From Bacteroidales bacterium (lineage in GTDB: Bacteria > Bacteroidota > Bacteroidia > Bacteroidales > WCHB1-69), in contig JAEEQE010000030.1 in the NCBI GenBank assembly GCA_016285145.1, positions 1 through 39,815 of the forward strand: a stretch of DNA of 39,815 bases. The letters run 5' to 3'. Made by a program: the position numbers and the translations under genes. Below are positions 1-39,815 of this stretch, one piece after another. Every line of letters begins with the position of its first letter. The stretch's first letter is position 1. The notes below the pieces were generated by a model. That model saw only the letters and a list, made by a program, of their open reading frames with translations, was not told the DNA's origin and did not search any database.

Positions 1-1222
1 AGGCATACTTGAGGCGCACCTCACGGTCGATGGAGAGACGGTAGAACTTCTTGTCGGCGTTCTCGCGGAAGTCGGCGCGCTCAATCCAGAGTTCCTTGGA
101 GAAGGGCACCGTGCGGGTGCCGGCCTCCGGGTCTTCCGGGTTGTTGACGGCGGTCATCTCCTCCACCTGGCCTTCGGGATAGTTGTCGATGATGAGCTTC
201 ACGGGATCCAGCACGGCCATCGTGCGGATGGCGGTCTTGTTGAGGTCCTCGCGCACGCAATGCTCCAGCAGCGACACGTCGATGATGTTGTCGCGCTTGG
301 CCACGCCGACGGTCTCGGCGAAGTTGCGCAAGGAAGCCGCCGTGTAGCCTCTTCTGCGAAGGCCGCAGATGGTCGGCATACGCGGGTCGTCCCAGCCGTT
401 GACGTAACCTTCTTTTACTAACTGCAACAATTTGCGCTTGCTCATGATAGTGTAATTGAGGTTCAAGCGCGCGAACTCCACCTGTTGCGGGTGATGGATG
501 TGCAGTGCCTCGCAGAACCAGTCGTACAGTGGGCGGTGCACCTCGAACTCCAGCGTGCAGATGGAATGGGTGATGCCCTCGATAGAGTCGCTCTGCCCGT
601 GGGCGAAGTCGTACATCGGGTAGATGCACCACTTGTCGCCCGTCCGGTGATGGGTGGCATGCAGGATACGATACATGATCGGGTCGCGCATGTGCATATT
701 GGGCGAAGCCATGTTGATCTTGGCGCGCAGCACGCGGCTGCCGTCGGGAAACTCGCCGGCGCGCATCCGGCGGAAAAGGTCCAGGTTCTCCTCCACGGAG
801 CGGTTGCGGTAGGGACTCTCGATACCGGGCGCCGTGGGCACTCCCCTGCCCTTGCTGATCTCCTCCTGGCTCTGGTCGTCCACGTAGGCTAATCCTTCGT
901 TGATGAGCTGCTCGGCCCACGCGTACAGCTGATCGAAGTAATCCGATGCGTAACGTTCCTCCGCCCACTGGAAGCCCAGCCAGCGGATGTCGTCACGAAT
1001 CGAGTCCACGTACTCCGTGTCCTCCTTCACCGGGTTGGTGTCATCGAAGCGAAGGTTGCACTTGCCGTTGTATTTCTTTGCCATACCGAAGTTCAGACAT
1101 ATCGACTTTGCATGGCCGATATGCAGGTAGCCGTTCGGCTCAGGCGGGAATCGCGTGATGATGCCGTTCTGGATTTTTCCGCTCTGTAGGTCGTCCTCTA
1201 TGATCTGCTCTACAAAATTCAT
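1..1222 (-). CDS. glnS: Glutaminyl-tRNA synthetase, N-terminal 407 residues (3' end outside window)
   Basis: Class I aminoacyl-tRNA synthetase that charges tRNA-Gln with glutamine in the cytoplasm. Translating the minus strand from the ATG at 1222 gives one open frame to the window edge. It starts [11 protein letters not shown] and has the GlnRS form of the HIGH motif ([16 protein letters not shown], near residue 27), the KMSKS-like loop TIMSKRKL near residue 265, and the start of the anticodon-binding beta-barrel ([19 protein letters not shown]). The HIGH-motif context is that of GlnRS rather than GluRS. The usual family length is about 555-580 aa, so roughly the last quarter lies before position 1. 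A TAnnTTTGC box sits about 43 nt upstream of the start. The long ORFs on either strand inside it are frame shadows. Confidence 0.95.
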
Positions 1223-1264
1223 GTCGCTGTGGTTTTATCGTTTATACCATTTTTTAAACAAGCC

Positions 1265-1273
1265 GCAAAAATA
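1265..1273 (-). promoter_or_regulatory. Bacteroidota -7 box upstream of glnS
   Basis: Reads TATTTTTGC on the minus strand and matches the TAnnTTTG(C) consensus of the Bacteroidota primary sigma factor. It lies about 43 nt before the glnS ATG. I did not find a clear -33 TTTG at the expected spacing. Confidence 0.5.
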
Positions 1274-1274
1274 C

Positions 1275-1294
1275 AAAAATGCAGCTTATGCTGC
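1275..1294 (-). terminator. Weak hairpin with T-run behind the 285-aa FISUMP gene
   Basis: On the minus strand a 5-bp stem (GCAGC/GCTGC, loop ATAA) is followed by A and five T residues, about 40 nt after the stop of the FISUMP lipoprotein gene. The stem is short, so termination is uncertain. It abuts the glnS promoter box. Confidence 0.3.
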
Positions 1295-1334
1295 CTTAAA
1301 AGGAATGCTTCAGCTTGATGAATAGTTTCTGTTG

Positions 1335-2192
1335 TCAGTTTTTCACACAACGGACGGAAAGACCGTATGTTTTGTATGCATCAAAATATATGTCGTAGTC
1401 ATCAAGAACGCTAACCGCCGGATTGTTATAGTACATGAAAGCCGGCAAGGCGACGTCCTCATAATAACCACTTTTATTGGAAGTCCAGAAATAGGCACTT
1501 TTGCCTAAGTCCGATGGTTCCCAAGCGGCTATTCCAGCGGGCACGGCAGCAAAACCAGAAGTGTTGTTTTGAGACAAGTCTGCACCAGGAGTATAGGCGT
1601 GACCGTTCATTATCATACTCGCATTATAATATTCATTCGAACTTTCCCACGGCATCCCGATCCATTCATAAATCAAAGCCAAAGAATCGAACGCACGATG
1701 AAGGGAATCCATGTTTATGGGCGGATAATATTCCCATCCCCCCTGGGAAGCCAAAGCACTGGCGGAAACATTGGAATAATTCGCGTCGTAATAGGGGGAA
1801 ACATTTAACACCAAGATACTCCATTCATCCGTACTGGGCACATGCCAGCCCTTTGGGCATATTCCCTGGTCTCCCGGATTGCCGGCATTATGCATCACGG
1901 CATACCAGTTGTAAAGCAGTCCGTATGAGGCAGCATCCACGCCAGGGATTTCACAATAGGCGGGTGTCCGCACATCCTCGCCCAAACCGGCCGGAATGGG
2001 AGTTCCATCGGCATAATGAGTGGTGCGCAAGTTTGTTTTCATCCAAGTTTTCCGTCCTATGCGCACAGCATCATACTGGTTTCCGTCATAGTCTTTAACG
2101 GCATTATGAATAATATTGGTTTCACCCGTGTGGGTACAGGACACGCAGACAAACAGTCCGAACAAAGCGATGATGGGGATTATTTTTTTCAT
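1335..2192 (-). CDS. FISUMP-domain lipoprotein (285 aa)
   Basis: Small exported protein with a single FISUMP domain (Fibrobacter succinogenes major paralogous domain). The N-terminus (MKKIIPIIALFGLFVCVSC) is a signal peptide with a probable lipobox cysteine at residue 19. The lipobox is not ideal, because a cysteine occupies the -3 position. The FISUMP core begins KDYDGNQYDAVRIGRKTWMK, continues through the typical GICPKGWHVPSTDEW block, and ends in the conserved SVRCVKN close to the stop. It is closely related to the four FISUMP domains of the upstream 1607-aa gene and lies 66 bp behind it on the same strand, so the two are probably co-transcribed. Surface location is inferred. The function of FISUMP domains is not established. 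Confidence 0.85.
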   Translation of the reverse strand: MKKIIPIIALFGLFVCVSCTHTGETNIIHNAVKDYDGNQYDAVRIGRKTWMKTNLRTTHYADGTPIPAGLGEDVRTPAYCEIPGVDAASYGLLYNWYAVMHNAGNPGDQGICPKGWHVPSTDEWSILVLNVSPYYDANYSNVSASALASQGGWEYYPPINMDSLHRAFDSLALIYEWIGMPWESSNEYYNASMIMNGHAYTPGADLSQNNTSGFAAVPAGIAAWEPSDLGKSAYFWTSNKSGYYEDVALPAFMYYNNPAVSVLDDYDIYFDAYKTYGLSVRCVKN

Positions 2193-2213
2193 TGGATTTT
2201 ACCTGATTGATGA

Positions 2214-2245
2214 ATTGTTGATTTGTTGAATTGTTGATTTGTTGA
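2214..2245. repeat. Perfect 16-bp tandem duplication between two FISUMP genes
   Basis: The unit ATTGTTGATTTGTTGA occurs twice back to back (2214-2229 and 2230-2245). Each unit is itself two near-identical 8-mers, making four 8-bp copies. It fills half of the 66-bp gap between the two FISUMP genes. Confidence 0.9.
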
Positions 2246-2258
2246 CGGGATGAATCTG

Positions 2259-5200
2259 TCAGTTTTTCACACAGCGGACGGAACCGTAACCTTTGGAACG
2301 CCCGATGCTTACCGAGCTTCCCCCGTAGCTTCCAATAATGGAAAGTTGGATGGAATCGCTGTAGTTTCCAAAGGATTTATACGTTGAGCTCCAAATATAT
2401 GAATAAAAATAGAAGTCGTATGAACTGTTTCCGATGACATACCCTGCCCCTCTCGCACTGAATCCGGTGGCATTATTATCGCTCTTGTAAGCACATATAG
2501 CACATGGGCCCGCGCCCTCCCAGGTGCCCCAACCCACTGAATCAGCCAACGCTTTTCCCACATTGTAGTTTGAGCCGTTGCACCAATACCGCTGTTGTGA
2601 TTTTACATAATCAACCAATTGTTGCAATTCTGCTTGCGACGGAACATGCCAGCCTTGAGGACAAATCCCCTGCACACCAGAAGGATTTGTGATACTGGAC
2701 GAGGCGTTATGCATTACCGCTTTCCAATTATACAAATATCCATACACAGGGAGATTAAGACTGTCGTTGTCGGGATAACACCGATAAGCAACTGAACCGT
2801 AGGTAGAATTACCAAATACAATCGAATCCCCGTTGCTGTAATGGGTGGTACGCAGGTTCTCCTTCAGCCAGCACTGACTTCCAATCTGCACGGTATTGTA
2901 AACATTCCCATCGTAATCGCTTACGGTAGGCGCATTGGCACAAGGTTGGGCATCATTTGAGTTTGAAGTAACAAAAACGAAATCGTTACTATACGACACT
3001 CCATTGCTTGTCACAGCGTAAACACGAACATGATAAATCGTTCCCGGCACCAAACCGTTAAGGGAGCTTGTAAAAGAGCCCGGACTGTAACCCACCAACT
3101 GATGCTGATCATTGATGGTAGGATCAGCGTTGACACTCCAACAAATACCTTTGCTTGTAATGGTGTTTCCTCCGTTAACAGGCACATTTCCATGAACGAC
3201 AGCCGAATTATCCAAAATATTGGTAACGGAATCCACAACAGTTTCCACCCATCCATTGTCCAACACGCATCGTACAGAGACCTGCTCATTTCGATAAAGC
3301 GCTTTTCTGTAAACAGCCGGATTGTTATAATTGATTTGACAGATCCAAACAGAATCGTTATCCTTTTGCGTGGCACTACAATATTCCGCACGATCCCCTA
3401 TCATAGAACTACCTCCTCCCGAATATCTAAAGATAGCCTTTGCGGAAAATCCTGTGGCATTGTTGGGAGTACTTCCTATTGTCCCAGGCGCACAACTCGA
3501 AGTACTCAAGCTCCAATATTGGTCAGAGGCCAAAGCTTTGGCAATTCTGCCCGTGCCGCCGCATGTGTATTGACTCTGGCCGCTCACATAGTCGGTCAGG
3601 ATGGTCCATTCGCCGTCGCTCGGCACATGCCAACCGTTCGGGCATATTCCCTGCACACCGGAAGGCACACCCGAACTGGACGATGAGTTACGCATCACCG
3701 CACCCCAAGTGTAATGATTACCGAATAGCATACGCATCAAGTTCGTGTTTTGATTCACCACCCACGGACTACTAAAGTAAACATCAGCACCATCCGCATA
3801 ATGCATTGACCGCAAATTCTCTTGCATCCAGCACTGGTTGCCGATTTGGACGGAATGATAAACATTGCTGTCATAATCCATCAAAGGCGTGTCGCCATGG
3901 CAAGCAAGATGAACGAGAATCTCATTGCCATAAACAACACCACTGTTGGTGTTGGCAAAAGCCCGCACATAGTAATGCTGACCGTATGTCAGTCCCGTGA
4001 TGAGCAGCGTGTCATCATTAGCCGTTGGCACATTGCCATACACCACATTGTTTGCGCCAATAACGGGTGAAGGAGACGTGTTCCAACAGACACCGTGCGA
4101 AACCACAGAACCTGTTCCCGTATTGGAAATCTTACTGCGCACAGAAGCGGAGGTGGTCGTTACTCCATCCAGAAATGTGGTTACACTCACGCCCTCATTT
4201 CGGACGCACCGTACAGCAGCATTTAACACACCAGCCATTTCACCACTACTAAGCCGAAATTCAACTTGACTTCCGAAATACACATAATAGAATTTGTCAG
4301 GCTCATTATTCGTACATGTACGGAGCATGTAGTGTGACGAGGAAAATCCCGTGGCATTGTTTATCCAACTGCAACTGTTTGAATTTGATGAGCCCAAAGC
4401 ATATCCTATATAGCTTGTGTCGCCGTTGCATAAGAAACCATCCTGGTTTTTCACAAAAGTAAACAACTCTCTGAATTCCGCGACACTCGGCAAATGCCAT
4501 CCGGAAGGACATACACTCTGAACATTACTCGGATTGTTGTTGTTCGCATTATTCCAATTAAACAAAGATTTGAGTACATACATTATTCCTATTGTATCTG
4601 TCACCCCCTGTACAGATGATGTAAGATAGGAACCAATTGGAACAATCGGGGTCCCATCCATATAATGCGTGGTGCGCAGGTTCTCCTTCATCCAGCACTG
4701 GTTGCCGACTTGCACCGTGTTATATACATTTCCATCATAATCGGTGAGGGTTGGAGTGCCTGGACACGGTATGTTTGCCTTCACCGTGGTGAACGTAACC
4801 TGATTGCCGTAGGCGGTGCCCACTGAGTTTGTCGCATACGCCCGCACATAATAGGTCGTATTGGCTGTCAATCCGGTTAAAGAACTCGTGAAAGGACCTG
4901 TTCCCGTACCATTTGTGGTTGTGCTGCTGGCCAATGTCGGATTGGGCGCAGTGCTCCAGCATACGCCCCGTGCCGTGACAGGAGACCCTCCATTTGAAAC
5001 GACATTGCCGCCACAGGAAGCCGTTACGACCGCCACATTGGTAACCGTGGCGGTGGTTATGGTTGGCATACTCGGACTTAATGTGGTAAACGTAACGTCA
5101 TCACCGTATGCCGTTCCGCCACTGTTGGTGGCGTATGCCCGAACATGATAGGTGGTATTGGCCGTAAGCCCGGTCAACGTGTAGGTGAAAGAGCCTGTTC

Positions 5201-7082
5201 CACTGCCCACAACCACAGAATTGCCGGCAACCGTCGGATTGAGCGTGGTGCTCCAGCACAATCCTCGAGCCGTGACGGTCGTCCCGCCGTCCGACACCAC
5301 ATTGCCGCCACACGATGCAGAATTGACATTGACATTGGTGGCCGCAAGCGTAGTGACAGTGGGAGCAGCGAAAGATGAGGTGGTAAACGTCACTTCATCG
5401 CCGTATGCGGTTCCCACGTTATTTTTGGCGTATGCTCGCACATAGTAGGTGGTGTTGTCAGACAGCCCTGTAAGATGGCTCGTGAACGAACCCAATCCCG
5501 TACCATTCGTCGTGTGGGACCCGCTGACCGTCGGGTTATGGCTTGTACTCCAGCATACACCTCTGGACGTCACCGGCGCCCCGCCATCCGACGTGACATT
5601 GCCACCACAGTCCGCCGACCCGGTTGTGATATTGCTAACCACGTCCGTCACAACCGTCGGTGTCGTATTCGCGACAGGTTGGTAATCATCTTTCAGGCAA
5701 CGAACTGAAAACCCGTATGTCTTTTGTATCTCTGACAATACAGCATAACAAGGCTGATCGGAACCCCACAAATTCAAATCATAGACGGAAAGGAAATAGT
5801 ACGAAGACTTATATGTGGAAACTTCCGTTGAGCTCCAAATCACCGAACTAAAGTATAAATTTTCAACATTACTATAATAGGGAGGATTATAAAAAGCGCC
5901 TGCAGGAACCATTGAAAAGCCCGACAAATTATTATCCACATAGCAATAAAGATCATAATCATTTGATATGAAATCCGTATTCCACCCAAAATCCGATGCC
6001 ACCGCTTTTGCAATTTGATAGTTATAATTATTACTAACGAAATCATTGAGTTGAGTAAACTCCGCATTACTCGGCACATGCCAACCCGCAGGACAGATAC
6101 CTTGTACCCCTGAAGGATTCGCCTGGCTTGACACAGCACCATGCATAACAGCTTTCCAATTATACAAATATCCATATATGGAAACATCCCCGGATTCTTC
6201 CTCTCCGTCATCCGACCAGCCGACGGGCACATATCGGTATGCCACATCGAAACTGGGTGTTACCGATGTAAGAGCGATGCTTTCGCCATCCGCATAATGC
6301 GTTGTCCTCAAATTTTCCTTCATCCAGCATTGGCTACCAACCTGCACGGCATTGTAAACATTGCCGTCATAGTCGCGAAGGGTGGACACCCCATTGCAAC
6401 TGACACCATGAAGATCAAACATAAGACTGATTGGCTCGTCCGTGCTTTGATTTTTTCTAACCTCATAACTCACTCTTGATGATGAATATCCCTGATAGCG
6501 CATTTCATCCCCGAGCTGGAATGCGTGGGCCGGGTCGCTTTTCAATTGCACCACAGACATGGTGCCGCCGACGGCTCCCTCGTATGCAATGCGGTTAGTC
6601 CCGGCGCGGCCAACATTTTCCATCTTCAAGCTACGGACACCCGAAGATGTCTGCACCGAAAGCACATAGGTCTGCGGAACGGCAAGCGTCACAGTGAATA
6701 GATTGCCGCCTTCCAGCAACACACCACTGTATTCCGCGCACACACGACCGCTAATGTCGGTGAGCATCATCCGCACGCTCTCCGTCTTCGGGGATTGGAT
6801 ATTCACCCGGGTGGTGCCGTCAAACGGGTTCGGCATCACCTGCATTCCTTTGTCAGGAAGGCGGTTTTGTATTCCTACGCCCACCGTCAAGGTATAAACC
6901 GTGTCGGGATAGTAGATGGTTTCCGTCCAGTTGCGGGTGACATTGTTAATCAAGATACTGTCAGGCTGCACATAGCTGCCGTTGGTTGTCCGACACGCGA
7001 AGGTAAGCGTTACGCTGTTCTGCGCGAAGCTTGCCATCAAACTTATCAGGAAAAAGAAAATAAGGAATAGTGTTCTTTTCAT
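2259..7082 (-). CDS. Giant secreted protein with four FISUMP domains and fibronectin-III-like repeats (1607 aa)
   Basis: Exported multi-domain surface protein. Residues 1-20 are a signal peptide ending ASFAQ. Residues 80-157 resemble a type A T9SS sorting domain (VMPNPFDGTTRVNI, then LTDISGRVCAEY, a GG turn, and YVLSVQTSSG) but sit at the N-terminus instead of the C-terminus. FISUMP domains lie at about 230-464, 776-966, 1063-1276 and 1381-1607, each with DYDGNVYN..Q.G.QCWMKENLR, GICP.GWHVPS and a terminal SVRC. Five Fn3-like modules of about 95-100 aa (pattern GG.V..RGVCWST..NPT and TTYYVRAYA.N) lie between them: three in tandem at about 470-775, one near 967-1062 and one near 1277-1380. The start is supported by the signal peptide and a promoter box 36 nt upstream. 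Function is unknown; adhesion or surface display is inferred. Confidence 0.9.
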   Translation of the reverse strand: MKRTLFLIFFFLISLMASFAQNSVTLTFACRTTNGSYVQPDSILINNVTRNWTETIYYPDTVYTLTVGVGIQNRLPDKGMQVMPNPFDGTTRVNIQSPKTESVRMMLTDISGRVCAEYSGVLLEGGNLFTVTLAVPQTYVLSVQTSSGVRSLKMENVGRAGTNRIAYEGAVGGTMSVVQLKSDPAHAFQLGDEMRYQGYSSSRVSYEVRKNQSTDEPISLMFDLHGVSCNGVSTLRDYDGNVYNAVQVGSQCWMKENLRTTHYADGESIALTSVTPSFDVAYRYVPVGWSDDGEEESGDVSIYGYLYNWKAVMHGAVSSQANPSGVQGICPAGWHVPSNAEFTQLNDFVSNNYNYQIAKAVASDFGWNTDFISNDYDLYCYVDNNLSGFSMVPAGAFYNPPYYSNVENLYFSSVIWSSTEVSTYKSSYYFLSVYDLNLWGSDQPCYAVLSEIQKTYGFSVRCLKDDYQPVANTTPTVVTDVVSNITTGSADCGGNVTSDGGAPVTSRGVCWSTSHNPTVSGSHTTNGTGLGSFTSHLTGLSDNTTYYVRAYAKNNVGTAYGDEVTFTTSSFAAPTVTTLAATNVNVNSASCGGNVVSDGGTTVTARGLCWSTTLNPTVAGNSVVVGSGTGSFTYTLTGLTANTTYHVRAYATNSGGTAYGDDVTFTTLSPSMPTITTATVTNVAVVTASCGGNVVSNGGSPVTARGVCWSTAPNPTLASSTTTNGTGTGPFTSSLTGLTANTTYYVRAYATNSVGTAYGNQVTFTTVKANIPCPGTPTLTDYDGNVYNTVQVGNQCWMKENLRTTHYMDGTPIVPIGSYLTSSVQGVTDTIGIMYVLKSLFNWNNANNNNPSNVQSVCPSGWHLPSVAEFRELFTFVKNQDGFLCNGDTSYIGYALGSSNSNSCSWINNATGFSSSHYMLRTCTNNEPDKFYYVYFGSQVEFRLSSGEMAGVLNAAVRCVRNEGVSVTTFLDGVTTTSASVRSKISNTGTGSVVSHGVCWNTSPSPVIGANNVVYGNVPTANDDTLLITGLTYGQHYYVRAFANTNSGVVYGNEILVHLACHGDTPLMDYDSNVYHSVQIGNQCWMQENLRSMHYADGADVYFSSPWVVNQNTNLMRMLFGNHYTWGAVMRNSSSSSGVPSGVQGICPNGWHVPSDGEWTILTDYVSGQSQYTCGGTGRIAKALASDQYWSLSTSSCAPGTIGSTPNNATGFSAKAIFRYSGGGSSMIGDRAEYCSATQKDNDSVWICQINYNNPAVYRKALYRNEQVSVRCVLDNGWVETVVDSVTNILDNSAVVHGNVPVNGGNTITSKGICWSVNADPTINDQHQLVGYSPGSFTSSLNGLVPGTIYHVRVYAVTSNGVSYSNDFVFVTSNSNDAQPCANAPTVSDYDGNVYNTVQIGSQCWLKENLRTTHYSNGDSIVFGNSTYGSVAYRCYPDNDSLNLPVYGYLYNWKAVMHNASSSITNPSGVQGICPQGWHVPSQAELQQLVDYVKSQQRYWCNGSNYNVGKALADSVGWGTWEGAGPCAICAYKSDNNATGFSARGAGYVIGNSSYDFYFYSYIWSSTYKSFGNYSDSIQLSIIGSYGGSSVSIGRSKGYGSVRCVKN
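4775..5665 (-). repeat. Three tandem Fn3-like coding repeats, period about 300 bp
   Basis: Three consecutive copies of a roughly 98-100-codon module inside the 1607-aa FISUMP gene. They share the protein signatures CGGNV.S.GG..VTARG.CWST and LTGL..NTTY.VRAYA.N..GTAYG.. and obvious nucleotide similarity. Boundaries are approximate. The other two modules of this type in the gene are more diverged and stand alone. Confidence 0.8.
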
Positions 7083-7117
7083 ATTATTTATAAAATTATT
7101 CTAAAGATTAAAAACAT

Positions 7118-7126
7118 GCAAAAATA
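7118..7126 (-). promoter_or_regulatory. Bacteroidota -7 box upstream of the giant FISUMP gene
   Basis: TATTTTTGC on the minus strand, 36 nt before the ATG at 7082, in an AT-rich leader. It matches the TAnnTTTGC consensus. Confidence 0.6.
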
Positions 7127-7170
7127 ATTATTTTTATTTATTCTATACATTCCAATTATAAATCAAACAA

Positions 7171-7198
7171 AAAAAGGATGGCAAACGCCATCCTTTTT
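7171..7198 (-). terminator. Intrinsic terminator behind the PorE-like gene
   Basis: A perfect 12-bp stem (AAAAAGGATGGC / GCCATCCTTTTT) with the 4-nt loop AAAC, about 20 nt after the stop of the 842-aa gene. A/T runs on both sides allow it to work in either direction. Confidence 0.9.
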
Positions 7199-7218
7199 GT
7201 TTCTAACCTATACGATTT

Positions 7219-9747
7219 CTATCTGTAGATCAATATGCTACGCGACTTATCAATGGTGAAGTTACCCCATTCGTTCTGGATGAAGCCATCGCCAATGACG
7301 AAAGCGGCGGGCAGGTTCTTCTTCACGGTCACCTTCACGTTTTCGGCGTAGTCATCACCCACACGAAGTTCTTGGAGGTAAAGCACCACACCGTCAATAA
7401 TGCTACCGTCCTCCTGCTTGATGGCGGCGGCTTTATCCTCGAAATCATCCAGATTGATGATGGACTCCTTCAGGAAGCGGGTGGCATCCGCATAGTTCAT
7501 GAATATTTCTTCGCTCTTGTTGCCAATCACGAACTCCATCGACTTGCTGTTGGCGAAGCAGGCGCCCTTCACATCGTCGCCAACGACGGTCACGGGCACG
7601 GTACGCTCCTGCACCAAGGCAATGCCGCCACCACCGCGACGCACGCTGTCAATGTTGTCACTGCTGGGCACATAGTCATCACGCAGGATGATGAACTCCG
7701 TACGACGGTTGAGCTGGTGCGCAGCCTCTTTTTCAGGCTTCGTGGGGAAGGATTCACAGTAGGCCTCCGTCAGCACCGTACCTTTGGCGAAGAAGTACTT
7801 CTTACCGTTGTAGGTGGAGTACATGTCTTTCTCCAGCTTTCTGGGAACACGCTCACCATAACCCTTGGCCACGATACGATCGGCGGCAATACCCATTTCA
7901 TTCACAAGGAAATCGACACAAGATTGGGCACGGTTCTGCGACAGGATGTCGTTCTTTTCCTCCGTGTCACGAGAGTCGGTATGGGAACGCAGCTCAATGA
8001 CAATCGTCGGGTTCTTTACCATAATATTATATAAGTACATCAACGAGTCTTTGTACTGGGGTTTGAGGTCCCACTTGGCCAGATCATACAGAATCTCCGG
8101 CAGCAGAATCGGCTCCTTCGGGATGGGTTCAAGAGCAAAGTCCTGTTTGAGGTCGGTGTTTTCCGTCAAGCCGACAGTTGTCTGCTGGGCGGTGTTACCA
8201 TTCTCCCAATAGCCGGTCTTCTTCACTTTCAAATTATACGTGGTAGATCCAAGGATCTTCGTTTTGTCGAAATGATAGTAACCCTTCACATCCGTGGTAG
8301 TCTTGTAGCTGGTTCCGTCCGAGCCTTCAATCTCCACTTCCACACCATCCATGTACTGGCCGTTGTTCTTGTCACGCACATAACCGGAAATGGTATAGAC
8401 CAGCGGTCGCAGAAGGAAGTAGTAGATATCGTCGCCACCACGTCCGCCGGCACGGTTGGAGGAGAAATAACCCTTGGCCAGATAGGGCGATTTGGATTTG
8501 GGATCAATAGCCTCATTCTCATCGAAGATGATACCCAGATCATCGCCACTGGAGTTGATGGGCACCATCAGATTCTCGGCCTTCTGCCATTTGCCACCCT
8601 TGTTGTAGGAGACAAACAGGTCAAGACCGCCCATACCGGGCCAGCCGTCCGAGGAGAAATAGAGTTCCTGGTCGTTGCGCAGGCTCGGGAACACCTCTTG
8701 TCCGGCAGTGTTCACATTAGGACCGAGATTGGTGATGTTGGAGAACTTGGCCGATTTCTTGGCGCGAGTGGCCATCCAGATGTCATAGCCGCCTTGTCCA
8801 CCCGGACGGTTGGAGGCAAAATAGATCGTTAGCTCGTCACCAGAAATAAAGGGATGCACATAATTATAGGCGGAGTCTCCCATATAAACCAGTTCGGCTT
8901 CGCCCCAGGCTTTGCCCTTCTTCATCGACTTATAAATGTAACAGCCTTGTACTTTCTTCTTATCCTGCGGACATTTGGTGAAATAATAGACCGTTCCCTT
9001 GCGGTTGGAGGTGGCTTCGCCTTCGTTCACGCCCGTGTTCAGCGTTTCACCCTCGTCCAAGGTCGTCACCGGAGACCACTCACCCGGCCAGTCGGTATTT
9101 TTGCTCTTCGGCTTGTTGGTGACATAAATATCGGAGAAGTTGACACCCGTCCACTGGTCCGTGCCTTTGCCCTTGGAGCCTTCGCGATTGGAGGTGAAGA
9201 TGATCGAATTACGTTTCTCGTCATTACCCCAGCGCGGTGCCCATTCATCCTCGCGGGTGTTGAATTTCTTGAGGTTCTCCACCTCGTAGCGGGTGGGGTT
9301 CTCCGTCCACATCTTGGCGTTGTTGCAGCCCTCGATGCGAGCATCCGCACGCGAATCCTCGGGAGCACGCTTCTTGAAGCTGTTGTAATACTTCAATGCC
9401 TGGTCATATTCCCCGCGAAGATTGTAGATGCTGCCAAGATGGAAGAGGATAATGGGATTGTCCTTCTGATAATTCTTCTTTTCCAAACGGAGATACTGCT
9501 GTTCAGCCTTCTTCAAATCACCCATGATTCGATAACATTCGGCTATCTGGAATGTGGCACGCTGGATCTCCACACGGTTGCCCTGCAGTTTCTTTATACC
9601 TTTTTTATACTGTTCCAAGGATTTTTCATACTGGCAGTCCCGAAACAGATTGTCGGCGTCACGCAACACAGGGCCTTGCGCCGATACCGTATAAGTAACT
9701 GTTATTAAAATAGATAAAAGAAACAGCGACAGTTTATATAGCTTCAT
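7219..9747 (-). CDS. PorE-like OmpA-family protein: TPR, beta-propeller, carboxypeptidase-regulatory domain, OmpA, C-terminal retropepsin-like domain (842 aa)
   Basis: Periplasmic or outer-membrane-anchored peptidoglycan-binding protein. Residues 1-23 are a signal peptide (ending VSAQ) without a lipobox cysteine. TPR-like helices span about 25-150. PD40/WD40-like blades span about 165-445 (IIFTSNREG, IYFASNRPGGQGGYDIWM, LYFSSDGWPGMGGLDLFV, YFSSNRAGGRGGDDIYYF). A carboxypeptidase-regulatory beta-sandwich follows at about 450-515 (ISGYVRDKNNGQYMDGVEV), then an OmpA peptidoglycan-binding domain at about 547-690 (VELRSHTDSRD, NRAQSCVDFLV, RIVAKGYGE). This order is that of PorE of the type IX secretion system. 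The last 115 residues add a fold like a clan AA aspartic protease with the catalytic DTG replaced. PorE assignment is by domain order only; other OmpA/PD40 proteins share it. Confidence 0.85.
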   Translation of the reverse strand: MKLYKLSLFLLSILITVTYTVSAQGPVLRDADNLFRDCQYEKSLEQYKKGIKKLQGNRVEIQRATFQIAECYRIMGDLKKAEQQYLRLEKKNYQKDNPIILFHLGSIYNLRGEYDQALKYYNSFKKRAPEDSRADARIEGCNNAKMWTENPTRYEVENLKKFNTREDEWAPRWGNDEKRNSIIFTSNREGSKGKGTDQWTGVNFSDIYVTNKPKSKNTDWPGEWSPVTTLDEGETLNTGVNEGEATSNRKGTVYYFTKCPQDKKKVQGCYIYKSMKKGKAWGEAELVYMGDSAYNYVHPFISGDELTIYFASNRPGGQGGYDIWMATRAKKSAKFSNITNLGPNVNTAGQEVFPSLRNDQELYFSSDGWPGMGGLDLFVSYNKGGKWQKAENLMVPINSSGDDLGIIFDENEAIDPKSKSPYLAKGYFSSNRAGGRGGDDIYYFLLRPLVYTISGYVRDKNNGQYMDGVEVEIEGSDGTSYKTTTDVKGYYHFDKTKILGSTTYNLKVKKTGYWENGNTAQQTTVGLTENTDLKQDFALEPIPKEPILLPEILYDLAKWDLKPQYKDSLMYLYNIMVKNPTIVIELRSHTDSRDTEEKNDILSQNRAQSCVDFLVNEMGIAADRIVAKGYGERVPRKLEKDMYSTYNGKKYFFAKGTVLTEAYCESFPTKPEKEAAHQLNRRTEFIILRDDYVPSSDNIDSVRRGGGGIALVQERTVPVTVVGDDVKGACFANSKSMEFVIGNKSEEIFMNYADATRFLKESIINLDDFEDKAAAIKQEDGSIIDGVVLYLQELRVGDDYAENVKVTVKKNLPAAFVIGDGFIQNEWGNFTIDKSRSILIYR

Positions 9748-9795
9748 TTTTTAAAATATTTTACCTTATACAAATTGGGCCGCTAAAATAAAAAA

Positions 9796-9827
9796 AATTC
9801 GGGATAGTTTCCACACCATCCCGAATT
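9796..9827 (-). terminator. Intrinsic terminator behind secDF
   Basis: A perfect 10-bp stem (AATTCGGGAT / ATCCCGAATT) with a 12-nt loop, followed on the minus strand by a run of T. It lies 34 nt past the secDF stop. Confidence 0.88.
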
Positions 9828-9860
9828 ATTTTTTCATAAAATTTGTCTGTTATCAACCTG

Positions 9861-12800
9861 TTATTTGGCAACAGTGGCATTGGCACGTTTGACCTTATCG
9901 CCGGACAGTCTGAAGAGGTCGAAGGCGAACGGGTTGGAAACGAGGATACCGGAGTAGGTACCGATGAGGATACCCACGAACATGGCGAACACGAAACCGC
10001 GGATCACCTCACCGCCGAACAGGAAGATCACGAGCAGCGTCACCAACGTGGTGCCGGCAGTGTTGATGTTACGGCCGAGTGTCTGGTTGATGGCGTTGTT
10101 GAAGTTCTCGTAATTGGTACGCTTCGGATAGAGAGCCAAGTTCTCACGAACACGGTCGAAGATCACCACGTTGTTGTTGATGGAGTAACCGATCACCGTC
10201 AGGATGGCGGCGATGAAGTTCTGGTCGATTTCCATGGAGAATGGCATCACCTTGTAAAGGAGGGAGAACATACCCACCGTCAGGAAGGTGTCGTGGAACA
10301 GGGCGCACACACCCGCCACACCGAACTGCCAGTTGCGGAAACGCAAGGCAATATAGATGAATATCAACACCAAAGAAACCAAGACAGCCCAAACAGCCTT
10401 CATCAACAGTTCCTTGGCGATGGTGGGCTGGATCTTCTGGGAAGACTGGATACCACGCACATCGTTGGTCAGGTGAGTGAAGTCATATTCGGAGAGATCC
10501 TGTTTGGAGTAGAAACCCTTCAAGCAGTTGTAGAGTTTCTTCTCGCACAATTGGTCGTCAGCCGGATTGTTGCTTTCGATTCTGAAGTTGGTGATGATAC
10601 GGATCTGGTCGTTGGCACCGAAGGTCTTGACTTCCGGGTTGCCGCCGAACTCATTGATCACAGCCGCACGCACGTCCTTGGTGGTGACATCCTTGTCAAA
10701 ACGCACCACATAGCAACGGCCACCGGTGAAGTCGATACCGGGTTGCAGTTTCAAGGTGCAGAATGAAATCGCGGAAATAGCGATTAACGCCAGGGAGATG
10801 GTGTAGAATATTTTTCTCTTGCTGAGGAAATCGATGCTGGTGTTGGTGAAAGCATTCAACGTGACGCTGTTGCCAACCTCAAGAGTTTTGCCTTTCTTCA
10901 GTCGGGCCTCAATGACGAGACGGGACAGCAAGATGGCGGTGAACAGGGAGGAAAGGATACCGATGATCAACGTGGTGGCAAAGCCCTGGATAGGACCGGA
11001 ACCGAAGATGTAGAGCACGATAGCGGTGATGAGGGTGGTGACGTTACCGTCGATGATAGCGGAATAAGAGTGTTTGAAGCCCTCATCCACAGCGACGCGG
11101 ATACCCTTGCCGGCACGCACTTCCTCACGCACACGCTCGTAGATGATCACGTTGGCGTCAACGGCCATACCCAAGGTCAGGACGATACCGGCGATACCGG
11201 GCAGTGTGAGCACTGCGCCCATGGAGGCAAGCACACCCACGATGAAGAACACGTTGGAGAACAGGGCCAGGTCGGCAACGAGGCCGGCGCGGCTGTAGTA
11301 CAAGAACATGTAGATGACCACCAAAATGAAAGCGGCGAGGAAGGAGAGCAAACCGGAGCGGATGGATTCCTTACCGAGGGTAGGACCCACGATTTCGGAT
11401 TGCACCACATTGACGCGGGCTTCCAAGTTACCGGAATTCAGCACGGTGGCAAGGTCCTTGGCCTCATCCACGGTAAAATGGCCGGAGATTTCGGAGTTAC
11501 CGTTGGGAATCTCGGAACGCACCGTAGGAGCGGAATAGACGAACTCGTCAAGCACGATGGCGATGGCCGTCAGCTTGGTGGCGCTGTTGTCAGCAGCCTC
11601 CTTGGTGATCTTACGCCACACGTCGGCAGCCTGGTCTTCCATGGACATGTTGACAACCACGCGGTTGTTCTGATCGACATCCTGACGGGCCGTGCGCACC
11701 ACGCGTGCACCGCCGATGGTCTCGGAGCTCAAGAGCGGTCCGATACGGTCGTTCTTCTTCTTCAACGGATAGAGCGGGAAAGCGTTATTGTATTCCTTCT
11801 CAGCGGCACCCCAGTAGAAAACGACGCTGTTGTCGCCGAGGATGCGCTGCAGCTGCGGGAGCATGCTGTTGATGGCGGGCATGTCGGCCTCCTTGAAGTA
11901 GCCGATGACGAAGCTGCCGGGAACGGCAACCGCCTTGCTCATGATGGCACCCGTGGTGACATCAATGTCTTCGATTTCGTCCTCATCCTCTTCCACCTCA
12001 GCATCTGCCAGACCCAGAGCGTCGGCAACGGAATCCGTAGCAGCCGTCTCTGTGGGGTTCTCTTTCTGGTTCTTCAGCTGTTCGGCCAACTTGGCATCCG
12101 CCTCGAAGAAGCGCTGCTGGATGGAGCGGCCGCCCACGATGTCGTTATAGACCTCCCAGAACTCCAGCTTGGCGGTGCTCTTCAACAGGTCGGTGACACG
12201 CTCGGGCTCCTTCACGCCGGGAAGCTCCACGAGGATACGTCCGCCCTGGAGCAGCTGCAGGTTGGGCTGAGCCACGCCGAAACGGTCGATACGGGTGCGG
12301 AGGATCTTGAACGTACGGTCGGCAATCTCGCCGGATTCCTTCTTCAACCAGGAAATAATCTGGGCGTCAGTGGCATTCTTGATGCCGGAACGCTCGCCGA
12401 AGTATGTGCGCAGGTTCGCATTGTTCAACTTCAATGCACTCTTCTGCTTGTTGAAATTGTCCACGAAGATATCGATAAAATCGCCATTCGTCGTGTTGGC
12501 GAATTCCTTCTCAGCCTGCTCGAAAGCCGTCTTGAACAACTCGTCATCCTTGTTGACGGCCAAGCTTTGCACCACGTCCGGCATGGAGATTTCGAGGGTG
12601 ACGTTCATACCGCCCTTCAAGTCCAAACCCAAATTCAACTCTTTGTACTTACATTTCTTGTAAGTGTTTCCCAAGAACACGGTGGAATCGTTCATGTTGG
12701 TCAGATACTGGAGCTTCCGAGCGTCGATCAAGGAATCAATCAGATGCTTCTCCAACATCAAATCACCGTTCGCTGCCTTCTTCACTTCTGCAATAGCGGC

Positions 12801-12926
12801 CTCGTTGTGCGCATACGCGTCAGCCTTCTTCTCCACACGCCATGTGACGAAGGAGAAAGACAGACAGTACAAACAAACAAGCGCAAGGAGAATCGTAAAG
12901 AATAATACAAGTCCTTTGTTTTTCAT
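9861..12926 (-). CDS. secDF: Protein translocase subunit SecDF, fused (1021 aa)
   Basis: Proton-motive-force-driven accessory subunit of the Sec translocon that helps release exported proteins into the periplasm. SecD and SecF are one polypeptide, as usual in Bacteroidota. Visible parts: TM1 (residues 5-27); the SecD signature LGLDLKGGMNVTLEI near 98; the periplasmic P1 domain (LPGVKEPERVTDLLKSTAK); a lineage-specific acidic insert near 305-325 (EVEEDEDEIEDID); SecD membrane bundle at about 525-675 (AVDANVIIYERVREE); SecF TM near 710; the SecF signature QPGIDFTGG near 730; and the SecF membrane bundle with VIFDRVRENL near 930. The start fits TM1 and a promoter box about 60 nt upstream. The two long plus-strand ORFs across it are antisense shadows. 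Confidence 0.97.
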   Translation of the reverse strand: MKNKGLVLFFTILLALVCLYCLSFSFVTWRVEKKADAYAHNEAAIAEVKKAANGDLMLEKHLIDSLIDARKLQYLTNMNDSTVFLGNTYKKCKYKELNLGLDLKGGMNVTLEISMPDVVQSLAVNKDDELFKTAFEQAEKEFANTTNGDFIDIFVDNFNKQKSALKLNNANLRTYFGERSGIKNATDAQIISWLKKESGEIADRTFKILRTRIDRFGVAQPNLQLLQGGRILVELPGVKEPERVTDLLKSTAKLEFWEVYNDIVGGRSIQQRFFEADAKLAEQLKNQKENPTETAATDSVADALGLADAEVEEDEDEIEDIDVTTGAIMSKAVAVPGSFVIGYFKEADMPAINSMLPQLQRILGDNSVVFYWGAAEKEYNNAFPLYPLKKKNDRIGPLLSSETIGGARVVRTARQDVDQNNRVVVNMSMEDQAADVWRKITKEAADNSATKLTAIAIVLDEFVYSAPTVRSEIPNGNSEISGHFTVDEAKDLATVLNSGNLEARVNVVQSEIVGPTLGKESIRSGLLSFLAAFILVVIYMFLYYSRAGLVADLALFSNVFFIVGVLASMGAVLTLPGIAGIVLTLGMAVDANVIIYERVREEVRAGKGIRVAVDEGFKHSYSAIIDGNVTTLITAIVLYIFGSGPIQGFATTLIIGILSSLFTAILLSRLVIEARLKKGKTLEVGNSVTLNAFTNTSIDFLSKRKIFYTISLALIAISAISFCTLKLQPGIDFTGGRCYVVRFDKDVTTKDVRAAVINEFGGNPEVKTFGANDQIRIITNFRIESNNPADDQLCEKKLYNCLKGFYSKQDLSEYDFTHLTNDVRGIQSSQKIQPTIAKELLMKAVWAVLVSLVLIFIYIALRFRNWQFGVAGVCALFHDTFLTVGMFSLLYKVMPFSMEIDQNFIAAILTVIGYSINNNVVIFDRVRENLALYPKRTNYENFNNAINQTLGRNINTAGTTLVTLLVIFLFGGEVIRGFVFAMFVGILIGTYSGILVSNPFAFDLFRLSGDKVKRANATVAK

Positions 12927-12987
12927 CTCTTTTATTTATTTGATTTTTAATAATTTATATAAATTTCGACATAAAAATTTCAAGGTT

Positions 12988-12996
12988 GCAAATATA
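12988..12996 (-). promoter_or_regulatory. Bacteroidota promoter of secDF
   Basis: TATATTTGC on the minus strand matches TAnnTTTGC. A TTG lies 19 bp further upstream, at the spacing expected for the -33 element. It is about 62 nt before the ATG. Confidence 0.65.
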
Positions 12997-13064
12997 CAAA
13001 AATTGTAGCATGAAACAATCAAGCCCGAACAGTTTTTTTCAACAAAAAACAAGATTACGCTAAC

Positions 13065-15617
13065 TTACAGATTATCACGATAATCCTGATGCAACGGAAG
13101 CTTGAGCACATCCTTGAGCACGGCGGCTTTGACGTTGATCTGGAACGCCCATCCCTTCCGGTATCCGAATGGCACCCAATTGAAACTCATCTCCCAACAA
13201 TGCATGTCTCGGTGTATGTCAATGGAGGTGTAGGAGAGGCTCTTCTGCACGAAATCATAGCCTGTGGTGAACCCCACCCGCCATTTTTTCGTGATGTGGA
13301 AATCGCCCACCACATTGATGGTATGAACCATATTGTGCCGGTATCGAGTTGTGTCTATCCGCATATAATAATATATATTGTCATTGATGCCGTAGGTGAA
13401 GGTGTAATTCAAGGTCAGCGACCAAGGCTGACGCTTTTCATCCTCCTTTTTCTTTTTAGTCTTGAAGGTATTCTGGTCCAAGCGCCAGTTGAGCGCCACG
13501 CTGAAATCGGTGGAGGACAAACGGAACAGACGGTGGTTCTCCTTGACCTCGAAGCGGTTGAGGCGGTTGCCGTTCTCCCCGATGACATAAGGATCGAAGG
13601 CGAAATTGTATGTCAAGTAGATCTGTTTGAAAAGCGTGCTCCGACCGTTGAGCGTCAACTTGGACCAGCGCAGCGAATCGGCGGCGATGTTGTAGTACAT
13701 GCTCACGTTCAGGTTGTCGATCAGCGGCACCTTCTTGAAGCCCGTGATGGTGTCCTTGCGCGAGCGCACCTTGATTTCCACGTTGTTGCCAAAGGAGAGC
13801 TGCGCCAGCGCCTGCGTCTGCGTCGTGACTCCTCCGAAGATGGCGTTGTCGAACATCGAATACTCGACCAGCTCGCCCGTAACCGGGTTGAAATACTTGT
13901 TCATGGTGCCACCTGAAAGATTCGGACGGTACGTGAAACTCAAATTCGGGGTGATGATATGGCGGATGGCCTGCAATCCTCCCTTTTTGAAACTGTACAT
14001 CACATAAATCTTCGTGGTGAACGATGACGACACATTCACATCGTGCAACATCTTGAAGCCCCGATGGAAATACTGGTTCATTATAATGGTAGGCACATCA
14101 TCCAGCGTGTCAATGGTCATGTCGCGGGTGTAGGACTGCAGATACCATTTCTCCGTCAGGGTGGCCGTGGTGTTCCAGTTGATGAGCTTCGCAATCTTGA
14201 TCGGGATGGTGATCGGTATCACATGACGCATGCCCACATTGATTGACTCCCACGTCTCAGGTTTCAGGAAGAGGCTGTCGTATGTGTTGATCTGCCCCGT
14301 GAGCTGGGAATTCCATTTCATTGAAATATTATCGTACCATTTCAGCGCACCCGACTTGTTTTTCTTTCGGAAGGGATAAAACTGCACCACCGACATGTTC
14401 ATATCCGGCAACTTGAAATTCACCTCCTGGGTCCGTGTGTTTTGGGAATAGGAAAGCGTGGCATCCACGAAAAAGATATCCCGTGCGGAGGTTGACACAT
14501 TGATGGAAGAACTGTACTGGTTGGAGAGATAGTCCTGTGCTGACGTGATATTGTATTTGGAGTAATTGGAGCTGACGATATCGATATGGGCGTTGAAACG
14601 GGTGGTGGGATGGGATTTTATATCCTGCTTGTGGTCCCAATAGATTTTGAAATTGTTGGAACAGCGGTAGGTGGAATCCAACTTGTCGCCCACGCGCGTT
14701 TGCGCGAACTCCAGATGCACATTGCCCGTGCAGAGGTAGCGGAACACATAGTTGGACTTCGCCTTGATGGCCCAACTGCCTCGCGTATAGACATCCGCGC
14801 CGAGAAGCAGGTCGATGTTGTCGCTGATGGAAAAATAGTAGCCAATGTCCTGGAGATAAAAGCCGAGGTTGGAGGACTGGCCGAAGGTAGGCATCACGAA
14901 GCCGGAACGGCGGCCCTTGTCCAGCGGGAAGAAACCGAACGGCACGGCCAACGGTGTGGGCACCCCCGTGAAGCTCAGGTAGGCAGGACCGATGACAATT
15001 TTGTCGTGCTGGATCAGTTTGGCCTTGGTGAAATCGATCTCGTAATGGGGATGATCCAACTCGCAAGTCGTGTATTTGCCGTTTTTGAGGAAGGCCACAT
15101 TGTCGCCCATCTTCTTGATTTGCTCCCCATGGATGAAGCCCTCGTCCTGTGTGGTGATCACGTGGGTGATCTTACCCTTCTGGGTGGTGAAATTATACTT
15201 TATCTCGTGGGCCCTGTAACGGGACTCGCCCTGAATAAAAAGCGGGCTGCCATGCACATTGCCGTTGGAATCAGCCACGCCGGAAGCATATAACTCGCTG
15301 TTTTTGAAGTCTATCTCAATATAATCGGCCCGGAGTTCCAGATCCTCGTATTTCACCACCGCATCCCCGAAAAGATAGGTGTACCGGCGGTTCAAGTCGT
15401 TGATGGTGGAGTCCTTGGCGCTGTAGAAGACAATGGCCTTCACCGCGTTGTGTGATATGCGCTTGGGATGTATAATGACGGAATCGCGCACAATCGAATC
15501 CGATTTCACCGGCTGCTGAGAATAAACCGTCGTGTCCTGCGTTTGTCTAACAGGCTTTCGCCCGCGGACGTCCTGGGCTGTCGCATACACCGTCAAGAGA
15601 CTGAAAATGAAGAGCAT
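13065..15617 (-). CDS. lptD: LptD/OstA-like LPS assembly outer-membrane protein (850 aa)
   Basis: Large outer-membrane beta-barrel expected to insert lipopolysaccharide into the outer leaflet. After a signal peptide (MLFIFSLLTVYATAQ) comes an OstA/LptA-like beta-jellyroll at about 70-190 (YLFGDAVVKYEDLELRADYI, YASGVADSNGNVHG) and a C-terminal barrel with many alternating strands. The Bacteroidota LptD signature PLAVPFGFFPLDKGRRSGF is near residue 240. The frame stays open upstream to a TTG at 15668, but the ATG at 15617 is chosen because AAGGAG stands 7 nt in front of it and it places the signal peptide at the N-terminus. It is divergent from the amidase gene, and their promoter boxes face each other. 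Confidence 0.88.
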   Translation of the reverse strand: MLFIFSLLTVYATAQDVRGRKPVRQTQDTTVYSQQPVKSDSIVRDSVIIHPKRISHNAVKAIVFYSAKDSTINDLNRRYTYLFGDAVVKYEDLELRADYIEIDFKNSELYASGVADSNGNVHGSPLFIQGESRYRAHEIKYNFTTQKGKITHVITTQDEGFIHGEQIKKMGDNVAFLKNGKYTTCELDHPHYEIDFTKAKLIQHDKIVIGPAYLSFTGVPTPLAVPFGFFPLDKGRRSGFVMPTFGQSSNLGFYLQDIGYYFSISDNIDLLLGADVYTRGSWAIKAKSNYVFRYLCTGNVHLEFAQTRVGDKLDSTYRCSNNFKIYWDHKQDIKSHPTTRFNAHIDIVSSNYSKYNITSAQDYLSNQYSSSINVSTSARDIFFVDATLSYSQNTRTQEVNFKLPDMNMSVVQFYPFRKKNKSGALKWYDNISMKWNSQLTGQINTYDSLFLKPETWESINVGMRHVIPITIPIKIAKLINWNTTATLTEKWYLQSYTRDMTIDTLDDVPTIIMNQYFHRGFKMLHDVNVSSSFTTKIYVMYSFKKGGLQAIRHIITPNLSFTYRPNLSGGTMNKYFNPVTGELVEYSMFDNAIFGGVTTQTQALAQLSFGNNVEIKVRSRKDTITGFKKVPLIDNLNVSMYYNIAADSLRWSKLTLNGRSTLFKQIYLTYNFAFDPYVIGENGNRLNRFEVKENHRLFRLSSTDFSVALNWRLDQNTFKTKKKKEDEKRQPWSLTLNYTFTYGINDNIYYYMRIDTTRYRHNMVHTINVVGDFHITKKWRVGFTTGYDFVQKSLSYTSIDIHRDMHCWEMSFNWVPFGYRKGWAFQINVKAAVLKDVLKLPLHQDYRDNL

Positions 15618-15624
15618 AATCAAT

Positions 15625-15630
15625 CTCCTT
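15625..15630 (-). promoter_or_regulatory. Shine-Dalgarno sequence deciding the lptD start
   Basis: AAGGAG on the minus strand, 7 nt before the ATG at 15617. Strong Shine-Dalgarno sequences are uncommon in this phylum, so it supports this ATG over the upstream TTG. Confidence 0.65.
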
Positions 15631-15694
15631 AAATATGAAAAAACTATTGTGTATAATTTTTCAGACAAACCCGTTATAATAAATACAATAAAAG

Positions 15695-15703
15695 TACCTT
15701 TGC
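15695..15703 (+). promoter_or_regulatory. Bacteroidota -7 box of the amidase gene
   Basis: TACCTTTGC matches TAnnTTTGC, 37 nt before the ATG at 15741. No clear -33 TTG was seen. Confidence 0.6.
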
Positions 15704-15716
15704 AATTTTAAAATCG

Positions 15717-15725
15717 GCAAAAATA
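15717..15725 (-). promoter_or_regulatory. Bacteroidota -7 box of lptD
   Basis: TATTTTTGC on the minus strand, about 100 nt before the lptD ATG at 15617. It lies only 13 bp from the oppositely directed amidase box and points toward it. Confidence 0.5.
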
Positions 15726-15740
15726 ATCAAAATCTCCAAA

Positions 15741-16955
15741 ATGATGAACTTGAAAAAACAGATATTCGTATATTTCCTCGCACTTTTTCTTGTTTCGCCT
15801 CTTTGCATGCAGGCGCAGGAGAAGACCTTCAAGGTGGTTATTGACGCCGGACACGGCGGTCACGACTCCGGTTGTCTGGGCAGCCATCTGAAGGAAAAAG
15901 ACGTGAGTTTGGACGTGGCCCTCATGGTGGGCAAGCTCATCAGCGACCACTGCCCGGAGGTGAAGGTGATCTACACCCGCAAGACCGATGTGTTCGTCGA
16001 GCTGTACCGCCGGGCGCAGATCGCGAACGCCGAGCACGCCGATTTGTTCATCTCATTCCACTGCAACGCCTCGGAGGACCATATCGGCAACGGCATCGAG
16101 ACCTGGGTGATGGGCCTGCACAAGAGCGAAGCCAACCAGGCGGTGGCGCGGGCCGAGAACGCCGCCATGCTGAAGGAGAAGAACTACAAGAACAACTACG
16201 AGGGTTTCGACCCCAACTCGCCGGAAGCCAACGTGCTCTTCTCGTTATATTCGTCCGCCTACCTGAAAAATTCCGTGATGCTGGCCGACAAGGTGCAGAA
16301 GAACCTCATCGCCAGCACGCACCTCGTCAACCGCGGGGTGAAGCAGGCCGGTTTCTGGGTGCTCTACAAGGTAGCCATGCCCAGCATCCTCATCGAAATG
16401 GGATTCCTGAGCAACAAGAACGACGAGGCTTTCCTCTCCTCGACGGAGAACCGCAAGAAAGAGGCCGCCAGCATCTACAACGCCTTCGTGGACTATTTGG
16501 CCGCCGTCACCAACAGCAAGCCGCACGCGCACGAAGCCGTCACAACCGCCGCCCCGAAACCCATGACCGTGAAAGAGAGCATCCCGCAGGAAAACGTGCC
16601 CACCGGAACCGTCACACCCAATCCGGAAAAACCGGAGAAACAGGAGCAGGAGAAGCTGCAGGCCATCGCCGAGGAGATGGTCCCCGACAGCAACGTCATC
16701 CGCTTCAAGGTGCAGTTTCTGGCCTCGCCGGAAAAGCTTCCCCTCACCGACAGCCGTTTCCGCAACCTTCCCAAAGTGGACCGTTACTTTGAGAACAACC
16801 TCTGGAAATACACCGCCGGCAACGAGACGTCCCACTCGGCCATCCGCGAGATTCTCACCGAGGTGAAACGCAAATTCCCCGACGCTTTTGTCATCGCTTT
16901 CCAAAACGGCAAAAAAATAAGCGAACAGGAGGCTTTGAAATTGCAGAAAAAATGA
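15741..16955 (+). CDS. N-acetylmuramoyl-L-alanine amidase (Amidase_3) with C-terminal SPOR-like domain (404 aa)
   Basis: Zinc amidase that cleaves the bond between N-acetylmuramic acid and the peptide stem, acting in the periplasm on septal or turnover peptidoglycan. A signal peptide (MMNLKKQIFVYFLALFLVSPLCMQA) is followed by the Amidase_3 domain, about 30-255. It has zinc ligand H38 in VVIDAGHGGHDSG, a KEKDVSLDVA glutamate, the second histidine in LFISFHCNA, and the catalytic glutamate in ILIEMGFLSN. A Pro/Glu-rich linker (about 260-310) leads to a C-terminal region (VIRFKVQFLAS.. to FVIAFQNGKKIS) that looks like a SPOR fold. It is divergent from lptD and followed by the MCE gene 27 bp downstream. 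Confidence 0.93.
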   Translation: MMNLKKQIFVYFLALFLVSPLCMQAQEKTFKVVIDAGHGGHDSGCLGSHLKEKDVSLDVALMVGKLISDHCPEVKVIYTRKTDVFVELYRRAQIANAEHADLFISFHCNASEDHIGNGIETWVMGLHKSEANQAVARAENAAMLKEKNYKNNYEGFDPNSPEANVLFSLYSSAYLKNSVMLADKVQKNLIASTHLVNRGVKQAGFWVLYKVAMPSILIEMGFLSNKNDEAFLSSTENRKKEAASIYNAFVDYLAAVTNSKPHAHEAVTTAAPKPMTVKESIPQENVPTGTVTPNPEKPEKQEQEKLQAIAEEMVPDSNVIRFKVQFLASPEKLPLTDSRFRNLPKVDRYFENNLWKYTAGNETSHSAIREILTEVKRKFPDAFVIAFQNGKKISEQEALKLQKK

Positions 16956-16964
16956 TATTTTTGC
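16956..16964 (+). promoter_or_regulatory. Bacteroidota -7 box in front of the MCE/MlaD gene
   Basis: TATTTTTGC begins at the first base after the amidase stop codon and ends 18 nt before the MlaD ATG. A TTG stands 18 bp upstream. It could start a separate transcript or a leader-poor mRNA. Confidence 0.45.
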
Positions 16965-16982
16965 ACCTCCAAATAATGCCGC

Positions 16983-17972
16983 ATGAGCGATAAAAAAGAC
17001 AAACAGGAATATTCGGAAAAAAACATCCACAACATGAAAGTGGCCATCTTCTGTATTACGGCCATGATCGTGTTCTACTTTGGTGCCAGCCTGCTGAAAG
17101 GCATCAACGTCTTCGGCAAAAAGACCTATTACTACGCCGTATTCGACAACATCGGCAGCCTGCACGAAAGCACCACCGTCTCCCTGAACGGCTTTCCCAT
17201 CGGGAAAGTGAGCCAGATCTCCATGCTGAGTTCCCGGCCTGTGCGCATCTGCGCCAAGATTCTCATCACGGAAGATGTGGATATCCCGTCGGACTCCCGT
17301 CTTGAAGTGGTGCAGACTGACGTGCTGGGCGGCACCGGTGTCAACATCCTTTTAGGCAACTCATCCTCGATGGCCCGCAGCGGCGACACGTTAGCCTGCT
17401 CCGTGGCGGGCGGCATGTTAGACGGCCTGGACGACATCCTCGTGCAACTCCACAGCGTCATGGCCTCCGTGGACACCATCGGCCAGACGGTCAAGACGGC
17501 CTTCCTGCCGACCGATGACGAGAACGGAGCACTCATGCTGAAGGCCACTCTTGTCAATTTAGAGGCATCCACCCGCCATCTCAACCGCATCCTCGCCAGC
17601 AACGAAAGCTCCGTCAACGACATCGTCAACAAGCTGAGCACGCTGAGCAACACGCTGAGCGACGCCACCCCGCAGATCAACGCCATCATCCAGAACCTCG
17701 ACCACATCTCCGACTCGATAGCGAAAGCCAACATCAACACCTTGATGGACGATGCCGGGAAAGCCATAGCCAACGTCAACGCCATCACCGCCAAGATAGA
17801 ATCGGGCGAGGGCACCGCCGGCCAGCTGATCAACAACGACGCCCTCTACTCCAACATCAGCAAGACCTTGGAAAGCCTCAACGAACTCGTGAAAGACCTC
17901 AAAGCCCATCCGTCCAAATACATCAACGTCACCGTTTTTGGCAAAAAAGAAAAGAAAAAAGATTCACAATAA
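16983..17972 (+). CDS. MCE-domain lipid-transport protein, MlaD family (329 aa)
   Basis: Substrate-binding component of an Mla-type ABC system that moves phospholipids between the membranes. A cytoplasmic start (MSDKKDKQEYSEKNI) precedes a single TM anchor at about 19-40 (VAIFCITAMIVFYFGASLL). The MCE domain follows at about 47-125 (YYAVFDNIGSLHESTTVSLNGFPIGKVSQI, split here only by description). A long helical region with heptad-like spacing follows (about 130-310, VNDIVNKLSTLSNTLSD), and a basic tail ends the protein. No ATPase or permease gene is adjacent, so the partner genes must lie elsewhere. It sits 21 bp before the DUF3127 gene. Confidence 0.9.
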   Translation: MSDKKDKQEYSEKNIHNMKVAIFCITAMIVFYFGASLLKGINVFGKKTYYYAVFDNIGSLHESTTVSLNGFPIGKVSQISMLSSRPVRICAKILITEDVDIPSDSRLEVVQTDVLGGTGVNILLGNSSSMARSGDTLACSVAGGMLDGLDDILVQLHSVMASVDTIGQTVKTAFLPTDDENGALMLKATLVNLEASTRHLNRILASNESSVNDIVNKLSTLSNTLSDATPQINAIIQNLDHISDSIAKANINTLMDDAGKAIANVNAITAKIESGEGTAGQLINNDALYSNISKTLESLNELVKDLKAHPSKYINVTVFGKKEKKKDSQ

Positions 17973-17993
17973 CACATTTTTACTTTTAATACA

Positions 17994-18440
17994 ATGTCAT
18001 TAGAAATAACAGGAAAATTAATCCAAAAAATGAACCCTGTCGGTGGAACCAGTGCCAAAGGAAACACCTGGCAGAAACAGGAATTCGTCATTGAAACCGA
18101 AGACCAATATCCGAAAAAAATATGCGCCAACCTCTGGGGCGACAAGATTGACCAACTCAACCAGTACAACATCGGCGATCTGATCAAAGTATCCTTCGAT
18201 CTGGAATCCCGGGAGTTCAACGGCAGATGGTACACGGATGTGAAGGCCTGGAAACTGGAGCGTGCGCAAGCAGGTGGCACCATGCCTCCCCAAGGCATCG
18301 ACATGGCCTACCCCCCTACTTCCAACTTCAACCCCGCCCCGCAGCATACGGTGAATCCCGTCAACACGCAGCTGCCCGACTTGGAGCCGGCTGGCGACAC
18401 GTTCACCGACAACGGCATAGGCGACGACCTGCCGTTCTAA
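17994..18440 (+). CDS. DUF3127-family protein (148 aa)
   Basis: Small cytoplasmic protein with the DUF3127 domain at about residues 1-95 (MSLEITGKLIQKMNPVGG, WQKQEFVIETED, YNIGDLIKVSFDLESREFNGRWYTDVKAWKLE). This resembles an OB fold of the single-strand-DNA-binding type, although no function is established. The C-terminal 50 residues are low-complexity and Pro/Asn-rich and end in the acidic GDDLPF. That ending resembles the acidic C-terminal tip of SSB proteins (DDxPF), which recruits partners. The start follows the MlaD stop by 21 bp, and the next gene is 39 bp downstream, so it is probably in the same transcript. Confidence 0.85.
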   Translation: MSLEITGKLIQKMNPVGGTSAKGNTWQKQEFVIETEDQYPKKICANLWGDKIDQLNQYNIGDLIKVSFDLESREFNGRWYTDVKAWKLERAQAGGTMPPQGIDMAYPPTSNFNPAPQHTVNPVNTQLPDLEPAGDTFTDNGIGDDLPF

Positions 18441-18479
18441 CCCCATCTTCTGAAAGTATTCATCCAAGATTCCGGAATT

Positions 18480-19274
18480 ATGGAACATGGTGTATGCACC
18501 CGGATGTCGGCGGCCCTGAGAGCGGAGGCCTCCCACCGTTCCGAAATGGTTTCCCAACTGCTTTTCGGCGAGACCTATTCGGTTGTGGAATGTGCCGACG
18601 AATGGCTCAAGATCAGCACGCACGATTGCGCCTACGAAGGCTGGCTGCCCCGCAAGCAACACACGCCGTTGACAGATGAGGAGCTGGAACTGCTCCAGAA
18701 CACGCCCCGTTATTTTGTGCGCGACACCTTCCTGTATGTACGCAATGCAGCCACCCACATCGCCTTTCCGGTATGCATCGGGAGTTCCTTCCCCATGCCG
18801 GACAACGGGCGGTTCACATTGGGCAGACAAAACTTCAGCGTGGAGCTGCCCGCTCCCGCCGAACCCCTCCATCACGAAGGCCTTACCCCACAACAAGACG
18901 ACCTGCTCGCTTTCGCTTTCCATTACCTCAACGCTCCCTACCTGTGGGGCGGACGCACACCTGCCGGCATCGACTGCTCCGGCTTCGTGCAGATTGTCTT
19001 CCGCAGCCTTGGCATCAACCTACCCCGCGACGCCTCCCAGCAGATATCGCACGGCGAGGTGGTGGACTTCGTGGAAGAGGCACGCATTGGCGACGTGGCC
19101 TTCTTCGCCAACGACGAAGGCTTGATCGTTCACACGGGCATCGTGTGCGGGCACCAGCAAATCCTCCACGCCTCTGGATTCGTCCAAATCAATACCTTAG
19201 ACGAAAACGGCATATTCAACCAATCGATGGGCCGCTATACCCATACCCTTCGAATTATCAAGAGAATACTCTGA
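18480..19274 (+). CDS. C40 (NlpC/P60) peptidase with N-terminal SH3-like domains, cytoplasmic YkfC-like (264 aa)
   Basis: Cysteine peptidase expected to cut gamma-D-glutamyl-diamino-acid bonds of murein peptides. The N-terminal half (about 1-130) looks like two bacterial SH3 domains (LLFGETYSVVECADEWLKISTHD, shortened: GETYSVVE..EWLKI). The NlpC/P60 domain fills about 135-264 with catalytic C166 in GIDCSGFVQIVFRSLG and histidines H218 (IVHTGIV) and H230 (ILHASGF). An in-frame TAA at 18438 limits the start, and no signal peptide is present. The protein therefore should be cytoplasmic, like the YkfC-type enzymes that recycle murein peptides. Confidence 0.87.
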   Translation: MEHGVCTRMSAALRAEASHRSEMVSQLLFGETYSVVECADEWLKISTHDCAYEGWLPRKQHTPLTDEELELLQNTPRYFVRDTFLYVRNAATHIAFPVCIGSSFPMPDNGRFTLGRQNFSVELPAPAEPLHHEGLTPQQDDLLAFAFHYLNAPYLWGGRTPAGIDCSGFVQIVFRSLGINLPRDASQQISHGEVVDFVEEARIGDVAFFANDEGLIVHTGIVCGHQQILHASGFVQINTLDENGIFNQSMGRYTHTLRIIKRIL

Positions 19275-19354
19275 TTTTCAAAACCTTATCGTTAGCAACA
19301 GACATTTCATCACATTATTCCACCCAAAAATTCCGAGATAGCAATATCTTTTGT

Positions 19355-19363
19355 TATCTTTGC
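19355..19363 (+). promoter_or_regulatory. Bacteroidota -7 box of the sulfonolipid/Hdr operon
   Basis: TATCTTTGC matches TAnnTTTGC, 32 nt before the VOC ATG at 19395. It lies in a 120-bp AT-rich gap after the C40 peptidase gene, the largest gap before the nine-gene unit. Confidence 0.65.
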
Positions 19364-19394
19364 AGCCTAAAATTAGTAAAAGCTTTTACCATCT

Positions 19395-20480
19395 ATGAAT
19401 GATTTTTTTATCTCCGGCATTCAACAAGTTGGTGTAGGAACCGTAGATATGCGGAAGTCGTGGGACTGGTACATCGACATGTTCGGCATTGACATCAAGA
19501 TTTTGGAAGACGACACGGTAGCGGAGCGGATGCTCCCTTACACTGGCAACCAGCCGCAGAAGCGGCATGCCTGCATTGCGGTCAACCTGCAGGGCGGCGG
19601 TGGTTTGGAGATCTGGCAGTACAGCGAGCGCACGCCCGTGCCAGTGGCCTTTGACATCGCCGTGGGCGATTTGGGCATTTTCGCCGCCAAGATCAAATGC
19701 CGCGACGTCAAAGCGTTCCACGCATACGCCTCTTCAAAATGGCCGGACTGCGGCGCCGTGGGTGCCCTACCCGACGGAACGCCCTGCCTATACCTCCGCG
19801 ACCTGTACGGCAACTATCTCCAGGTGGTGGAGCAGTCCGACATCTTCATTGAACAACACTGCCTCACCGGCGGCGTGGCGGGCGCGGTCATTGGGGTCAC
19901 CGACATGGATGCCTCCGTGCGCTTCTACCGCGAGGTGTTAGGCTACGAGCAAGTGATATACGATGAAACCAGCCGGTTCGACGACTGGCAGATGCTGCCC
20001 GGCTCCGGCGAACAATACCGTCGTGTGCTCCTCAAAGATCCTTCCAAGCCCAAGGGCCCGTTATCCGAGCTCATGCCGAAAGGCTGCATCGAACTGGTGC
20101 AGGCGCTGGACCGCACGCCGAGGAAAATCTACGAAGGGCGCTACTGGGGCGACCCCGGCTTCATCCAATTATGCTTCGACATCACCAACATGAAGCAGTT
20201 GGGCGAGTTTTGCGCCTCGAAAGGCCACCCCTTCACCGTGGACAGCTGTCCTGACAACGAGGTGTTTGACATGGGCGACGCTTCCGGACACTTCACCTAC
20301 ATTGAAGACCCGGACGGCACCCTGATCGAATTTGTGGAGACACACAAGATCCCAGTCATCAAAAAACTCGGTTGGTTCATCGACCTGACAAACCGCAAAC
20401 GCGAGAAGCCCCTGCCGAAATTCCTATTCAAGGCCATGGGTTTGGTATCCCGTGAAAAAAACAACAAATCAGACAATTAA
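19395..20480 (+). CDS. Double-VOC (HPPD-like) protein lacking metal-ligand histidines (361 aa)
   Basis: First gene of the nine-gene unit. The protein has four beta-alpha-beta-beta-beta modules, forming two VOC domains (about 5-150 and 160-335) like 4-hydroxyphenylpyruvate dioxygenase. In each module the position of the metal-binding histidine (seven residues before the conserved D) is changed: Q in GIQQVGVGTVD, A in FAAKIKCRD, G in GAVIGVTD, and Q in FIQLCFDITN. Three of the four glutamates at the other ligand position remain (GLEIWQ, CIELVQ, LIEFVE). The fold is therefore kept while the usual Fe(II) site appears lost. No reaction can be assigned. Its position 21 bp before the acyltransferase gene suggests a role in the same pathway, for example binding a lipid or amino-acid intermediate. 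Confidence 0.82.
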   Translation: MNDFFISGIQQVGVGTVDMRKSWDWYIDMFGIDIKILEDDTVAERMLPYTGNQPQKRHACIAVNLQGGGGLEIWQYSERTPVPVAFDIAVGDLGIFAAKIKCRDVKAFHAYASSKWPDCGAVGALPDGTPCLYLRDLYGNYLQVVEQSDIFIEQHCLTGGVAGAVIGVTDMDASVRFYREVLGYEQVIYDETSRFDDWQMLPGSGEQYRRVLLKDPSKPKGPLSELMPKGCIELVQALDRTPRKIYEGRYWGDPGFIQLCFDITNMKQLGEFCASKGHPFTVDSCPDNEVFDMGDASGHFTYIEDPDGTLIEFVETHKIPVIKKLGWFIDLTNRKREKPLPKFLFKAMGLVSREKNNKSDN

Positions 20481-20501
20481 TTACAAATACATTCATACAT
20501 T

Positions 20502-21761
20502 ATGCAAAAAGACATTTTCGAAAGAATCAAACAATCCACGGGCGGTCCTATCGGGCAATACCGTGATAAAGCGGAAGGCTATTTCACCTTCCCGAAATTA
20601 GAAGGCGAATTGGGTCCGCACATGCGTTTCAACGGCAAGGAGGTGCTTTGCTGGAGCCTCAACAACTACCTTGGTCTCGCCAACCACCCGGAGGTCCGCA
20701 AGACCGACGCGGAAGCCGCAGCCCGCTGGGGCATGGCCTACCCAATGGGCAGCCGTATGATGACCGGCCAGACGGCGCTGCATGAGAAACTGGAACGCGA
20801 ATTGGCTGATTTCGAGGGCAAAGAGGCCGCTTTCGAGTTCAATTTCGGCTACCAGGGCATTTTCTCCACCATCGATTCGTTGGTAAACCGCCACGATGTC
20901 ATCGTGTATGACGCAGAGGCACACGCCTGCCTGTTAGACGGTATTCGTCTGCATCTGGGCCACAAGTACAAATTCCGCCACAACAACATCGAGGACTGCG
21001 ACCGCGTGTTGGCCCATGCCACCGAGGTGGCCGACCAGAACGGCGGCGGCGTGCTGCTCATCACCGAAGGCGTCTTCGGCATGACTGGCGCCTTAGGCAT
21101 CCTGGACCAGATTGCGGCCCTGAAGAAGAAATACAAATTCCGCATCCTCATTGACGACGCGCACGGCTTCGGCGTGATGGGACCCAACGGCCGCGGCACC
21201 TCCGAGCATTTCGGCGTGATGGACGACATCGACATCTACATCGGTGCCTACGCCAAGTCGATGGCCACCATCGGCGGTTTCGTCGCCACGGAGAAAGCCA
21301 TCATCGACTATCTGAAATACAACATGCGTTCGCAGATGTACGCCAAATCGCTCCCGATGCCCATCGTGGAGGGCTGTCTGAAACGTCTGGAGATCATCCG
21401 CAGTCCCGAGGGCGACGCCCGCAGAGCGCACCTGTGGGAGGTGACCCGCCGTCTGCAAAAGGGCTTCCGCGACCTCGGTTACGAAATCGGGCCTGCCGAA
21501 GCGTGTGTCACGCCCGTGCACCTGAAATGCGGCGTGAACCAGGCCACGAACATCGCCGTCGATCTGCGCGAGAACTACAACATCTTCTGCTCCATCGTCA
21601 CTTACCCTGTCATCCCTCCCGGAATGCTGATCTTCCGCGTCATTCCCACCGCGGCGCACAGCATTGAGGATGTGGACCGCACCTTGGATGCCTTCCGCGA
21701 CATCAAGGAGCGCTTGGCCAAGGGCGATTACGACCACGAGATCCCCAACATGGCCCTTTAA
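20502..21761 (+). CDS. Alpha-oxoamine synthase, probable cysteate fatty-acyltransferase (sulfonolipid synthesis) (419 aa)
   Basis: PLP enzyme of the serine palmitoyltransferase/KBL family, which joins an amino acid to a fatty acyl thioester with loss of CO2. Family features: WSLNNYLGLANHPEV near residue 50, TGQTALHEKLERELADFEG, the cofactor-stacking DAEAHACLLDGIRL, LIDDAHGFGVMGPNGRG, and the Schiff-base lysine K252 in GAYAKSMATIGGF. Length is typical. The substrate cannot be read from the sequence, but a cysteate synthase in the same operon argues for cysteate over serine. The product would then be 3-ketocapnine, as described for the enzymes called CapB or SulA in other Bacteroidota. Serine palmitoyltransferase is the alternative. 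Confidence 0.88.
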   Translation: MQKDIFERIKQSTGGPIGQYRDKAEGYFTFPKLEGELGPHMRFNGKEVLCWSLNNYLGLANHPEVRKTDAEAAARWGMAYPMGSRMMTGQTALHEKLERELADFEGKEAAFEFNFGYQGIFSTIDSLVNRHDVIVYDAEAHACLLDGIRLHLGHKYKFRHNNIEDCDRVLAHATEVADQNGGGVLLITEGVFGMTGALGILDQIAALKKKYKFRILIDDAHGFGVMGPNGRGTSEHFGVMDDIDIYIGAYAKSMATIGGFVATEKAIIDYLKYNMRSQMYAKSLPMPIVEGCLKRLEIIRSPEGDARRAHLWEVTRRLQKGFRDLGYEIGPAEACVTPVHLKCGVNQATNIAVDLRENYNIFCSIVTYPVIPPGMLIFRVIPTAAHSIEDVDRTLDAFRDIKERLAKGDYDHEIPNMAL

Positions 21762-21783
21762 AGGCATTTCAAAAACAAAAAAC

Positions 21784-22581
21784 ATGACAAATCGAAACGG
21801 ACAAGTAATCTGGATCACAGGGGGTTCCTCCGGTATCGGGGAGGCGTGTGCATACCGCTATGCCGCGGAGCATGCCTCCCTTGTGCTGACCGCCCTCACG
21901 GCGGAGGAGTTAGAGCCGGTGGTGGCCAAATGCCGCGACCTTGGTGCGACAGTCTATGCCCTGCCCTACGACTTGCAGCATCCGGACGGTATCGAGACAT
22001 TAGCCGAAGAGGCCTGGAACGCATTCAACCGCATTGACATCTTATACTGCAACGCCGGCATCAGCCAGCGTACCACGGTGGAGGACACCTCTATGGAGAT
22101 GATACGCAGGCTCATGGAGATCAACTACTTCGCCCCGGTGGCTATCGCCAAGGCCGTACTGCCGAAGATGCTGGCGGCGGGGGGCGGCCACATCGCTGTG
22201 ACCACCTCCATCGCCGGAAAATTCGGCTTCCCGCTGCGCTGCGGCTATTGCTCCTCCAAACATGCCCTCTACGGGTTCTTTGAGACCCTTCAGGCTGAAT
22301 ACTCGGATCGGAACATCCACGTCACCATCGTATGTCCGGGACGCGTGCGGACCAACATCTCGCTCCGCGCCTTAGACAAGGGCGGCAAGCCCCACGGCAA
22401 GATGGATCCCGGCCAAGGGGGAGGGCTTTCCCCCGAACAGGCCGCCAAAATCATCCAGAAAGCCATCGACCGGAGCAAACGCGAGGTACTCGTAGGACGC
22501 AAGGAACTCATCATGGTCTATGTCAAGCGTTTCTTTCCGGGCCTTTGTGCCAAGATTGCCAAACGAATAAAACCGATGTAA
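21784..22581 (+). CDS. SDR oxidoreductase, probable 3-ketocapnine reductase (265 aa)
   Basis: Short-chain dehydrogenase/reductase that uses NAD(P)H. Rossmann motif TGGSSGIGEACAYRYA at about residues 11-26, NAG at about 85, catalytic serine in TTSIAGKFGF, and YxxxK in YCSSKHALYG. The tail is basic with hydrophobic residues (MVYVKRFFPGLCAKIAKRI), fitting membrane association. The frame is open farther upstream, but the ATG at 21784 is chosen because it starts directly before the Rossmann strand and lies 22 bp after the acyltransferase. Next to an alpha-oxoamine synthase, the expected job is reduction of the 3-keto group, as by 3-ketosphinganine or 3-ketocapnine reductase. The stop is immediately followed by the next ATG. 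Confidence 0.87.
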   Translation: MTNRNGQVIWITGGSSGIGEACAYRYAAEHASLVLTALTAEELEPVVAKCRDLGATVYALPYDLQHPDGIETLAEEAWNAFNRIDILYCNAGISQRTTVEDTSMEMIRRLMEINYFAPVAIAKAVLPKMLAAGGGHIAVTTSIAGKFGFPLRCGYCSSKHALYGFFETLQAEYSDRNIHVTIVCPGRVRTNISLRALDKGGKPHGKMDPGQGGGLSPEQAAKIIQKAIDRSKREVLVGRKELIMVYVKRFFPGLCAKIAKRIKPM

Positions 22582-23295
22582 ATGAACAACAACAACAAAC
22601 CCAAGAACCTGTTTGACGAGCTCTGCAAGGACTACCGCTTCAAGGAGGGGTTCCACACCTGCATCAACTGCGGAACCTGCACGGCAATATGCCCGGCGGC
22701 GGAGTTCTACAAATACGACCCACGGAAGATCGTCAGCATCGTGCAAACCCGCGACGACCAACAGATTGAGGAACTGCTGAAATCCGACACCATCTGGTAC
22801 TGCGGCGAGTGCATGAGCTGCGTCACCCGATGTCCGCGCAAGAACGGCCCCGGACTGGTCATCATCGCCCTCCGCGACCTCAGCGCCCGTCTGGGCTATT
22901 TCACCGAATCAGAAAAAGGCCGGCAGTTGCTGCCCCTGACGCACATCATGACCGGCAACATCCTCAACTACGGCTATTGCGTCCACCCCAAATCCTTCAA
23001 ATGGGAAGACCACAAGGAATCCGGCCCCGTCTGGAAATGGCATACCGAGCATTTAGAGCAAAGCCTCGCCCGTCAGGGTGCCAACTACATGGGCGACGGC
23101 CCCGGCATCCTGCGCAAGATCCCGCAGGAGTCTTTGGACGAGCTCAAGGCCATCTTCGATGTCACCGGCGGCACCGAGCGCATCGCCATAGTGGAGAAAT
23201 ACTCTAAACTCAAGGCAGAAGAGATGGGCATGGACATGGAAGAATACGAAAAACAAGCTTTCGAATACTGCTCTGACAAACATTTTAACCATTAA
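22582..23295 (+). CDS. HdrC-like 4Fe-4S protein (237 aa)
   Basis: Soluble electron-transfer subunit with two [4Fe-4S] motifs, CINCGTCTAICP near residue 31 and CGECMSCVTRCP near 74, in the spacing of heterodisulfide reductase subunit C. It is longer than typical HdrC because of a C-terminal region of about 120 residues with no recognised motif. Translation starts right at the end of the SDR gene and ends 6 bp before HdrB. It would pass electrons between HdrA-like flavin and HdrB-like CCG subunits. No methanogen substrate (CoM/CoB) is expected in this organism. Confidence 0.87.
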   Translation: MNNNNKPKNLFDELCKDYRFKEGFHTCINCGTCTAICPAAEFYKYDPRKIVSIVQTRDDQQIEELLKSDTIWYCGECMSCVTRCPRKNGPGLVIIALRDLSARLGYFTESEKGRQLLPLTHIMTGNILNYGYCVHPKSFKWEDHKESGPVWKWHTEHLEQSLARQGANYMGDGPGILRKIPQESLDELKAIFDVTGGTERIAIVEKYSKLKAEEMGMDMEEYEKQAFEYCSDKHFNH

Positions 23296-23301
23296 ACCTT
23301 T

Positions 23302-24372
23302 ATGATTACTCAAGGCAAACAAAAAATATGGAGCGACTACCAGAAGGAGATTCCCGACGACCACTGGTATTATGTCCGGAGCTGCATCCGCCAGAACTTC
23401 TTCCCCGCCAGTGAGAAGATGTTCACGGAAATTACACGCAACGTGTTAGGCAAGGACATCTACGAGACGCCCCACCATACCACCTGCGGGGGCATCGCCT
23501 ACCACTGCGACACTATCCCCCAAGAGACCGTCATGACCATCGTGGCGCGACAGTTCGCCCTGATGACGGAGGCCGGCTACGAGAACTACGTGCCCAGCTG
23601 CATCACCTCCTTCGGCAACTACTGCGAGATCTTAGAGACCTGGCATGAGTTCCCCGAATTGGAGGCCAAAATCCGCGAGAACCTCTGGAAAGCCTGCCGG
23701 CGCGAGTTCAACAAGCCCAAATACTTAGCTCACACCAGCGACCTCATCTACCATTGGCGCAACCAGATTGCCGCCAAGGCCAAATACCACCTCGTCAACA
23801 AGGAGACGGGCGAGCCGCTGAAGATTGTGGAGCACATCGGATGCCATTATGCGAAGATGTTCCCCAGCAAGGGCGTGGGCGGCGCGGAATACCCCTACGT
23901 ACTGGCCGGCATGATCGAAAGCTGGGGCGGACAGGTGGTGGACTACCCCGAGCGGCGGCACTGCTGCGGATACGGCTTCCGCCAGTACCACGTGAAGGCC
24001 AACCGGGGCTACAGCGTCTCCAACACCCATAAGAAATTCGAATCCATGGAGCCCTTCCACCCCGACGCCATCATCACCAACTGCCCCGGATGCCCCTATT
24101 TCCTCGACCGTTGGCAATACGTCATCGCCGAGCAGACGGGCAAGACCTACGGCCAAAACGGCTACGGCATCCCCGTATTCACTTACGAGGAGTTGGCAGG
24201 CCTCATCCTCGGCTACGATCCCTGGGACCTCGGCATGCAACTGCATCAGGTAGCCGTAGAACCCTTTCTGGACAAAATCGGCGTGGAATACGACCCCAAG
24301 GCCAAATACTTAGGTCTGAATAAAGAGGACATCCTTCGTCCGGAACTTCCCAAATCCATAAAATGTTGTTAA
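23302..24372 (+). CDS. HdrB-like CCG-domain protein with degenerate first CCG motif (356 aa)
   Basis: Catalytic-type subunit of the heterodisulfide reductase family, which binds a non-cubane iron-sulfur cluster through CCG domains (C..CC..CxxC). The second CCG is intact: C in HIGCHYAK near 181, CC in RRHCCGYGF near 219, and CPGC in TNCPGCPYF near 261. The first is reduced, with only single cysteines at RSCIRQN, TTCGGIAYHC and PSCITSF. Methanogen HdrB has both motifs complete and two clusters, so this protein probably carries one. It lies between HdrC (6 bp) and HdrA (4 bp). The substrate is unknown. Confidence 0.86.
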   Translation: MITQGKQKIWSDYQKEIPDDHWYYVRSCIRQNFFPASEKMFTEITRNVLGKDIYETPHHTTCGGIAYHCDTIPQETVMTIVARQFALMTEAGYENYVPSCITSFGNYCEILETWHEFPELEAKIRENLWKACRREFNKPKYLAHTSDLIYHWRNQIAAKAKYHLVNKETGEPLKIVEHIGCHYAKMFPSKGVGGAEYPYVLAGMIESWGGQVVDYPERRHCCGYGFRQYHVKANRGYSVSNTHKKFESMEPFHPDAIITNCPGCPYFLDRWQYVIAEQTGKTYGQNGYGIPVFTYEELAGLILGYDPWDLGMQLHQVAVEPFLDKIGVEYDPKAKYLGLNKEDILRPELPKSIKCC

Positions 24373-24376
24373 CGAT

Positions 24377-25390
24377 ATGAAAGAAAACATCGTAATAATC
24401 GGTGGCGGCATAGCGGGCATGGAGGCGGCCAAACAGCTGCTCATCCTCGGCTACACCCCCATCATCATCGAACAGGAGGACCACCTCGGCGGCCATGTGG
24501 CCCAATGGCACAAGCTGTTCCCCGACATGACCTCATCCCACGAACTGATTGGCAACCTGTCGAAACAGATCAAGGATGCCAATGTCTTCTTGGAAACGAA
24601 AGTAAACTCCATCAACGCATTGGGAGACAGTTATAATGTGATTTTAAACAACGGGGTCAACATCGTGGCCAAGGCCATCCTCATTGCCGCCGGCTTCCAT
24701 CTCTTTGATGCCGCCAAGAAGGAGGAGTACGGCTACGGGGTTTATGACCGCGTCATCACCAATGCGGATTTGGAGGCCTGGTTCAACCACCGTGCCGACG
24801 AGCGCATCCCGGAAAAGCCAAAAGCGGTGGGCTTCGTGCACTGCGTAGGTTCCCGCGACCTCAAGGCGGGCAACAGCCAATGCTCCAAGGTATGCTGCAC
24901 CACGGCCATCAAGCAGGCTATTGAAATCAAGGAGGTATTCCCCGAAACGGAAGTCTATTGTTTTTACATGGACCTGCGTCTTTTCGGCAAGAAATACGAG
25001 GATTTCTACATCAACGCGCAGCGTGATTTCGGCGTGCATTTCATCCGTGGCCGCGTGTCGGAGGTGGGCGAGACCATCGACAACCGCGTGCAGGTGAAGG
25101 CCGAGGACACGCTTACGGGCAAGCCCCTCAAGGTCACGCTGGACCTGCTCGTGCTCATGTCGGGCATGGTGTGCAACCCGCGCACGAACGAGCTGGCCGA
25201 GATGATCGGTCTCAACATCGACGACGACGGCTTCCTCAAGAGCAAGGACAACGTCTATACCATCATGGAATCCAACCGGCCGGGCATCTTCTACGCCGGC
25301 GCGTGCACGGGCACCAAGACCGTGCCGGAGACCGTGGCCGAGGCCCGCGCCGCCGTGCTCAGTATTCACCATTATCTGACACAGGCATGA
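24377..25390 (+). CDS. HdrA-like FAD protein, short form (337 aa)
   Basis: Flavin subunit of an Hdr-like complex. FAD-binding GGGIAGMEAAKQL at about residue 8, the HdrA signature VHCVGSRD with CSKVCC near 155-172, and a C-terminal dinucleotide segment (GIFYAGACTGTKTVPETVAEARAA). It lacks the N-terminal iron-sulfur region and C-terminal ferredoxin domains found in full-length methanogen HdrA (about 650 aa) and is close in size to the HdrA of sHdr systems and QmoA. Its stop overlaps the next start (ATGA at 25387-25390), indicating translational coupling. Confidence 0.87.
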   Translation: MKENIVIIGGGIAGMEAAKQLLILGYTPIIIEQEDHLGGHVAQWHKLFPDMTSSHELIGNLSKQIKDANVFLETKVNSINALGDSYNVILNNGVNIVAKAILIAAGFHLFDAAKKEEYGYGVYDRVITNADLEAWFNHRADERIPEKPKAVGFVHCVGSRDLKAGNSQCSKVCCTTAIKQAIEIKEVFPETEVYCFYMDLRLFGKKYEDFYINAQRDFGVHFIRGRVSEVGETIDNRVQVKAEDTLTGKPLKVTLDLLVLMSGMVCNPRTNELAEMIGLNIDDDGFLKSKDNVYTIMESNRPGIFYAGACTGTKTVPETVAEARAAVLSIHHYLTQA

Positions 25391-25707
25391 TGGATTTCGG
25401 TTTCACCCTCAGCAAAAGCTCCACCATCAACCTTGACACGGTGGACACCACCCTCTACAAGAAGCTCTGCGACATGGAGCCGGACGCCCGCATCTGCATG
25501 AGCTGCGGTTCCTGCAGCGCGAGCTGCACCGCCGCCTCTTTCAGCGGCATGAGCCTCCGCAAGGTCATCCTCGCCCTCCAGCGCGACCAGGACGTGCGCC
25601 CCATGTTAGCCAACTGCATGCTCTGCGGAAAATGCACCATGGTCTGCCCCCGCGCCATCAACACCCGTCACCTCATTTTGACCCTTTACAGAATTTATGA
25701 TCGATAG
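25387..25707 (+). CDS. Small HdrC-like protein with two 4Fe-4S motifs (106 aa)
   Basis: Compact ferredoxin-type protein with CMSCGSCSASC near residue 38 and CMLCGKCTMVCP near 79, the HdrC arrangement without extra domains. The frame is open upstream inside hdrA, but the real start is the ATG at 25387 (or the adjacent ATG at 25390), which overlaps the hdrA stop. Its end overlaps the next gene by 11 bp. Overlaps at both ends suggest equal production with HdrA and the membrane subunit. It probably carries electrons between these two. Confidence 0.85.
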   Translation: MMDFGFTLSKSSTINLDTVDTTLYKKLCDMEPDARICMSCGSCSASCTAASFSGMSLRKVILALQRDQDVRPMLANCMLCGKCTMVCPRAINTRHLILTLYRIYDR

Positions 25708-27526
25708 AATACCCTCCGGCTTTCACCCGTTCGTGCTGCCATTCCTTATCGGCATGATCTTCGTGCTATCCTACTGCGTTTTCGGGATAGTGCGGATTCT
25801 TTGGCAGCTTCCCAAGCAGGATGTGCGGAAATTCCTGCTGTCGCTCATCAATCCCAAGATGATTGTGAAGAATGTTTGGGAAATCTTCCGCGACTGTCTC
25901 ATCCACGTCAAACTCTGGAAACGCAACAAGTTGTTAGGCTACATGCACTCCAGCATCGCCTTCGGATGGTTTATGATTATCCTGCTTGGCCACATCGAAG
26001 TATTCCTCTTCGTGCCCAACCGCATCCACATGTTCTACTACCCCATCTTCTTCAATTACTTCGTGGCGGAAGGGCCGGATATGACCATACAAGGTTCTCT
26101 GTTGATGTTCCTGATGGACTTTTTCCTGCTGATAATCCTCAGCGGCATCGTGTTAGCCATGATCAAGCGGGTACAATCCCGCTTCTTCGGCATGAGGCGC
26201 ACGGCACGGCCCTCCCTGCTGAACCAGATCGGCCTCTATGCCCTTTGGGCCATCTTCCCGCTGCGACTGCTGGCCGAGAGCTTCACCGCCCACATCAGCG
26301 GCGGCTCCTTCCTGACCATCCCCGCCAACTGGATCTTCCGCCAGTTCCTCGGCAACGACCTCAACATGCTCCCCACCTGGTGGGCCTACTCCATCGCCCT
26401 CTGCGTCTTCATGTGCGTGCTGCCCTTCACGCGCTACATGCACATCCCGGCGGAGATGATGCTCATACCCATGCGCAACGCCGGCATCAAGATCCGCGAC
26501 TCGCGCAAGGGCTTCGCCAAGCTGCAGGTCTATAGCTGTCCCAACTGCGGCGTATGCATCGATGCCTGCCCGATGAGCGTCAACCGCGGAAACCTCAAAG
26601 ACTGCACCGTCTATCTCACCCGCCAGATGCGCCGCGGCAACGAGAAACGCATCGAAGAAATCTCCGACAAATGCCTTCTCTGTGGCAAATGCCACACCGT
26701 ATGCCAAGTGCAGGTGGAAGGTCCTCAACTGCGCATCATGGAACGCTCGCGCCGCCATTACAACCTCTCCCCCGACTACTCGAACATCGACACACAGCCC
26801 ATGACCGAGATCGCCAGCCATGGCAAGGTACTCTATTTCAGCGGATGCATGAGCCAGCTCACCCCTGCCATCGGACAGAGCGTGGAATCCATCCTCAAGA
26901 AAGCGGGCGTGGACTATGTGTGGATGGACCGCGACGGCGGCCTCTGCTGCGGACGGCCGCTGCTGACCGCCGGACGTGCTGAAGCGGCCAAAGAGTTAGT
27001 ACACAAGAACGAGGAAATCATCTTAGGCAGCGGTGCCGACACCCTGTTGGTGAGCTGCCCCATCTGCTACAAGATGTTCACGGAAGAATACCACCTTCCG
27101 GGCATCCGCGTGGTGCATTACAGTCACTATTTCAGTGAGTTGGTGCAACAAGACAAAATCCGCCTGGAGAAGAGCGACCTGTGCTATGTGTTCCACGATC
27201 CTTGTGAGTTGGGACGCGGATGCGGCATCTACGACGAGCCGCGAAAGCTCATCGGCAAGTCGGCCAGCATTGCGGAAGCAGAGAAGAACCGTGAGGAGAG
27301 CATTTGCTGCGGCGGGTCGTTAGGCTCGCTCACATTGAGCTTTGCCCAGCGCGAGGAGATGACACGCGCCGCATTGGAGAACCTATACACCAGCCGCGCC
27401 GACGCCATCGCCACCGCCTGCCCGCTCTGCCTCGCCACCTTCGCCCGCTACTCTGACCGGCCCGTGCGCGACCTGGCGGAAATCATCGACGCCCAATCCT
27501 CATCCACCCAGAAAGGAAATCAATAA
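25697..27526 (+). CDS. Membrane HdrE-HdrD-like fusion: b-type membrane domain, two 4Fe-4S motifs, two CCG domains (609 aa)
   Basis: Membrane-bound subunit that should exchange electrons with the quinone pool. The N-terminal half has about five TM segments (near residues 8-34, 83-105, 130-155, 178-198, 226-246) with histidines that may bind haem (YMHSSIAF, LLGHIEV, TAHISGG, YMHIPAEM), as in HdrE/NarI-like proteins. Then come [4Fe-4S] motifs CPNCGVCIDACP (near 281) and CLLCGKCHTVC (near 326). Two full CCG domains follow: SGCM/LCCGRP/CPIC (382-455) and HDPC/ICCGGS/CPLC (500-578). Related architectures are HdrDE, DsrMK and TmcC-type complexes. The start overlaps the previous gene by 11 bp. Confidence 0.87.
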   Translation: MIDRIPSGFHPFVLPFLIGMIFVLSYCVFGIVRILWQLPKQDVRKFLLSLINPKMIVKNVWEIFRDCLIHVKLWKRNKLLGYMHSSIAFGWFMIILLGHIEVFLFVPNRIHMFYYPIFFNYFVAEGPDMTIQGSLLMFLMDFFLLIILSGIVLAMIKRVQSRFFGMRRTARPSLLNQIGLYALWAIFPLRLLAESFTAHISGGSFLTIPANWIFRQFLGNDLNMLPTWWAYSIALCVFMCVLPFTRYMHIPAEMMLIPMRNAGIKIRDSRKGFAKLQVYSCPNCGVCIDACPMSVNRGNLKDCTVYLTRQMRRGNEKRIEEISDKCLLCGKCHTVCQVQVEGPQLRIMERSRRHYNLSPDYSNIDTQPMTEIASHGKVLYFSGCMSQLTPAIGQSVESILKKAGVDYVWMDRDGGLCCGRPLLTAGRAEAAKELVHKNEEIILGSGADTLLVSCPICYKMFTEEYHLPGIRVVHYSHYFSELVQQDKIRLEKSDLCYVFHDPCELGRGCGIYDEPRKLIGKSASIAEAEKNREESICCGGSLGSLTLSFAQREEMTRAALENLYTSRADAIATACPLCLATFARYSDRPVRDLAEIIDAQSSSTQKGNQ

Positions 27527-27562
27527 CCAAACCATAATTCACCCTTAAAAACCATAACGATT

Positions 27563-28846
27563 ATGAGATTCAAACCCACGCAATACCTTCTCGTCAACGT
27601 TGAGAACGGCCATACCTTTGAAGACAAAGGCTGGACCCTGAGCGACCCCGACGGCAAGAAACCGTCGTTGATCCGCGCCATGTATAAGAACATCCTCTTC
27701 ACCCCGCGCGAGGACCTGAAAGGCATCTACCGCTATGCGGACTGGATGCCCATCAACCGCACACTGAAGAAGTCCTGCGCCCCCGTCACCTACAAGTCCA
27801 AGGGACTGGCCAAATTCCTGGGTTTGGACAACCTCTACATCACCTTCTCCGGCTGGTGTCCGAAGATCGGGGCCAAGATGCGCACCTGCTCCTTCAAGGA
27901 GACGGAAGCCTTTTCGGTGCTGGCCCGCATCCCCCGCAAAGAGAACCGTATTCTGGTGGTACAGTCCGCCGGCAACACGGCCCGCGCCTTCGCACAGGTA
28001 TGTTCCGACAACCGCATCCCTATCGTGCTGTGCGTACCTTATGACAACCTCCACGACCTCTGGTTCAGCAAGAAGTTAGACAAGTGCGTCAAGTTGGTGG
28101 CCGTGCCCCACGGGTACGACTACTACGATGCCATCGCCGTTGGCGAGAAGTTGGCGGAAGATCACCGCTTTTTCTTAGAAGGCGGGGCCAAGAACGTTGC
28201 GCGACGCGACGGCATGGGCACCACCGTGCTGAGCTGTGTGGAACAAATGCAGCGCATCCCTGACGCCTATTTCCAGGCCGTAGGTTCCGGCACCGGTGCC
28301 ATCGCCGCCTGGGAAAACGCCTGCCGTTTGGAGGCCGACGGACGCTTCGGCAACAACCACATGCGCGTGTATGTGGCTCAGAACAAACCCTTCACCCTCA
28401 TGTACGACGCCTGGAAAGCCCAATCGAGGGCCCTGCCAGAGCTCTCCGCCGAAGAGGGACGCCGTCAGGCCGAGGTCATCCTCGCCAAGGTACTCTCCAA
28501 CCGCAAGCCGCCCTACAGCCTTGCCGGCGGCCTGTTCGACACGCTGACGGAAAGCCATGGCGATATGTTCTTAGCCGACAATAACGAAATCATGTACTGG
28601 ATGATGCAGTATCGGAACTTAGAGGGTTACGACCTGTTGCCCGCCGCCTGCGTGGCCGTGAGCGCGCTGGCGCAAGCCGTCAAAGAGGAAGTGGTGAAGA
28701 AGGAGGAATATATTATGCTCAACTGCACCGGCGGCGGCTCTCTCACCGCCATGAGCAAGGGCTTCGTATTCAAAGAGCCCGACCTCATCCTCTCGCCGGA
28801 CCTGCCGTCCGAGACCATCATCGAGAAAGTGAGTGCCCTGTTCTAA
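27563..28846 (+). CDS. Cysteate synthase (PLP, threonine-synthase fold) (427 aa)
   Basis: PLP enzyme that forms L-cysteate from O-phospho-L-serine and sulfite. The sequence resembles the methanogen cysteate synthase along most of its length. Shared blocks include TYKSKGLAKFLGLDNLYITF, TCSFKETEA with PLP lysine K112, SAGNTARAFAQV, GGAKNVARRDGMGT, YFQAVGSGTGAIAAWE, NRKPPYSLAGGLFD and LNCTGGGS. An ordinary threonine synthase would have a different N-terminus and lacks these blocks. It starts 36 bp after the membrane Hdr gene and ends just before a strong terminator, so it is the last gene of the unit. Cysteate is the head-group precursor of capnine; the enzyme has been called CapA in sulfonolipid work. 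Confidence 0.92.
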   Translation: MRFKPTQYLLVNVENGHTFEDKGWTLSDPDGKKPSLIRAMYKNILFTPREDLKGIYRYADWMPINRTLKKSCAPVTYKSKGLAKFLGLDNLYITFSGWCPKIGAKMRTCSFKETEAFSVLARIPRKENRILVVQSAGNTARAFAQVCSDNRIPIVLCVPYDNLHDLWFSKKLDKCVKLVAVPHGYDYYDAIAVGEKLAEDHRFFLEGGAKNVARRDGMGTTVLSCVEQMQRIPDAYFQAVGSGTGAIAAWENACRLEADGRFGNNHMRVYVAQNKPFTLMYDAWKAQSRALPELSAEEGRRQAEVILAKVLSNRKPPYSLAGGLFDTLTESHGDMFLADNNEIMYWMMQYRNLEGYDLLPAACVAVSALAQAVKEEVVKKEEYIMLNCTGGGSLTAMSKGFVFKEPDLILSPDLPSETIIEKVSALF

Positions 28847-28855
28847 ACTATTTTT

Positions 28856-28890
28856 AAGGCAACGATAATCGTTGCCTTTTTCTTTTTCGC
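28856..28890 (+). terminator. Strong intrinsic terminator of the sulfonolipid/Hdr operon
   Basis: A perfect 10-bp stem (AAGGCAACGA / TCGTTGCCTT) with loop TAA, followed by TTTTCTTTTT. It lies 10 nt after the cysteate synthase stop. Confidence 0.95.
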
Positions 28891-28940
28891 GAAATGCACC
28901 ATTAGAACATCCCCCAAAATCCACTCTAACATAAAATCGT

Positions 28941-28949
28941 TATTTTTGC
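28941..28949 (+). promoter_or_regulatory. Bacteroidota -7 box of the DUF4153 gene
   Basis: TATTTTTGC, 19 nt before the ATG at 28968, directly after the operon terminator. Confidence 0.6.
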
Positions 28950-28967
28950 AAAAAAAACGAGAATCAA

Positions 28968-30728
28968 ATGAATTTGGAAAAGAGATCGTTAAAAGAGAAA
29001 ATCCAACGGGGACTGACGGCTGTGTGGGATGCCGTGAAAGCGCATCCCGTGGAGATTGTCATCCTGTTATATGTCTGCGTGGTCGGGTGTTTTGGAATTT
29101 CCGATCCGGATATATTTGATGTAAAAAACGAACCGGCGCCGTGGTGGTTCCGGCCGATGTCACTGGCACCGTTTATGGTGGTGGCGGCTTACTCGCTGCA
29201 GCCGTTGCGCAAACGCGGCATCGGGTGGCTGCTGCTCTACCTGCTGCCGTTAGTGGGGATGGTGGCCGGGTTCGCCATGCCGTTCCTCCTCGACTGGGTG
29301 GAGGAAACCGCCTATTGGATTGCCGTGCTTGCGGCGCTTCCGCTGTGGTTGTGCGTGCGGCATCGGCTCACCGACAACGAACCGTTTGTGCAGCGCAACG
29401 TGCAGATGGCCTGGTCGGCGGTGCGGGCGTTGCTCGTCGCGGGAATCCTCTATCTGCTGTATGCCGCCATCGCTTACACCATCCAAACGCTCTTCGACAT
29501 CCCTCACAAAGTCTGGGACGGCTGGTACGAACAAGCGGCGTTGCTGCTATTTTGCGGATTGGCTCCCGTGCTCTTTTTCGCCATGGAGGACCGTCCCGAG
29601 CCCATCGAGATCCGCCGTTTCTGGGCCGTATTGCTGAACTGGGTGCTCACGCCCGCACTGATGATTTACACCGTGGTGCTCTATGTGTATGCCGCCAAAA
29701 TCCTCTTTACATGGGACCTGCCGAAGGGCGGGGTCGCCATCATGGTGACGGTTTTCTTTGTGATCTTCTTCGCAGCCAAGATCTTGCAGATGCTCACGGA
29801 ACCGCAACCACTCAAGTGGTTCTATGACCATTTCAGCCTGTTCGTCTTGCCGCTTCTGGCACTCTTCTGGACAGCGGTCGCCCGTCGTTTGACAGACTAT
29901 GGTCTGACCGAGTCACGCTACTACTTGCTATTGGGCGGGGTGTTGATGACCGTGTGTGTGCTGGTGTTCCTCTTTCGCAACCATCGTGGCTATTTCGCCT
30001 TGGCGGCGGGAACGTTGGCCGTCGTATTGCTGACGGTGCTGGTGCCGCCGCTCCGTGGCGAGCGGGTTGCGCAACGGGCCCAAATCCAGCGTGTACGCAC
30101 GATTGCCAAGAAACTCAACCGCCTGAACGACGACGGCACATTGCGACTTCCCCAACCCGACAAAGCCGATACATTGCAAGTGGTTGAGCACCGCAAACTT
30201 TATCAGTCGCTCAACTATTTGTCGAACAGAAACGACACGGCGTTCTTTAAACGTGAGTTCGGCATCGCCCGGAAATCGGACTATTTGGCATCATTGTCGG
30301 AAAGAACCTCCGGTTATGCCTCTGCTTGGTCGGAAGATAATGCCCGAGAACAGTTAGAGGATGAAGTTTTGATTGTAGAGGAAATGCAGCCAAGTGTCTA
30401 TTTATCGCGCAAGAGTAACGGGCCCGTGGATGTGAGCGGCTACCGCCAGATGTACAGGACGACAAACCATATCAGGGTGGATCAATCGTTTTCCATCGGG
30501 AATGGCAAGAAAATTTCGGCAAATCAGATTTTCCGGGAGCAGTTGCAAAGGCTTGGCTGTCCGGACATGTTGCCTTCGAGGACTTGGTTAGAGGATCATG
30601 AAGAAGAACTGTTGACCTATCGCACCGACAGTTTGCTGGTCTGTTTCAACCAGTTGCGCTTGGAGCGTCAGACCTCCGACGTTGAATGGAGGGTGGAGTA
30701 TTACGAATGGGTGGTGCTGGTGAAGTAA
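28968..30728 (+). CDS. DUF4153-family polytopic membrane protein (586 aa)
   Basis: Integral membrane protein of unknown function. Roughly the first 365 residues contain about ten to eleven TM segments (for example VEIVILLYVCVVGCFGI near 28, GWLLLYLLPLVGMVAGFAM near 86, ALLVAGILYLLYAAIAYTI near 152, GVLMTVCVLVFLF near 326). This fits the DUF4153 pattern with the short conserved VLFFAMEDRP-like turn near 205. The last 215 residues are soluble and rich in charged residues, with no recognised domain. It has its own promoter box and stands between the Hdr operon terminator and a convergent MarR gene, so no functional link to either is implied. Confidence 0.8.
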   Translation: MNLEKRSLKEKIQRGLTAVWDAVKAHPVEIVILLYVCVVGCFGISDPDIFDVKNEPAPWWFRPMSLAPFMVVAAYSLQPLRKRGIGWLLLYLLPLVGMVAGFAMPFLLDWVEETAYWIAVLAALPLWLCVRHRLTDNEPFVQRNVQMAWSAVRALLVAGILYLLYAAIAYTIQTLFDIPHKVWDGWYEQAALLLFCGLAPVLFFAMEDRPEPIEIRRFWAVLLNWVLTPALMIYTVVLYVYAAKILFTWDLPKGGVAIMVTVFFVIFFAAKILQMLTEPQPLKWFYDHFSLFVLPLLALFWTAVARRLTDYGLTESRYYLLLGGVLMTVCVLVFLFRNHRGYFALAAGTLAVVLLTVLVPPLRGERVAQRAQIQRVRTIAKKLNRLNDDGTLRLPQPDKADTLQVVEHRKLYQSLNYLSNRNDTAFFKREFGIARKSDYLASLSERTSGYASAWSEDNAREQLEDEVLIVEEMQPSVYLSRKSNGPVDVSGYRQMYRTTNHIRVDQSFSIGNGKKISANQIFREQLQRLGCPDMLPSRTWLEDHEEELLTYRTDSLLVCFNQLRLERQTSDVEWRVEYYEWVVLVK

Positions 30729-30751
30729 GGGGTGAATTTTTTTGAAAACGG

Positions 30752-30768
30752 CATCAACCGAGTTGATG
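30752..30768. terminator. Possible bidirectional hairpin between DUF4153 and marR
   Basis: A perfect 7-bp stem (CATCAAC / GTTGATG) with loop CGA lies between two convergent genes. There is no good T-run on the plus side and only a short one (CGTTTTC) on the minus side, so termination is tentative. Confidence 0.35.
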
Positions 30769-30822
30769 GTTCACTCAATCTTTGAAAAAACTTCAAGATC
30801 TTCCACAGGACAACAGGTCCTC

Positions 30823-31260
30823 CTACGGGAGCGGATGCGACATATTCTCCGACAGCTTATCCAAGGTATTCAAGAAGTTGCGCAGTTCCTCCTCACTGAT
30901 GCCGGCGAGGACCTTGTCTAGCATGGAGATGCCCACCTGTTTGGCCTCCTGTTTCATCTGTTCGCCCTTAGGGGTGAGCACGATGATATTGGAACGTTTG
31001 TCATTAGGGTTTTTGCGCCGGGCAATAAAGGATTTCTTTTCCAGTGCATCCACCAGTTTGGTGACGGAGTTTTTGTCCTTCTGCATATTGTTGGCCAGGC
31101 TCTGCTGCGACATCGGGCCCTGGTTCCAGAGGACGTCCACCAGCAGGAACTGTTCGGGCGTGAGGCCCAGGTCATACTGTTTGAGCATGGCGGAGGTGTA
31201 CTGTTTCAACCTACAGGCTGCCAGATTGATATACACGGCGATTTCTTTGGACAATAGCAT
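30823..31260 (-). CDS. MarR-family transcriptional regulator (145 aa)
   Basis: Dimeric winged-helix DNA-binding protein. The helix-turn-helix and wing are visible: LTPEQFLLVDVLWNQGPMSQ near 33, LANNMQKDKNSVTKLVDALE near 55, FIARRKNPNDKRSNIIVLTPKGE near 78, followed by the C-terminal dimerisation helix. The size is typical for MarR. It is convergent with DUF4153 and faces away from the restriction locus, so its target is not evident. Many MarR proteins control their own promoter, and the box about 23 nt upstream would be the place to look. Confidence 0.9.
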   Translation of the reverse strand: MLLSKEIAVYINLAACRLKQYTSAMLKQYDLGLTPEQFLLVDVLWNQGPMSQQSLANNMQKDKNSVTKLVDALEKKSFIARRKNPNDKRSNIIVLTPKGEQMKQEAKQVGISMLDKVLAGISEEELRNFLNTLDKLSENMSHPLP

Positions 31261-31282
31261 GATGCAACACGAATAAGTGGGG

Positions 31283-31291
31283 GCAAAGATA
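31283..31291 (-). promoter_or_regulatory. Bacteroidota -7 box of marR
   Basis: TATCTTTGC on the minus strand, about 22 nt before the ATG at 31260. Confidence 0.6.
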
Positions 31292-31311
31292 CGGAATTTT
31301 CTGTTAACCGC

Positions 31312-31374
31312 TGGCCGTTGGCTATTAGCTATTGGCCGTTAGCCTTTGGCTGTTGGGGGTTGGGTGTTGGGACT
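31312..31374. repeat. Heptamer tandem array, consensus near TGGCYRT, nine imperfect copies
   Basis: Read in steps of seven: TGGCCGT, TGGCTAT, TAGCTAT, TGGCCGT, TAGCCTT, TGGCTGT, TGGGGGT, TGGGTGT, TGGGACT. Two more related units (TGGGTGT, TGGGAGT) occur at 31420-31433. Confidence 0.8.
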
Positions 31375-31376
31375 AT

Positions 31377-31408
31377 AGTTAAGAAGTTAAGAAACTAAAG
31401 AGTTAAGG
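31377..31408. repeat. Octamer tandem array, consensus AGTTAAGA, four copies
   Basis: Units AGTTAAGA, AGTTAAGA, AACTAAAG and AGTTAAGG follow directly after the first heptamer array. Confidence 0.7.
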
Positions 31409-31521
31409 CAGTTTGTCATTGGGTGTTGGGAGTTGTTCTCTATTCACTGACCACTGTCCACTGTCCACTGACTACTGACCACTGTCCACTGACTACTGCT
31501 CTTAGTTCCTTAACTTCTTAA
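31379..31521. repeat. 20-bp inverted repeat (19/20) flanking the CCACTGW array
   Basis: The left arm at 31379-31398 and the reverse complement of the right arm at 31502-31521 differ at one base. The arms are about 103 bp apart and enclose the second heptamer array. Confidence 0.85.
31444..31499. repeat. Heptamer tandem array, consensus CCACTGW, eight copies
   Basis: Units TCACTGA, CCACTGT, CCACTGT, CCACTGA, CTACTGA, CCACTGT, CCACTGA and CTACTGC run without a gap. Confidence 0.9.
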
Positions 31522-31600
31522 AATATGCCATTTCCAGCAGCTTATGTGGGGAAAATTGCTATTTTTTCAGGTTTAATTGTCAAATAACACATTTTGCAAA

Positions 31601-33109
31601 ATGGCGAAGAAAAACAACACGGCTGATATTGGCTTTGAAGACAAAATATGGAAGGCGGCTGACCTGCTTCGTGGATCGATAGATGCTGCAGAATATAAGA
31701 ATGTGGTGCTCGGTCTCATTTTCCTGAAGTATATCTCCGATTGCTTCGATGTGAAACACCAACAATTGGTGGATGAAGGCGACGGATTTGAAGAAGACAA
31801 TGACGAATACATCTCGGAGAATATCTTTTACGTACCCGCGGATGCTCGCTGGAGTGTGATTGCCGAAGCCGCCCACACACCGGAAATTGGCAAGGTCATC
31901 GATAACGCGATGATGGAAATCGAGAAGGAGAACGACCGTCTGAAAGGCATCCTGCCCAAGAATTTCGCCCGTCCCGAGCTTGACAAGCGCCGATTGGGCG
32001 ATGTGGTGGATCTTTTCACCAACACGCTCGAATTAGGTAAGCGCGAGGAGAACAAAGACCTGCTGGGCAGAACTTACGAATACTGCCTCTCCAAATTCGC
32101 TTCCTTGGAAGGCAAAAACGCTGGCGAATTCTACACACCGAGCTGCATTGTGCGCACTATTGTGGCTGTTCTGCAACCGTTTAAGGGCCGTTGCTACGAC
32201 CCCGCGATGGGTAGCGGCGGTATGTTCGTGCAGAGTGCCGACTTTGTGAAACACCATCAGGGCGATATCAAAAACCTCAGTATATTCGGACAGGAGATCA
32301 ATGCCAACACTCGCAAGATGGCGATGATGAACTTGGCTATCCGCGGCATCGAAGCCAACTTGGGCGACCGGAATGCGGACACCTTCTTCGACGATCAACA
32401 CCCGACCTTGAAGGCCGATTTTGTGATGGCTAACCCGCCTTTCAACATGAGCGACTGGGGTGCCGACAAGCTGCAGGAGGATGTGCGATGGAAGTATGGT
32501 ATCCCGCCTGCCGGCAATGCTAACTTCGCTTGGATGGAGCACATGATCAGCCACCTGTCGCCTACGGGACGCATCGGATTGGTGTTGGCGAACGGCTCGT
32601 TGAGCAGCCAGACCGGCGGCGAGGGCGAAATCCGCAAGAACATCCTGCAGGCCGATTTGGTGGAAGGTATCGTGGCCTTGCCCAGCCAGCTGTTCTACAG
32701 TACCGGCATCCCCGTGTGTCTGTGGTTCCTCAACCGACGGAAAACCCAGCCGGGAAAGGTGGTCTTTGTTGACGCGCGGAACATGGGCACGATGGTGACC
32801 CGCAAGTTGCGCGAACTGACGGAGGATGACATAGAGCGTATTGCCAAGACTTTTGAGGATTACCGTAATGGCACATTAGAAGACGAAAAGGGCTACTGTG
32901 CCGTGAAGACCCTTGACGATATTGCCGCACAAGACCACATCCTCACCCCTGGCCGCTACGTGGGTATTGCCGAGCAGGAAGACGACGGCGAACCTTTTGA
33001 AGAAAAGATGGAACGACTGACCACGGAGTTAAGCGGGCTCTTTGAGGAAAGCCACCGGTTGGAAGAAGAAATCAGAAAGCAATTGGGGAGTATTGGTTTT
33101 AAGATATAA
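31601..33109 (+). CDS. hsdM: Type I restriction-modification methyltransferase subunit HsdM (502 aa)
   Basis: N6-adenine methyltransferase subunit of a Type I system; two HsdM join one HsdS, and two HsdR are added for cleavage. An N-terminal HsdM_N helical domain (FEDKIWKAADLLRGSIDAAE) is followed by AdoMet motif I DPAMGSGGMFV near residue 200 and catalytic motif IV NPPF at about 278. The frame is open to a TTG at 31577, but the ATG at 31601 gives the usual N-terminus (MAKKNNTADIGFEDKIW). Base composition is close to that of the housekeeping region, unlike the second hsdS and the OLD gene downstream. The length is normal and no disruption is seen. Confidence 0.94.
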   Translation: MAKKNNTADIGFEDKIWKAADLLRGSIDAAEYKNVVLGLIFLKYISDCFDVKHQQLVDEGDGFEEDNDEYISENIFYVPADARWSVIAEAAHTPEIGKVIDNAMMEIEKENDRLKGILPKNFARPELDKRRLGDVVDLFTNTLELGKREENKDLLGRTYEYCLSKFASLEGKNAGEFYTPSCIVRTIVAVLQPFKGRCYDPAMGSGGMFVQSADFVKHHQGDIKNLSIFGQEINANTRKMAMMNLAIRGIEANLGDRNADTFFDDQHPTLKADFVMANPPFNMSDWGADKLQEDVRWKYGIPPAGNANFAWMEHMISHLSPTGRIGLVLANGSLSSQTGGEGEIRKNILQADLVEGIVALPSQLFYSTGIPVCLWFLNRRKTQPGKVVFVDARNMGTMVTRKLRELTEDDIERIAKTFEDYRNGTLEDEKGYCAVKTLDDIAAQDHILTPGRYVGIAEQEDDGEPFEEKMERLTTELSGLFEESHRLEEEIRKQLGSIGFKI

Positions 33110-33120
33110 TTCGTATAAAC

Positions 33121-33157
33121 TCTTCGATATTATGGATTATTCACTTATTATCGAAGA
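33121..33157. repeat. 9-bp inverted repeat just before the recombinase start
   Basis: TCTTCGATA at 33121-33129 and TATCGAAGA at 33149-33157 are perfect complements with a 19-bp spacer. The right arm ends 2 bp before the recombinase ATG, and the left arm is 11 bp after the hsdM stop. It could be an operator, a translation-limiting hairpin or a recombination core. Confidence 0.75.
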
Positions 33158-33159
33158 AG

Positions 33160-34152
33160 ATGAAAGAAAAGTTAATTTTAGAAATCAGCAATGCGATGGC
33201 TGAAATGTTAAGTGCAGAACAAATAGCGCAATTGAACGGAGTACTGCTGCAAGTGATCAGCAAGTACAACATTTCGTTGGATGCGGAAAGTGCGCAAGCG
33301 ACCGAACAAACCAACGAAGGGCTGCTGCGCTCGTTTCTTTCAGCCAAACAGGTAGAAGGTTGCAGTGCGCCCACCGTGCGTTATTATGGCAACACCATCC
33401 AGCAATTGTACAAAACAATGCCCAAACGGGTAATGGAATACTCCACTGAGGATATTCGCGCCTATCTCGCTGTATTTCAGCGGAAGCGCAAAGCAAGTAG
33501 AGTGACAGTTGACAATGTGCGGCGTATTTTTTCTTCATTCTTTGCCTGGCTCGAAGAGGAGGACTACATTATTAAGAGTCCTGTGCGCAGGATTCACAAA
33601 GTGAAGACAGGCACACAAGTGAAAGAGGTGCTTACCGATGAATCGTTGGAGAATTTGCGTGACACCTGCGCACATCCTCGCGACCTCGCCATGATTGACC
33701 TATTGGCATCCACAGGTATGCGTGTAGGAGAATTAGTAAAGCTCAACCGCGAGGACGTCAACTTCAACGAACGTGAGTGCATTGTGTTCGGAAAGGGCAA
33801 CAAGCAGCGAGTCGTCTATTTCAACGCCCGCGCCAAGATTCACTTGCAGGAGTATCTTAACAGCCGCAAAGACAAGAACAAAGCCTTGTTTGTTTCGTTG
33901 GCCAAACCGCATAAGCGTTTGCAAATCTCAGGAGTGGAAGTGCGTTTGCGCAAGATTGGCAAAGAGGCCAAGGTGCCGCGTGTGCATCCGCACAAGTTCC
34001 GCCTCACATTGGCTACTATGGCCATCGACAAAGGAATGCCTGTGGAGCAGGTGCAACGCCTCCTTGGCCATGTAAAGATCGATACCACAATGCATTACGC
34101 CATGGTAAACCAAACAAATGTAAAACTTTCGCATCGGCGGTTTTTGTGTTAA
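33160..34152 (+). CDS. Tyrosine recombinase of the hsdS locus (330 aa)
   Basis: Site-specific recombinase of the phage-integrase family. It has an N-terminal extension (1-60), a SAM-like core-binding domain at about 62-150 (LLRSFLSAKQVEGCSAPTVR), and a catalytic domain at about 160-330. All catalytic residues are visible: R188 in STGMRVGEL, K215 in GKGNKQRVV, H278 and R281 in PHKFRLTLAT, H304 in LLGHVKID, and the nucleophile Y313 in MHYAMVN. The residue after R281 is L where a histidine is usual. The position between hsdM and hsdS matches Bacteroidales Type I loci in which such enzymes rearrange hsdS. It is unlikely to be a prophage integrase because no phage genes are adjacent. Confidence 0.9.
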   Translation: MKEKLILEISNAMAEMLSAEQIAQLNGVLLQVISKYNISLDAESAQATEQTNEGLLRSFLSAKQVEGCSAPTVRYYGNTIQQLYKTMPKRVMEYSTEDIRAYLAVFQRKRKASRVTVDNVRRIFSSFFAWLEEEDYIIKSPVRRIHKVKTGTQVKEVLTDESLENLRDTCAHPRDLAMIDLLASTGMRVGELVKLNREDVNFNERECIVFGKGNKQRVVYFNARAKIHLQEYLNSRKDKNKALFVSLAKPHKRLQISGVEVRLRKIGKEAKVPRVHPHKFRLTLATMAIDKGMPVEQVQRLLGHVKIDTTMHYAMVNQTNVKLSHRRFLC

Positions 34153-34160
34153 TTGGACAA

Positions 34161-34198
34161 GTAAATTCTCATTTATGGAAGAGTGGAAAGAATATAAA
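34161..34198 (+). repeat. 38-bp direct repeat, copy 1 (start of first hsdS)
   Basis: Identical over 38 bp to 35308-35345. It covers 14 bp before the ATG and the first eight codons (MEEWKEYK) of hsdS. The outer flanking base differs on each side. Confidence 0.95.
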
Positions 34199-35311
34199 CT
34201 TGGAAATATCCTGTCAGTTAAATATGGGAAAGACCATAAAAAAATAGCTGATGGCAACATTCCTATTTATGGTAGTGGTGGCATAATGAGATATGGTGAC
34301 CGCTATATTTCTGAAGGTCCATCAATACTTATTCCAAGAAAAGGTAGTTTGAACAACATTATGTATTCAGATAAGCCATTTTGGACTGTTGACACGATGT
34401 TCTGGACCATCATTAATCATAATATTGCCAATCCCCTTTTTGTTTATTACTCAATATGCAAGAAAGACTTTGCAAGTATGAATGTTGGTTCTGCTGTTCC
34501 AAGTATGACAGTTCCTGTTTTAGAAGATATTGATATCGTTTTACCTCCAAGAAAGATTCAAGATAACATAGTCTCCATTTTAAAATCCCTTGACGACAAA
34601 ATCGAGTGCAACAAGCGGATAAATGATAATTTAGAGCAACAAGCACAAGCTTTATTCAAGTCGTGGTTTGTGGACTTTGAACCATTTAAGGATGGGGAGT
34701 TTGTAGAGAGTGAGTTGGGGATGATACCGAAAAATTGGTCTGTAAAACAGCTTGGTGACGTTACTGTTCAACAGAACGAAAAGGTAAAAGACAGAACAGA
34801 TGTTAAAGTACTTTCACCTGTAACGACAGGAGAACTTGTGTTATCAGAGGAGTATTTCACGAAACAAGTATATAGTGAAAGTGTTTCCAAGTACATTGTT
34901 GTGAAACCTAAAGACTTTGCTTACAATCCGGCACGTGTAAACATCGGCTCTTTGGGCATGAATGAATTTGAATTTGACGGGTGTGTCAGTCCTGTATATG
35001 TTGTGTTCCGATGTGAAAATGAATATCAGTATTATTTTGATTTGTTCCGCCACACGGAATTTTTCAAAGAAGAGGTAAAGACACGTGCAATAGGAGGCGT
35101 TCGGCAATCTTTGGGATACAAAGATTTCTCTCTAATAAAAGTTGTATATCCTCCGATTGATGTAATACACAAGTTCAATCAGGTATATTCAAAAATCCTC
35201 GCAAATATTAAAAGCAACAAGACTGAAATAGCTCGTTTGGCATCCCTTCGTGACACACTGCTGCCTAAATTGATGTCTGGTGAGCTAAAAGTTAATGTAT
35301 TAAATGCGTAA
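34175..35311 (+). CDS. hsdS: Type I restriction specificity subunit HsdS, copy 1 (378 aa)
   Basis: DNA-recognition subunit. Two target-recognition domains (about 1-145 and 185-340) are separated by the central conserved helix (SLDDKIECNKRINDNLEQQ, then AQALFKSWFVDFEPF) and closed by the C-terminal conserved helix (ARLASLRDTLLPKLMSGELK). Each TRD reads half of a bipartite DNA site; the helices fix the spacing. The ATG at 34175 lies 22 bp after the recombinase stop. The gene is intact. Its first 24 coding bases and 14 upstream bases are identical to those of the second hsdS, while the TRDs differ. Confidence 0.93.
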   Translation: MEEWKEYKLGNILSVKYGKDHKKIADGNIPIYGSGGIMRYGDRYISEGPSILIPRKGSLNNIMYSDKPFWTVDTMFWTIINHNIANPLFVYYSICKKDFASMNVGSAVPSMTVPVLEDIDIVLPPRKIQDNIVSILKSLDDKIECNKRINDNLEQQAQALFKSWFVDFEPFKDGEFVESELGMIPKNWSVKQLGDVTVQQNEKVKDRTDVKVLSPVTTGELVLSEEYFTKQVYSESVSKYIVVKPKDFAYNPARVNIGSLGMNEFEFDGCVSPVYVVFRCENEYQYYFDLFRHTEFFKEEVKTRAIGGVRQSLGYKDFSLIKVVYPPIDVIHKFNQVYSKILANIKSNKTEIARLASLRDTLLPKLMSGELKVNVLNA

Positions 35312-35345
35312 ATTCTCATTTATGGAAGAGTGGAAAGAATATAAA
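35308..35345 (+). repeat. 38-bp direct repeat, copy 2 (start of second hsdS)
   Basis: Second copy of the repeat at 34161-34198, 1147 bp away in the same orientation. Its left end overlaps the stop codon of the first hsdS. Confidence 0.95.
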
Positions 35346-36611
35346 ACGCAGAAGTTAGGGGACTATATCCTTGATATTGCAGCAGGTCCCTTTGGATCCA
35401 ATCTAAAGGTAGAATGTTTTGTCCCATCCGGATTCCCAATTATCGATGGTGCAAATCTACGAGGCTTTAAAGTCACAGATAATGTGACCAAATTTGTAAC
35501 AGAAGAAAAAGCTAGAAGTCTTTATCGTTCTATCGCCAAGAGGAATGACGTTGTTGTAACTATAAGTGGAAATGTTGGACAAATCTCTTATATACCCTAT
35601 AACTCAAAATACAAAGAATACCTTGTTTCTCAAAGACAATTCAGAGCAACTTTTGACACAACAAAGGTTCATGTACCCTATTTAATATACTATTTTCATA
35701 CGATTGAGGGACAACACAAGATTTTGTCATTTGCCAATCAAACAGGAGTGCCTGCTTTGGCGCAACCACTAAAAAACTTCAAAAATATTGATGTTCAATT
35801 ACCTCCTTTGTCGAAACAAAAACAAATTGCCTCTATTCTTTCTTCTCTTGATGAAAAAATCGAGTGTAACAAGCATATAAATGATAATTTGCCGTGGGTT
35901 TTATGGATGACTCATTTGATTCTGCTTTTGTTCAAACGAAAAAATGATAATTTAGAGCAGCAGGCGCAAGCTCTGTTCAAGTCCTGGTTCGTGGATTTCG
36001 AGCCATTCAAGGATGGGGAGTTTGTGGAGAGCGAATTGGGGATGATTCCGAAGGGGTGGAAGGTCGGAAAATTGAGTGAAATAGCTGATATTAAAATGGG
36101 CGTATCTCCTTCAGGAACAAGTTATAATACCGATGGTGTCGGAGAAGTGTTCTATCAAGGTAGGGCTGAATTTGGCTTCCGATTCCCAAAGAGAAACATG
36201 TATACTACCGAAGCAAAACGTATAGCAGAAGCTGATGCCGTTCTTGTTAGTGTACGTGCCCCTGTTGGCGACATTAATGTTGCAGAAGAGCGGTGCTGCA
36301 TAGGACGCGGACTTGCGTCCGTGAATTCAAAGCATAACTGTAACTCTTTCATTTTATATTTAATGCAAAGTCTGAAACCTGTTTTTGACAGGTTCAATGG
36401 TGAGGGGACTGTTTTCGGAAGCATAAACAAAAAGGCTTTCGAAGAATTACAAGTACTTATACCTAATAAGACGACGATTGTAGATTATGAATCAATAGCA
36501 AACAGCATTGATCGTAGAATCAAGAAAACAGAACAAGAATCATGTCGTCTCGCCCAACTCCGCGACACCCTTTTGCCGCGTTTGATGTCGGGAGAACTGA
36601 AAGTGAATTAA
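35322..36611 (+). CDS. hsdS: Type I restriction specificity subunit HsdS, copy 2, with 21-codon insertion in the central helix (429 aa)
   Basis: Second specificity subunit in the same orientation. The TRDs (about 1-170 and 240-400) differ from those of copy 1. The central conserved region has an extra 21 residues (NLPWVLWMTHLILLLFKRKN region) between HINDN and LEQQAQALFKSWFV, flanked by a 12-bp direct repeat. The C-terminal helix is normal (AQLRDTLLPRLMSGELKVN). The ATG at 35322 is chosen because it and its 14-bp leader match copy 1 exactly; an in-frame ATG at 35304, overlapping the copy-1 stop, is possible. The insertion would lengthen the helix that sets TRD spacing, so the gene may have altered specificity or be impaired. 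Confidence 0.88.
   Translation: MEEWKEYKTQKLGDYILDIAAGPFGSNLKVECFVPSGFPIIDGANLRGFKVTDNVTKFVTEEKARSLYRSIAKRNDVVVTISGNVGQISYIPYNSKYKEYLVSQRQFRATFDTTKVHVPYLIYYFHTIEGQHKILSFANQTGVPALAQPLKNFKNIDVQLPPLSKQKQIASILSSLDEKIECNKHINDNLPWVLWMTHLILLLFKRKNDNLEQQAQALFKSWFVDFEPFKDGEFVESELGMIPKGWKVGKLSEIADIKMGVSPSGTSYNTDGVGEVFYQGRAEFGFRFPKRNMYTTEAKRIAEADAVLVSVRAPVGDINVAEERCCIGRGLASVNSKHNCNSFILYLMQSLKPVFDRFNGEGTVFGSINKKAFEELQVLIPNKTTIVDYESIANSIDRRIKKTEQESCRLAQLRDTLLPRLMSGELKVN
35879..35953 (+). repeat. 12-bp direct repeats (35879-35890, 35942-35953) flanking a 63-bp in-frame insertion
   Basis: AAATGATAATTT occurs at both ends with a period of exactly 63 bp (21 codons). Copy 1 of hsdS has this sequence once at the matching place. 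Confidence 0.85.
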
Positions 36612-36632
36612 ATGATATAAATAGTTGATAAA

Positions 36633-38465
36633 ATGGAAATTAAAAAAGTTATTATTGACAATTTCAAATCCATTGACCATATTGAATTGGATTTTGATAA
36701 GGTCGGGGATAGTTATACTAAAATATTTGTGGGTGTTAACGAGTCTGGCAAAAGTAATATTTTAGAAGCTTTATCATATTTCAAAGTGCCTGGCAACAAT
36801 GTCTCTTCCGATAGCTTCTGCAATCAAAAATTTGATGATAGAGATGCTTGCAGTATTCTTTTCAAACTCGAATTTAATCCTAACACTTTTTCCCTCAATG
36901 AGAAAAATGGGAAAGAACCAACAATAAACATAGCGCTCTCAAATATTACTAAGAAAGTATACCTCGCAAAAAAAGCAAATAGATTTGAATGCTCCTATGA
37001 TTATGATATAGAATTGTTGGAGAACAATCTTTTTATAAAAAACACGCAAATGCCAAACCAATTTGGCGGTGGTCGAGTCACCACTGACAGAATTGTTGAC
37101 GAATCTGGGAAAGATGCTAATTCCAAGCCACTTACTAAGGAGTACATTTTACAAAAATATAAAAAAACAATAGATGATTATGTCCAGAAAAACGAAACAG
37201 TCGTTTCTGTCTGGCAACCGTCTTCAGACTATTTATTATCAAACGTCAACCTTAATACTTTCTCTCAGGATATTGATTCAAATAAACCTTTAAGAAACAT
37301 TTTCTTTTTGAGTGGTTTTACTGAACAAAAAACTATTGCTGATGCAATAAGCAAAGTGGGTAATCACAAGAATAGAAGTATTCTTTCAAGTAAATTAAAT
37401 AAAGCAATTAATAGTTACATCAACAAAGTTTGGAGCAATAAAATTAACATTGTAATTGAAATCACTGAAACAGGTTTTTTAACCTTCCTCATTCGAGATC
37501 AAGGAGAAGAGAATGAACATAATCGATTTGAAATAACTGAAAGGAGTCAGGGTGCCCAGCAATTTTTATCCCTAATATTGTCTTTATCTTTGGAGGCAGA
37601 GAGTCATGAGAGAAAGAATGAGTTGATATTAATCGATGAGCCAGAGACCCATTTACATCCTTCCGGAATTAGAGATTTGGGCAGAGAATTACTGAAAATC
37701 GGACACGACAATTATGTCTTTTTGGCAACTCATTCACCTTTTATCATTGATAAAAAACATAAGGAACGTCATTATATTGTAAAAAAGAACAAGAATGCAA
37801 TCACCGAAGTAATAAGAATAAAAGAGTCGGACAATCTCATTGACGACGAAGTCTTAAATGAAGCTTTCGGAATCAATGTCTATCAAGACCTGTTGAATCC
37901 TCATAGCATTTTAGTTGAAGGTGCTACCGATAAAGTTATCTTGCAAAAAGTTTTTTGTCTTCTGGAACGGAAAGATATTGGAATCACTAACGGACACGGA
38001 ACGAATATTGACACATTAGCTTCGAAAATGAACTTTGACAATATTTCTGTTTTAGTTGTTACTGATGACGACAAGGATGGGAAAAAATATAAAGATAATA
38101 TACTCAAAATAGGCGGTGTTTTTAATGAGAATAATGTTTTCACTATTCGTGATTTGGAAGGCCGAATTATTGATCAGGGAACGATTGAAGATGCTTTAGG
38201 CATTGATTATATTCAATCTCAGTTCGGAGATTACTATAACAATAAATTTGGCCAAGAAATTTCTGAATTCAATCTATCCAACGACCAACCAGTGATATCA
38301 CAAATAATAGTATTTTTGAAACGTAAGAAGAAATACAACAGTTTGATTATAGATGAATTTAAGAAACGTTTGTCCGACAATTTTAACCCTACAAAACAAG
38401 CATTGAATAAAAAGTATATCCATTTGAAGGGATTGGCGGAAAAGATAATTGAAAAGTTGAATTAA
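36633..38465 (+). CDS. OLD-family ATPase/TOPRIM nuclease (610 aa)
   Basis: ATP-dependent endonuclease of the overcoming-lysogenization-defect type. An N-terminal ABC-like ATPase has Walker A GVNESGKSN near residue 35, the signature region TERSQGAQQFLSLILSLS near 303, and Walker B LILIDEPETHLHP near 332. A C-terminal TOPRIM domain has ILVEGATDK near 426 and the acidic pair in VTDDDKDGK near 476. The glutamate and DxD that bind metal are present. It is more AT-rich than hsdM or hsdR and uses different codons, suggesting separate acquisition. OLD proteins act alone or with a helicase (Gabija); no UvrD-like partner is next to it. It lies between hsdS and hsdR, 21 bp after the former and 14 bp before the latter. 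Confidence 0.9.
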   Translation: MEIKKVIIDNFKSIDHIELDFDKVGDSYTKIFVGVNESGKSNILEALSYFKVPGNNVSSDSFCNQKFDDRDACSILFKLEFNPNTFSLNEKNGKEPTINIALSNITKKVYLAKKANRFECSYDYDIELLENNLFIKNTQMPNQFGGGRVTTDRIVDESGKDANSKPLTKEYILQKYKKTIDDYVQKNETVVSVWQPSSDYLLSNVNLNTFSQDIDSNKPLRNIFFLSGFTEQKTIADAISKVGNHKNRSILSSKLNKAINSYINKVWSNKINIVIEITETGFLTFLIRDQGEENEHNRFEITERSQGAQQFLSLILSLSLEAESHERKNELILIDEPETHLHPSGIRDLGRELLKIGHDNYVFLATHSPFIIDKKHKERHYIVKKNKNAITEVIRIKESDNLIDDEVLNEAFGINVYQDLLNPHSILVEGATDKVILQKVFCLLERKDIGITNGHGTNIDTLASKMNFDNISVLVVTDDDKDGKKYKDNILKIGGVFNENNVFTIRDLEGRIIDQGTIEDALGIDYIQSQFGDYYNNKFGQEISEFNLSNDQPVISQIIVFLKRKKKYNSLIIDEFKKRLSDNFNPTKQALNKKYIHLKGLAEKIIEKLN

Positions 38466-38479
38466 TTAAATTCAGCATT

Positions 38480-39815
38480 ATGTCAGACTACAACGAAGAC
38501 CATTACGAGCAGACGCTAATCCAACTGTTTCAAGAACGGCTGGATTACGATTATCTCAACGGCTATGAGATTCAAGAGGCGTTTGAGGACAAGGATTACT
38601 ATTGCCCGCTGTATCTTGATCGTCTGCAAACGATGCTGCGCAAGCTTAATCCATCGCTACCAGAATCGGCAATTGATGAGGCAGAGCGTAAACTGCTCCA
38701 CATCGAAGCAGGCAATTTGGTGCAGAATAACGAACTCTTTATGGACTATCTGCAACACGGCATAGAAGTCACCTTCCATAATGGACACGAGTTGAAAAAC
38801 GACATCGTGTATCTTGCAGACTACAAAAACATTGACAATAACGATTTTCTGCTAGTCAACCAATGGACTTATGTGGAGAAATCGAAGAAACGCGCCGATC
38901 TTATTCTCTTCCTCAACGGTCTTCCCATTGTGCTGATGGAGCTGAAATCCCCTTCACGCGAGGAAACTGATGCCAGCGCCGCCTACCGTCAGCTGAAGAA
39001 CTACATGAAAGAGATTCCCACGATGTTCACGTATAACGTCTTCTGTGTGATGAGCGACATGGCGGAGTCGAAGGCCGGCACCCTCACATCCAGCGAGGAC
39101 CGTTATATGCAGTGGAAGTCGAAAGACGGTGTGTATGAAAGTGCAGAAGTGGTTGACTATGACGTGTTCTTCGAAGGTATGTTTCGCAAGGAACGGCTGT
39201 TGGACATCATCCGCAACTTCGTCTGCTACAGCAAAGAGGAAGGCAAGGACAACAAGATACTGGCTGGTTATCATCAGTATTTCGCTGTGAAGAAAGCCGT
39301 GGAGCGCACCCGCGCTGCCGTCACCGGTGACGGTAAAATCGGTGTTTTCTGGCACACCCAAGGGAGCGGCAAGTCCCTTTCCATGGTCTTCTACGCTCAT
39401 CTGCTGCAGAGTGCTGTTTCCCAACCTACCATCGTGGTTATCTCCGACCGCAATGATCTTGACAATCAGCTCTATGGCCAATTCGCCAAGTGCAAGGATT
39501 TCCTGCGCCAAATACCGGTACAAGCCACCACAAGGGAACACTTACGCGAACTGCTGGAAGGTCGCACGGCCAACGGCATCATATTCACCACGATGCAAAA
39601 ATTTGAGGAGTATGATGCGCCGTTATCGACCCGCCGCAACATCATCGTGATGAGCGACGAAGCCCACCGGGGCCAATACGGCTTTGAGGAGAAGATTGAT
39701 CCGGTGACAGGCAAGGTCAGCGTGGGAACCGCCCGACTGATCCACGATTCGTTGCCCAATGCATCGTTCATCGGCTTCACAGGCACGCCCGTCGCCCTGA
39801 AAGACCGCAACACTA
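38480..39815 (+). CDS. hsdR: Type I restriction endonuclease subunit HsdR, N-terminal 445 residues (3' end outside window)
   Basis: Motor and nuclease subunit of the Type I complex. The ATG at 38480 begins MSDYNEDHYEQTLIQLF, and the frame is open to the window edge. The N-terminal nuclease domain has the PD-(D/E)xK-type VLMELKSPS near residue 153 with the preceding aspartate in KKRADLILFLNG. The SF2 translocase follows: Walker A HTQGSGKSLSM near 293, DEAHRGQYG near 393, and the FTGTPV motif near 434. HsdR is usually about 1000 aa, so more than half is missing here. It completes the hsdM-S-R set and confirms a Type I system. Confidence 0.94.
   Translation, partial: MSDYNEDHYEQTLIQLFQERLDYDYLNGYEIQEAFEDKDYYCPLYLDRLQTMLRKLNPSLPESAIDEAERKLLHIEAGNLVQNNELFMDYLQHGIEVTFHNGHELKNDIVYLADYKNIDNNDFLLVNQWTYVEKSKKRADLILFLNGLPIVLMELKSPSREETDASAAYRQLKNYMKEIPTMFTYNVFCVMSDMAESKAGTLTSSEDRYMQWKSKDGVYESAEVVDYDVFFEGMFRKERLLDIIRNFVCYSKEEGKDNKILAGYHQYFAVKKAVERTRAAVTGDGKIGVFWHTQGSGKSLSMVFYAHLLQSAVSQPTIVVISDRNDLDNQLYGQFAKCKDFLRQIPVQATTREHLRELLEGRTANGIIFTTMQKFEEYDAPLSTRRNIIVMSDEAHRGQYGFEEKIDPVTGKVSVGTARLIHDSLPNASFIGFTGTPVALKDRNT

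Follow-up and report, generated by a model that had tools for sequence, protein, structure and literature searches.

The window analysed here, a stretch of 39,815 nt from a Bacteroidales bacterium (WCHB1-69; GCA_016285145.1, contig JAEEQE010000030.1, positions 1-39,815, forward strand), contains a sulfonolipid (capnine) operon that probably carries its own anaerobic sulfite generator. Sulfonolipids are sulfur-containing, sphingolipid-like membrane lipids. The reading is supported by the linkage of Hdr-like genes to cysteate synthase (CysS), by clusters that combine Hdr-like genes with SulA and PALP2, another enzyme resembling cysteate synthase, by the replacement of Hdr by CysH in some equivalent clusters, by the distribution of Hdr among genomes, and by the architecture of the encoded proteins.

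Organization of the operon

Nine open reading frames were called on the plus strand in the order VOC-SulA-SDR-HdrC1-HdrB1-HdrA-HdrC2-HdrED-cysteate synthase, separated by 21, 22, 0, 6, 4, -4, -11, and 36 bp, respectively. The nine-gene operon with one TAnnTTTGC box and one strong terminator described in the first-pass annotation was borne out by the ORF, motif, and terminator scans, as were its gaps of at most 36 bp (the largest being 36 bp) and its overlaps (4 and 11 bp). The promoter-like -7 box, TATCTTTGC (19355..19363, plus strand), was assigned by motif match, and no TTTG was seen by eye at the usual distance 5' of it. TAnnTTTGC was matched 14 times on both strands of the window vs 5.3 expected, and the next match 3' of the box on either strand is at 28941, ahead of the next gene. 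A Rho-independent terminator with a 10-bp stem and a T tail is located at 28856..28878 (plus strand). Terminator-like sites in 19200-29100 numbered 10 vs 10.8 expected in one scan; since this total is close to expectation, weight was given only to the strongest terminator, which lies directly 3' of the last stop codon.

A gene for a MarR-family regulator whose only cysteine is Cys16 was found at 30823..31260 on the minus strand (Pfam MarR, 65.7 bits). Its product is 61-71% identical to a MarR encoded immediately 3' of CysS, in convergent orientation, at 10 of the 80 named loci (the best 80 of at least 578, see below), and 39% identical to the MarR of locus L182, encoded just upstream of HdrC1 on the same strand. 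The gene is tentatively proposed to encode the operon regulator. The L182 relative is weakly similar to OhrR.

Lipid-side enzymes

The first gene (19395..20480, plus strand) encodes a two-domain vicinal-oxygen-chelate (VOC, glyoxalase-fold) protein of 361 aa (Pfam Glyoxalase, 43.1 bits). Its AlphaFold model (pLDDT 85.5) was matched best by 1zsw and 4huz in Foldseek (TMq 0.57 and 0.58), and the fold search gave generic two-domain VOC proteins only. VOC was rejected as a part of the Hdr module; it stands beside SulA without Hdr in L243, L247, L250, and L253, and because of its presence in such Hdr-free SulA clusters it is considered to travel with the lipid genes.

The second gene (20502..21761, plus strand) encodes a SulA/CapB-type cysteate acyl-ACP transferase of the alpha-oxoamine synthase family (419 aa), which scored 568 bits to PDB 7u7h and 545 bits to 28eh, named cysteate-C-fatty acyltransferase, vs 219 bits to 8guh/3a2b, and which fell below the cut-off of the serine palmitoyltransferase model NF047600 (283 vs 640). 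In the alignment with 7u7h, the lysine diagnostic of SulA (Lys281, numbering of PMC9304779) was kept in a YAKSLPMP stretch; according to PMC9304779, this residue is alanine in serine palmitoyltransferase, and the surrounding stretch agrees with the K281A primer printed there. Judged from its sequence, the operon enzyme is nearer to SulA than to serine palmitoyltransferase and is of sulfonolipid type, and serine was rejected as its predicted substrate on Lys281 and the bit scores.

The SDR reductase (265 aa; 21784..22581, plus strand) exceeded the NF004825 cut-off (233.6 vs 215 bits) and is a candidate 3-ketocapnine reductase, the substrate being suggested by its position in the operon; we know of no exclusive sequence signature for 3-ketocapnine reductase (KCR/CapC). 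CysS (27563..28846, plus strand) scored 420.6 bits on TIGR03844 (cut-off, 324.9) and 470 bits to PDB 9k3c, 'Cysteate synthase'; the reaction of this family is taken to be the conversion of O-phosphoserine and sulfite to cysteate. The family assignments of SulA, SDR, and CysS supported the earlier claim that all three core steps of capnine synthesis are encoded in the operon. At the loci examined, SulA was accompanied by PALP2; the three PALP2 copies scanned scored 114-133 bits on TIGR03844, below its cut-off, so that PALP2 is a putative cysteate synthase.

Hdr-like proteins

The HdrCBA-C-ED set first reported was recovered as five Hdr-like genes, all on the plus strand, with the small correction that HdrED is one fused gene. 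HdrC1 (22582..23295) is a 237-aa dicluster 4Fe-4S protein (64-77 bits on HdrC models, under their cut-offs), and HdrC2 (25387..25707) is a 106-aa 4Fe-4S protein (Fer4_9/Fer4_8; 34.9 bits on an HdrC model, under its cut-off). HdrB1 (23302..24372, 356 aa) scored 120-126 bits on HdrB models, under their cut-offs; its C-terminal CCG site is complete (C181, C221, C222, C261, C264), its N-terminal CCG site is degenerate, down to C28, C62, and C100, and its cluster cysteines are invariant across 26 sequences. HdrA (24377..25390) is a 337-aa flavoprotein of the compact sHdrA/6TJR architecture (204 bits to 6tjr, which we take to be Hyphomicrobium sHdrA), its residues 4-329 being co-linear with residues 3-335 of 6tjr; the match to methanogen HdrA starts at about residues 94-100, with a weak N-terminal piece in addition.

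HdrED (25697..27526, 609 aa) was assigned from cluster motifs, hydrophobic segments, and Foldseek as an N-terminal, hydrophobic, cytochrome-b-like membrane part fused to a C-terminal HdrD-like part. It has four strongly hydrophobic segments, two 4Fe-4S motifs and two complete CCG sites in the HdrD-like part, and a top Foldseek match to M. smegmatis EtfD (9ojn, TMq 0.71). H70, H84, H99, H249, and every cluster cysteine were invariant in 28 sequences, and the fold together with these histidines suggests that HdrED may bind heme b and interact with menaquinone.

Linkage of Hdr, CysS, and SulA in relatives

The named loci are the best 80 of at least 578 confirmed stretches nearest by HdrB1. After removal of 7 loci that were short downstream and 6 that were short upstream, 73 and 74, respectively, were informative for linkage. 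All five Hdr genes stand on one strand in 76/80 of these best loci, and CysS follows Hdr in 70/73, the three others being L087, L088, and L103; the gene set is thus not due to chance. As VOC/SulA/SDR are not upstream in 42/74, what is conserved as a unit is the Hdr set together with CysS. The remaining neighbours in the clade inspected (RlmD, Na/Ca antiporter, MscS) look unrelated. The whole nine-gene set is also carried by L107 and L126, both labelled Alistipes sp.

Clusters in a different order were found as AOS-PALP2-SDR-VOC-HdrC1-C2-ED-B1-A (L145, L223, L235), AOS-PALP2-HdrC1-B1-A-C2-ED-SDR-VOC (L224), and AOS-PALP2-HdrC1-B1-A-C2-ED (L226). A quick HdrB tree comprised 74 rows, namely the window, 21 named loci chosen by hand, and those later loci whose HdrB match was long. 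In this tree, the HdrB sequences of such SulA-PALP2-linked clusters fell in a clade of 15 rows, separate from the 25 rows of the CysS-linked clade, both being starred. In two congeners (G310, G323), SulA, PALP2, and SDR stand together with Hdr elsewhere, and in G371 (L059/L066) VOC-SDR-Hdr-CysS is kept and no SulA was found at E 1e-60.

Neither CysS, PALP2, nor SulA was present in the stretch at 36 of 40 further Hdr loci from the order, whose regions were picked for contig room and not randomly, and at 9 of 10 divergent Hdr loci from the window's own family. Viewed from CysS, adjacent Hdr was found at 2 of 40 loci drawn, again for contig room, from the 66 other carriers of the order sample, and linked Hdr in 5/12 carriers of the family sample and 0/5 from another family, giving 50 Hdr-free loci of the 57 inspected. 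The gene-neighbourhood check proposed earlier therefore gave a divided answer: linkage is near universal from the Hdr of the CysS-linked clade (70/73 of the best loci) and is the exception from the CysS side. The earlier proposal that the Hdr-like genes and VOC belong to the lipid process was upheld for Hdr by this CysS linkage and by the separate clade of Hdr-SulA-PALP2 clusters, whereas VOC was grouped with the lipid genes and not with the Hdr module.

That an unrelated energy module came to lie inside the operon by accident is extremely improbable. Dense bacterial operons can mix functions, and Hdr is missing at most CysS loci inspected, as counted above; the linkage in the best loci, an association kept in differently ordered clusters, and the distribution statistics below argue against it, and Hdr as a chance neighbour was rejected on these grounds. 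It is also very improbable that cysteate is converted to a small, coenzyme M-like thiol bearing a sulfonate, the disulfide of which would be reduced by Hdr as in methanogens. TIGR03844 also matches in Methanosarcina acetivorans, in which cysteate feeds coenzyme M, and CoM-S-S-CoB is an Hdr substrate, but sulfopyruvate decarboxylase is not among the nine operon genes, SulA is, and the SulA-PALP2 clusters hold a related Hdr set.

Distribution and replacement by PAPS/APS reductase

PF01507 was used as a proxy for sulfate assimilation in an order sample of 247 genomes, and all tests ignore kinship. Among the 69/247 genomes without PF01507, Hdr was present in 25/33 SulA+ vs 1/36 SulA- genomes (Fisher p 1e-10, kinship ignored). 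With one genome per family (118 genomes), the figures without PF01507 were 14/18 vs 0/11 (p 5e-5), and with the window's own family and linked-cluster genomes left out, 15/23 vs 1/36 (p 1.6e-7). Either Hdr or PF01507 was present in 166/174 SulA+ vs 38/73 SulA- genomes; the complementarity of the two in SulA+ genomes is not strict, as 48 have both and 8 neither, and six Hdr+ genomes are without SulA. CysS was only weakly associated with Hdr (28/79 Hdr+ vs 39/168 Hdr- genomes, p 0.05), and across the order the association of Hdr is stronger with SulA than with CysS. In the family sample, 81/104 genomes had an acyltransferase match at E 1e-60 and 76 were counted as SulA, G304, G335, G355, G356, and G391 (32-35% matches) being left out.

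The window's own genome gave no PF01507 match at E 1e-10 or 1e-30, on which an assimilatory origin of sulfite was rejected there; in G306, the linked operon and PF01507 are both present. PAPS/APS reductase is a sulfite maker. Five SulA clusters (L243-L247), hand-picked for SulA and PF01507 lying close among the matches listed, contain PALP2 and a phosphoadenylyl-sulfate reductase over cut-off; SDR and/or VOC are also present in 3/5. No Hdr was found within these stretches, and one of the five genomes, G561, has an Hdr set elsewhere. In 15 other SulA regions taken alongside, three of which lack a SulA ORF call (L251, L255, and L258, the last placed wrongly), neither CysH nor Hdr was called in the vicinity of SulA.

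These data bear on two other functions of the module. It is unlikely that the module is reductive, with menaquinol electrons passing from HdrED to the other Hdr subunits to reduce a disulfide, persulfide, or other lipid intermediate without making sulfite. Canonical Hdr enzymes are reductases, and the two complete CCG sites of HdrED are as in catalytic HdrB (PMC13083937, accessible text). A reductive lipid step, however, would predict neither CysH in equivalent clusters nor the strongest Hdr-SulA tie in genomes without PF01507; the Hdr block remains linked to CysS also at loci that have no neighbouring SulA/SDR/VOC, and the first steps known so far call for a ketoreductase in addition to cysteate and acyl-ACP (PMC9304779, PMC11211663). 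Quite unlikely as well is oxidation of sulfide or persulfide by Hdr for protection or to feed menaquinone, with CysS and the lipid mainly a sulfite sink: many Hdr sets stand alone, and a one-cysteine MarR regulator with a weakly OhrR-like relative lies near the block, but Hdr in a single SulA- genome of the 36 without PF01507 is unlike a general sulfide defence.

Proposed mechanism and significance

In the preferred reading, that of a sulfite generator, HdrC1-HdrB1-HdrA-HdrC2 would form a cytoplasmic sHdr-like complex oxidising sulfane sulfur, as a persulfide on a carrier, to sulfite at non-cubane Fe-S sites, and HdrED would conduct the electrons, via its HdrD part and its b-type membrane part, to the menaquinone pool. 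The first-pass annotation offered no mechanism, and sulfite supply is a reading of the present analysis. CysS would convert sulfite and O-phosphoserine to cysteate, SulA would condense cysteate with acyl-ACP to 3-ketocapnine, SDR would reduce this to capnine, and VOC may act at some step on the lipid side. Bacteroidales that reduce sulfate via PAPS/APS reductase could obtain sulfite from that enzyme instead. No sulfur carrier for the Hdr module was found; TusA was not supported in this role, being present in 4/25 SulA+Hdr+PF01507- genomes vs 13/33 with none of the three (245/247 order genomes were compared, so that this triple-negative set is 33 of 35). It is fairly likely that the module represents a lipoate-independent, membrane-coupled Hdr complex for biosynthesis in anaerobic gut Bacteroidales, making sulfite for sulfonated membrane lipids from reduced sulfur, with electrons to menaquinone, as an evolutionary alternative to PAPS/APS reductase.

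If true, this would explain the sulfite source of anaerobes without sulfate assimilation, make sulfonolipid production depend on the reduced sulfur of the gut (thiols, sulfide, persulfides) and not on sulfate, provide a module that marks the capacity for sulfonolipids, and put Hdr-type sulfur oxidation to biosynthetic use. To our knowledge, no assimilatory use of sHdr-type chemistry has been described before, and this would be the first. A literature search found no papers on both sulfonolipid and heterodisulfide reductase, and the annotator knew of no described sulfonolipid operon with an embedded Hdr set; the accessible text of a cockroach gut genome paper that mentions Hdr contained nothing on such a link (PMC10266427).

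Comparison with known systems

One GcvH-like gene was found in the window's genome (95% complete), and the ORF beside it is presumably a ribosome recycling factor. The sHdr-LbpA systems of Hyphomicrobium and other sulfur oxidisers have a compact HdrA (~350 aa) co-linear with 6TJR, as in the operon. According to the accessible text of PMC6067878, the sHdr genes are ordered hdrC1B1A-hyp-hdrC2B2, similar to the C1-B1-A-C2-B2-type order of the operon, sulfite is the proposed product of the complex, formed by oxidation of protein-bound sulfur, as is likewise proposed for the operon, and a lipoate-binding protein is 'inevitably associated' with sHdr. The operon differs in having no hyp gene, in the membrane-fused HdrED taking the place of B2, and in its context, lipid biosynthesis instead of thiosulfate oxidation. 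Neither a lipoate-binding protein (LbpA) nor a lipoate-maturation gene was found among the nine operon genes; LbpA was rejected as a component of the operon, and the operon is thus not a member of sHdr despite the likeness in HdrA and gene order. Plasmid searches for true sHdr clusters yielded no more than a CCG protein of Acidithiobacillus (28.6%), a C1-B1-A-C2-B2 set on a cyanobacterial plasmid (41-47% for C1, B1, and A), an Ilyobacter HdrA piece (35%), and weak HdrED matches.

From the modelled fold, HdrED most resembles the menaquinone-linked EtfD. It shares with EtfD/HdrDE a membrane part, two 4Fe-4S motifs, and two CCG domains (TMq 0.71 to EtfD), whereas its CCG sites have all cysteines and the EtfD clusters are capped and non-catalytic, with Thr and His substitutions (PMC13083937, accessible text), and the operon contains Hdr-like partner genes and no ETF gene. 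HdrB, HdrC, and HdrA of methanogen HdrABC are homologous to the operon proteins; the operon HdrA is without the additional domains of the solved methanogen HdrA chains (643-671 aa), the N-terminal CCG site of HdrB1 is degenerate, and no hydrogenase or formate dehydrogenase gene is present in the operon.

The SulA/CapABC capnine pathway (Alistipes finegoldii, Capnocytophaga, Chryseobacterium, Ornithobacterium) has CysS, the Lys281 transferase, and an SDR-type ketoreductase in common with the operon, in which every core gene shares a single operon with VOC and the five Hdr genes. The reductases tested in A. finegoldii, by contrast, lie scattered, without linkage to cfat/Cys (PMC11211663). The CysH-containing clusters L243-L247 resemble the lipid side of the operon in SulA with PALP2 and, in 3/5, SDR and/or VOC, and have PAPS/APS reductase as the presumed sulfite source where the operon has Hdr.

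Operon layout and adjoining genes

The first-pass annotation had described a nine-gene, same-strand operon with one box and one terminator, and this was confirmed by gene calls and by scans for the box and the hairpin. The genes (19395-28846) run VOC-SulA-SDR-HdrC1-HdrB1-HdrA-HdrC2-HdrED-CysS on one strand, with no gap above 36 bp, two overlaps, a single TAnnTTTGC box 5' of the first gene and a hairpin (10 bp plus T tail) 3' of the last; the source genome, of which the window is one contig (39,815 bases), measures 2.73 Mb. A gene for a MarR-family regulator with one cysteine (30823-31260) lies 2 kb downstream of the operon. Ten of the 80 named loci nearest by HdrB1 have a MarR gene directly 3' of CysS, and its product shares 61-71% identity with the one in the window; for the gene that immediately precedes HdrC1 at another locus, L182, the identity is 39%. 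Because the L182 protein scored 49 bits on the OhrR model, under the cut-off, a sulfur- or redox-sensing repressor of the operon is only a guess.

Type I restriction-modification genes (31577-36611) comprise hsdM, a tyrosine recombinase and then two hsdS with an exact 38-bp direct repeat at their starts (34161-34198 and 35308-35345) besides longer internal repeats, suggesting recombination-driven specificity switching. Adjoining this system is an AAA ATPase whose TOPRIM domain is OLD-like (36633-38465) in a stretch of low GC (36-37% versus 55-58% in the operon), and the region looks like a defence island. The stretch 1335-7082 encodes a protein of 1607 aa that has four Fib_succ_major domains as well as fibronectin-type matches; another Fib_succ_major protein is encoded next to it.

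Probable enzymes of sulfonolipid synthesis

The SulA-like protein (gene 2, putative cysteate acyl-ACP transferase) scored 568 bits against 7u7h and 545 against 28eh, versus 219 against serine palmitoyltransferase. The 7u7h record names just a 7-keto-8-aminopelargonate synthetase-like enzyme, which is taken here for Alistipes finegoldii SulA, since the K281A primer of PMC9304779 matches it in sequence; that paper gives a lysine as the mark of SulA, and the operon SulA keeps it. CysS (gene 9, cysteate synthase) scored 420.6 bits on the cysteate-synthase model (cut-off, 324.9) and 470 bits against a solved cysteate synthase structure, and gene 3 is an SDR above the cut-off of a broad SDR model. 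Cysteate synthase as such is not new here, because an archaeal-type one is used by Alistipes and Odoribacter (PMC10191378). The reductases of A. finegoldii are reported to be scattered and unclustered with cfat and Cys (PMC11211663).

Linkage of the Hdr genes to cysteate synthase

HdrB1 relatives were taken from a scan of named genomes as the best 80 of 578 confirmed stretches (83-98% identity); the closest come from Bacteroidales-type assemblies, many of rumen, faeces or gut, and the genome's own order is taken to be Bacteroidales on that ground. Among these best 80 of 578, the five Hdr genes lay on one strand in 76, CysS followed Hdr in 70 of the 73 loci with room (exceptions, L087, L088 and L103), and VOC-SulA-SDR stood upstream of Hdr in 23 of 74 loci, in part in 9 and not at all in 42. 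The core unit is therefore Hdr-CysS, given the 42 loci devoid of upstream lipid genes and the near-constant CysS. In one clade of Hdr-CysS loci, RlmD or a calcium/sodium antiporter was found upstream and MscS downstream. Viewed from the CysS side, Hdr was linked in 7 of the 57 loci inspected (the window, G306, G309, G321, G371, G405 and G617) and CysS was mostly without it (50/57), part of the Hdr-less loci being on short contigs. The proposed linkage thus held almost throughout when followed from Hdr of this clade and was exceptional when followed from CysS. SulA adjoins CysS without Hdr in one genus (g152), and CysS exceeded the cut-off in 6 of 296 genomes of a phylum-wide sample, the window's own counted.

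A VOC-SDR-Hdr-CysS operon without SulA was observed at L059 / L066 (G371), and L090, L092 and L100 likewise had no SulA between VOC and SDR; no SulA was detected at E 1e-60 in G371, a 90% complete genome.

Distribution across genomes

In an even sample of the genome's own order (247 genomes), CysS was present in 67, HdrB in 79, SulA in 174 and PF01507 (PAPS/APS reductase family, a proxy for sulfate assimilation; E 1e-30) in 178. SulA occurred in 73 of 79 genomes with Hdr versus 101 of 168 without. Where PF01507 was lacking (n = 69), Hdr was found in 25/33 genomes with SulA versus 1/36 without; where it was present (n = 178), the figures were 48/141 versus 5/37. Hdr and/or PF01507 occurred in 166 of 174 SulA-positive versus 38 of 73 SulA-negative genomes. 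With one genome per family (118), those without PF01507 had Hdr in 14/18 SulA-positive versus 0/11 SulA-negative cases (p = 5e-5), and in the family sample (n = 104) SulA accompanied Hdr in 65 of 73 genomes versus 11 of 31 without Hdr. Among 52 CysS-positive genomes (order and family samples), PF01507 was present in 1/7 with linked Hdr, 12/23 with Hdr elsewhere and 19/22 with no Hdr; the window's own genome gave no PF01507 match. All of these comparisons are uncorrected for phylogeny, and the genomes are in part incomplete.

Other SulA clusters

More divergent Hdr sets, whose HdrB shares 56-75% identity with that of the window, are common in the order and mostly stand alone, with no CysS, PALP2 (a second cysteate-synthase-like enzyme) or SulA in the stretch at 36 of the 40 such loci fetched. 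At L145, L223, L235, L224 and L226 a divergent set forms a cluster with SulA and PALP2, in three gene orders, accompanied by SDR and VOC in all but L226. The three copies of PALP2 scanned, a PLP enzyme, gave 114-133 bits with the cysteate-synthase model, under its cut-off, and PALP2 may represent another family of cysteate synthases. In a quick HdrB tree (74 sequences), the SulA-PALP2 Hdr sets fell in one 15-row clade and CysS-linked HdrB in a separate 25-row clade; because these lie apart, the CysS-type and PALP2-type associations probably had at least two separate origins, and the PALP2-type clusters may, on the same tree, have had a single origin with later reshuffling.

Five loci chosen by hand (L243-L247) carry SulA with PALP2 and a PAPS/APS reductase (CysH) above cut-off; two of the five have SDR and two have VOC. 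Their genomes carry PF01507; no Hdr was found in the five stretches, and G561, the genome of L247, carries an Hdr set at another place. CysH produces sulfite, and in clusters of this type a sulfite maker therefore occupies the place of Hdr.

Proposed function and comparison with known systems

The function of the Hdr set is very probably tied to cysteate and sulfonolipid synthesis, and sulfite is its rather likely product. Hdr would most likely produce sulfite for cysteate synthase and pass electrons out to the membrane pool. LbpA and TusA were considered for the role of sulfur donor, and neither fits. Among 5.39 million open-licence papers none joined sulfonolipid with heterodisulfide reductase. 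Nothing joining the two stood among the matches listed on sulfobacin, cysteate synthase and sulfonolipid with phosphoserine and sulfite, nor among those listed on Hdr with Bacteroidales, Alistipes and sulfite (20 of 45) or on CapA, CapB and capnine with PAPS reductase and sulfite (8 of 89). Prior mention in the primary capABC paper (Biochemistry 2022) is possible.

HdrA (337 aa) is co-linear over residues 4-329 with 6TJR, which we take to be Hyphomicrobium sHdrA, the chain record saying just flavoprotein; methanogen HdrA aligns from residue 94-100 on, plus a weak N-terminal piece. Of the two CCG sites of HdrB1, one is complete and the other retains three cysteines, with no variation in the cysteines across 26 sequences. 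A plasmid of the phototroph Picosynechococcus sp. PCC 7003 (L264, 10068-15808) encodes HdrC1-B1-A-C2-B2 and an FAD oxidoreductase, with C1, B1 and A 41-47% identical to those of the window.

Across 28 sequences, HdrED keeps two 4Fe-4S motifs, two complete CCG sites and four invariant histidines located within or close to the hydrophobic part; its model (pLDDT 81.7) is closest in fold to mycobacterial EtfD (TMq 0.71). EtfD is described as an electron wire to menaquinone with CCG clusters capped by substitutions (PMC13083937); unlike it, HdrED has an intact CPIC and two intact CC pairs. The operon Hdr set is not filed as sHdr, because no LbpA, the lipoate-binding protein of the sHdr-LbpA sulfur-oxidising system, was found among the operon genes; it would work like sHdr, and its gene order is that of hdrC1B1A-hyp-hdrC2B2 (PMC6067878) minus hyp.
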